From Magnetococcales bacterium (GTDB lineage: Bacteria > Pseudomonadota > Magnetococcia > Magnetococcales > JADGBX01): a stretch of 39,091 nucleotides of DNA. Positions 1-39,091 of this stretch are shown here, piece by piece. The position numbers were made by a program, and so were the translations under genes. Numbering within the stretch: the stretch's first letter is position 1; every line of letters begins with the position of its first letter. The stretch covers positions 1 through 39,091 of the forward strand of contig JADGBX010000012.1 of the NCBI GenBank assembly GCA_015231265.1, written 5' to 3'. The notes under the pieces are model-generated. The model had not been told where the DNA came from. It did not search any database and was given only the letters and a program-made list of their open reading frames with translations.

Positions 1-1695
1 ACCTTTACCAGCATCAAAGTGACCGGTCAGCCGGTCTTCTGTATGAACCGGACCGATCTGGAGGGGGTGACCCTGCGTAAAGAGGTATTCGAACAGCCGG
101 GATCGGGTGTGCGCCGAGAGTTGATTCTTGCCGGGAATGTTCCGGTCGGCGTGACGTCGAACGGAGAGTGGGGCGATCTGGGTCGGCTCTATCAAAGGAT
201 CGTCGAAGCGCGGGGTCTGGCCTTCTGGCGCCTGAGTCTGTTCCGGCGGGAGGGGGAGCTGTGGCTGGCACGTAAAGAGCAGGGCGATGCCCCGGAGAGT
301 GTGGTCTGCAACTGTGCCGGTGTGACCAGAGCCGCATTGGACGAAGCGGTCGAGTCCGGAGCCGGAACCGTGGATCAACTGGCCGGTCGAACCGGCGCCT
401 CCCGCATCTGTGGAGCCTGTGCCCCACGTCTGGTGGAACTGGTTGGGGAGTCCGACACGCTGCCCGCCGAACTGATTGAATCGATCCCGGTGACGGAGAG
501 TGTCCGGACCTTTCGTTTCAAGCCGGTGGGGGAAGGGGTTCGGGCCAGTCAGCCCGGGCAGCATGTGGCGCTGGAGGCGAAAATCGATGGCGAGTGGATT
601 CGACGCTCCTATACCCTGACCTCGCCCGCCAACGGGTCGGATACCTATGAGGTGAGTGTCAAACGGGAGCCGGATGGAGTCTTCTCATCGTGGCTGCATG
701 ATCGGTTCGGGAGTGGGGATGACCTGCGAATCTCCCACCCCAAGGGGGAGTACTATCTGCGCGAGGATGAACCGGGTCCGATCATCTTTCTGGCAGCGGG
801 TATCGGGATCACCCCGGCGCTAGCCATGGCACGGACGCTTCAAGCTGAGGGTGATTCGAGAACACTGCGTATCTATTACTCGGCAACCACCCGGGAGACG
901 GCCCCCTTTGCGGAAGAGTTACAGACCATTGCCGATGCGACCCCCAACATCTCACTGATTCTGCGCGAGACGGGCCGTGAAGGGCGCATGACCCCGGCGG
1001 ATGTGGCCGAAATCGCCGAACGCCACCCCGGAGCCCTCTATTTTCTCTGTGGACCCGAACGCTATCTGGAGTCGATGCAGGCGCATCTGGACGTCGCAGG
1101 TGTGCCGGGCGGATCGATCTCGGTGGAGGCATTCACACCGGGCAAGCCTTCCGAGCGACCGCGACCGGGTCTGCTCACCAGATTGTTGACCTGGGGGTCG
1201 GGGTTGATCATCACACTGTTGGTGATGGCCGGGCTTGCTCCCCCGCTCGGTGGCCCCGATTCGGTCAACGCCGGCGTTCTCTCAGCCCGACTCTGGACCG
1301 AATCGCTCTATCAGAGCTATTCCGGCTATGCCATACTTTGTGTGGTGGGGCTTGGGCTTGCATTCATTCCGCAGAAACGTTTTCGCATCTTCAAGAGCAG
1401 CAAAGCAGGATGGTTGAAGCTCCTGCACATCATCACGGGACTGCTTGCCGTTGCCCTGTTGAGCGTGCACACGGGACTGGCCAAGGGGAGTCATCTGAAT
1501 CTGGTGCTGTGGCTGCTCTTTTCGGGCTCGATGCTATTGGGGAGTCTGGCCATGGTGTTTGCGAGTGCCTGGTGGCTGGAGCCTGGTGAACGGGTGCAGA
1601 AAACCCGGAATCTGCTGAATCATCTCCATATTTATATTTCATGGCCTCTACCGGCTCTGATCGCGATCCATGTGCTATCGGTCCATCTCTTCTAA
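1..1695 (+). CDS. NirB-like FAD domain end / BFD [2Fe-2S] / ferredoxin-reductase / membrane cytochrome b-like fusion, 5' partial
   Basis: The frame is open to the left edge, and its first residues (TSIKVTGQPVF) match the end of the FAD domain in NirB/rubredoxin-reductase-like flavoproteins, so the GTG at 19 is probably internal. Counting from that GTG, a BFD-like [2Fe-2S] domain has Cys97-x-Cys99 and Cys131-x2-Cys134. A ferredoxin-NADP reductase unit follows at about 150-375, with the FAD motif RSYTLTSP, the NAD(P) motif GIGITPALA and a late CGPE. About five membrane segments follow (385-558), with His in LLHIITG, LSVHTG, NHLH, AIH and VH, compatible with a cytochrome b561/ferric-reductase-like haem bundle. 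The likely role is passing electrons from NAD(P)H through flavin and Fe-S to the membrane and on to the cytochromes encoded 24 bp downstream. Domain calls are from motifs; the substrate is unknown. Confidence 0.8.
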   Translation, partial: TFTSIKVTGQPVFCMNRTDLEGVTLRKEVFEQPGSGVRRELILAGNVPVGVTSNGEWGDLGRLYQRIVEARGLAFWRLSLFRREGELWLARKEQGDAPESVVCNCAGVTRAALDEAVESGAGTVDQLAGRTGASRICGACAPRLVELVGESDTLPAELIESIPVTESVRTFRFKPVGEGVRASQPGQHVALEAKIDGEWIRRSYTLTSPANGSDTYEVSVKREPDGVFSSWLHDRFGSGDDLRISHPKGEYYLREDEPGPIIFLAAGIGITPALAMARTLQAEGDSRTLRIYYSATTRETAPFAEELQTIADATPNISLILRETGREGRMTPADVAEIAERHPGALYFLCGPERYLESMQAHLDVAGVPGGSISVEAFTPGKPSERPRPGLLTRLLTWGSGLIITLLVMAGLAPPLGGPDSVNAGVLSARLWTESLYQSYSGYAILCVVGLGLAFIPQKRFRIFKSSKAGWLKLLHIITGLLAVALLSVHTGLAKGSHLNLVLWLLFSGSMLLGSLAMVFASAWWLEPGERVQKTRNLLNHLHIYISWPLPALIAIHVLSVHLF

Positions 1696-1719
1696 CGTGT
1701 CAATTTCGGATACATCGTC

Positions 1720-3132
1720 ATGGATGTGATCATCGTATGGATCGCCAAGCGATGGAGCAAGCTGCTGCTGTGGCTGGGGTGGATGGTGCTGACGGCTGCC
1801 ATCGTCGGGCTCTATCTGCCCGCGATTCAGGGTAAGAACATCAATGATCTCCAGTCCCTGCAACCCGACAGCGCCAGTTACGGCCACCATCAGATCATCG
1901 AGCAGTGCGATCTGTGCCATGTGCCCGGTGGAGAGATCAAGGAGAAGGCGTGCCAGGGGTGTCATAAGGCGGAGTTGAAACGGGGCAAGGACTCGCATGC
2001 AGTACGGAAATTCCTCGATCCCCGTAATGCCAGCCGACTAGAGAAGATCGACGTCCGTAAATGCTCAATGTGTCATAGCGAACATCGGCCTGGCGTTCTG
2101 GATAAAGGGGGCGTCAGCATCGCCAACGACTCCTGCATCCACTGTCACGATGCCATAGCCCAGGAGCGTCCGACCCACAAGAGCATCGGCTTCGACCGGT
2201 GCGTTGACTGCCACAACTATCACGATAATCGGGCGTTGCATGAGAAGTTCCTGGCCAAGCATCTGGATGAACCCGACACTCGTTCCGAGGCGACCGTCCC
2301 CGATCGTAACTATCTGGAGCTGTTCAAGAAGAGCTTTGGTCGCAAACGGGATATCTCGGAGCTGAACGCCGAGGATGCCGACCAACCAGCCGAATTAAAA
2401 GATGTGCAAGCGTCCATCGAAGAGTGGGCTCGGAGTCGCCACGCCGCAGCCGGAGTCAACTGTTCCGACTGTCATAGCAGCTCGAAGAAACGGTCCCGCA
2501 CCAAGAGCACGACGCCGATGGATGCTGCGAAATGGGTCGCGCAACCGGAGAGAACGGTGTGTCGGAGTTGCCACCGCAGCCAGGTCAAAGGTTTTCTTAC
2601 CAGTCACCACGGGATGCGCAACGCCGTCGAGGGAATGTCGCCTCTGACACCGGAGCAGGCGGTTCTGCCCATGAAGTCCGAACGCCATGGCGAGGAGATC
2701 GACTGTGCAACCTGTCATGATGCCCATGGCCGCATCACACCAGAGATCGGTGTTGATACCTGTCTGACCTGCCATGATGATGACCACAGTCGCGCCTATC
2801 TTGCCTCCCCCCACGGTAGGCTTTGGTCGCAGGAGCAGGCCGGTCAGGGGGCTCCGGGAACCGGCGTCACCTGTGCCACCTGTCACTTTCCACGGGTGCC
2901 ACAGCGGAAACGGCGGGGCGTGGTGCACAATCTGGTGCAGCACAACCCCAGCGGGACGCTACGTCCCTGGTCGAAGATGGTGCGTGAGGTGTGCCTGGAG
3001 TGCCACGGGCTCGGTTTCAGCATGAATGCATTGTTCGATCAACAGCTGGCTGCGGACAACTTCAACAGGGCACCCGGCTCTGTTCAGAAGAGTCTTGATC
3101 TACTCAAGCAGAAACAGAATCAGAAACGATAA
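1720..3132 (+). CDS. Membrane-anchored undecahaem cytochrome c
   Basis: This 470-residue protein has one N-terminal membrane segment (about residues 12-35) that acts as signal anchor, then a periplasmic domain with eleven CxxCH haem c motifs (CDLCH, CQGCH, CSMCH, CIHCH, CVDCH, CSDCH, CRSCH, CATCH, CLTCH, CATCH, CLECH). The first is at Cys63. Several are followed by a further His (SEH, NYH, DAH), the usual way such proteins supply distal ligands. The gap between haems 5 and 6 (about residues 170-245) is Lys/Arg/Asp-rich and haem-free. It lies 24 bp after the flavoprotein and 12 bp before the small haem protein, so the three are probably one operon. It is presumably a periplasmic electron conduit. 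It does not match an octahaem nitrite or hydroxylamine enzyme that I can recognise, so no catalytic activity is assigned. Confidence 0.9.
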   Translation: MDVIIVWIAKRWSKLLLWLGWMVLTAAIVGLYLPAIQGKNINDLQSLQPDSASYGHHQIIEQCDLCHVPGGEIKEKACQGCHKAELKRGKDSHAVRKFLDPRNASRLEKIDVRKCSMCHSEHRPGVLDKGGVSIANDSCIHCHDAIAQERPTHKSIGFDRCVDCHNYHDNRALHEKFLAKHLDEPDTRSEATVPDRNYLELFKKSFGRKRDISELNAEDADQPAELKDVQASIEEWARSRHAAAGVNCSDCHSSSKKRSRTKSTTPMDAAKWVAQPERTVCRSCHRSQVKGFLTSHHGMRNAVEGMSPLTPEQAVLPMKSERHGEEIDCATCHDAHGRITPEIGVDTCLTCHDDDHSRAYLASPHGRLWSQEQAGQGAPGTGVTCATCHFPRVPQRKRRGVVHNLVQHNPSGTLRPWSKMVREVCLECHGLGFSMNALFDQQLAADNFNRAPGSVQKSLDLLKQKQNQKR

Positions 3133-3144
3133 AGGAGACTATCA

Positions 3145-3723
3145 ATGAAAAAACAGATAAAAACCAAAGGGAAACTCATCGCTCCTGCCGTCGGAATAGC
3201 GTTGATGGCGCTGCCTACCGCTGCCTATGCCTTCGATGTGCCGGTCAAGAGCATGGCCGATGCGCTCTATCTGGTTCTCAAGTCGGACAGGACCGCCTAC
3301 ACAAAGCTGGTGGTCAACCGTCTGGCCAACGAAGAGAAGGTGATCGACGCCAGTGAACAGTGGGAAGAGGATGCCGCGCTGCCGCTGCCTGCTCAGATGT
3401 TCCGAGCCGGGGCCGAGATGACCCTGGAGGAGAGTGATGGCAAGTTCAGCTACTCCCTGCTCTCTCTCTGGCCCATCAACAGCCAGAATGCAGCCAGAAC
3501 CAAAGGCGAGAAGGACGGGCTCAAGTTCGTCTTCGATAATCCCGGCAAGAACTACTACACCACCGAAACCCTGGGCGGAAAAACCTACTATACCGCCGTC
3601 TACCCGGATAATGCGGTGGTGGATGCCTGTGTTTCGTGCCACAACGGCCACGATGACAGCCCCAAAAAGGACTTCAAACTCGGGGATAACATGGGGGCCG
3701 TGGTCATCCGTATCGCCAAATAG
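3145..3723 (+). CDS. Periplasmic Tll0287-like (DUF3365) monohaem c protein
   Basis: This 192-residue protein has a clear signal peptide (basic MKKQIKTKGK, hydrophobic 11-25, cleavage near AYA at 27-29). One haem c motif lies near the C-terminus: Cys162-x2-Cys165-His166. The middle part, with LPAQMFR and the N-terminal helical stretch, resembles the Tll0287-like/DUF3365 haem-PAS fold found in cyanobacterial Tll0287 and in sensor kinases. A good ribosome binding site (AGGAG) sits 7-8 bases before the ATG. As the last gene of the redox operon it may be a small periplasmic redox carrier or haem sensor. Only 31 bp separate its stop from the convergent end of the RiPP cluster, leaving no room for a conventional terminator hairpin. 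Confidence 0.82.
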   Translation: MKKQIKTKGKLIAPAVGIALMALPTAAYAFDVPVKSMADALYLVLKSDRTAYTKLVVNRLANEEKVIDASEQWEEDAALPLPAQMFRAGAEMTLEESDGKFSYSLLSLWPINSQNAARTKGEKDGLKFVFDNPGKNYYTTETLGGKTYYTAVYPDNAVVDACVSCHNGHDDSPKKDFKLGDNMGAVVIRIAK

Positions 3724-3730
3724 GGTTCGT

Positions 3731-3740
3731 TAGGGCGTGT
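3731..3740 (+). repeat. TAGGGCGTGT motif at the left border of the RiPP cluster
   Basis: This 10-mer is identical to the first ten bases of the left terminal inverted repeat of the MITE-like element at 33906. It occurs in inverted orientation at 20967-20976, so the two copies point inward around the whole minus-strand cluster and its regulator. Beyond ten bases the flanks do not match. It may be a decayed transposon end or chance. Confidence 0.35.
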
Positions 3741-3754
3741 GGTGGTTCCGGTGT

Positions 3755-4297
3755 TCAGAGTGTTCCGATTCGAGAGATCCACCATGCGCCATACGCCCAG
3801 GGTGTGCGGTGATCCACCGTCATCCAGAGTGTGGCGGGTCCGGTGTTGATGGTGGCGGAAGAATCTATCATCTTCAACCGGATCGCCCACGCTCCCGGTC
3901 TCTTCTCCCTGTTCAAATCACACCCTTCATCCATAGCCGGGGAGATCGACACGATCTGCACGGCCGGGAGGGGGGTGGCGTTGATTTGTGAGCTCTTCAA
4001 CGCAAGGTGTCCGCTTCGGCCCGGACGCAGTGCCTCCTGCATCGGTTTAGAGATCGGTGCCATCAGGCAAAGAGTGTTGCTCTCGGAGCCGAGCACTTCC
4101 CCCTCCAGCGTCTTCCGCACCGGAATCCGCACCGCTCCGTTCCAGATCCAGAGTGCCATCAGCGTGACGGCCAGCATCAGCCATGCCAGTCGTCTGCGCG
4201 GTGGGTAGAGCAGCTCCGGGGTTGAACTGTCGCCGTGAACACCGACGAACACCTCCACCGCCTGCGGGCGGAACAGGTTTTTTCGGCGTGGTTTCAT
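3755..4297 (-). CDS. Miniature HlyD-like membrane fusion protein without coiled coil
   Basis: This 180-residue protein has a basic cytoplasmic start, one membrane segment (about 36-53) and a short periplasmic beta-rich domain. Its C-terminus (TLWMTVDHRTPWAYGAWWISRIG) aligns by eye with the C-terminus of the full-length HlyD at 14339-15604 (ITVEEQSP...FLRKTVGIY), including the Ser/Thr-Pro and the R-x-G near the end. The long helical hairpin and lipoyl region that let a normal fusion protein (about 400 residues) reach the outer membrane are missing. Its ATG overlaps the stop of the fused transporter (ATGA at 4294-4297), so the two are translationally coupled and probably partners. It could be a reduced adaptor that docks onto the full-length HlyD, or a decay product held in frame. 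No database match was checked. Confidence 0.65.
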   Translation of the reverse strand: MKPRRKNLFRPQAVEVFVGVHGDSSTPELLYPPRRRLAWLMLAVTLMALWIWNGAVRIPVRKTLEGEVLGSESNTLCLMAPISKPMQEALRPGRSGHLALKSSQINATPLPAVQIVSISPAMDEGCDLNREKRPGAWAIRLKMIDSSATINTGPATLWMTVDHRTPWAYGAWWISRIGTL

Positions 4298-7200
4298 GGT
4301 GTCGTCTCCATGCGACTGCCGGCGGTGAACTCTGCCGGGGTTCCCGACCAGACGATACGGCCCGCCTCCATGGCGAAGACCTGGTCGGCTTCGGCGATGG
4401 CACTGGCTCTGTGGCTGACGACGATGCAGGCGATACCCAGATTCCTGAGATTGGCGAAGAGATCCGCCTGCATGGCCTCCGGCAGGGCGTTGGTGGCCTC
4501 ATCCAGGATCAGAAGTTTGGGTTTTCGAAGCAGGCGGCGGGCGATGAGCAGACGCTGTTTCTGGCCGGTGGAGACCCGCTCCGTATCGAGCAGGGTCTGA
4601 ATCCCCATGGGCATGGCATCGATATCCTGCTCCAGCATGGCCAACCGGGCCGCGTTACGAATTCTAGCCAGGGAGTGGGCGCTGTGACCGCCGATGTGGC
4701 CCCGGATCGACTGGGTGTGATCCAGTCGGTCATCCTGAAGCACGGCGCCCACCGTCTCACGCCAGGCGGCAAGATCGCAGGACGAATGGTCAAGACCATC
4801 GCGCAGGATCTCTCCGCCATCTGGTTGATAGAAACCCAACAACAGACGCAACAGCGTTGACTTGCCACTGCCGGACGGCCCGGTGAGGGTGATGATGCGT
4901 CCCGGTTCGAGCCGGAGTGAGAGATCGTCCAGGGCTGGGCGGCTGTGACCCGGATAGGTGAACGATAGATCGTGTAGCTCAAGGGGGGGGGGGTCGGGGG
5001 GGGGCGGTGGTTGCGTCTTTGGAAGCGGTTCGGTGGGGGCCTCGACCAGGGGGGTGAGGCGTTGCAGGATCGGGGCGCAGCGCCCGAGATCGTGCAGCCC
5101 CCGAGCAAGCCCCTTGAAAGGGAACAGCGCGCTCCAGAATCCCACAATCCCGAAGAGACGGTGTGTCGGCTCCAACTCCGGAAAGAGGGTGGCCAGCGTC
5201 ACGGAGAATCCACCCAGCGCCAACCATGGGTAGAGATCGATGAAAGCATCGGTCAACCGATCCATGTGTTGCAATCGATGCTCCAGTTTCAGAATCGATG
5301 TTTGTTTGCGTTGCCAGGCATCGAGGGCGGTATGGGCGCGGTCCATCTGCCGCAGACGGGGGGCACCCTTCAGAAGGTGATAGAGAAAGTAGACCGCATC
5401 CAACCGCTGATTGAGGAGATCGGGCATTCTGGATTCATGCCATCGGCTCAACAGCACAGGGAGCAGGATCAACGGCAGCACCCACCCCAGGGCGACCCCG
5501 GCTGATTCCGGTGAGACCAGAGCGATCATGGTCAGAACCGACACGCCCACCACGCCGTCCAGAAGATGCCTGAAAGTGCCGTGGCGGAGCTGTTCGAAGA
5601 GCTGCCGGATGGCGTGGAAACTGCGCGTGACCTGCTGCGGGCCGAGATCACTCAGGGTGAGCGGCTGGATACGCATTACATGGTGAAGAATGGCACTGGT
5701 GGCGGAACTCTCCAGCCGTCCATGAAGCCGATGCAGCGACACCAGACGCAACCACTCCCCCGTGCCAAGCATCATGAGCATAACCACGACGCCACCTGGC
5801 AGCAGATACCGGTAGGAGTCATCGGCAAAGGGTAGGATGGTGGTGAACAGCACGGTTCCGGCCAGTGGCAACGTGCACCAGGCAATCGCCACCATCAGTG
5901 TCGTCATGAGGGCTGAAAGAGTTTCCCGCAGGATACGTGTCGGGGCGTGGAGCAGGAACGTCCATGGCGAGCGCGGGCGGTTCGTGTCGCATCGCGGGTG
6001 GAGTGTGTAGAGACGATCCGACAGAGCCGGGGGGTGGCTTGCGTCAAGCCGGGTGCGGGAGCCGGTTCTCGGATCAACGATGACGTAGTCTCCCGTGAGA
6101 TTCGGAACGATCGCCACGGGCCGATGCCCATCCTCGGCACGGGTGAAGGCGAGGAGCGGTCCGTGATCCCGCCGCCACCAGCGACCGACCTGAAAACGCA
6201 CTGGGCGGATGGGGATACGGTTGTGTAGGGCCAAGGCGTAGAGTCCTCGTTCGTGCGCGTCCTCTCCCGAGTTCGGCAGAGGTGTGGGTAGCTCCTGGAT
6301 GTCAGTTGCACCGATGCTTTTTGCCACCAATCGGAATGCCGACAGCAACGCCTCTGTTTGGTCTTTCGGTGGTGGGGACGGCTTTGGTGGCGGCTCTTCG
6401 GAGCCGAAGGGGGTGTGTTCCTGAGTGGATGGCGATTGAGGGGTGATCGGTGTTGCATTTTCCGGCTCATGGACAAGTCGGCCCGCCACCAGATGCACGA
6501 TCCGGTCGCAGGCGGCCAGAGTGCTCTCTCGGTGGCTCACCATGATCAGGGTGATGCCGTGCTGTTTGAGGTTGTTTCGGAGCCGCTGTTCCAGCGGCTG
6601 ATCCAGCCCGTCGGTCGCCTCATCCAGCACCAGAATTTCCGGCTTGCCCAGCAGCACTCGGGCGATCTCCAGGCGTTGGCGCTGACCGCCGCTGAAGTTG
6701 GCGCCGTGGGGAGCGACCGGGGTGTCCAGTCCTTGGGGCAGGGCGGCGATGGTGTCGTCCAGACAGGCATCCCGGATGGCTCGGGCCAGATCCGCCTCGG
6801 TGAGATCCTCACGCCACAACAGCAGATTGATCCGCACACTGCCCGGCAGAAAGAGCGGCTGTTTATCCACCCAACCGATCTCCCGGTTTCGTTGTGCCCG
6901 GCTCATCTCCGTGAGCGGTCGTCCTCGGAACTGAACCTGACCGTGCCACGGCTGATGGAGTCCGACCAGCATCCTGGCCAGAGTCGATTTTCCACCTCCG
7001 GACGGGCCGGTCAGCCCGATCTGCTCACCGGGCCGGATGGTGAGGGAGATGTCGGAGAGCAGAGGGGGTTTGGCAGGGGTGAAACCGAACCGGAGACCGC
7101 TGGCGCTGAGAATCGGTTGGGATGCGTCCTCAAGGGGGCGTGGCGGGTTCCGGGTGGTATCCGGTTCCGGGATCTGGTCCCAGAGATCCTCCAGAGGGGG

Positions 7201-8565
7201 AAGCATCCGGTCGAGACGGTCCATGAGACCGTACAGCCCGGCCAGCCGCTGAATCGGCGCGTGCAGGGTGCCGATCAGGCAGAGCATGGAGAGGAGGGTT
7301 CCGATGCTCGGCCTGCCATCACTCAATCCGGCCTGAGCGATCATCAGAATGGCCCACCCACCCAGGATCGGCAGCAGAGCGGGCAGCAGTTGGGCGCCGG
7401 ATCGATAGATCCCGGCACTCTGGCGCCCCTTCAGACCGTTGGCAAAGGCGCCCATGGTGCCGATGAAGAACTCCGTCGTGCCGTTGCCGGTCTTGAAGAA
7501 CTCGAAATTCTCCATGGCAAAGGCCATTTTCGACCAGAGCAGATCGTCGTGCTGGAGGGTGGGGCGATGCTTCTCACCGCCGATCCGGTCGAGTCTCTTG
7601 AGCAGAATCAGGATCACCACCATCCCGATCAGAGCCACCGCACCCGTCATGGGGTGCAGAACGAGCAGCAGTACCATTGGCAGCAGTATGCCGACGGTAT
7701 TGAAGAGCGCAGGTAACAGCTCCTGAAAGAGGGTGTGGGCAATGGTCTCCTGGGCGTAGACACGGCTGTGCAGAATGGAGGGAATGCGATAGTGAAAGAA
7801 GCTCTCCGGCAGGGTGAGCATGTGCCGCACAAGCCCCGGCAGTGTGCGGCGGCGATTCTCGAAGGCAAGTCGTGCGAACAGCACCCGACCCGTCATCGAC
7901 AGCACTCCGTACAGCAGCACCATAACGACGGTGAGCGTCAGAAGTTGGGACGGGGAGAAGGGTTCCCAGAGGGTAGTGGTGGAGGTGCCGGTGAGCCACC
8001 GCTCCCCCAGCTCTCCCAACAGCAGGGCCGACACCAGCAGCGGAACGCTCTTCATACCCTCGCTCAGGGCGGCCAGTGCCAAGGGTGTGGATGGGGTATC
8101 GGCAAGGGTGCGGCGGATGCGCATCCAGCGGCTGACCGGGCGTCCACCCGGCTGGAAGGTGTCTCCCGGTTCGAAGACCAATGCAATTCCCGTGAACCCC
8201 TCGTTGAACCGCTCCAGCGGCATGCAGTAGCGCCCACAGGCAGGATCGTTGAGCCACACCCCGGCATCGTTGATTTGCTCCACCACGACGAAGTGGATGA
8301 AGTTCATGTGCACGAGCAGGGGCAAGCCCAGAGATTCCAGGGTCTCGGGTTCCCGGCGCAGAACGCGGGCGTTCAGGCCGTAGTGTTGGGCGACGCGGAG
8401 CAGATCGGCGGCGTTGGTGCAGTCGCGGTCGACACCGGAGATCCGGCGCAGAGCTTCCAGTGTCACATGGCGACCGTGGTGGGCGAGAATCATCGCCATG
8501 GCCGCCAGACCGCACTCAGTGGATTGAGTCTGGTAGCAGGTCGCGGGCGAGGGGGACGCCATCAC
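4294..8565 (-). CDS. Single-chain C39 peptidase / ABC / ABC bacteriocin-type exporter
   Basis: This 1423-residue protein reads as a C39-ABC half transporter fused to an NHLM-type ABC half transporter. Residues 1-135 are a C39 peptidase with Gln12 (oxyanion), Cys18, His91 and Asp107 intact, so it should cut leaders after GG. The first membrane domain spans about 155-450. NBD1 has Walker A GPSGGGKST (about 518-526), signature SGGQRQ (about 628), and DEATDGLD. Residues about 700-860 match the soluble region that precedes the membrane domain of the NHLM ATP-binding protein at 9142-12138. After a second membrane domain comes a Pro-rich linker and NBD2, with Walker A GPSGSGKST (about 1233), a degenerate signature STGQKQ and D-loop NALPE. 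Known C39 and NHLM transporters are two separate half-size chains. The start is GTG, or more likely the next codon ATG at 8562, which overlaps the upstream stop as TGATG. The linker is encoded by long homopolymers. Confidence 0.88.
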   Translation of the reverse strand: MMASPSPATCYQTQSTECGLAAMAMILAHHGRHVTLEALRRISGVDRDCTNAADLLRVAQHYGLNARVLRREPETLESLGLPLLVHMNFIHFVVVEQINDAGVWLNDPACGRYCMPLERFNEGFTGIALVFEPGDTFQPGGRPVSRWMRIRRTLADTPSTPLALAALSEGMKSVPLLVSALLLGELGERWLTGTSTTTLWEPFSPSQLLTLTVVMVLLYGVLSMTGRVLFARLAFENRRRTLPGLVRHMLTLPESFFHYRIPSILHSRVYAQETIAHTLFQELLPALFNTVGILLPMVLLLVLHPMTGAVALIGMVVILILLKRLDRIGGEKHRPTLQHDDLLWSKMAFAMENFEFFKTGNGTTEFFIGTMGAFANGLKGRQSAGIYRSGAQLLPALLPILGGWAILMIAQAGLSDGRPSIGTLLSMLCLIGTLHAPIQRLAGLYGLMDRLDRMLPPLEDLWDQIPEPDTTRNPPRPLEDASQPILSASGLRFGFTPAKPPLLSDISLTIRPGEQIGLTGPSGGGKSTLARMLVGLHQPWHGQVQFRGRPLTEMSRAQRNREIGWVDKQPLFLPGSVRINLLLWREDLTEADLARAIRDACLDDTIAALPQGLDTPVAPHGANFSGGQRQRLEIARVLLGKPEILVLDEATDGLDQPLEQRLRNNLKQHGITLIMVSHRESTLAACDRIVHLVAGRLVHEPENATPITPQSPSTQEHTPFGSEEPPPKPSPPPKDQTEALLSAFRLVAKSIGATDIQELPTPLPNSGEDAHERGLYALALHNRIPIRPVRFQVGRWWRRDHGPLLAFTRAEDGHRPVAIVPNLTGDYVIVDPRTGSRTRLDASHPPALSDRLYTLHPRCDTNRPRSPWTFLLHAPTRILRETLSALMTTLMVAIAWCTLPLAGTVLFTTILPFADDSYRYLLPGGVVVMLMMLGTGEWLRLVSLHRLHGRLESSATSAILHHVMRIQPLTLSDLGPQQVTRSFHAIRQLFEQLRHGTFRHLLDGVVGVSVLTMIALVSPESAGVALGWVLPLILLPVLLSRWHESRMPDLLNQRLDAVYFLYHLLKGAPRLRQMDRAHTALDAWQRKQTSILKLEHRLQHMDRLTDAFIDLYPWLALGGFSVTLATLFPELEPTHRLFGIVGFWSALFPFKGLARGLHDLGRCAPILQRLTPLVEAPTEPLPKTQPPPPPDPPPLELHDLSFTYPGHSRPALDDLSLRLEPGRIITLTGPSGSGKSTLLRLLLGFYQPDGGEILRDGLDHSSCDLAAWRETVGAVLQDDRLDHTQSIRGHIGGHSAHSLARIRNAARLAMLEQDIDAMPMGIQTLLDTERVSTGQKQRLLIARRLLRKPKLLILDEATNALPEAMQADLFANLRNLGIACIVVSHRASAIAEADQVFAMEAGRIVWSGTPAEFTAGSRMETTP
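4983..5004. other. G11 and G9 homopolymer tracts inside the fused transporter gene
   Basis: The plus strand has eleven G at 4983-4993, then TC, then nine G at 4996-5004. On the coding (minus) strand these are C tracts encoding the Pro-rich linker between the second membrane domain and NBD2. Tracts of this length are classical slipped-strand sites. Gain or loss of one base would shift the frame before NBD2. Confidence 0.85.
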
Positions 8566-9098
8566 CCCCGGCCCAGAATCCGCAACATCCGGTCGAAGCG
8601 ATCCCCGGCGATGGCGATGGTGTCGAGCAGATTCTCGTCCAGCTCGTCCTCCAGGATCTCATCGGAGTCGAGATCGGTCTCCTCGCCGTAGCCCATGCGC
8701 TTGACGGTGCCCCGCAGCCGATCGGCCAGAAAGACCGCCAGTGCTTTGTAGAACCGCCCCGCGAATCCCGGATCGGAGACGAAGCGCTGCTCCAGGTCCG
8801 ATTTGGCCATCTCCAGAACCTTGACATCGTCCAGGGTTGAAACGGTCGCGGAAGCGGGGGCACCATCGACGAACGACATCTCTCCCAGCATCTCACCCGA
8901 GCCGAGCCGGGCAACCTCGCCGATCCCCTCCACCGATACCTGCATGTGGCCTTCGAGCACGATGTAGACCATGTCCAAGTGGTCGCCTTCCCGGATGAGA
9001 TCGCTGCCCTGGGCAAGGGTCCGTGTCGTGCCGATCCGGGCCATCCACGACACATCCTCATCATTGAGCAGGCCGAATATGTAGAGTACCTTCCGCAT
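8562..9098 (-). CDS. Cyclic nucleotide-binding-domain protein of the export cluster
   Basis: This 178-residue protein has a single cNMP-binding beta-roll (about residues 10-125), with FVDGAPASATV as the phosphate-binding cassette region and GSGEMLGEMS just before it. A helical acidic tail follows (DLDSDEILEDELDENLLD). There is no helix-turn-helix, so it is not a CRP-type transcription factor. The Arg normally found in the cAMP-binding PBC (RxA) is replaced (APASA), so nucleotide binding is doubtful. A strong ribosome binding site (AGGGG) precedes the ATG, and its stop overlaps the start of the fused transporter. NHLM clusters often carry cNMP-like domains, and the 998-residue ABC protein has a similar N-terminus, so a structural or regulatory role in export is the likeliest reading. 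Confidence 0.82.
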   Translation of the reverse strand: MRKVLYIFGLLNDEDVSWMARIGTTRTLAQGSDLIREGDHLDMVYIVLEGHMQVSVEGIGEVARLGSGEMLGEMSFVDGAPASATVSTLDDVKVLEMAKSDLEQRFVSDPGFAGRFYKALAVFLADRLRGTVKRMGYGEETDLDSDEILEDELDENLLDTIAIAGDRFDRMLRILGRG

Positions 9099-9141
9099 GG
9101 TTTATCCCCTTCTCTAACGAGTGTCGATCCATCCGTTCCGG

Positions 9142-12138
9142 TCAATCGGAGCGGGAGACCATCTGACGTTTTGCCAGTTCTGCGAATGGGCCGTTGTTGG
9201 CCATGAGTGTGTCATAATCGCCGCTCTCGACGATCCGACCCTTTTCCACCACCAGAATTCGATCAGCATGGACGATGGTGCTGAGGCGGTGGGCGATCAC
9301 CACCCGGGTGATGTCCAGACTCTTGACGCTCTCCATCACCACGGCCTGGGTGGTGTTGTCCAGGGCGCTGGTTGCCTCGTCCAGCAGCAGAATCGCCGGT
9401 CGGTTGGCCAGGGCTTTGGCCAGCAGCAGCCGTTGACGCTGACCGCCCGAGAGGGTGCCGCCCCCCTCCTGCAACACGGTATGGAGTCCCATGGGCATGG
9501 CGGCGATATCTTCGGCCAACCCCACCTGACGGGCGATGTGCATCACCTGTTCGTGGTCCATGGATTCGGAACCGGCGATGTTGTTGAAGAGCGAACCGGA
9601 GGCGATGCGCCCATTCTGCAGAACCACACCGATCTGACGGCGCAGTCCGTCCGGGTCGATGCTGCCCAGGGGCGTGCCGTCGAAGAACACCTCCCCCTGT
9701 TCCGGCGTGTCGAACCCCAGCATCAGCCGCATGATGGTCGATTTGCCGCTGCCCGACCCACCGACGATGGCCACCATCTCCCCCGGTTCGATGGTCAGTG
9801 AGAGACCATCCAGTACGGGCGGGCCGTGAGCAGTGTAGCGGAATGCCACCGAGTTGAAGCTGATCCCCCCTTTGAGGCGACCCGGTGGATGCCGGAGCGG
9901 GCTGGTTTCCGGTTCGGCATCCAGAATCGGGCGGAATCGTTCATAGAGCGGAACCACGGCCAGCGCTTCGGTTACGGCCAGGGTCATGCCGGTCATGGCC
10001 TGGATGAACTGCCCGAAGGCGGCGTTGAAGGCGAGAAAGGAGCCGGTGGAGAAGGGTTCCGGTGGTCCGTCTCCGCTGCCGGTGAGATCGGGGGAGGCGT
10101 TGGTCAGAGCGTGGAGTCGCATGTCGTCGGTGGCGCTGTCCAACACCCAGATCACGCCGATGAAGATCAGCAGATTGGCCATCAGCGGCACCGTGGCGTG
10201 GAACAGCTCCTGGACGTTGGCGTAGCGCTGGGCGGCGACAAAGCGCGCCTTCTGTTGCCGGTAGCGGTCGGCCCAGGTTCCCAGAGCGCGTGATTGTGCT
10301 CCGGCGGCGCGCAGTTTGCCGATGCCGACGATGTACTGCAAAACCAACCCCTCCACCTCGCCCTGGTGGCGGATGTGCTCCCGCTCGTAGTGGAGTTGCT
10401 TGATGGCCAGAAGCGCGGTGATGGTGAGCACCGTCAGGACGATGGCGATCCCGATCAGCGCCAGTTGCCAACTGTAGTAGAACATCAGTCCCAGGCTGAC
10501 GAAGGAGAAGAGAAAGGCGAACAGGGCCGTGGTTACGGTTCTGGAGAGGGTCTCGCGGATGGTCTGAATGCCTAGGGTGCGGTCGGCCAGATCCCCCGAT
10601 GTAAAGCGACGAAAGAAGGCGGCAGGCAGCCTCAGCAGTCGGTCGAACACCGCCGCCTGGAGGTTCCAGTCGGCCCGGCCCTCCAGCCGCAGCATGGCGA
10701 ACCCCTTGGCCGCTTCGAACCCGGCGGCTCCGAACGCCGCCACCACAAGGGCTGCGATCAACTGGCCGTGTTGAAAGAGATCGGAACCGGGAATGATCTT
10801 CTCGATCAAAAGGCCGGTGGCCACCGGAGTCAGCAGTCCCAGCAGCGCCACCGCCACCCCCAGAATCATCATGCGCAGGGCGTCGGAGCCGCTCCCCTTC
10901 AAGGTGAATCCCAGCACGCCCAGGAAGGATGGTGGATGGTGGGGCAGGGGACGGTAGAGAGTCAGCGCTTTGGGATCAATCTCGCGGGCACTGGTGTCGT
11001 CGATGATGTGCCGACTGCCTTGGCTCGGATCGACGGCCACATAGCCGCCCCGTTTGCTGTCCGGCAGCAGGGCGAGGGGCGTGCCATCCGTGGTGTAGCC
11101 CAGCAGCGGCCCGTTCTCGCGTCGAAACCAGTCGTCCCGCAGCAGCACCCAACGACTGCGCAGACGGGAGGTCTGCATGATCTCTTCCAGATCGGGTTTC
11201 CGGGTGTGGACCGGCAAGGTGATGGTCTCACCCAGGGCGTCGGCCACCAGGCGACAGGTATCCACCAACGGGGTCTCCCGCCGGGGTGAAACAACCTCGC
11301 TCGGTTGATCGGGCCGGACCGTCTCGGCCAGGCCGGTCAGACCGTGGGAGAGCTGTTCCGAGTCCTGTCGCCAGCGGCTCTGCAAGCGGCGGTGGCGCTC
11401 CTGGATGCGGTGAGCCAGAAACCCACCCAGCCGATTGGCGGCGATGGCGCAGAATCCCTCCACCGCTTCCCATAACCTGTCCGAGTGGAGCAGATCCTTG
11501 CTGCTCTCGACCGTGAGCGAGGTTGGTTGGTCCCGTAGAGGTTCCAGCCAGCTCTCGGCGGACATAGGACGCAGGCCCGGTTCCGCCTCGGCACCCAGAA
11601 AGGCGGCCTGACCGCGCTCTACACGACACCAGAACAGCCCCCGAGCCGGGCCGGCCAGGCGGAGTCCGGGGTTCAGGGTGATGGTCCCGTCAGCAGGGGT
11701 GGCCCGTTCCGAATAGGTGAGATCGAGGGGATTCTGAGCCGCTGTCAGGGCCAGGATCCAGCGCTCCACCAGATCAACGGTCACCTGGGGAGGCAACAAC
11801 TCCAAGGTGTGCGGATCATGCACCAGCAGAAGCTCCACATCGAGACCGCCACTGAGGATCACCCGCGCCGTACCATTCTGGGTCGGAACTGGCGGTAGTG
11901 GCGTCAGCAACCCCCCGGCCTCGACCTGAAACAGCAGGTGGCGGCGTCCTACATCCGACTCGTCCTCTCCGACCGATTCACGGGCAAAGAGATTGACCGA
12001 TCCACGCAGGACGATGGCCACGCATCCCGTTTGGTTCAGATCGAACACGGTATCACCACCGAGATCCAGACGCTGGATCCGGTCACCATCCACTCGTGTA
12101 AGGAGGGGGTCGAGTCGTGCATGCAGCGGTGTGGTCAT
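9142..12138 (-). CDS. NHLM-type export ABC transporter, ATP-binding protein with N-terminal beta-roll domain
   Basis: This 998-residue protein matches the architecture of the NHLM bacteriocin system ABC protein (TIGR03797-like). It starts with a cNMP-like beta-roll (about 20-150), has a long soluble region (150-420) containing the GPLLGYTTDG...GYVAVDPSQGSR segment, then six membrane helices (about 430-720). A complete NBD ends the protein, with GGSGSGKST, LSGGQRQR, LLLDEATSALD and the H-loop IAHRLS. There is no C39 peptidase, so it presumably pairs with the peptidase-containing half transporter encoded 26 bp upstream to form a heterodimer that exports mature peptides across the inner membrane. 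Length and motifs look intact. The soluble region recurs, shortened, in the middle of the 1423-residue fused transporter. Confidence 0.92.
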   Translation of the reverse strand: MTTPLHARLDPLLTRVDGDRIQRLDLGGDTVFDLNQTGCVAIVLRGSVNLFARESVGEDESDVGRRHLLFQVEAGGLLTPLPPVPTQNGTARVILSGGLDVELLLVHDPHTLELLPPQVTVDLVERWILALTAAQNPLDLTYSERATPADGTITLNPGLRLAGPARGLFWCRVERGQAAFLGAEAEPGLRPMSAESWLEPLRDQPTSLTVESSKDLLHSDRLWEAVEGFCAIAANRLGGFLAHRIQERHRRLQSRWRQDSEQLSHGLTGLAETVRPDQPSEVVSPRRETPLVDTCRLVADALGETITLPVHTRKPDLEEIMQTSRLRSRWVLLRDDWFRRENGPLLGYTTDGTPLALLPDSKRGGYVAVDPSQGSRHIIDDTSAREIDPKALTLYRPLPHHPPSFLGVLGFTLKGSGSDALRMMILGVAVALLGLLTPVATGLLIEKIIPGSDLFQHGQLIAALVVAAFGAAGFEAAKGFAMLRLEGRADWNLQAAVFDRLLRLPAAFFRRFTSGDLADRTLGIQTIRETLSRTVTTALFAFLFSFVSLGLMFYYSWQLALIGIAIVLTVLTITALLAIKQLHYEREHIRHQGEVEGLVLQYIVGIGKLRAAGAQSRALGTWADRYRQQKARFVAAQRYANVQELFHATVPLMANLLIFIGVIWVLDSATDDMRLHALTNASPDLTGSGDGPPEPFSTGSFLAFNAAFGQFIQAMTGMTLAVTEALAVVPLYERFRPILDAEPETSPLRHPPGRLKGGISFNSVAFRYTAHGPPVLDGLSLTIEPGEMVAIVGGSGSGKSTIMRLMLGFDTPEQGEVFFDGTPLGSIDPDGLRRQIGVVLQNGRIASGSLFNNIAGSESMDHEQVMHIARQVGLAEDIAAMPMGLHTVLQEGGGTLSGGQRQRLLLAKALANRPAILLLDEATSALDNTTQAVVMESVKSLDITRVVIAHRLSTIVHADRILVVEKGRIVESGDYDTLMANNGPFAELAKRQMVSRSD

Positions 12139-12164
12139 GATTCCATCGTCTCTTCCGTTCCGTA

Positions 12165-14342
12165 CTACAGAGAAGTGACCAGCGTGGTATACGCGCCCTC
12201 TTTGGCCATCAGTTCCTCATGGCGTCCCCGCTCGACGATCCGACCCTTGTCGAGCACGATGATCTCATCGCAATCTCGGATGGTGGAGAGCCGGTGGGCG
12301 ATGATCACGCAGGCCATGCCGCGCGTGCGGATTGCGCTATCAATCCGCTGTTCCGTCACCGGGTCCAGCGCCGCTGTCGCCTCATCCAAGATCAACACCG
12401 CCGGATGGTTGGCCAGCGCTCGGGCGATCTCCAACCGTTGTCGCTCGCCACCGCTGAAGTTCATGCCCCCCTCTTCCACATGGCACTCCAACGCCTTGAA
12501 CCGCCGACTCACCACATCCAGAACCTGGGCATCGGCCAGGGCTTTGGTGAGTACGTCATCGGGAACGGTGGCGTCCCAGAGGGTGAGATTGTTGCGTAGC
12601 GTTCCTTCGAACAGAAACAGATCCTGATCCACATACCCCACCGACGCCGTCAGTAGCCGGGGCGGAATCTCGGTGATGGGGCGGCCATCCAGCAGAATCT
12701 CGCCCGCGTCCGGCTCCAGCAGGCGGCACATCAGCCGCCCAAGGGTGGACTTGCCACTGCCCGACCCACCCACCAGAGCGATTCGGGTGCCCGGTTTCAG
12801 CGAGATGGAGCAGTCACGGATCAAAGGGGGGGCCAGCGGACTGTATCCGAAGGTGACGTCACGCAGCTCCAGGTGGCCGTGAACGTGGGCAATCCCCGCC
12901 TGGTCCGTGCTCCGGTCATCGGTCGGGATGTCGGGTACGGGGTAGTTGAAAACATCCGACAACCGGGTGAGAAGACCTTTGATGGTCTGGAGATCCCCGG
13001 CCAGGGCCACCAGCAGCGTGATGGGCGCGGCGAACCCGGCCATCAGGGTCTGGAACGCCACCAGATCGCCGATGGTCAGCGCTCCCTCCATCACCCGCAG
13101 CCCGCCGATTCCCAGCACTGCCACGTTGCTCAACGCCGTCAGCAGCAGGGGAATCACCGTCAGCCGGACCGTCTGGGTGCCCAGCTCCTGTTGCGACAAC
13201 AGGCTTGATGCCTGATACCCGGCCCAGCGTCCGAAGAGCGTGTCACCGGAGCCGGAGGACTTGACGGTCTCGATGGAGCGGATGCCACCGACGGTGGTCC
13301 CGCTCAGCTTGCCGAGATCATTGAGCAGACGACTACTCAGATCGGTACGCCGACGCCCCATGCGCCGCACTGCAATGGCGTTCAAGGAGACCAGAACCCA
13401 GCCGGTGGCGCCCAGTATCGGGTCGTAGAGCAGCATCAGCAGCCCGAAGAAGAGCACCGAGATCAGATTGAACAGATTGGTTGCCAGTTGGCCGGAGAGG
13501 AGTTGGGCGATGCGCTCCCCGGCGGCGATCCGGGTAGCCACGTCCCCGGCCTGGCGCTGGCTGAAGAAGCTCATGGGCAGCCGCAATACCTGCTCCAGAA
13601 ACCGGCTGGAGAGGGAGACCGCCAGCTTGGTCTCCAGTCGCAGCAGATAGCGCTGTTGCAGCGCCGTCAGCACCCCTCGGACCAGCAGAGTCAGGCCCAT
13701 GCCGAGACAGAGCGGACGGAACCACTCCTCTTGCTGACCAATGAGAATGTCATCGACGAAGATCTTGGAGAAGAGCGGCACCAGAATTCCCGGCACCACC
13801 AGCAGCAGGCTCACCAATGCCACGAACGCCACCGCCATCCGCGAGTGGCGCAGATGGGCGGCCAGCTCCCGCCAGAGCGAGGGGGGGTGTCCGGCCCGCT
13901 CGAACGACTCCCCCGGTTCCAGGGCGATGACGATGCCGGTGAAGCTCTCCTCCATCTCCTCCAGGGAGACGGTGCGGGGGCCGCTGATGGGGTCGTTGAG
14001 GCAGGCACGCCCCTTGTGGAACCCCTCGAAGACGAGAAAATGGTTGAAGTTCCAGTGGAGAATCGAGGGGGTCGGCAGGGGTGCCAGTTTGTGGATTTCG
14101 TTCTTTTTGAAAGCTTTGGCCGAGAGACCGTAGCGTCGGGCGGCTTTGAGGATATTGGTCGCTTTGCTGCCGTCTCGGGAGACGCCGCAGGCCACCCGCA
14201 ACTCCTCCAGCGATACCCAACGCTTGTGGTGGGCCAGCACGATGGCCAGGGAGGCCGCACCGCACTCCACCGCCTCCATCTGGAGGATGGTCGGCGTCCG
14301 GGTCCGTTTGGCCGTCTTCACGCGGTGTTGGCCGATCTTCAC
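12165..14342 (-). CDS. NHLM-type export ABC transporter with C39 leader peptidase
   Basis: This 725-residue protein has the classical C39-ABC half-transporter layout (TIGR03796-like). The N-terminal C39 peptidase has ILQMEAVECG, giving oxyanion Gln21 and nucleophile Cys27, with His101 (NHFLVF) and Asp117 (LNDP). The membrane domain spans about 160-450. The NBD has GGSGSGKST, FSGGERQRLEIARAL, LILDEATAALD and H-loop IAHRLS. It should remove Nif11-type leaders after the double Gly and translocate the core. The start is GTG, overlapping the stop of the upstream HlyD gene (GTGA, 14339-14342), so translation is coupled. No damage is visible. It is the second intact C39 peptidase in the cluster, beside the one in the fused transporter. 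Confidence 0.93.
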   Translation of the reverse strand: MKIGQHRVKTAKRTRTPTILQMEAVECGAASLAIVLAHHKRWVSLEELRVACGVSRDGSKATNILKAARRYGLSAKAFKKNEIHKLAPLPTPSILHWNFNHFLVFEGFHKGRACLNDPISGPRTVSLEEMEESFTGIVIALEPGESFERAGHPPSLWRELAAHLRHSRMAVAFVALVSLLLVVPGILVPLFSKIFVDDILIGQQEEWFRPLCLGMGLTLLVRGVLTALQQRYLLRLETKLAVSLSSRFLEQVLRLPMSFFSQRQAGDVATRIAAGERIAQLLSGQLATNLFNLISVLFFGLLMLLYDPILGATGWVLVSLNAIAVRRMGRRRTDLSSRLLNDLGKLSGTTVGGIRSIETVKSSGSGDTLFGRWAGYQASSLLSQQELGTQTVRLTVIPLLLTALSNVAVLGIGGLRVMEGALTIGDLVAFQTLMAGFAAPITLLVALAGDLQTIKGLLTRLSDVFNYPVPDIPTDDRSTDQAGIAHVHGHLELRDVTFGYSPLAPPLIRDCSISLKPGTRIALVGGSGSGKSTLGRLMCRLLEPDAGEILLDGRPITEIPPRLLTASVGYVDQDLFLFEGTLRNNLTLWDATVPDDVLTKALADAQVLDVVSRRFKALECHVEEGGMNFSGGERQRLEIARALANHPAVLILDEATAALDPVTEQRIDSAIRTRGMACVIIAHRLSTIRDCDEIIVLDKGRIVERGRHEELMAKEGAYTTLVTSL

Positions 14343-15604
14343 TGGTAGATTCCGACGGTTTTGCGCAGGAACGGAATGAACAGCGAGGCAGGGCTCTGCT
14401 CCTCCACCGTGATCTCGGCGTTGAGGGTGGTGCCGCTGGCCAGTCGGATGGGCGGACCTTGCCGCGAACTCCAGCGATAGCCGCTGACTGCCCGTTCATC
14501 GGCAATCAGATCGACATGCACCGCATACGGCGGCCCTTCACTGGAGAAGACGCCGACCAGAGCCGGATTCTGTAGAACCGAGGTCATCCCTCGGGGCGTC
14601 ACGGGAAATTCCGACACCTCCCGTACCGTACCGAGCAGGGAGCCGAACTCCTCCTTCTTGATGGTAGCCGGTTCGATCCGCACCGACTGGCCGGGGTGGA
14701 GCTTCTTGCCGTCGGCGGTGGGGGCGTAGAGCAGCGCCTGGAGTTCACCACCGGTCCGCTCGATGCTCACCACCGCTTCACCCGCCTGCACCATCGCCCC
14801 CGGACCCACCTTGTACTCGATCACCCGTCCATCGATGGGTGCGACGATGGCTCCATCCCGAGCCAGGGCCTTGCGGTGGCGTTCCACCTGGCGCTGGGCG
14901 TCGTTCAGATCCTGTTCCAGCCGCGAGCGCTCCTGTTCGTGGTGCAGCTCCAGGTCCAGCTGTTCCGCCTGGATGGTGAGAATCTCATACCGTTTGTCGG
15001 CCAGATTCTGCCGGGCATCGCTCAGATCGACTCGGGTCGATTCGTGGGCCTTGCGGGCGACGATTCCCTTTTTGACCTGCTTCTCCTGGGCGCTGACCAG
15101 TTTGCTCAGGTAGGCGATGTGTCGGGTGATCTCGGCGATGGACTGCTTCAGGGCGGCGGTTCTTTTCGTGTAGAGGCCCGATTTGAGGTTCCGTTCCCGG
15201 CGGAACTCCGCTTCTCTCCGCTTGATGATCGCCTGTTTCTCTCGCACCACGTCGCGGGCATCCCGCAGATGTTCCGACACTTCGGCCTGATCGATGACCG
15301 CCACCGTCTGACCTTTTTTGACATCGGCATAGAGCGAGACGGAGAACTCCACAAGCACGCCCGGAGCCTGGGCCATGGCATCCGCCACATGTCCGAAGCG
15401 ACTCAGGATGATGCCCTGACTCTTCACCGTGGTGGGAATGGCGCCATAGACGCTCCAGACCCCCAGGAACCCCAGTAGACCGGCTACCGTCAACGCCACC
15501 ACCCAGCCACGGGCATCGGTCACCGACACCAGCCGGTCGAGCTGGTCGGGGGAGGCAAGGCGGTCGAGTGCGGCTTGTCGGAAGAGCTGTTTGTGTGCCT
15601 GCAT
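14339..15604 (-). CDS. NHLM-type HlyD membrane fusion protein
   Basis: This 421-residue protein has one membrane segment near the N-terminus (about 50-72). A first beta/lipoyl half contains LVEFSVSLYADVKKGQTVAVID, a long alpha-helical hairpin spans about 110-240 (rich in Glu/Arg/Lys/Gln heptads), and the second lipoyl half contains GAIVAPIDGRVIEYKVGPGAMVQAGEAVVSIE. A beta-barrel domain and a short C-terminal tail complete it. It would bridge the inner-membrane ABC pair to the outer membrane or act as periplasmic adaptor (TIGR03794-like, NHLM secretion protein). GGAG lies 4-5 bases before the ATG. It is 31 bp downstream of the radical SAM gene and overlaps the C39-ABC gene. Confidence 0.92.
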   Translation of the reverse strand: MQAHKQLFRQAALDRLASPDQLDRLVSVTDARGWVVALTVAGLLGFLGVWSVYGAIPTTVKSQGIILSRFGHVADAMAQAPGVLVEFSVSLYADVKKGQTVAVIDQAEVSEHLRDARDVVREKQAIIKRREAEFRRERNLKSGLYTKRTAALKQSIAEITRHIAYLSKLVSAQEKQVKKGIVARKAHESTRVDLSDARQNLADKRYEILTIQAEQLDLELHHEQERSRLEQDLNDAQRQVERHRKALARDGAIVAPIDGRVIEYKVGPGAMVQAGEAVVSIERTGGELQALLYAPTADGKKLHPGQSVRIEPATIKKEEFGSLLGTVREVSEFPVTPRGMTSVLQNPALVGVFSSEGPPYAVHVDLIADERAVSGYRWSSRQGPPIRLASGTTLNAEITVEEQSPASLFIPFLRKTVGIYQ

Positions 15605-15635
15605 GGCGTCTCCGTTTCCCCATATCCCTCCAGGA

Positions 15636-16985
15636 TCAAACAGGCAACAATCCGGATGAGTACGGGTGCAGCCTTTTGTTGATCATGGTTGCCGAATAGC
15701 GTTGGTTGAAATGGTTGGAGGGCACATGTTCATACCCGGAGAGCGTCAAGGCTGTGCTGCGGGCTCGAATCTTGTCGCCGGCATACAGCTCGGAGAACAC
15801 CTGCCAGAACAGATCGTTCAACCGCTGCGGATTCAGTTGTTTTGGTGAAAAGACCACATGGTTGAGATCATATAGGGACCAGTCGGTATGCAAAAGGCGT
15901 CCCTGTTTGTTCATATCTTCAAAGAGTTGTGTGCCGGGCAGCGGTGTCAGCAGCCACAGAATGGGATTGACGGTGGGATGTTTCGAGAAGAAGCGGGCGG
16001 TTTCGAGGATGCTCTCCTCCTCATCCTGATCGAAGCCGAGAATCATGCTGGCGATGCCGAGGATACCGTTCTCGGTCAGTGCCCGGAACAGATCGTCATA
16101 GCGATCGACGCTGTTGAACCCCTTGCCGGATGCGGTCAACACCTCTTGGGAGAGAGACTCCACCCCGATGAATAGTGAATAACACCCGGCCTTGCGGGCC
16201 CGTTCCAACAGCTCCCGTTTGCGATGAATCCGTGTGGTGCACTGGGACATCCAACGAATCGTTTTCTTGCTGTTTGAAGCCACTGCCTGAAACAGCTCCC
16301 GAGCATAGGCGGGTTGGATATCTATGGTGTCATCGACGAAGAAGAAGGTGTCGGCGTTGGGCAGGGCGTTGATCTCGTCCAGCACGTGCTCGATGGGCTT
16401 GGTGCGGAACCCTTTGTCAAAGAATTCCGTGACCGAACAGAAATCGCACCCCAGCGGACAGCCCCGCGTCGTGTAGATCGGCAGCATCGGCAGGCCGGTG
16501 TTGTTGATCATGTAGTGGGAGAAGTCGAAGCCGCTCCAGTCCGGGATCACGGGCCGATTCAAGTCGGGCAGGGAATCGGCTCGATAGGTGGGGTGGAGGC
16601 GGTTCTGCTCGGCGTCGTCTAGAACGGTTTCCCACAGCTCCTCCGCCTCGCCCAGCACTACGCTGTCGGCGTGTTTGCCCGCCTCTTCCGGCAGGAAGGT
16701 GGCATGCACCCCGCCGATCACCACCCGCACCCCACGGGCCCGGAAGGCATCGGCGATCTGATAGGCGCGACCGATCTGACAGGTCATGGCGGTAATGCCC
16801 ACCAGATCTACCGGCTGCTCATAGTCGATGGTCTCCACCACATCGTTGAGAATGCGTACTCGATGCTGCTTGGGCGTCAGTGCATGCAGAATGGCCAGCG
16901 ACAAGGGGGGGAGGTAGGCTTTGCGGAACTTCCGGGGGGTGCCCCGTTCATCCAGGGTGGTGGGGTAGATCAAGAGAATATTCAC
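15636..16985 (-). CDS. B12-binding-fold radical SAM protein, candidate peptide maturase
   Basis: This 449-residue protein has an N-terminal Rossmann-like B12-binding-type domain (1-140; PPLSLAILHAL, GGVHATFLPEEA, LGEAEE), but I see no DxHxxG cobalamin ligand. The radical SAM core has Cys176-x3-Cys180-x2-Cys183 (TTRGCPLGCDFC), which holds the [4Fe-4S] cluster, plus SAM-barrel features VDDTIDI and GVESLSQEVL. There is no SPASM-type Cys cluster near the C-terminus. The sequence resembles the BchE/HpnJ-like broad family, so chemistry cannot be read from it. Its place between the precursor genes and the export genes, all on one strand, argues that it modifies the cores, though a lipid or cofactor role cannot be excluded. 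The start codon is GTG with only a weak upstream ribosome binding site. Confidence 0.85.
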   Translation of the reverse strand: MNILLIYPTTLDERGTPRKFRKAYLPPLSLAILHALTPKQHRVRILNDVVETIDYEQPVDLVGITAMTCQIGRAYQIADAFRARGVRVVIGGVHATFLPEEAGKHADSVVLGEAEELWETVLDDAEQNRLHPTYRADSLPDLNRPVIPDWSGFDFSHYMINNTGLPMLPIYTTRGCPLGCDFCSVTEFFDKGFRTKPIEHVLDEINALPNADTFFFVDDTIDIQPAYARELFQAVASNSKKTIRWMSQCTTRIHRKRELLERARKAGCYSLFIGVESLSQEVLTASGKGFNSVDRYDDLFRALTENGILGIASMILGFDQDEEESILETARFFSKHPTVNPILWLLTPLPGTQLFEDMNKQGRLLHTDWSLYDLNHVVFSPKQLNPQRLNDLFWQVFSELYAGDKIRARSTALTLSGYEHVPSNHFNQRYSATMINKRLHPYSSGLLPV

Positions 16986-17109
16986 AAAAAGATCACCCGC
17001 TTCCTCTTACCACCCTGAAAGTTTCCAACCGGAGTGTTTCCCGCAACGCGTTGTCGTTCCACATCCGTCAACTCAATCAGTATAGGGAAACATCTCCAAT
17101 CATCTTGAA

Positions 17110-17400
17110 CTAGCTGACAGAAGTTGGGGTCTCATCTTTTTCTGTGGTTACGGCTCCACCAGCGACCAGTTCCAGCTCCGCCTCGGTCAACTCATCCTCA
17201 CCGGCAGAGAGCTGGATCAGAGAGGCGATCTCTTTCAACGCAGAATGCGCTTCGTCTTCAGTCAAGGGAGTGCCCTGTTCCTCGGCGATGCTGCGGGCCT
17301 TCTGTACGAATGCCTCTGGCTCCTGAATGGAGGAGAGTTGGGCGATGAGTCCGTCATCGGAGCGGATGCGGCTGTAGAGGTCCACCAGTTTCTGGTCCAC
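17110..17400 (-). CDS. Nif11-like RiPP precursor peptide A
   Basis: This 96-residue precursor is predicted from the GTG at 17400. The open frame extends 26 codons upstream to another GTG, but homology with the second precursor begins exactly here (VDQKLVDLYS against MEQKLVDLYS), and a possible promoter overlaps the longer start, so the short form is preferred. The helical, acidic leader ends in ELTEAELELVAGG, the Nif11-like double-Gly cleavage site at residues 81-82. The predicted core is 14 residues: AVTTEKDETPTSVS. It has no Cys, five Thr/Ser beyond the leader and one Lys. Leader and DNA are very similar to precursor B, so the two are a recent duplication in which the cores have diverged. 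Confidence 0.85.
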   Translation of the reverse strand: MDQKLVDLYSRIRSDDGLIAQLSSIQEPEAFVQKARSIAEEQGTPLTEDEAHSALKEIASLIQLSAGEDELTEAELELVAGGAVTTEKDETPTSVS

Positions 17401-17485
17401 ATTTTGCTTTCTGTATGATTCAACGTTCACCCCGACCGTCAACGCGGCAGCCGGTTGTGTGATGCGATACGTTAACACCGTACAG

Positions 17486-17515
17486 TAAACATATGAGGAA
17501 TACGACCTTTCTCAA
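17486..17515 (-). promoter_or_regulatory. Possible sigma70-type promoter of precursor A
   Basis: On the minus strand TTGAGA (17510-17515) and TATGTT (17488-17493) are 16 bp apart. Transcription would begin near 17480, giving about 80 bases of leader before the GTG at 17400. Matches to consensus are moderate, so this is a suggestion only. Confidence 0.3.
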
Positions 17516-17598
17516 GTCAGTGGCGGTTTGTAACCAGCCATCAGTCCTGGCCATTTTTTTATGGCAGGCTATCAAACAACCGTGTACATCAATAGCAA

Positions 17599-17610
17599 GG
17601 CGTGTCCTCA
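17599..17610. repeat. 12-bp match to the MITE terminal repeat beside the stop of precursor B
   Basis: GGCGTGTCCTCA here is identical to bases 4-15 of the left inverted repeat of the element at 33906, and the next bases (GTTAGCTC against ATGAGCTC-like sequence at the other end) are also similar. It begins one base past the stop codon of precursor B. It may be the relic of an element that landed at the 3' end of the gene. Confidence 0.5.
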
Positions 17611-17611
17611 G

Positions 17612-17905
17612 TTAGCTCTTGACGTTCTTATCCAACACAGAGCCGCACTCTCCTACTGCTCCACCAGCGACAAGCTCCAACTCCGCCTCGGTCAACTCAT
17701 CCTCACCTGCAGAGGCCTGGATCAAGGCGGCGATCTCTTTCAAAGCGGTCCGGGTTTCCTCTTTGGTCAGGGGTGTGCCCTGTTCCTCGGCAATGGTGCG
17801 GGCCTGACGTACGAACTCTTCCGGCTCCTGAATGGAGGAGAGTTGGGCGATGAGCCCTTCATCCGTGCGGATGCGGCTGTAGAGGTCCACCAGCTTCTGT
17901 TCCAT
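17612..17905 (-). CDS. Nif11-like RiPP precursor peptide B
   Basis: This 97-residue precursor starts at an ATG preceded by a GAGAG stretch. Its 82-residue leader, nearly the same as that of precursor A, ends ELTEAELELVAGG. The predicted core is 15 residues: AVGECGSVLDKNVKS, with a single Cys, two Lys and two Ser. One Cys cannot form an intramolecular disulfide, and no lanthionine synthetase gene is present, so Cys or Lys are the likely modification points. The leader should be recognised by the radical SAM and/or GNAT enzymes and removed by a C39 peptidase. The stop codon lies next to a fragment resembling the end of a MITE found elsewhere in the window, so the C-terminal residues of the core may have been altered by an insertion. 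Confidence 0.88.
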   Translation of the reverse strand: MEQKLVDLYSRIRTDEGLIAQLSSIQEPEEFVRQARTIAEEQGTPLTKEETRTALKEIAALIQASAGEDELTEAELELVAGGAVGECGSVLDKNVKS

Positions 17906-17985
17906 GATCTCTCACTTATGCATGGTCCAATGTGCGATCCCGTTGTTGATACTGCACCCGATTTTGCCACTCTTCCCAACGGTCG

Positions 17986-18015
17986 ATCATAATAAACGCA
18001 TCTTTCTGTAATCAA
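17986..18015 (-). promoter_or_regulatory. Possible sigma70-type promoter of precursor B
   Basis: On the minus strand TTGATT (18010-18015) and TATGAT (17986-17991) are separated by 18 bp, upstream of precursor B. With similar sequences before precursor A, it suggests that the precursors have their own promoters and are not only read from the GNAT gene. Confidence 0.3.
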
Positions 18016-18049
18016 GAGCGTGGTGCGTAACACTCTGCCATGGCCACCC

Positions 18050-18352
18050 TCATTGTGAATTCTCCCCTTCAGGAAATTCAAATTCCGTCTTTTTCGTAGA
18101 GGCGACCCCTCCTGAAACCATCTCCAACTCAAAGTCGCTCAACTCATCATTCTCGGAAGCGCCTTGAATCAGTTCTGCCATATTGTTGATCGCATCGGCA
18201 ATTTCTTGTTTCGTCAGGGAGACACCATGTTGCGTTGCAATCGAAATCACTTCCTTGCCCAATTCGGTCGGATCTTCGATGGTGGCCAGGTTGGAGAGCA
18301 GGTCTCCGTCATCTCTTATGGCGGCGTAAAGCTGTACGATTTTATTGTCCAT
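18050..18352 (-). CDS. Nif11-like RiPP precursor peptide C
   Basis: This 100-residue precursor starts at ATG 18352. Its leader has diverged from A and B (MDNKIVQLYAAIRDDGDLLSNL; GASENDELSDFELEMVSGG) but is again exactly 82 residues to the double Gly, which supports all three starts. The predicted core is 18 residues: VASTKKTEFEFPEGENSQ. It contains a Lys pair, one Pro, two Phe and four acidic residues, with no Cys. The three cores share only small N-terminal residues (AV/VA) and a Lys. It is the precursor closest to the GNAT gene (178 bp), with the same transcription direction. Confidence 0.87.
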   Translation of the reverse strand: MDNKIVQLYAAIRDDGDLLSNLATIEDPTELGKEVISIATQHGVSLTKQEIADAINNMAELIQGASENDELSDFELEMVSGGVASTKKTEFEFPEGENSQ

Positions 18353-18530
18353 TATAGTTCTCGCAGATCGTTTATGTGTTCAGTTGGCGCGTGTTGGAGC
18401 TATTCAAGGAGGGCCGGTTAGAGTGGACATTTCCTACGCAAACAAGTTATCCGTCTCTCATCTTCCAGATTCTAGACCAGCAACACCGGAAAGCGTTAGA
18501 TGATCCGTCTCAGTGTTTTGTTGATTTGTC

Positions 18531-19613
18531 TCAAGAGCGCAGAGTCGTCGCATTCAGCGCCTTTCGTGAGCCCCACCTGGGGTCGATGGAGAAGGCAAAC
18601 GTGCTGACCCGCTCATCCATTAACCGGCGCATGGCGGGATTATCCCCCACGGTCTCATACCAGGAGGTGGTCTCCGGCCCCATCAAGGCACTCTGCCGGT
18701 GGCCGGTCTCCAGCATGCCGCCGATCAGCCAGCCCCGGTTACGCAGGGCGGGTTTGACGTATCCGGTGTGGTAGAGCACGCCCTCGACCTGATCGATCTC
18801 TTCGCCGATGATCCACCCCACCAGTTCGCCACGACGGCGGATGGCAAACGAGAGATCCGGTACGCAGTGCTGGTCGAACGCCTGTCTCGGGGCCAGCAAC
18901 GTCTCGACTTCGCCAATGACCACCAGCGCTTCAATGGCGCTGTTATCCTCGGCGGTGCGTTCCAGCCAGGGCGTGGTCTCGAAGCCGTGGCGACGCAGGA
19001 AGGGCATCAGTTTCGGCCAGGTCTGCTCCGCCTTCAGATACCAGTTTGCGGGACCGCTCAGGCGTTGAGAGTGGAGTTGGGGTGCCTCCCAGCCGCAGTG
19101 TTCCAGGAGGCTTTCCAGGGCCTGTTTCTGTTTGGTCTTGCCGGAGTACTGCACGGTCAGACAGCGACTGCCCTGTTCAAAGGCCACCTGTTCGGCCGCT
19201 TTGAGAAGATCCCGGCCCAATCCCCTTCTTCGCCACTGCTTGTGGATGAAGAGACTGAGCAGGCGACGGTGATCTCTCTTTGCGTGATCGTCTGCCGCAT
19301 CATCTTCTGGTGCAGGGGACGCTGGCGGTTGCTGGTATTGGTGATAGCGTTCCAGTGTGATGGGGTCGAAGAAGGGGGTCTGGGTAAAGGGCCGCCCCAT
19401 CAACGCCAACCCAATCGGAATACTTCCCGCCATCATGCCCACCGCCTTCACGTCGCGTTCGCCATATTTCGGCTCGGTCAGATAGGGGCGGAAGCGGGGA
19501 AAGGTCAAACTCGTGAAACGCGGATCGGGAAGTGCCAGGGTTTGAATGGTCACCGGCAACGTATCGAGCAGGCCGATCAGTGGGTTGGATTGTCTCTCTC
19601 TGTTCCGGTTCAC
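18531..19613 (-). CDS. Tandem GNAT acyltransferase-like protein, candidate RiPP maturase
   Basis: This 360-residue protein contains an N-terminal GNAT domain with a good acyl-CoA motif A (LSLFIHKQWRRRGLGRDLLKAAEQ, about residues 117-140) and a C-terminal half that also looks GNAT-like (LSFAIRRRGELVGWIIGEE; HTGYVKPALRNRGWLIGGMLE, about 255-310), with a less regular acyl-CoA loop. The start is GTG; a stop lies ten codons upstream, so little extension is possible. It precedes three Nif11-like precursors on the same strand. GNAT maturases are known from selidamide-type RiPPs, where a fatty acyl group is placed on Lys or Orn of a Nif11/NHLP-type precursor. By analogy this enzyme may acylate the Lys of the cores. 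A housekeeping acetyltransferase next to the cluster by chance is the alternative. Confidence 0.8.
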   Translation of the reverse strand: MNRNRERQSNPLIGLLDTLPVTIQTLALPDPRFTSLTFPRFRPYLTEPKYGERDVKAVGMMAGSIPIGLALMGRPFTQTPFFDPITLERYHQYQQPPASPAPEDDAADDHAKRDHRRLLSLFIHKQWRRRGLGRDLLKAAEQVAFEQGSRCLTVQYSGKTKQKQALESLLEHCGWEAPQLHSQRLSGPANWYLKAEQTWPKLMPFLRRHGFETTPWLERTAEDNSAIEALVVIGEVETLLAPRQAFDQHCVPDLSFAIRRRGELVGWIIGEEIDQVEGVLYHTGYVKPALRNRGWLIGGMLETGHRQSALMGPETTSWYETVGDNPAMRRLMDERVSTFAFSIDPRWGSRKALNATTLRS

Positions 19614-19650
19614 GTCGCACCACGCTGTTTTCAGGGGGAGTCATTAGGGA

Positions 19651-19664
19651 TTGATCAAAATCAA
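19651..19664 (+). promoter_or_regulatory. Perfect FNR/Anr-type box (class II position)
   Basis: TTGATCAAAATCAA matches the consensus TTGAT-N4-ATCAA exactly. Its centre (19657.5) is 32 bp from the centre of a TATACT -10 element on the plus strand, the spacing of a class II FNR promoter (box at -41.5). It therefore most likely activates the AraC gene under low oxygen. It also lies 38 bp outside the GNAT start, where it could affect that promoter too. Crp/Fnr relatives such as Dnr use the same site. Confidence 0.8.
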
Positions 19665-19686
19665 GGCGATTACGGCCAACACTCGC

Positions 19687-19692
19687 TATACT
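19687..19692 (+). promoter_or_regulatory. -10 element of the AraC-regulator promoter
   Basis: TATACT differs from TATAAT at one base and lies at class II distance from the FNR-type box. No good -35 is needed or seen. The predicted start site is near 19699, leaving an untranslated leader of about 90 bases before the ATG at 19791. Confidence 0.6.
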
Positions 19693-19790
19693 ATTAACAT
19701 CCATATCCATCGCATGATCACCGGAGCACCCTATTGTGGTGCCCGTTGTCCATGTATTGATTCGAATATCGTGAACCGCAGAGCACGACC

Positions 19791-20840
19791 ATGCAACCTC
19801 TGGAACACTCCTATTTCACAACCTCCCATCTGAAACAGTCCACCCAGTTCGACGCGTGGCGGGACAGTATTGGCGTCATGTTCGATGTGCGACTGGATAC
19901 CGCATCGGAAGATTCCGGTTTCCACGCTCTTACTGACAGTTATCTGTTGGACTCCATGATGCTTACCCGCTGTGCCGCAGGCCGGCAGAAGTTCGACCGC
20001 AAGAGCGTGCGCATCGCCCGGGACGGCATCGATCACTACATGATCCAACTCTTCGTCAAAGGGCGGGTGGAGATGCGTGTGGCTGGCAAGCAAATGGTCG
20101 GTCCCACCCGCTCCATCGTCGGCTTCGATCTGGGGGATACCCTGGACAGTGTCAACACCGATTTCGATCTGCTGAGTGCGTTTATTCCCCGCCGGGAGCT
20201 GGCCCCGCTGCTGCGCTATCCGGACAATGTGCCCGGTACCATGGTCGACACGGCACAGGGGGAGGGCAAGCTGCTGGCAGACTTTATGGAGGCGGTGTTC
20301 CGGGCCGCGCCGACGCTCTCCCGTGATGCTGGCCCTTCGGTGGCATCCAGTCTGATCCATATGGTGGCAGCGGCGTTGAACCGCTCCCTGGAGGTGTTGG
20401 AGGATGCCCCCACGGCGTTGATGCAGTCCCATCTGATCCGGGCCAGGCAGTTCATCGAGGATAACCTGGATCGGGAGGATCTCACGCCAGCGTTGCTTGC
20501 GCAGCATCTCGGTGTTTCGCGAGCCACACTCTATCGCACCTTTGAGTCCCATGGTGGCGTTGCCCAGTTCATTCGCCGCCGCCGGTTGAACAGAGCTCTG
20601 AAGCATCTGGTTGCACCACCGCCCGGCATCCTGAAACAGCGCATCTCCGACATCGCTTTCAGCACCGGTTTTAACGACTCCGCCCAGTTCAGCCGCCTGT
20701 TTCGCAACGCGTTCGGTATCTCGCCCAGCGAAGCACGCCATCAAGCGGATCGGATGTCATCAGCAGACCAGCGGCGAACCTTCCTCAATGACGGCATCAG
20801 CGACACGCTCTATGAACAGTGGATTGCCAGAGTTCTTTAA
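19791..20840 (+). CDS. AraC-family transcriptional regulator
   Basis: This 349-residue protein has an N-terminal AraC-binding-like domain (about 1-200, of the AraC_binding_2 type: FDAWRDSIG, DHYMIQLFVKGR, VGFDLGDTLDS) and a C-terminal double helix-turn-helix (about 220-320). The latter contains LTPALLAQHLGVSRATLYRTFE, then ISDIAFSTGFNDSAQFSRLFRNAFGISPSEAR, the family signature. It is divergent from the RiPP cluster and separated from the GNAT gene by 177 bp, so it is the natural candidate for cluster control, possibly sensing a small molecule or the peptide product. Its own promoter appears FNR-dependent, which would tie the cluster to oxygen availability. The link to the cluster is inference from position. 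Confidence 0.92.
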   Translation: MQPLEHSYFTTSHLKQSTQFDAWRDSIGVMFDVRLDTASEDSGFHALTDSYLLDSMMLTRCAAGRQKFDRKSVRIARDGIDHYMIQLFVKGRVEMRVAGKQMVGPTRSIVGFDLGDTLDSVNTDFDLLSAFIPRRELAPLLRYPDNVPGTMVDTAQGEGKLLADFMEAVFRAAPTLSRDAGPSVASSLIHMVAAALNRSLEVLEDAPTALMQSHLIRARQFIEDNLDREDLTPALLAQHLGVSRATLYRTFESHGGVAQFIRRRRLNRALKHLVAPPPGILKQRISDIAFSTGFNDSAQFSRLFRNAFGISPSEARHQADRMSSADQRRTFLNDGISDTLYEQWIARVL

Positions 20841-20966
20841 GATGTCGTAACTGTAAACAAGCTGACGTGGCAACACTTTTCCGGTGTCGAGTCCCGAGAG
20901 ATCATATAAGTGCTTTTGAACTGATCAGACCTGGAGACGGCCAGCGCGGATACGGGCTGAATGTCA

Positions 20967-20976
20967 ACACGCCCTA
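20967..20976 (-). repeat. TAGGGCGTGT motif at the right border of the cluster block
   Basis: On the minus strand this is identical to the motif at 3731-3740 and to the outer ten bases of the MITE inverted repeat at 33906. The copies at 3731 and here face inward around 17.2 kb containing the RiPP cluster and the AraC gene. The spacer 20841-21088 otherwise holds only a weak promoter-like TTGACA at 21038. Confidence 0.35.
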
Positions 20977-21088
20977 GATCTTTGATTTTTGCTGATGGTA
21001 CGATGGGCTTCCAGGGTTCTGATCTTCACCTCCCTGCTTGACAAACCGTTCTTCTGGTTGTTGAGAATGCCAAATAGAGTCAAGAAAG

Positions 21089-24000
21089 ATGGAGTGTATG
21101 AGATATCGTGATTGGCAGCCCCGATTCGTGGCAGGATTCTGTTTCATCCTACTTGGCCTACTCACTGTTTCAGAACTCTCTGCAGAGCCCAGAACAACCG
21201 AAGCGACTCAAGAGGTAATCAAGGTCGCCTATTGCGAAGATTGTGTTCCTTTCCACTTTAAGGATGCACAAGGCAAAGCCACCGGGATGATCATCGACCT
21301 GTGGCGGGCATGGTCCGAGAAAACCGGGCGGCACATTACATTCCTCCCGTACACATGGGACGAGACCTTGAAAAAGGTCGGCGCCGGAGAGGCGGATGTT
21401 CATGCCGGTCTGTTCTTCAATGAGGCGCGGGATCGCTATCTGGACTACGGCACACCTCTGACCCGCACCAATGCCCATGTCTTCCTCTATAAACAACTGC
21501 CGCCCATCACCCATCTTTCCGAACTGAAGGCGTATCGCGTTGGTGTTCTCAAGGGGGACTATGTCGAGGGGTTTTTGCAAGAGAAGCTGCCCCAGGCAAC
21601 GATTGTTCCCTATCCGAGTTACAAAGCGATCATGTCGGCGCTCAAGGCCGGTGAATTAAAAACGTTCGCCGCCGACACTCCGACCGGAATCTACCATCTC
21701 CAGCGCCATGGCCTTCTGGGAGACTATTCGGTTACCGATGCACAACTGCTGTACGCCAACGATTGGTTCGTTGCGGTGACGGCGGGACGTCGAGCGCTGT
21801 TGGAGACGCTGAACAAAGGGTTCAAACGGATCAGCCAGGAGGAGCGTCTGGCGATCCATCGCACCTGGACCTCCTCTGCCGACTCCAAGGCTCTCGTTAT
21901 CGCCATCGACCGGGACTACCCGCCCCTCTCCAGGATAACCACATTCGGAGAACCAGCCGGTCTGCTCGTCGACTTCTGGCGGGCGTGGGGGAAGGCGACG
22001 GGTCGCGACGTGCGCTTCCGCATGAGTGACTGGGCCGATACCCTGGCTGCGGTCAAGAGCGGTGAAGCGGACATTCACTCCGGTCTGTTCATCGACCAGA
22101 AGCGCAAAGACTCTTTCTCCTTTACCCACCCCATCTACAAGATCAACTCCACTTTCTATCACCGTACGGACACCACAATTCCGGAAGATCCCGCATCATT
22201 CGGTAATCATCGTGTGGCGGTACTGAAAGGGAGCTACCAGGAGAGCGCCTTACGTACGCAGTATCCGGAGCTGGTACTGGTTTCCTTCAGCTCATGGATG
22301 CAGGCTCTACGGGCGCTGTACAGTGGCGAGGTGGATGCTGCCGTCGGTGAAGATCACACCATGGAGCAGCTCCTGAACGAGACCGGATGGCGCTCACGTA
22401 TCACGGGACTCGATCAACCCGTCTTTTCCAATGTGGTCTACGGCGCCGTCGCAAAGGACAAGGAGTCTTTGCTGGGCCTGGTTAATGACGGAGTGGAGAA
22501 ACTGGGTGTGAAAGCTCTGCGCCAGATTGAAATGGCGTGGATAACCGACCCCAACCAACGCATTTTCAAGCCCGATACAGACGGTTCGGCGCGTTACGAT
22601 CTTACTCTTGAGGAGGAGGCGTGGCTGGAGGCGCACCCAGTCTTGAGATTGGGCGTGGATCCGGCCTGGCCGCCCTACGACTTCGTCAATGACACGGGCC
22701 GACACGACGGTTTTTCTGCCGAAGTGCTGGATCACCTGGCCCGGTTTCTCGGGATCGACATCTCCCTGACCCCCGGTCTGAGCTGGAAAGCGGCGCTTGA
22801 AGGTGCCGAAGCGCGCACCATCGACGTCATCTCGCTCTGCGTACCGACCCCGGATCGCGCCCACTATCTCCTGTTTTCGAACCCTATCGTCAAGGAGCCC
22901 TGGGTCATCACGACCCGGAAGGATCAGCCACTGGAGGGCGGTATTGATGCACTGATCGGTAAACGGGTTCTGATCGCCGAAGGGTATGCGGTGGGTTCCC
23001 TGATTCAATCGGCGTTTCCCAAACTTGTCTATTCGGAGGTTGCGACCCCTTTGATCGGTTTGAAGAGGGTTGCCGATGGCTCCGCAGATGCCTATATCGG
23101 CTACCGGGGTGCCATCAACCATCTGATGAAGCACGAGGGATTAAACACCCTTCATATCGCCAATCCCTCGGGACTCGCCCCATCCTCGCTCTCCATCTGC
23201 ATCCGTTCCGATTGGCCGGAACTGGTCGGCATGATCAACAAATGGTTGCTGTTCATCGGCAAGGAGACGTTGGATGAAGCGGCAAACAGGTGGCTCAGCA
23301 CGTCCAATCTGAAGCGGGAGTCGGTTCGCGTCGCCTTCGGGTCGAACAAGCCCCCCTTCATTTTCGCCCCCGGTTCACACAGGGGGTTGGAGATCGATAT
23401 CGTTCGTGAAGCCCTTGCCGTGAGCGATATCGACATGATCCCCATGGAGTTGACCAATGAGGGATTGACCAAAATCATGGCGTCCGACGTGACTGTCGCA
23501 GCGGCGGCCGGTGTACAACACGATCCCGCCTCACCCTATCACCACTCCAGTAACTACATCTTTTTCGACAATGCCGCCTACACCCTGGAAAGCGCCCAAA
23601 CCACCCTCACCGATCTTGATGCCCTGAAAGGTCGACGTATCGCCATATGGGGGACCGGTCACAAAGACCTTGGCAAACGGTTCTTCGATCTGTTCAATCC
23701 AAAGAGCCGGGTGGAACATACCCCCGATTTCTATGAGATTGCCGATCAGGGATTGCAGGTTCGATCCTTCTTCGAAGGCAAAGCCGATACGCTGATTATC
23801 GATTCGACCATTCTGGGTTGGCAGATCAACCAACAGGCCGACGCCGTGGACACCCGTCCCGCGCTCACCCGACACGATCTGTTCGAAAGCAGAACCGGCT
23901 TCTCCATCGCCTTCAGAGATAAAACGCTTCGGGACCGTTTCGAGGCTGGACTTGCCGAGCTGAAGAAGAGTGGCCGGTACCAGCATCTGGTCGACACCTA

Positions 24001-27000
24001 CAAGGATGGGAATTACCAGATCATCCACGACTATGCGGCTCTCATCGGCACGCTGTTGCAACCCTCTCTCTTTTCCGATAAATCCGACATCATCAAGGCT
24101 TTGTTGCCGCCGCTGACCCACGCCTTGTCCATTGTCGAGTCCATAGAGATTACCGACCGCTACGATAACCAACTTGTACGCTCCGTCCGTGATGGCGAGA
24201 CGCAACACGATGGTTATGCGGTAACCTTCCGTGTTCAGGACTACGCCAATGACGTTGGCCGGACAGTCGAATACGGCAGGGTGACCATTACATTTCGAGG
24301 CGGGGCACAGAGGGCTCGCTGGCCGAATGTGCACAATATCGTCAACGCCTGCAGCCACTGCAACCCTATCGAAAAGTCGGAGATGCTGAAGGTTGTTGCC
24401 GCATTCGCACAGACGGCATCAAACAGGATCCGGCCCGATCAACCGCAGCAGCCGAGCACGCCACGGAGCGAGAGTTCCATCTCCATGGAGGCGGTGGTGA
24501 CTCTGGTCCCGATCGTGCTCATCGTGCTGCTTCTGGGGGCCTTGATCCTGCCGCGATTGGTCTCCGACGAGATGATCGCCCGTCAATTCGGATCGCGCTA
24601 CTTCCGGACTCTGGTGCTTGGTGGCGCCGTCATCATGGTCGTGGTCGTCGCAGTGTTGGTGGTCTACACCCTCGGCAAGAACAGAATGACGGTGCTGGAT
24701 GCCATCAGGGATGAATTAAAGGTGGTGCTTCTCAGCACCATGGAACGTAGCGACCTGTGGGTGCAGGAGCGGCAGTACTTTCTGACTCAGTTGGGCCACG
24801 ACCGCCAGTTGCAGGAGCTGACCAGACGGCTGCTTACGGTCCAACCGACCAGAGAAGCACTGTCTAAATCGATGGCCCTGCGGAAACTGCGCAACTATCT
24901 GGCTGCCCATGAACAGGAGATCGGCCATCTCGGTTTTTTCATCATCAACCGGGACAGAATCAGTATCGGCTCCAAGCGCGACACCAATCTGGGCAGCCTC
25001 AATCTGATCGAAAAACGGCACCCGGAACTGCTTAGTCAAGCCTTCGCCGGAACAGCGGTCTTCATTCCACCGATCCGGTCGGATGTGGTGTTGTCCGACA
25101 AGGAGGGCACCGATTACAAACCTCTGAACATGTTCTTCGCGGCGCCCATCTATGACAGCATGGGGTCGGTGATTGCGGTGTTGACCACCCGGATCGATCC
25201 GAAAGGGGAGCTCTCTCGAATCATGCACGGTGGGCGCATCGGCACCTCCGGCGAGACCTACATGGTCGATGAAGATGGCCGCATGGTCACCCGGAGCCGA
25301 TTCGTCGATCAATTGAAGGAGATCGGTCTGATCTCGCCGTCGGATCCGAACACCACAGAGGTGATCGTGCGCGATCCGGGCCGCAACCTGCTGGAAACCG
25401 GTGAGAACGACGACATCGACGGAGAGAGACCCCTTACCGAGATGGCCCGGGGCCTCATGGCATTGAAGGGGACATACGATGCCGAGGAGGAACATGCGGA
25501 ACATCCCGGTCACTCCAGGATCGTCATCAATATGGAGGGTTATCGAGACTATCGTGGCGTTCCCGTCTTCGGCGCCTGGATGTGGGAGCAGCACCTTGGC
25601 CTGGGATTGACCACCGAGATCGATGTGGCCGAAGTATTGGCCGGTCACCACACCCTGCGCACCAATCTGATCATCATCGCCGCCAGCACGCTTCTTCTGG
25701 CGATCATCTCCATCCTGTTGACGCTCACCTTCGGGCAACGCGCCACGACGATTCTCCGGCGCACCCAGGATGAGCTTGAGGAGATCGTCGACACCAGGAC
25801 TCAGGAGCTGGAAGAGAGCCGTGAGCGTCAGGAGTTGGCGCTCAAAGGGGGCTCGCTCGGATTCTGGGATGTGGATCTCGTCACCGGACGCACCGTCGTC
25901 AACGAACGCTACGCCGAGATTTTCGGATTTCCGGTGGATGATCTGGTTCTCAAGCGGGATGAGTGGGTCGAACGCATTCATCCGGACGATCGAGATCGGG
26001 TTTTGGCGTTGGGAAGACGGTACCGTCTCAATGACGGAAACACGTATGAACCGGAGTTCCGCATCATCACACCGGCTGGGAAGGAGCGTTGGGTGATTTC
26101 GAAAGGAGCTGCTGTTTCCCGATACTCGGATGGCAAGGTGATCCGCATGGTTGGAACGGTCCAAGATGTTTCGGATCGCAAAGAGGCTGAAAGAGTCCTG
26201 CAAGAGCGGGAAAACACCTTCCGAGCCCTGGCTGAGAACTCCCCGGATGTGATCATGCGGATCGACCGACACCATCGATACCTGTACGTGAATTCACGGG
26301 TTCAGGAGATGACGGACATTCCACCCGAGGCCTTCCTCAACAAGACGCATGAGGAGATCGGTTTCCCGCTCAAGACAAGTCAATTCCTCGACGCTGTCAT
26401 CGATGTCGTTCTACAAAGCAAATCAAACCACCGCGTTGAGTTTCAACTACCGAACGGAGCGTGGGTCGATTGGTCACTGGCCCCTGAATTGGATGACAAG
26501 GGAGCCTTGACCGCCATCATGACCACCGCTCGGGACATCTCCGGACTTAAGGAGACCGAAGCGGCACTGGATAAGGCGCGCCAGCTTGCCGAAGAGGCCA
26601 CCAGGGCGAAGTCCGACTTTCTGGCCAACATGAGCCACGAGATCCGTACCCCCATGAACGCCATCATCGGCATGAGCCATCTGGCGTTGCAGACGGATCT
26701 GACTGCCAAGCAGCAGGATTACGTGCACAAGATCCATACCGCTGCCAATGCGCTGCTCGGCATCATCAACGATATTCTCGATTTCTCTAAGATTGAAGCC
26801 GGTAAATTGGAAGTCGAACAGGTGCCTTTCCAACTCCAGGACGTGATGGATAATCTGACCAACCTGATTACCGTCAAGGTGCGCGAGAAGGGGCTGGAAT
26901 TCCTGGTTGCGACGGAGAACGACGTTCCCAATGGCCTGATCGGAGATCCCCTGCGCCTGGGTCAGATCCTGACCAATCTGGCCAACAATGCGGTGAAGTT

Positions 27001-29032
27001 CACCGAAACGGGTGAGATTGTCGCCCGGATTGCCGTTGAGCACACCACGCCGGAGAGCGTCTTGTTGAAGTTCTCGATCAGCGATACCGGGATCGGCATG
27101 ACCGAGCAACAGATGGCCAAGCTGTTCCAATCATTCAGTCAGGCCGACGCCTCGACGACGCGTAAATACGGCGGCACCGGTCTCGGGTTGACCATCAGCC
27201 GGAAGTTGACCGAAATGATGGGTGGAGAGATCTGGGTCGAGAGCACACCGGGAGAGGGAAGCACCTTCCTCTTTACCGCCCGGTTCGAACACTCCGGCGA
27301 AAGCGTACGGCAGTGCGTTCTCCCCGATCCCGATCTGCGCGGCATCCCGATTCTGATCGTCGACGACAGCACCGCCGCCCGGGAGATCATGCACCAGCTC
27401 GGCGAGAGCCTTGCCTTCGAGACGGTATCGGTAGCAACCGGAGAAGAAGCCATTGCATTGATCAAGCGCCACGATTCCCACGGCACTCCGTTCAAACTTG
27501 TGTTCCTCGACTGGAAGATGCCGGAGATGAACGGTGTCGAAGTCAATCAAAGAATCAAGGGAGATCACACACTGCTCGCACCACCCAAAGTGATCATGGT
27601 CACAGCCTACGATCGGGACGAACTGGTTCAACAGATCGGCAAAGATCAGGTGGAAGGGTATCTCTCGAAACCGGTCACCGCATCAACCCTGATGGATGCG
27701 GCCATGGCATCCATGGGCCGAGGCGACGTTCAACATGACCGGGCGCGCACAACCGATCTCGGCGTCGAAACGGTGAGTGCGGTCGCCGGTGCGAATATTC
27801 TGCTGGTGGAGGACAATGAGATCAACCAACAGGTAGCCAAAGAGCTGCTGGAGATGGCCCACATGTCGGTGACCATCGCCGACAATGGTCAGGTCGGGAT
27901 CGAGAAGGTTCGGTCGGAGAGCTTCGACATCGTGCTGATGGACATGCAGATGCCGGTCATGGACGGCTATACGGCGACACGCACCCTCCGCGAGGACCAC
28001 CGCTTCGACGATCTGCCCATCGTGGCAATGACCGCCAACGCCATGGCAGGCGACCGGGAGAAGTGCCTGGACGCCGGCATGCAGGATCACGTCTCCAAAC
28101 CGATTGAACCTTCCGAGATGTATGCTGCTCTGGCCAACTGGATCAAACCGCGGGACGGTCTGGGTGTTGCCGCCGTGCGTCCGACCAGCCGTCGCTCGGA
28201 AACGGCTGAACCGGCCCTCCCCGAACTGGAAGGTGTGGATACACACACCGGTCTGGCCCGTGTCGGAGGCAGCCGCAAGATCTACCACGATCTCCTGCGC
28301 CGCTTCATCAAGGATCAGGCCGATACGTTGGCAGCGATCCGTTCCGCACTGGAGGTTGACGACTACCCTCTGGCAGAACGTTTGAGCCATACGACAAAAG
28401 GGGTTTCCGGCAGTTTGGGCGCCACTCTTCTGCAAGAACAGTCCGGAGAGCTGGAGAGCGCATGTCATGAACGGAATGAGGAGAGGATCGTACACACTCT
28501 GCCGCCTTTTGCCGAGACGCTGACGGCGCTTCTTGCAGAAACCGGGAGATTCTTTTCTACCCTGGATGCGCAGACGGGTGATTCCGGCGATCCCGTCACG
28601 GACTCCGGGGGGTGGAGCGACGCTCTGCCGGTTCTCAAGAAACTGCGGGATCTTGCAACGGACAACGATGGCGAGTGTGAAGACTACTTCCTGGAGAATA
28701 AGAGCGCCCTGACTGGGGTGGTATCACAAAACCAGTTATACCAACTGACCAATGATCTCCAGAATTATGCGTTCGACGACGCCGTGAAGAGCGTAGACCA
28801 GATTCTCCAGCAAGCGCCTGCCGAGGACGATGGGCCGGAGGATATCGGTCCCGATCTTGAACGGTTGATTGACATGGTCTCGGAGAATGACGGCGACGCG
28901 CTGGATCTCTATGATGCACTGAAATTATCGCTGACCAGACGTTTGCCCCAAGAGAGCATGGAGGCGTTGGACGACGCCTTACAAAACTACGATTTCGATT
29001 CTGCACTGGTGATTCTGCACGCACTTCGGTAG
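21089..29032 (+). CDS. Giant hybrid histidine kinase with four solute-binding-like sensor domains
   Basis: This 2647-residue protein starts with a signal sequence (about 12-32) and four periplasmic solute-binding (SBP_bac_3-like) domains near 43-275, 283-495, 510-740 and 745-985. Domains 1 and 2 are clear internal duplicates ([20 protein letters not shown]). A periplasmic segment with Cys1088-x2-Cys1091, membrane helices near 1133-1155 and 1172-1195, a dCache-like domain (about 1200-1510) and another helix (about 1525-1548) follow. The cytoplasmic part has two PAS domains, HisKA with His1850 ([11 protein letters not shown]), an ATPase domain ([21 protein letters not shown]), two receivers with Asp2141 and Asp2285, an HPt with His2434, and two copies of a short C-terminal module. 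It should relay amino-acid-like ligand signals. The start could be the second Met at 21098, which has GGAG before it. All phosphorelay residues are present. Confidence 0.93.
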
Positions 29033-29179
29033 GTGTCTTAAAGATAACGACCACCTCAATACTTCGGCAACTGGTGTTCATTCATCGATCACTCTATCCT
29101 TGGTCGACAATTCACCATGGTGTGGCCGGTAAGGAGATATGCTCCATCCACCCATCCCATCGGCTTGGGGAGAGTAGAT

Positions 29180-30793
29180 ATGCTTATCCTGAGAACAGTA
29201 ACTACCTCTTTGCTCGCACTTCTCCTGATTGTTCTCAGTCTCGGGTATACTCCTCACGTTCGTGCTGCCGACGCCGATTCCGATGTGCACCGGCTTGCAT
29301 TGATCATCGGCAACAGCGATTACCACCATATTCGTCGTTTGCACACTCCCGCCAACGATGCAGAAGATCTCTCTGAAAAGCTGCAAGGCCTCGGTTTTGA
29401 AGTGTTTAAGGGGATCGACATGGAACAGGCGTCCATGGAGCGTCTGATCAACCGTTTCATGAAACGCCTGAACGGGACCAGGGATATCGGTCTCTTCTTC
29501 TACGCCGGACATGCTGTCCAAGCGGCTGGGGAGAACTATCTCATACCGGTCGACGCCGACGTTCAAGGGTCGTATCAGCTTCGCTATAAGACGGTGCCCC
29601 TCCGGTTCATCCTCGAATCCATGGAGAGTCACCGGACACACAACAACGCGATCAACATCATTCTGCTCGATGCCAGCCGGAACACCCCCTTCACAGGGTT
29701 CAAGTCGGATAGTCCCGGATTGGCTCCGCTGCGTCCACAGGGCGAAGCGTTCATTGCCTACGCTGCCAAACCGGGAGACCTGACCAAAGAGAGTTCAGGT
29801 CGTAACGGGATGTTCACACAATATCTCCTCGAACATATCGGTCGACACGGAGAGGACATCAACACCCTTTTCAACCACGTCAGACGGAGCGTTTTTACGG
29901 CAACCAAAGGGGAACAGCGACCTTGGACAGCCAACAGTCTGCTGCACGCCTTCCTCTTCTCACCTGAAACAACGCCACAGGTTGCTGCGCTTTCCACAGC
30001 CGACACCACGCTGCAAGAGAAGGCGATCGACACCGAGAGGAAGCTGGTTGATGTTGATAATAAAAAGAACATCGACACATGGATCGATCCAAAAACCAAG
30101 ATCGAATTCGTCAAGATCCCAGGCGGCTGTTTCAGAATGGGCGGTGAACTCTACGATGAACGACCGATACACAAAGAGTGCGTCAAGGATTTCTGGCTTG
30201 GAAAGTATGAGCTGACCAACCAACAGTATCGTCTCTTTCGCCCCGATCACGACAGTGGCAAATATCGGCACAGTGTACTCAATGAAGATGACCAGCCGGT
30301 GGTTAATGTCAGTTGGAAAGAGATGAGAGAGTTCACGCGCTGGCTTTCCCGTCACGGTAACGGTTCGTTCAGGCTGCCGACGGAGGTGGAGTGGGAGTAC
30401 GCTGCGCGGGGAGGGACAACGACCAAATACCATTGGGGGGATGCAATCTCCTCGGAGAATGCCAACTACTCCTCAACAGGCAGTGTTCACCGCACCGCCC
30501 AGTTGTTCGAGAGCGTTGTCGCGTCAGTAGGCGCTTTCCCGCCCAATCCATTTGGCCTACACGACATGCTGGGGAATGTTAAGGAGTGGACCTGTTCGAA
30601 GTTGGTTGCCAACTACAGGTTCTCCCAACGTCTATGGAATAGGTGTGATGATTCCCGGGATGGAATACGGGTCTTCAGAGGTGGCAGTTGGTACAGCCGT
30701 CCGGAACATCTGCGAGCCGCTTACCGTTATGGAACGCAACCGCACATGAAAGATAATACCATTGGCGCGAGGATTCTGAGAGAGGCCCCATAA
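29180..30793 (+). CDS. Secreted caspase-like / FGE-fold fusion with Cys-to-Ser active site
   Basis: The start at 29180 is chosen over an upstream ATG at 29117 because GGGGAG lies 7 bases before it and it opens with a clean signal peptide (MLILRTV...LLALLLIVLSLG, cleavage near RAADA). This gives 537 residues. A peptidase C14/caspase-like domain (about 35-265) has the catalytic His111 in FFYAGHAVQ, but where the nucleophile should be (consensus LDACRDNPF) it reads LDASRNTPF: Ser166, codon AGC. It is thus probably inactive or a binding decoy. A linker (about 270-315) leads to an FGE-sulfatase (SUMF1-like) fold domain with LGKYELTNQQY, RLPTEVEWEYAARGG and GLHDMLGNVKEW. The Cys pair of true formylglycine enzymes is absent from VFRGGSWYSRPEH. 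It lies 147 bp after the giant kinase gene. Confidence 0.88.
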   Translation: MLILRTVTTSLLALLLIVLSLGYTPHVRAADADSDVHRLALIIGNSDYHHIRRLHTPANDAEDLSEKLQGLGFEVFKGIDMEQASMERLINRFMKRLNGTRDIGLFFYAGHAVQAAGENYLIPVDADVQGSYQLRYKTVPLRFILESMESHRTHNNAINIILLDASRNTPFTGFKSDSPGLAPLRPQGEAFIAYAAKPGDLTKESSGRNGMFTQYLLEHIGRHGEDINTLFNHVRRSVFTATKGEQRPWTANSLLHAFLFSPETTPQVAALSTADTTLQEKAIDTERKLVDVDNKKNIDTWIDPKTKIEFVKIPGGCFRMGGELYDERPIHKECVKDFWLGKYELTNQQYRLFRPDHDSGKYRHSVLNEDDQPVVNVSWKEMREFTRWLSRHGNGSFRLPTEVEWEYAARGGTTTKYHWGDAISSENANYSSTGSVHRTAQLFESVVASVGAFPPNPFGLHDMLGNVKEWTCSKLVANYRFSQRLWNRCDDSRDGIRVFRGGSWYSRPEHLRAAYRYGTQPHMKDNTIGARILREAP

Positions 30794-30842
30794 TGCGATG
30801 ATGGTGGCTATTACTGGTCGGGAAAAGAGAAGAGCCAAGCGA

Positions 30843-30876
30843 ATCGGCCTCCCCAACGCTGGTTGAGAAGGCCGAT
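30843..30876. terminator. Hairpin between convergent genes
   Basis: ATCGGCCT (30843-30850) and AGGCCGAT (30869-30876) form a perfect 8-bp stem, with a CAAC/GTTG inner stem. It lies between the convergent stops at 30793 and 30918 and could serve both directions. No T tract follows on either side, so a Rho-independent function is uncertain. Confidence 0.4.
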
Positions 30877-30917
30877 CCATTGTAGAAACGTCTTTATGAT
30901 GTCTCAGGACTCGACAG

Positions 30918-31688
30918 TCAGTCTCTCACAAGGCGAAATCCCAGGCGGAAGCGGCGATCATCCTGGAACCAAACACCTCTCTCTGCAGAGCGTAGATACT
31001 GTTCACTGTGATCAAATCCGCCCCCACGGGCCACGCGGGAGTTGCCATCTTCTGGACCTTCGGGGTCTTCACGGGGTGAGCTGGCGTAGAAGCTCTTATC
31101 GTACCAGTCGGCAACCCATTCCCAGACATTGCCGTGCATGTCATAGAGGCCCCACGCGTTGGGCTTCTTCTGTCCAACGGGGTGTGTCTCATCATCAGAA
31201 TTGTCGTCAAACCATGCGTATTCACCTATTTTTCTCGGGCTGTCTCCAAAAGAGTAGGTCGTGGTGCTTCCAGCACGGCAGGCATACTCCCATTCAGCTT
31301 CTGTGGGAAGACGGTAGCGTTTGCCACCTTCGCTCTTATTCAGTTTGCGGATGAATTTCTTAACATCTCGCCAATTCACCTGTTCAACAGGCCGGTCTTT
31401 GCCCTTGTATTTGCTTGGATTATCTCCCATAACAGCAATCCACTGCTGTTGAGTCACCTCATACTTGCCCATATAAAAGGGCTGGGTAATGGTCACATTG
31501 TGCTGCGGTGTTTCGTCAGCTTCACCTTTTTCAAAGTTCAGATCGACGCCCATGGTGAATGATCCCATGGGAATCTGAACGAAGGTCATGCCGATGGCGT
31601 TCGTATACTCTTTGGAGCCCGCCTGGGCGCTGCCGAAGGTCACTACCATACAGAAGGAAGCCAGTAATAAAAGTGACGTTTTTCTCAT
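30918..31688 (-). CDS. Secreted FGE-sulfatase-fold (SUMF1-like) protein
   Basis: This 256-residue protein has a signal peptide (MRKTSLLLLASFCMVVTFGSAQA) followed by one complete SUMF1/FGE-like domain: GMTFVQIPMGSFTMG, MGKYEVTQQQW, RLPTEAEWEYACRAG, GLYDMHGNVWEWVADWY, ARGGGFDHSEQYLRSAER. The catalytic Cys pair of aerobic formylglycine-generating enzymes is missing, so it is better seen as a binding protein of the same fold. A good ribosome binding site (GAGGGG) precedes the ATG. It lies 62 bp after the caspase-FGE gene on the same strand and faces the Ser-caspase gene. The same domain occurs at the C-terminus of both neighbours, so all three are likely to work on one process at the cell surface. 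Confidence 0.88.
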   Translation of the reverse strand: MRKTSLLLLASFCMVVTFGSAQAGSKEYTNAIGMTFVQIPMGSFTMGVDLNFEKGEADETPQHNVTITQPFYMGKYEVTQQQWIAVMGDNPSKYKGKDRPVEQVNWRDVKKFIRKLNKSEGGKRYRLPTEAEWEYACRAGSTTTYSFGDSPRKIGEYAWFDDNSDDETHPVGQKKPNAWGLYDMHGNVWEWVADWYDKSFYASSPREDPEGPEDGNSRVARGGGFDHSEQYLRSAERGVWFQDDRRFRLGFRLVRD

Positions 31689-31750
31689 TAATTTGATCCC
31701 CTCTCGAAGTATTGCCGACTATCATGGAGCCACTATGGAAACCGCAGTGA

Positions 31751-33754
31751 TTACCGCACTTGGCGCAACAGACGCGCACCCAGATAATAACTACTGAGAC
31801 CCGCATCCAACTTTCCACGGTAAGCAGCATTTACGTAAGATGGGTAATTGTACCAGCTTCCTCCTCGATAAACGATATACGCGTTATCGTTGACGCCACT
31901 CTCCCGCGTAATACACTCGCTGGTGCCGTATTTGGCGTACAGTGAGCAGGTCCACTCGAAGACATTGCCGAGCATGTCATAGAGACCGAAAGCGTTGGGT
32001 TTGAATTTGCCTACGGGGGCTGTATTGGCATAGCCGTCGTTACACTTATGGTGTGTCCAGTCCGCCCAAGCGTTCTTTCGTCGTGAGGTTTCGTCGTGAA
32101 CATTTGCGTACTGACACGCGTCGTTGACGTCCGTACCCCAATACCGCTCGGTGCGTGTTCCTGCTTTTGCGGCATACTCCCATTCGGTCTCCGTCGGGAG
32201 GCGAAAGAGGCCATTGCCACGGGCATTCAGCTTACTGATGAACTGCTGCACCTCTTTCCAGGAGATATTTTCAACCGGTCGATCAGCCTGTTTGAATTGT
32301 GACGGATTGGATCCCATCACGTGTGTCCACTCCGACTGTTTAATCTCGTATTTTCCGAGCCAGAACGCCGAAACGCAGGCCTCTTTGCCCATATCCAGGC
32401 ACCCCGCCTTGACCTTGACGAACTCCATGCCGGTGACCGGTTCCCGCCACTTGTTGCCTCTGGGGTTGCTTGGTCTTCTGTTTTGCTTGGGGGTGTGGCT
32501 GGCTGAGGTTGGGTGCTCTCTCCGAGAGGCGCTGGCGGCTACACGGGATGATTGCGCGCTCTTTTCCAATTGCTCTTCTAAAGCATCAAGAGCGCTGCTC
32601 TCCGGATTGATCTGTCGGATACGCTGTATGTAGCTCTTTGCTTTGCTCGTCTGCTGACGAGAGAGCGCTTTTTTCGCCAATTGAGCGTAGCGTTTTTCGA
32701 TCTTGACCAGACCGAGTACAGCATCGCGATTGCCGGGGTCGCGTCGCGCCACTTCATTGAAACAGTCCAGAGCATTGCGTGGATTGCGCGTGGAGAGGCT
32801 CTTGGGCCGTGTCAGTCGATTACTTTCAAGCAGCGTTCGACACACGGGCATGAGTGAGGTCACTTCCGACCGTGGAGAAGGGGGAGCAGGTGCCGGGTCA
32901 GGGACTTTCGACATCGCGTATTTCTGCTCAATGGCTGGTGGAGAGTCCTGGGCGCTCTCACGACTGTTGCCATCAGTGGCAAAGACGAACGATTGCAGCA
33001 AGCTGTTGGATGTCCATGGGCGTTGTTCGCCATTGGACTCCCGGAAGACGCCTCGCCGTACTTTGTCGAACAGTCCATTGATGTCCTGGCCCGGTGTATC
33101 GACATTGCTTAGAAAATGCTTGGTAAAGGTGCCGTTTCGACCGCTGCCATCCGCCGCCTTGTCTCCGGGGCCCGTTGCAAAGGCGATGAATGATCCCCCT
33201 TTGGCATGCAGTGGAGCCAAACCTGATCCTGTAGAACGGAAACTGCGAAAGGGATTATCCCGACACGCATCAAGGATGATCACGTTGATGGCGCTGTTTT
33301 TCGTTCTGTCCTCTTCCATGGAAGCCAGAACAAAGCCTGCGGGCACCGCCTTGTAGCGCACCTGACCGGCAGCACGAATATTGGCATCCACCGGAATCAG
33401 GTAGTTTTCACCCTCAATCTGTACTCCGTGGCCTGCGTAGAAGAACAGTCCTGTACTCTTTTTCCCCCTTAGGCGATCGGTAAAATCTCCGATCAAACCC
33501 TCCATAGCTTCCTGATCCAGATCGAGACCTTTCAGAACCGTAAAACCAAGCGTCTCCAGTTTGGCGGCCATATCCCGGGCATCATTGATGGGATTATCCA
33601 GTTGAGAGATATGTTGGTACTTGCCATTTCCGATGACCAGCGCCACGCGATCCTGGGACCCTGCAGCAGTGCCGGGCATCGCCAGCCACGAAGTGAGCAG
33701 AACCACGACGGCCATGAACTGAATCACGCTTCTGGGAATCATAGATAATTCCAT
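31751..33754 (-). CDS. Secreted caspase-like protease / helical linker / FGE-fold fusion
   Basis: The open frame starts at 33895, but the first 47 residues do not look like a signal peptide. The ATG at 33754 (or 33742) gives MELSMIPRSVIQFMAVVVLLTSWLAMPGTAAG, a standard one, so 667 residues are predicted. The caspase-like domain (about 33-265) keeps both catalytic residues: His109 in FFYAGHGVQ and Cys164 in LDACRDNPF. The middle (about 305-430) is helical and TPR-like (PRNALDCFNEVARRDPGNRDAVLGL), then a basic Ser/Arg-rich linker. The C-terminus is an FGE-like domain (LGKYEIKQSEW, RLPTETEWEYAAKAG, GLYDMLGNVFEW) without the formylglycine-enzyme Cys pair. It is the apparently active partner of the Ser-substituted paralogue. 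Caspase-FGE proteins are found in many bacteria, some in defence or programmed death contexts. Confidence 0.9.
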   Translation of the reverse strand: MELSMIPRSVIQFMAVVVLLTSWLAMPGTAAGSQDRVALVIGNGKYQHISQLDNPINDARDMAAKLETLGFTVLKGLDLDQEAMEGLIGDFTDRLRGKKSTGLFFYAGHGVQIEGENYLIPVDANIRAAGQVRYKAVPAGFVLASMEEDRTKNSAINVIILDACRDNPFRSFRSTGSGLAPLHAKGGSFIAFATGPGDKAADGSGRNGTFTKHFLSNVDTPGQDINGLFDKVRRGVFRESNGEQRPWTSNSLLQSFVFATDGNSRESAQDSPPAIEQKYAMSKVPDPAPAPPSPRSEVTSLMPVCRTLLESNRLTRPKSLSTRNPRNALDCFNEVARRDPGNRDAVLGLVKIEKRYAQLAKKALSRQQTSKAKSYIQRIRQINPESSALDALEEQLEKSAQSSRVAASASRREHPTSASHTPKQNRRPSNPRGNKWREPVTGMEFVKVKAGCLDMGKEACVSAFWLGKYEIKQSEWTHVMGSNPSQFKQADRPVENISWKEVQQFISKLNARGNGLFRLPTETEWEYAAKAGTRTERYWGTDVNDACQYANVHDETSRRKNAWADWTHHKCNDGYANTAPVGKFKPNAFGLYDMLGNVFEWTCSLYAKYGTSECITRESGVNDNAYIVYRGGSWYNYPSYVNAAYRGKLDAGLSSYYLGARLLRQVR

Positions 33755-33905
33755 GTGCTGCCAGTTGATTATAACTAACTTGAAAAGTCTGAATAAAACA
33801 GAGGTCAATGTTACACGATGTGCATGTGCACGGCCACTGTCGAGTCCTTCGAATGTAAGGGAAACGAACTGATTGCAAAAAGCGTACAACATCAACGTTT
33901 CTTTT

Positions 33906-34091
33906 TAGGGCGTGTCCTCAATGAGAACGAATCAGCGTTTGTGACTGAAAATGCAGCAGGCAAGGCGTGAGGAGCGCGGTTTGGCACGGCCAAATGAGCG
34001 ACGAACAACGCAGCATGGTGCATTTTCAGGCCAAACCCGAAGGGCTGGCGGCACGCCAGCGCGGTTTCGAGCTCATTGAGGACACTCCCTA
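33906..34091. mobile_element. 186-bp MITE-like element with 20-bp inverted repeats
   Basis: The ends TAGGGCGTGTCCTCAATGAG (33906-33925) and CTCATTGAGGACACTCCCTA (34072-34091) are inverted repeats with one mismatch. The outer TA on both sides could be a TA target duplication, as made by IS630/Tc1-type and some IS5-type elements. There is no transposase. Inside are further perfect palindromic arms: CTGAAAATGCA/TGCATTTTCAG (33945-33955 and 34019-34029), GGTTTGGC/GCCAAACC, and a GCTGGCG-GCA-CGCCAGC hairpin (34044-34060). The whole can fold into one long cruciform. A related terminus (TAGGGCCTGTTAAC on the minus strand) lies at 34279-34292, so another element fragment may abut it. Apart from these and the start region of the caspase gene, I see nothing in 33755-34386. 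Confidence 0.75.
33928..34046 (+). repeat. Dispersed repeat copy 1 (inside the MITE-like element)
   Basis: From CGAATC to GAAGGGCT this 119-bp stretch matches 35193-35313 in the same orientation. Shared blocks include AGGCAAGGCGTGAG, TTTGGCACGGCCA, GCGACGAACA and TATGGTGCATTTTCAGG-like sequence. It is the intact copy; the second is diverged and lacks the terminal repeats. Confidence 0.8.
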
Positions 34092-34386
34092 ATGACTTTA
34101 CCGCCGTTTCCAGCCAAAAAAGAATACGAAGGTGAGGTGGTTTTGTCTGGAAACCCTTCGGGACGGGGTCATCTATTCCCATGACTGTGTTGTCTGTCGC
34201 TGACGTACGGCACGTACGCTGCACTCCAGACGCCTTATCCTGGAAATACATGACTCCCGTCGTCGCCAAGTCATGAGCGTTAACAGGCCCTAAAACTCAA
34301 GCAAGCGCTCAATGGATGAGATTATGGAGTGTTACAAGCCCAGTGCCGTTGCGATCAACATCTAGGAAATCGAGGAACGTGTTCAA

Positions 34387-35022
34387 TCAAGACGCGCGGG
34401 AAAGATGGAAGCAGTAGAAGTAGATGTAGTCCAGGTCGTCGATGTGGGCGCGGCTGATGTAACGGCTCGCTTTGACGGAGATGCCGTTGGCTGCAAATTT
34501 CCCTGTGTAGATCTCCATCAGTTTATCACACGCGAGATCCGATGCATCGTCACAGCCGTAGAAGTCACAGCGGCGCGCCATCCACGGGGCATTCTCTGGG
34601 GAGGTTGCGCCATAAGGCCTTGGCACGACATTCACCACCAATGTGGTTGAGTGCCCCACCAGTTTGTGCACGTTTTCCAGCGTCTCGAAGTGTTCGCAGT
34701 AGGCACCGTTCTCGCCGTAGATGGAGAGCGGGTTGTCGATGAAGATGAGAGAACACTCCTGCGACCCCTCCTCCAGAGTGCGCAACCATTCGACGGAGTC
34801 CTGATTCTTGATGGTGGCGTCGGGGTGGTTCTTGCGGAAAGTGTCAATAGCCGCCTGATCGAGATCGAATCCCAGAAACTCTCCGGTTCGTTCACGGAGC
34901 CAGGAGGAGACGCTGCCACCGCTACCGCAGAAGAGATCGATTGTGTTCGGCTTGGAACCGACATGTTCGGAAACGAATTCGTAGGCCTTCGGCAGGGCGT
35001 CGGCGTGGATGGTTCGGCGCAT
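34387..35022 (-). CDS. Class I SAM-dependent methyltransferase-like protein
   Basis: This 211-residue protein has a Rossmann methyltransferase core. Motif I is IDLFCGSGGSVSSWL (residues 28-42), an acidic FDLD lies at 52-55, and NQDSVEWL follows (motif III position). A motif IV-like IFIDNPLSIYG (94-104) has DNPL at the place where N6-adenine and RsmD-like enzymes have D/N-PP-Y/F. I cannot name its substrate. There is no restriction endonuclease gene beside it, so it could be an orphan DNA or RNA methyltransferase or a small-molecule enzyme. The gene stands alone, with diverged copies of one 120-bp repeat on either side, which hints that it was brought in by, or trapped between, mobile sequences. 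The start is ATG with a weak ribosome binding site. Confidence 0.72.
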   Translation of the reverse strand: MRRTIHADALPKAYEFVSEHVGSKPNTIDLFCGSGGSVSSWLRERTGEFLGFDLDQAAIDTFRKNHPDATIKNQDSVEWLRTLEEGSQECSLIFIDNPLSIYGENGAYCEHFETLENVHKLVGHSTTLVVNVVPRPYGATSPENAPWMARRCDFYGCDDASDLACDKLMEIYTGKFAANGISVKASRYISRAHIDDLDYIYFYCFHLSRAS

Positions 35023-35192
35023 TGTTGGTCACTTTCTGACGGTGTGGACTCTCCCCGGACTTCTGTCCTTCGAGTGTACTCGCCGCGTTGCCCGAATGCA
35101 AAAGAGCGGTTGTTTGCCAAGCGTGTCATTGCGGTTTATGACCACCCTACCTTCCGTTTTCATGTTAGCTCGGATAGTGGCCGCTATGCGGG

Positions 35193-35313
35193 CGAATCCA
35201 CGTTTGTGGCTGACAATAGAACAGGCAAGGCGTGAGAAGGGGTGTTTGGCACGGCCAGAAATGCGACGAACACCATTCAGTATGGTGCATTTTCAGGCAT
35301 AACCAGAAGGGCT
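35193..35313 (+). repeat. Dispersed repeat copy 2 (diverged, without terminal repeats)
   Basis: This is homologous to 33928-34046 in direct orientation, about 75-80 percent identical by eye. It lies in the 446-bp spacer between the methyltransferase gene and the response regulator. The outer inverted repeats of the intact element are not recognisable here, so this copy is older or truncated. I see no gene in 35023-35468. Confidence 0.75.
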
Positions 35314-35468
35314 TGCGAACCCTGCCGACGGTGCAGGTGTTTCCCTTCTGTCAGGCTCCTGCTTCAGCGCTGATGACAGGATGAAAAACAAATCTCTGGA
35401 CCACAGCTTCATGGAATGTCACCATTGCAGAGAACTCGTATCTCCCCACTCTCAAATGACAGTCGACC

Positions 35469-36968
35469 ATGGGCGATGAAACACAGAAACTGGTTCTCAT
35501 CGTCGATGACACTCCAGACAATATTGATGTTTTAAGTGGAGTGCTCGGCGGCGAGTACAAGATCAAAGTTGCTCTCAACGGCGCGCGTGCCCTGACCATA
35601 GCCAAAGCTGAACCGCATCCGGATCTGATTCTGCTCGATGTGATGATGCCCGACATGGATGGTTTCGAGGTGTGTCGGCAGTTGAAGGAGCATGCCGCAA
35701 CTGCCGAGATCCCCATCATCTTCGTCACGGCCAGAACGGCAACCGACGATGAGACGAAGGGGTTCGAGGTGGGGGGCTCCGACTACATCACCAAGCCGAT
35801 CAAGCCGGATGTGGTGCGTGCCCGCGTTCGTACCCACCTGGAGTTGAACGCTGCAAGGAGAGAGACGGAACGCCTGCTGACCGATAATCGGGAGATGCTC
35901 GACAAGACGCTGGTGGGCTCCATGCGGGTAGTAGCGGATCTGCTCTCTTGGGCCAATCCGGACGCCTTTCTGAGAGCGGCCCGTCTGCGTTCCTTCATGG
36001 AGGGGATGGTTCGGGAGCTGCGGATCAAGGGTGGATGGCAGTTGAATCTGGCGGCCACGCTGTCACAGATCGGTCTGGTGGCGCTGCCGACCAGGGAGAT
36101 GAACAACTATGTGACCGGTCAGGGCGTCACCCTCAAGTTTCTCACTCTGTTCAAGAAACAGTCCGAGATCGGCAGTCGTTCACTGGAACAGGTGCCACGG
36201 CTGCGCACGGTAGCCAGAATCATCGAGAGCCAGCACACACCCCTTCCCGGTCCGGGAGAGTACCCCAAAGAGCTGCACAGGCGAGGACTCTATCTCTTAG
36301 GGTGTCAGATTCTTCAGCTTCTCATCGAGTTTGATCACAAGCTGCTGGGCAAGAAGTCTTCAACGGTTCTCAGCGAGCTGCGTCAGGATAGCAAACACGA
36401 TCCACAGCTTGTCACCATCCTGCAACGGGTGGTAAATGCCATGGAGTGGATCCCCTGCGCCCTCGCTGCCCATAAGTTGATGCCCGGTATGGTGCTTGAG
36501 GAGCAGATTCTCTTTCCCGGCAGCCAGGAGAAGTTGATCAAAGGGACGGTATTGACGCCGGAGAAGATCGGGATGATCATCTCAGGATTCGACCAGGAGG
36601 GGCTGTTGCGGCTGTTTCGGATCAGGATTCCGTTCAAAGTGGATAAGGATGGCAACCTCCCCTCCATGATGGCGTTGCACACCAGCACACCGGCTTCGGA
36701 ACCGGCACCGGAGAAACCGGTCATCAGCCGCCAGATCGACCCGACGGTGGTCGAGCCGCTGGTGCGGGAGCTGTTCGCGCTGCTCAAGGAGGATGATCCC
36801 GGTGCCAAAGCCACGGCCACCCGTCTCGGTGAGGCGGTAGACGGAACCGCGGTCGTGGAGCTGGTGGAGCGGATTCAGCAGTTGGTGAGCGTCTACGACT
36901 TCCCCGAAGCGTTGGGCGTGATCCACGAGCTTGCCGCATCGGTCAAGGTCGATCTCACTCAGCAGTAG
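35469..36968 (+). CDS. Response regulator with degenerate HD-GYP-like output domain
   Basis: This 499-residue protein starts with a complete receiver domain: VDDTPDN, phospho-acceptor Asp57 in LLDVMMPDMDG, Thr88, Lys109 in TKP. A helical linker follows. Residues about 145-420 have the outline of an HD-GYP domain, but the metal ligands are gone: at the HD position it reads LAATLSQIGLVALP (Ser199-Gln200) where the neighbouring regulator has AAPMHDIGKIGIP, and no HHE or GYP motif follows. The enzyme is therefore probably dead and may bind c-di-GMP or a partner. The C-terminus (about 430-495) is a short helical module also present twice at the end of the giant kinase. It converges with the HD-GYP gene; the stops are 11 bp apart. 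Confidence 0.85.
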   Translation: MGDETQKLVLIVDDTPDNIDVLSGVLGGEYKIKVALNGARALTIAKAEPHPDLILLDVMMPDMDGFEVCRQLKEHAATAEIPIIFVTARTATDDETKGFEVGGSDYITKPIKPDVVRARVRTHLELNAARRETERLLTDNREMLDKTLVGSMRVVADLLSWANPDAFLRAARLRSFMEGMVRELRIKGGWQLNLAATLSQIGLVALPTREMNNYVTGQGVTLKFLTLFKKQSEIGSRSLEQVPRLRTVARIIESQHTPLPGPGEYPKELHRRGLYLLGCQILQLLIEFDHKLLGKKSSTVLSELRQDSKHDPQLVTILQRVVNAMEWIPCALAAHKLMPGMVLEEQILFPGSQEKLIKGTVLTPEKIGMIISGFDQEGLLRLFRIRIPFKVDKDGNLPSMMALHTSTPASEPAPEKPVISRQIDPTVVEPLVRELFALLKEDDPGAKATATRLGEAVDGTAVVELVERIQQLVSVYDFPEALGVIHELAASVKVDLTQQ

Positions 36969-36979
36969 CGTGAACGGTG

Positions 36980-38038
36980 CTACTTTTTCGCATTGAGCAT
37001 CATGGAGGGATCCTCGGCATACTGCTCTTTGATCTCCATCGCCTCGTGCAGAATCTCGTGGAATACAGGCGTCAGCTCCGGATCGAAGTGTGTTCCTGAA
37101 TCCTTGTCGATGATCTCCACCGCTTTACTCACCGGCCACGCCTTTTTATAGGGGCGCTCGGAGGTGAGCGCATCGAAGACGTCGGCGATGGCAACGACAC
37201 GTCCTGAAAGCGGTATCTCCTCCCCCTTCAATCCGTTGGGATAACCGGAACCGTCCCACTTCTCGTGGTGGGTCAGTGCAATCTCCCGTGACATCTGCAT
37301 CAGTTCCGAGGTGTGTTCACCGATGATCGTCGCACCATACTCCGGGTGGCGACGCATGATCTCCCACTCCTCGGCGTTCAGTTTCCCCGGTTTCAGCAGA
37401 ACGTTGTCGGGTATGCCGATCTTGCCGATGTCGTGCATGGGCGCGGCGTTGAAGACCAATTCCGTCCAGTCGTCCGAGACATCCAGCGCTTCGGCAATCA
37501 GCCGCGAGTAGTGGCTCATACGAATGACGTGCAGCCCGGTCTCGTTGTCGCGGAATTCGGCCGCCCGCCCCAGTCTACGGATCACCTCCATACGGGAATC
37601 AAGGAGTTGACGGGTGCGCTCGTGAACCATCCGCTCCAGTTCGCGTTTCTGGTTGTAGAGTGCCAGATGGGTGCGGACCCTGAGTTCGACGATAGGTGGG
37701 CTGATCGGTTTGGTGATATAGTCGACGGCCCCCACCTCCAAGCCCATCTTCTCATCCTCGGTCTTCGCTTTGGCGGTAACGAATATCACGGGAATCGCCT
37801 GGGTAGCGGGATCCTCTTTCAGACGGCGGCACACCTCGTATCCATCCATCTCAGGCATCATCACGTCCAGCAGGATGATTTCAGGCCGTGGCGTACTGTT
37901 GGCGATTCGCAGAGCTCGTTCACCGTTGAGCGCCGCTTTGACCCGAAACTCTTTGGAGAGAATGCCCCCGAGAACGTCCAGATTGTCCGGGGTGTCGTCG
38001 ACGATCAGAATCGTCGGTTTGTCGGCGGTATGAGACAT
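36980..38038 (-). CDS. Response regulator with HD-GYP c-di-GMP phosphodiesterase domain
   Basis: This 352-residue protein has a receiver (VDDTPDN, Asp58 in LLDVMMPEMDG, Thr89, Lys110 in TKP) joined by a coiled segment (about 128-160) to a full HD-GYP domain. The latter contains HVIRMSHYS, His202-Asp203 in MHDIGKIGIP, HPEYGATII, His257-His258 in HHEKWDGSGYP, and DVFDALTSERPYK. All metal- and substrate-binding motifs are present, so it should hydrolyse c-di-GMP when phosphorylated. The architecture is that of RpfG-type regulators. Its receiver is close to that of the neighbouring degenerate protein, so the two are probably paralogues. No cognate kinase adjoins it; the giant hybrid kinase is the nearest candidate. 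Confidence 0.95.
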   Translation of the reverse strand: MSHTADKPTILIVDDTPDNLDVLGGILSKEFRVKAALNGERALRIANSTPRPEIILLDVMMPEMDGYEVCRRLKEDPATQAIPVIFVTAKAKTEDEKMGLEVGAVDYITKPISPPIVELRVRTHLALYNQKRELERMVHERTRQLLDSRMEVIRRLGRAAEFRDNETGLHVIRMSHYSRLIAEALDVSDDWTELVFNAAPMHDIGKIGIPDNVLLKPGKLNAEEWEIMRRHPEYGATIIGEHTSELMQMSREIALTHHEKWDGSGYPNGLKGEEIPLSGRVVAIADVFDALTSERPYKKAWPVSKAVEIIDKDSGTHFDPELTPVFHEILHEAMEIKEQYAEDPSMMLNAKK

Positions 38039-38410
38039 GGTGGATCTCCAAGCATTCAGGTCGATGTGAACGTCGACTCCAGGGTGTTCTATTCAGTGCC
38101 GTTTCACTTTCGTAGCCGGTTGATCATGTCGGCGGAGTGTTCACGAACAAAGGAAGAGTCCAATCAGTGACGCCTTCGCCTCCTCTGTCTGTCTGAAGAC
38201 GGGACAGTGCATCACGCCTCTCCGCCCATCAACAGGGATGGCGGTGACGGCATCATCATCTTCCACCAGAGTCTTCAGATGGTCAAGAAGGGGGAGGAAC
38301 TTCCCGCCCTCCAGTGCCATTTATGCAGGGGAAGCGGTCACCGGGACCGTCAGGATACGGTGCGATTATCCCAAATGGTGATCACAGGGGCCAGTGAGGG
38401 GGGTGTGTTC

Positions 38411-39091
38411 TGTGCATCCCCGACGTTGGAGGCCATGTCCTCTATTTTTTGGCGAAGGTGAGTTTGTGCTGTTTTAGGTCCGGTGCCACTCACTCACTGC
38501 TTTCTGGTGCCCGAGATTCGGTGCCATTTCCGTACTTTTCCTCTCTGGAAAGGAAACACACCGGATCACCCTGCCGTTGACGTTGACGCACTTCTCAAGA
38601 GAGGAAACACACCCATCACCGGTCGCCGTCCCCGACGCACTCCCCCCACCCCAGGCGCGCGATGAAATTCGAGGGCGGGGGGCGTGTTCTGTGCATCCCC
38701 GACGTTGGAGGCCATGTCCTCTATTTTTTGGCGACGGTGAGTTTGTGCTGTTTTAGGTCCGGTGCCACTCACTCACTGCTTTCTGGTGCCCGAGATTCGG
38801 TGCCATTTCCGTACTTTTCCTCTCTGGAAAGGAAACACACCGGATCACCCTGCCGTTGACGTTGACGCACTTCTCAAGAGAGGAAACACACCCATCACCG
38901 GTCGCCGTCCCCGACGCACTCCCCCCACCCCAGGCGCGCGATGAAATTCGAGGGAGGGGGGCGTGTTCTGTGCATCCCCGACGTTGGAGGCCATGTCCTC
39001 TATTTTTTGGCGACGGTGAGTTTGTGCTGTTTTAGGTCCGGTGCCACTCACTCACTGCTTTCTGGTGCCCGAGATTCGGTGCCATTTCCGT
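38411..39091. repeat. 279-bp tandem repeat, 2.4 copies, running off the window
   Basis: Units begin at 38411, 38690 and 38969, each with TGTGCATCCCCGACGTTGGA. Only a couple of differences are visible between units (for example GGCGAAGG against GGCGACGG, and GAGGGCGGGG against GAGGGAGGGG). Each unit contains two GGAAACACACC sub-repeats, a T6 tract after a GAGG/CCTC mini-hairpin, and pyrimidine-rich segments. The period is divisible by three, yet each frame I could follow meets stop codons, so the repeat is probably non-coding. Between the HD-GYP gene and the first unit (38039-38410) I see no convincing gene. Confidence 0.93.

Follow-up and report, generated by a model that had tools for sequence, protein, structure and literature searches.

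Gene Content of the Locus

The window analysed here is a stretch of 39,091 nucleotides, contig JADGBX010000012.1 of a Magnetococcales bacterium (assembly GCA_015231265.1). An NHLM-type cluster lies on one of its strands, with the genes transcribed in the following order:

18050–18352, minus strand: Nif11-leader precursor, leader end ELEMVSGG
17612–17905, minus strand: Nif11-leader precursor, leader end ELELVAGG
17110–17478, minus strand: Nif11-leader precursor, leader end ELELVAGG
15636–16985, minus strand: B12-binding radical SAM protein (domain scans)
14339–15604, minus strand: NHLM HlyD-type adaptor (TIGR03794, 288 bits)
12165–14342, minus strand: canonical NHLM ABC1 with C39 domain (TIGR03796, 993 bits)
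9142–12138, minus strand: canonical NHLM ABC2 (TIGR03797, 841 bits)
8562–9098, minus strand: cyclic-nucleotide-binding protein of the TIGR03896 type, overlapping the start of the fused gene (GTGA)
4294–8565, minus strand: fused exporter of 1423 residues, C39-TMD-NBD-linker-soluble domain-TMD-NBD
3755–4297, minus strand: hairpin-less adaptor-like protein of 180 residues, overlapping the stop of the fused gene (ATGA)

Both overlaps of the fused gene are 4 bases long, and we infer that the fusion is co-expressed with the operon. The unfused pair described for the cluster in the preliminary description is indeed intact, and both its ABC1 and its ABC2 score above the curated cut-offs of their families (853.3 bits for TIGR03796 and 709.4 bits for TIGR03797). 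The presence of a complete canonical exporter in the same operon favours a reading in which this pair exports the finished product and the fusion is a self-protection or peptide-sensing transporter, its peptidase and asymmetric ATP sites acting in immunity or regulation, a reading which we consider unlikely. The cyclic-nucleotide-binding gene is no hint of regulation by way of the fusion, because it follows ABC2 also in clusters that have no fusion, such as that of Azospirillum oryzae; it is found 3' of ABC2 as well in the second fusion-bearing genome (G035, see below), and is part of the canonical cluster. The fusion of G035 was expected directly after the canonical cluster too, and this was rejected: the ABC1, ABC2 and cyclic-nucleotide-binding genes are followed there by the gene of a radical SAM protein. 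The G035 copies of the fusion and of the small adaptor-like gene lie on two other contigs, apart from each other.

The three precursors are in tandem and carry GG motifs, followed by short and different cores of 14, 15 and about 18 residues. A GNAT-domain protein (18531–19613, minus strand) is encoded just 5' of them, and a divergent AraC-type regulator on the plus strand (19791–20840); an AraC-like frame was also seen 3' of ABC2 in another locus (L011). Further along the plus strand lies a 2647-residue hybrid sensor kinase (21089–29032) with PAS, HisKA, receiver and Hpt domains as well as four solute-binding stretches (SBP_bac_3), and two proteins (29117–30793, plus strand; 31751–33895, minus strand) show, by eye, a caspase-like N-terminus and a C-terminus like the formylglycine-generating enzyme. 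A second NHLM set of ABC1, ABC2 and cyclic-nucleotide-binding genes, cut by a contig end, is present elsewhere in the same genome (L058, G000:C129).

Frame and Domain Layout of the Fused Exporter

The frame consists of 1423 codons, begins with a GTG followed at once by an ATG, and has no internal stop, in such a way that the C39 peptidase and both ABC halves lie in a single chain, exactly as previously described. The following parts were assigned, all of them on the minus strand:

8161–8538: C39 peptidase domain, residues 10–135 (Pfam Peptidase_C39, E 1.2e-32)
7231–8088: TMD1, about residues 160–445 (hydropathy; TIGR03796 match 9–699)
6472–7125: NBD1, about residues 481–698 (Walker A K526, Q-loop position K568, FSGGQ, E649, H678)
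6862–6864: codon of K568, replacing the Q-loop Gln (motif comparison)
6355–6471: Pro-rich linker, the fusion junction, residues 699–737 (alignment to the second copy)
5956–6354: ABC2-type soluble domain, about residues 738–870 (TIGR03797 match from 738)
5026–5955: TMD2, about residues 871–1180 (hydropathy; TIGR03797 match)
4324–4983: NBD2, about residues 1195–1414 (Walker A K1235, Q1277, signature STGQ, E1356, D-loop NALP)

Two ABC_tran domains were detected with Pfam, whose membrane-domain model missed TMD1 and matched TMD2 weakly; by hydropathy, about five membrane segments were found in each half of the fusion, and likewise in the ABC1 and ABC2 of the window itself. The TMD-NBD-TMD-NBD succession in one chain is that of a single-chain full ABC exporter. 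At its N-terminus the C39 triad named in the preliminary description (Cys18, His91, Asp107) is complete and is accompanied by the oxyanion Gln12, as in PCATs, and the whole chain has one C39 domain, instead of the two per transporter of PCATs, if it acts alone. A stop missed between about 6300 and 6450 had been put forward as a possible source of error, and none is present at the junction, where the Pro-rich linker is encoded instead.

Family Identity of the Two Halves

When each half was scanned separately, residues 1–700 matched TIGR03796 (NHLM_micro_ABC1) with 504.6 bits, the next family scoring 226.6, and residues 731–1423 matched TIGR03797 (NHLM_micro_ABC2) with 368.8 bits, with 179.7 for the next one. 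The C half of the fusion from the second genome reached 370.2 bits against TIGR03797, and the whole fused protein of the window 679.6 bits with TIGR03796 and 591.5 with TIGR03797. All these values of the window fusion, per half and as a whole protein, are under the curated cut-offs, and because of this it is filed in neither equivalog family. The C half matched positions 2–672 of the 686 of TIGR03797, so that the match spans practically the entire model and takes in the soluble domain of the peptidase-less partner that had been proposed to be kept in the fusion.

In a tree of the ABC1 family, the ABC2 family and four outgroup exporters, the N halves grouped with ABC1, apart from the four outgroup exporters, and the C halves with ABC2, with support of 100/100 in each case. 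In each family clade the two fusions are sister to one another, on stems of similar length (1.49 and 1.56). The best families and the tree thus place the halves in different families, which makes the protein an ABC1+ABC2 fusion rather than a tandem duplicate of a single half, and together with the same fusion in a second genome they bear out the proposal that counterparts of the two NHLM half transporters are joined here.

A Second Copy and the Reality of the Junction

A second fusion was found in Magnetococcales isolate nHA5abin3, on contig JADFZF010000285.1 (3170 bases), which covers residues 391–1417. It is 51% identical to the window fusion over residues 410–1379, in a single frame, and the alignment is free of gaps from residue 410 to 809, the junction at 699–737 included. 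Identity is lowest in the linker (28%), about 40% in the TMD stretches, and 65% and 70% in NBD1 and NBD2, and in every domain it is the third codon positions that differ most. The C39 domain is not seen in this copy because it is incomplete at its 5' end, and a frameshift follows after about residue 1379, near the end of the contig. The title of the contig states a coverage of 2.3, and the frameshift is therefore likely a sequencing error, although it may also reflect decay.

The window comes from a draft assembly of 459 contigs that is 80% complete, which leaves room for an artefact in which the stop or frameshift between two neighbouring genes disappeared during assembly, an extremely improbable origin for this frame. 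The fusion is real and not an assembly slip, because a relative from a separate genome, at 51% protein identity, runs through the same junction in one frame and without gaps. In addition, the stand-alone ABC2 carries about 290 extra N-terminal residues which are absent from the fused C half, a difference that also speaks against joined neighbouring genes.

Rarity

The fusion was found in 2 of the 48 genomes of the order Magnetococcales, and no further one was detected in a phylum sample of 299 genomes searched with the fusion as query, scoring the best two candidates per genome. In two class samples (369 + 385 = 754 genomes), none of the 50 places with an ABC1-family gene, counted as TIGR03796 matches at E <= 1e-180, was fused (frame >1135 codons); a fusion as divergent as this one falls under that threshold, so the count concerns ordinary ABC1 genes. 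Separate ABC1 and ABC2 genes are present in each of five annotated NHLM loci on plasmids (Bacteroidota, Cyanobacteriota, Alphaproteobacteria), and a scan of 84,980 species genomes with strict patterns returned the nHA5abin3 contig as its sole fusion match. The proposal that the architecture is unusual thus stands within the samples searched, where the suggested search for other proteins with the C39-ABC-soluble domain-ABC order gave one further fusion, that of nHA5abin3, the C39 end of which lies outside its contig.

Several candidates were discarded. The long frames at other ABC2 genes (G206, 1729 codons; G059, 1389) are read-through 5' of the real start in GC-rich DNA, and the distant loci L037–L041 consist of separate genes. 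Scans of viral contigs turned up nothing related to the fusion or to ABC1; a 1270-codon frame on an IMG/VR contig (L087:2554–6363, plus strand), which aligns to the ABC parts of both halves, is a single-chain ABC exporter of another kind. Among the ABC1 relatives, that of locus L067 (G059; 9159–11690, minus strand) carries Ser where the catalytic Cys of C39 would be and lacks the His from its usual position, and is probably a peptidase-dead member judging from these residues. Frames of 1071–1098 codons, in which about 310–350 residues precede an ABC1-like exporter, were observed in several genomes of the order (L048, L049, L050, L052).

Altered Motifs Converge on One ATP Site

The Q-loop position of NBD1 is Lys (K568) in both fusions and Gln in all 12 ABC1 homologues compared. 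In NBD2, both fusions have a V/I-STGQ signature instead of LSGGQ, with two residues lost ahead of it, and the D-loop reads NALP versus S-A/S-LD; none of the 12 ABC2 homologues compared, which have SGG and ..LD, shows either the signature or the D-loop, and among the loci compared STGQ and NALP are confined to copies of the two fusions. The window copy keeps the C39 residues, the Walker A lysines, the Walker B Glu of each NBD and the two H-loops.

In ABC exporters, one composite ATP site lies where the Q-loop of NBD1 meets the signature motif and D-loop of NBD2. The altered motifs K568, STGQ and NALP all fall on this one site, that of NBD1, while the other is canonical, built from the Walker A/B motifs and Q-loop (Q1277) of NBD2 with the FSGGQ and D-loop of NBD1. 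The protein therefore has the one non-canonical and one canonical site of asymmetric ABC exporters, with Walker B Glu649 retained at the degenerate site, and from its sequence it looks like an exporter with one ATP site weakened. Such a degenerate site also speaks for the self-protection or sensing role considered above; against it weigh the retained C39 catalytic residues, for which a pump devoted to immunity alone would have no use.

The non-canonical Q-loop, signature and D-loop could alternatively mark a decaying, redundant and non-functional copy that is losing its motifs, as could the long stem branches in the tree, the failure of Pfam to recognise TMD1 and the frameshift of the nHA5abin3 copy. 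We regard this as quite improbable, since identical motif changes occur in two proteins that are only 51% identical, NBD1 and NBD2 are better conserved than the TMDs, third codon positions differ most, and the C39 residues, Walker motifs and H-loops of the window copy are intact; the frameshift, in turn, is near the end of a contig of very low coverage.

Several changes that are spread over two NBDs and meet at a single site are as expected from pairing of NBD1 with NBD2 in cis. Since homologous half transporters are encoded beside it, the fusion might pair in trans, with itself or with ABC1 or ABC2, and so be one concatenated part of a bigger or mixed exporter instead of a self-contained unit. 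This arrangement is very unlikely, given that the changes of both NBDs meet as if the NBDs of the same chain faced each other, and that the shared stems of the halves are about equally long, consistent with joint divergence. Of the covalent heterodimer that had been proposed, the fusion of the halves is thus established, and action in cis has indirect backing, through the degenerate motifs on one composite site.

Structure prediction of the single chain, another suggestion of the preliminary description, was carried out with AlphaFold2 on residues 160–1359 and gave a low-confidence model (mean pLDDT 61, pTM 0.34). With Foldseek, it matched BSEP, P-gp and Ste6 over its whole length (E about 1e-31, TM about 0.4). 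The model supports the fold class of a full-length exporter, and not the packing; with such weak values it does not show cis packing.

A Hairpin-Less Adaptor-Like Protein

The 180-residue protein encoded after the fusion aligned with NHLM adaptors over residues 6–94 (hhalign E 3.5e-8, probability 95%), sharing with the TIGR03794 adaptors, of HlyD type, the N-terminal segment, the TM helix and the first strand. It lacks the lipoyl/coiled-coil hairpin towards TolC, with 180 residues versus 421 and a part of about 200 residues missing, and a helical hairpin was absent both from the alignment and from a low-confidence model, which has one TM helix followed by strands. The structure search with this model returned nothing significant (best E 0.017), so the adaptor-like assignment rests on the sequence profile of residues 6–94. 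Across the 48 Magnetococcales genomes, its sole good match (E 1.5e-14) belongs to G035, the other fusion-bearing genome, on another contig than the fusion. Because both occur together in the same 2 of 48 genomes, this suggests that the fusion and the small protein work together. The absence of a hairpin long enough for contact with the outer-membrane channel also counts for the self-protection or sensing reading.

Comparison with Known Systems

The closest system is the NHLM/NHLP pair of TIGR03796 and TIGR03797 with TIGR03794 (Haft et al. 2010, PMC2887384), which has the same domain content and order per half, one C39 domain per pair and Nif11-leader precursors in the cluster, as is the case with the fusion. 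The pair consists of two separate proteins in every other cluster examined, and the fusion also differs from the pairs compared in its scores under the cut-offs, in lacking the N-terminal extension of ABC2 and in its degenerate ATP site.

The first half, aligned over residues 12–700, resembles the C39-TMD-NBD exporters PCAT1, ComA and LahT (PDB 4ry2, 8hf4; PMC6363468, PMC6959990), and by analogy with these PCATs cleavage of double-Gly leaders would be expected. Passages of PMC6959990 describe two peptidase domains per PCAT transporter, whereas the fusion has a single peptidase and both halves in one chain. The best full-length Foldseek matches, P-gp/ABCB1, BSEP/ABCB11 and Ste6, share the TMD-NBD-TMD-NBD order in one chain, but have neither a C39 domain nor an ABC2-type soluble domain between the halves, and carry other substrates. 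BmrCD and MsRv1273c/72c (PMC12038006) combine, like the fusion, one non-canonical and one canonical composite ATP site, although they are made of two chains and have no peptidase. The usual hallmark of a degenerate site is given, in passages of PMC7544095, as loss of the Walker B Glu; in the fusion, by contrast, Glu649 is kept and the Q-loop, signature and D-loop are altered.

Discussion

Our data point, with fair likelihood, to a single-chain NHLM exporter of heterodimer type with a built-in peptidase, serving the Nif11-leader peptides of the cluster. The fusion is a rare variant of the NHLM pair that probably works as a cis exporter unit. It would have arisen by ancestral in-frame joining of an NHLM ABC1 (C39-TMD-NBD) with an NHLM ABC2 (soluble domain-TMD-NBD). 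The lone C39 domain would cut the double-Gly, Nif11-type leader of the modified peptides of the cluster, both TMDs would make one translocation path inside the single chain, NBD1 and NBD2 would pair in cis to give one normal and one degenerate ATP site, and the 180-residue hairpin-less adaptor would probably serve the fusion. We infer the cis pairing, the export and its direction, the peptide carried and the partnership with the adaptor; likewise, the fusion would fix the stoichiometry, as had been anticipated.

A more speculative extension, to which we give modest odds at best, is that the fusion together with the hairpin-less adaptor makes up a second, minimal machine for export, unplugged from TolC, through which peptides would be matured and delivered to the periplasm for signalling or self-protection, with the canonical pair exporting from the cell.

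No direct test of an NHLM ABC1/ABC2 heterodimer was found in the literature searched, and the case for it seems to come from gene neighbourhood. The natural covalent joining of ABC1 to ABC2 is genetic evidence for the pairing, and it offers a form encoded by one gene, with fixed stoichiometry, for structural and biochemical studies. According to a remark on the ABC proteins of Bacillus subtilis (PMC11466899), NBD fusion is fairly uncommon among prokaryotes, and the fused-NBD proteins of that species have degenerate sites as well. The degeneracy on one site of the fusion suggests that tethering two halves may free one site to decay.

Follow-up and report, generated by a model that had tools for sequence, protein, structure and literature searches.

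A Magnetococcales gene cluster with a tandem GNAT, three Nif11-leader peptides and a B12 radical SAM protein: a probable source of secreted acyl-peptides

General organization of the cluster

We have found in a bacterium of the Magnetococcales, a magnetotactic order, a gene cluster which is probably responsible for the synthesis and secretion of three short peptides; each would have an acyl group (likely a fatty one) on lysine and a second change due to radical chemistry. Within a lipopeptide family discovered recently, it is a rare variant not described before; the principle itself is not new. The window is the whole stretch of DNA analysed, 39,091 nt of contig JADGBX010000012.1. The cluster lies on its minus strand and consists of a tandem GNAT, three Nif11-leader precursors, a B12 radical SAM gene and an export block. 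The preliminary description had placed three Nif11-like precursors between the GNAT and radical SAM genes, and all five ORFs are indeed there. Its limits for the locus, 15636–19613, were too narrow: beyond the radical SAM gene there is a downstream export and leader-peptidase block with a complete NHLP set (15604–3755), which had been missed. No LanM, YcaO, epimerase or arginase is seen among the gene calls and translations of the window (the family scans covered the cluster genes), in agreement with the earlier statement that lanthionine synthetase, YcaO and epimerase were not in view. With no lanthionine synthetase among the gene calls of the window, the cluster is not classed with those of lanthipeptides. 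Scanned for Rfam families and tRNAs, the window gave no match. The five genes first described are:

18531–19613, minus strand: tandem GNAT acyltransferase, 360 aa (Pfam PF00583, profile A1, comparison of one half with the other)
18050–18352, minus strand: Nif11-leader precursor A, 100 aa, core after VSGG: VASTKKTEFEFPEGENSQ (TIGR03798, E 3.2e-6; GG-leader motif)
17612–17905, minus strand: Nif11-leader precursor B, 97 aa, core after VAGG: AVGECGSVLDKNVKS (TIGR03798, E 3.6e-8; GG-leader motif)
17110–17400, minus strand: Nif11-leader precursor C, 96 aa, core after VAGG: AVTTEKDETPTSVS (TIGR03798, E 1.9e-6)
15636–16985, minus strand: B12-binding radical SAM protein, 449 aa, no SPASM (Pfam B12-binding 7e-12, Radical_SAM 2e-19)

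Precursors and cores

The profile search proposed earlier gave a match to TIGR03798 for all three precursors (E 3e-6, 4e-8 and 2e-6); only B exceeds the curated cut-off of this model, A and C falling below it. The double-glycine motif closes the leader in the three of them, as expected for Nif11-leader RiPPs. Precursor C had been given the start of the longest ORF, 17478, which we replace by GTG 17400, the most likely start when C is aligned with A and B. Of 48 genomes of the same class, just one other has a Nif11 match at E<=1e-4, so that three precursors within 1.3 kb are not a matter of chance. Precursors B and C have 67 identical residues out of 82 in the leader, but their cores are unalike.

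The cores of A, B and C have 18, 15 and 14 aa, with charges -2, 0 and -2: they are short, as first described, but not all of them are acidic. Lysine is present in each one, which confirms the initial observation, and it is their only side-chain amine; none of the three contains Arg. Its position is not conserved and in no case is it residue 1, unlike NpuA. Lysine is a common residue, so its presence in each core is weak evidence. Cysteine is found in core B only. There are no aromatic residues in cores B and C, while core A has two Phe only.

The tandem GNAT

The N-terminal half of the GNAT matches PF00583 (Pfam, E 7e-11, residues 110–154). Its C-terminal half is a weak second GNAT domain: in Pfam, Acetyltransf_1 is matched in five of ten family members (best E 0.0012), with E 0.033 for the window protein itself, and the two halves compared with hhalign give a probability of 84.6%. 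The P-loop RRRGLG is found in the N-domain (residues 128–133); the C-domain has a degenerate RNRGWL at 291. Profile A1 matches the protein over its full length with 354 bits. Among 399 Pseudomonadota genomes, only that of the window and one other exceed 350 bits with the family profile (354–361), whereas the scores of ordinary GNATs do not exceed 43 bits and cover the N-terminal half only. The two-domain family is therefore sharply separated from ordinary GNATs. Its members are quite divergent: the window GNAT has only 21–31% identity with the others, no close relative appeared when it was used as a query on the genome contigs, and the alignment of ten members has no stretch conserved enough to scan with. 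A single-sequence AlphaFold prediction gave pLDDT 31, too low to be of use. One match, in genome G307, was set aside as due to chance: the long ORFs there read as other proteins, none of them a GNAT.

A similar layout is known in NpuN, a tandem GNAT with a P-loop in the N-domain alone. The substrate of this enzyme is a Nif11-leader peptide, acylated at Lys1, a residue shown to be needed (PMC13060382). The link to selidamide-type maturases suggested earlier is thus strengthened by a two-domain layout like that of NpuN, compared by its published features, and by relatives which adjoin Nif11/NHLP precursors and C39/NHLP exporters. The window has the combination typical of selidamides, a tandem maturase GNAT with a P-loop in the N-domain clustered with a Nif11/NHLP precursor. 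In selidamide products the acyl group is borne by the side chain of Lys or (OH)Orn. The clusters of nostolysamide (npu), phaeornamide and kamptornamide share with it the GNAT, the Nif11/NHLP leader, the GG site and a C39/NHLP-type exporter, NpuN, PhaN and KspN being compared by description only. There are also differences: the selidamides characterised in the cited papers are lanthipeptides or bear Orn and have a LanM (in pha also an arginase), whereas in the window we see no LanM or arginase, there is a B12 radical SAM protein instead and the short cores have no Arg.

Related loci in other genomes

Of 11 further family loci examined, 8 have a double-glycine leader peptide near the GNAT, while control loci totalling 1.36 Mb have none. 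In the remaining three the GNAT is fused to TIGR03032. With the exception of these fused relatives, homologues are not routinely found away from precursors; had they been, this would have argued against the original proposal. The peptides have leaders of the Nif11 and NHLP types and the exporters are NHLP/C39: GNAT, precursor and exporter recur together. Among the cores listed, every GNAT-linked one with a recognised leader contains Lys.

Two uncharacterised plasmid clusters resemble that of the window. Plasmid p1 of Shinella sp. H4-D48 (NZ_CP093338.1) shares with it the GNAT, a Nif11 precursor, a B12 radical SAM protein, the NHLP series HlyD-ABC1-ABC2-cNMP and an AraC regulator; it differs by an additional NHLP precursor, a second GNAT and a single Nif11 precursor instead of three. 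The radical SAM proteins are not orthologous: they have 27% identity and fall in separate clades, a split supported with 100/99. In the Mesorhizobium/Aminobacter plasmids (CP006583.2 and relatives) a Nif11 precursor adjoins a GNAT of the family and a B12-type RiPP radical SAM protein, which in this case is a TIGR03975 C-methyltransferase; a radical SAM amino-acid epimerase is also annotated and the core is long and rich in Ala and Val, unlike the short cores of the window.

According to the preliminary description, a GNAT with a B12 radical SAM enzyme lacking SPASM, together with short and acidic cores, matched no product known to its author. We found no described product of GNAT, B12 radical SAM and Nif11 in a literature search that reached mostly papers outside subscription journals. 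The pairing itself is not unique: Shinella has it too and so, with a different radical SAM family, has Mesorhizobium. Neither half of it is novel, since GNAT clusters with Nif11/NHLP and no lanthionine synthetase have already been published (PMC13060382) and B12 enzymes without SPASM are familiar from RiPPs (PoyC, PMC5682303; PbsB, PMC12257519).

The radical SAM protein

The assignment as a B12-fold radical SAM protein without SPASM is borne out by both Pfam domains. It has the motif CxxxCxxC at 176–183 and six Cys in total. There is no match to a SPASM family in the Pfam and NCBIfam lists, which leaves it outside the SPASM peptide maturases (TIGR04064 and others). The same domains, with no SPASM, are found in PoyC, PbsB and ApyD, the likeness to PoyC and PbsB being one of domain layout. 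Its best NCBIfam matches, BchE and ApyD, are far below cut-off: ApyD, the second best, gives 99 bits (cut-off 750), and the TIGR03975 C-methyltransferase model 45 bits (cut-off 281.85), so that it is assigned to neither family. Its sole close relative, with 59% identity, is found beside an NHLP exporter in another Magnetococcales genome, nHA5abin3, on a contig which ends next to it. Relatives at 40% identity or less lie outside NHLP/RiPP loci, hence a role on the peptide rests on gene position and this one relative.

Export block and regulator

The genes which complete the cluster are:

14339–15604, minus strand: NHLP secretion HlyD-family adaptor (TIGR03794, 288 bits, above cut-off)
12165–14342, minus strand: NHLP ABC1, C39 leader peptidase/permease/ATPase (TIGR03796, 993 bits, above cut-off; PF03412 6e-31)
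9142–12138, minus strand: NHLP ABC2 exporter subunit of 998 aa, extended at the N-terminus (TIGR03797, 841 bits, above cut-off)
8562–9098, minus strand: cyclic-nucleotide-binding, bacteriocin-transport-associated protein (TIGR03896, 161.6 bits, above cut-off)
4294–8565, minus strand: second exporter, ABC1 and ABC2 fused in one ORF of 1423 aa, with its own C39 domain (PF03412 1e-32)
3755–4297, minus strand: short last gene of the run, HlyD-like by eye only (ORF; 4-nt overlap with the fused exporter)
19791–20840, plus strand: divergent AraC-family protein (PF12833 1e-17)

The three models above cut-off (TIGR03794, TIGR03796 and TIGR03797) give the set of C39 peptidase and ABC exporter of NHLP-exported RiPPs. 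The fused exporter matches TIGR03796 over residues 9–699 (680 bits) and TIGR03797 over 738–1414 (592 bits), each below the cut-off set for separate ABC1 and ABC2 proteins. The last gene has no match in Pfam or NCBIfam. The cyclic-nucleotide-binding protein scores 49% against its Shinella counterpart. The AraC-family protein is likely the regulator of the cluster and has homologues in other GNAT clusters (Shinella, 31%, 3e-47; genome G206, 27%, 7e-35).

Proposed pathway and alternatives

We consider it rather probable that the cluster makes and exports three acylated peptides by GNAT acylation, a change by the class-B radical SAM enzyme, C39 cleavage and NHLP secretion. We infer the pairing of enzymes with substrates, the order of the steps and the biological role. 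The conserved leaders would allow recognition of the three precursors. CoA or ACP would then supply an acyl group, probably that of a fatty acid, for the tandem GNAT to attach to an amine of the core. As no core has Arg (and hence no Orn), the acceptor would be most likely the Lys side chain, otherwise the new N-terminus; ornithine acylation is rejected, since Arg is in no core and no arginase is seen in the window. The B12 enzyme would make a further modification, most probably C-methylation. Cleavage after GG is predicted for the C39 domain of ABC1, and the product would leave the cell through the NHLP exporter. On the present sequences its best reading is a secreted selidamide-type acyl-peptide, probably C-methylated by the radical SAM enzyme.

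The acceptor could be the free N-terminus of the core after leader removal, as in lipolanthines or goadvionins. GNATs are known to acylate N-termini in RiPPs, some of those beside RiPP genes may do so and PflB has no activity on the full-length peptide (PMC12636437); the variable position of Lys would also agree. However C39 cleavage normally takes place together with export, so that a cytoplasmic GNAT would rarely meet the new N-terminus, and the architecture matches that of NpuN, a side-chain enzyme; we find this acceptor improbable. We give a similarly small chance to an acetyl or other short group, or to a self-protection enzyme which inactivates the peptide. Acyl length is not readable from sequence and NpuN takes acetyl-CoA in vitro (PMC13060382), but the chains attached by enzymes of this kind that have been characterised are C10 (phaeornamide) or C16 (nostolysamides), and the authors of the latter work deemed a self-resistance role of NpuN unlikely (PMC13060382).

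The radical SAM protein might act on a lipid or cofactor and be in the operon by chance. Its superfamily is rich in such enzymes (BchE, HpnR, HpnJ) and its nearest relatives beyond Magnetococcales have the locations given above. Yet the gene has the precursors on one side and the exporter on the other, all on one strand, and the only close relative of its product likewise adjoins an NHLP exporter. In both Shinella and Mesorhizobium the GNAT and Nif11 genes have unrelated B12-type enzymes as neighbours. There is also another NHLP locus in the genome of the window, and after it comes the beginning of a TIGR03975-like RiPP methyltransferase. A substrate other than the peptide thus seems quite unlikely. 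Somewhat more room should be left for a cluster as described in which this enzyme makes a cross-link, like ApyD or PbsB, or another non-methyl change, although we doubt it. ApyD is among its best matches and PbsB cross-links aromatic residues (PMC12257519), which are scarce in these cores; on the other side, methylation at an aliphatic carbon of Val is the reaction of class-B RiPP enzymes like PoyC (PMC5682303).

Beyond the acyl-peptide pathway preferred here, we tentatively entertain a new class of lipopeptides: the tandem GNAT would fatty-acylate Lys of Nif11 cores that are short and mostly linear, and a B12 radical SAM enzyme of a separate kind (neither TIGR03975 nor ApyD) would add a carbon-centred modification, a pairing which would have arisen at least twice with different radical SAM lineages.

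Significance

Different B12-type radical SAM proteins adjoin the GNAT family in Magnetococcales, Shinella and Mesorhizobium, which suggests that the two modifications have been used together repeatedly. Few RiPPs are lipidated, and in the cited papers those characterised with side-chain acylation come from lanthipeptide-type clusters. With three short cores, one radical SAM protein and no lanthionine synthetase, the Magnetococcales cluster would be a minimal system for the substrate needs of tandem GNATs, and it would also help to ask what peptide acylation is for.

Precursors and gene order

Three small ORFs with a Nif11-like leader lie between a GNAT gene and a radical SAM gene, as the preliminary description had it. 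The five genes are found in this order:

19613-18531, minus strand: GNAT protein, 360 aa
18352-18050, minus strand: small ORF with Nif11-like leader (A)
17905-17612, minus strand: small ORF with Nif11-like leader (B)
17400-17110, minus strand: small ORF with Nif11-like leader (C), if it starts at the GTG aligned with A and B
16985-15636, minus strand: radical SAM protein, 449 aa, after the three precursors

A, B and C share a double-glycine leader end of the type DELxxxELExVxGG; their cores are VASTKKTEFEFPEGENSQ, AVGECGSVLDKNVKS and AVTTEKDETPTSVS. The leaders of B and C are identical in 67 of 82 residues, while their cores are unalike past the first two: a conserved leader with a differing core is the usual pattern of precursors. 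Val is common to all three cores and Arg is absent from all of them; aromatic residues are lacking in B and C. Among the 48 genomes of the class, Nif11 matches at E<=1e-4 occur in only one other. At locus L025 (10360-12020) of G014, a genome of the same class, a Nif11-leader peptide adjoins a TIGR04064-like SPASM radical SAM maturase; this is a different system.

Export genes and regulator

The export genes are found directly 3' of the radical SAM gene, overlapping or tightly spaced. They code for an NHLP secretion adaptor, a C39 peptidase/ABC1, an ABC2 and a cyclic-nucleotide-binding transport-associated protein, each above its curated cut-off; export and cleavage after GG are therefore the best-supported part of the picture. 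The cluster extent first proposed (15636-19613) holds for the core genes, but it overlooked this downstream block. The same gene run has a second exporter, in which NHLP ABC1 and ABC2 are fused into one ORF of 1423 aa that carries a C39 domain of its own (4294-8565, minus strand), and a short gene after it closes the run. Upstream there is a divergently oriented AraC-family regulator, with homologues in the clusters of Shinella and of genome G206.

Elsewhere in the same genome there is a further NHLP locus (L188, G000:C129:1-5399; ABC1, ABC2, cNMP); after it a TIGR03975-like radical SAM gene begins and is cut off where the contig ends. The window also has a 2647-aa ORF (21089-29032, plus strand), which, read by eye, has apparent multiple periplasmic-binding domains, PAS/hybrid histidine kinase and receiver domains.

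The GNAT family and its loci

The Pfam GNAT match is restricted to the N-terminal half of the protein. Weak Pfam matches in five of ten relatives, together with a comparison of one half against the other, indicate a second, degenerate GNAT domain in the C-terminal half. Residues 128-133 form the P-loop RRRGLG; the equivalent place in the C-domain has RNRGWL, which does not fit the motif. By its published description NpuN, the nostolysamide GNAT, has the same layout, with two domains and only an N-terminal P-loop; it adds C16 acyl groups to Lys1 of a Nif11-leader lanthipeptide, and related clusters have NHLP or Nif11 precursors, not always with a lanthionine synthetase (PMC13060382).

A profile built from ten members gave 354 bits for the window and 361 for G206 among 399 Pseudomonadota genomes, values high by construction since both supplied rows to it. 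All other GNATs there reached at most 43 bits, in the N-half only. The profile separates the family sharply from ordinary GNATs, and the informative point is that there are no intermediate scores. This search scored only a small number of candidates in each genome and may therefore have missed members. In the 48 genomes of the class the window is the sole match.

We compared eleven other loci of the family: G206, G413, G434, Shinella, two Ensifer plasmids, Azospirillum, Mesorhizobium, Nostoc, Gloeothece and Microcoleus. In eight of them the GG-leader motif is present in a small ORF (in Microcoleus about 3 kb from the GNAT), against no match in 1.36 Mb of control loci in the same scan, a contrast which is descriptive because the pattern was modelled on these leaders and loosened once. 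Independent models give Nif11 or NHLP matches in G206, G413, Azospirillum and Ensifer, and annotations as Nif11/NHLP are found in Shinella, Ensifer and Mesorhizobium. The three loci with no visible leader peptide (L044, L052, L054) all have GNATs fused behind a TIGR03032 domain. Homologues are therefore not routinely found away from such precursors, which the preliminary description would have counted against its reading.

In Nostoc and Gloeothece the gene after the fused GNAT codes for a large cadherin-like or Ig-like protein. The plasmid of Ensifer sp. PDNC004 (L048) has two family GNATs, one with an N-terminal extension of about 260 aa, and three Nif11-like precursors; it also has a single small ORF of NHLP-like type. 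The annotation calls this ORF and two of the precursors only hypothetical.

The radical SAM enzyme and the predicted product

Domain matches and a single CxxxCxxC motif bear out a B12-binding radical SAM enzyme; family models gave no SPASM domain. Its best models, BchE and ApyD, are both far under cut-off. Class B enzymes of RiPPs without SPASM are well known, both as C-methyltransferases (PMC5682303) and as cross-linkers (PMC12257519). As cores B and C lack aromatic residues, our preferred guess is methylation of an aliphatic residue, possibly the Val of all three cores.

The GNAT and the radical SAM enzyme are both predicted to modify the precursors in the cytoplasm, guided by the leader; C39 would then cut after GG, and export would follow. 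Acylation, its chain length and acceptor, and the radical step are predictions from sequence. Lys or the N-terminus remain as candidate acceptors; ornithine is excluded because no core contains Arg.

This is a real, apparently complete RiPP cluster, selidamide-like, which includes a B12 radical SAM enzyme but lacks LanM. Its components and the GNAT-Nif11 link are already known. For the combination of GNAT, Nif11 and B12 radical SAM without LanM we found no described product in the accessible literature. The combination of the three recurs rarely. The closest radical SAM relative comes from Magnetococcales bacterium nHA5abin3 (contig of 6,604 bases), whose genome belongs to the same order as that of the window, which makes the host a member of the Magnetococcales. 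This relative forms a supported clade with the enzyme of the window; the next ones (<=40%) come from loci not of NHLP type. The Shinella enzyme is separated by a split with 100/99 support and groups with a relative from a locus showing no RiPP genes, and that of Mesorhizobium is a TIGR03975 C-methyltransferase. The presence of three different B12-type lineages beside one GNAT family suggests that such enzymes were recruited repeatedly.
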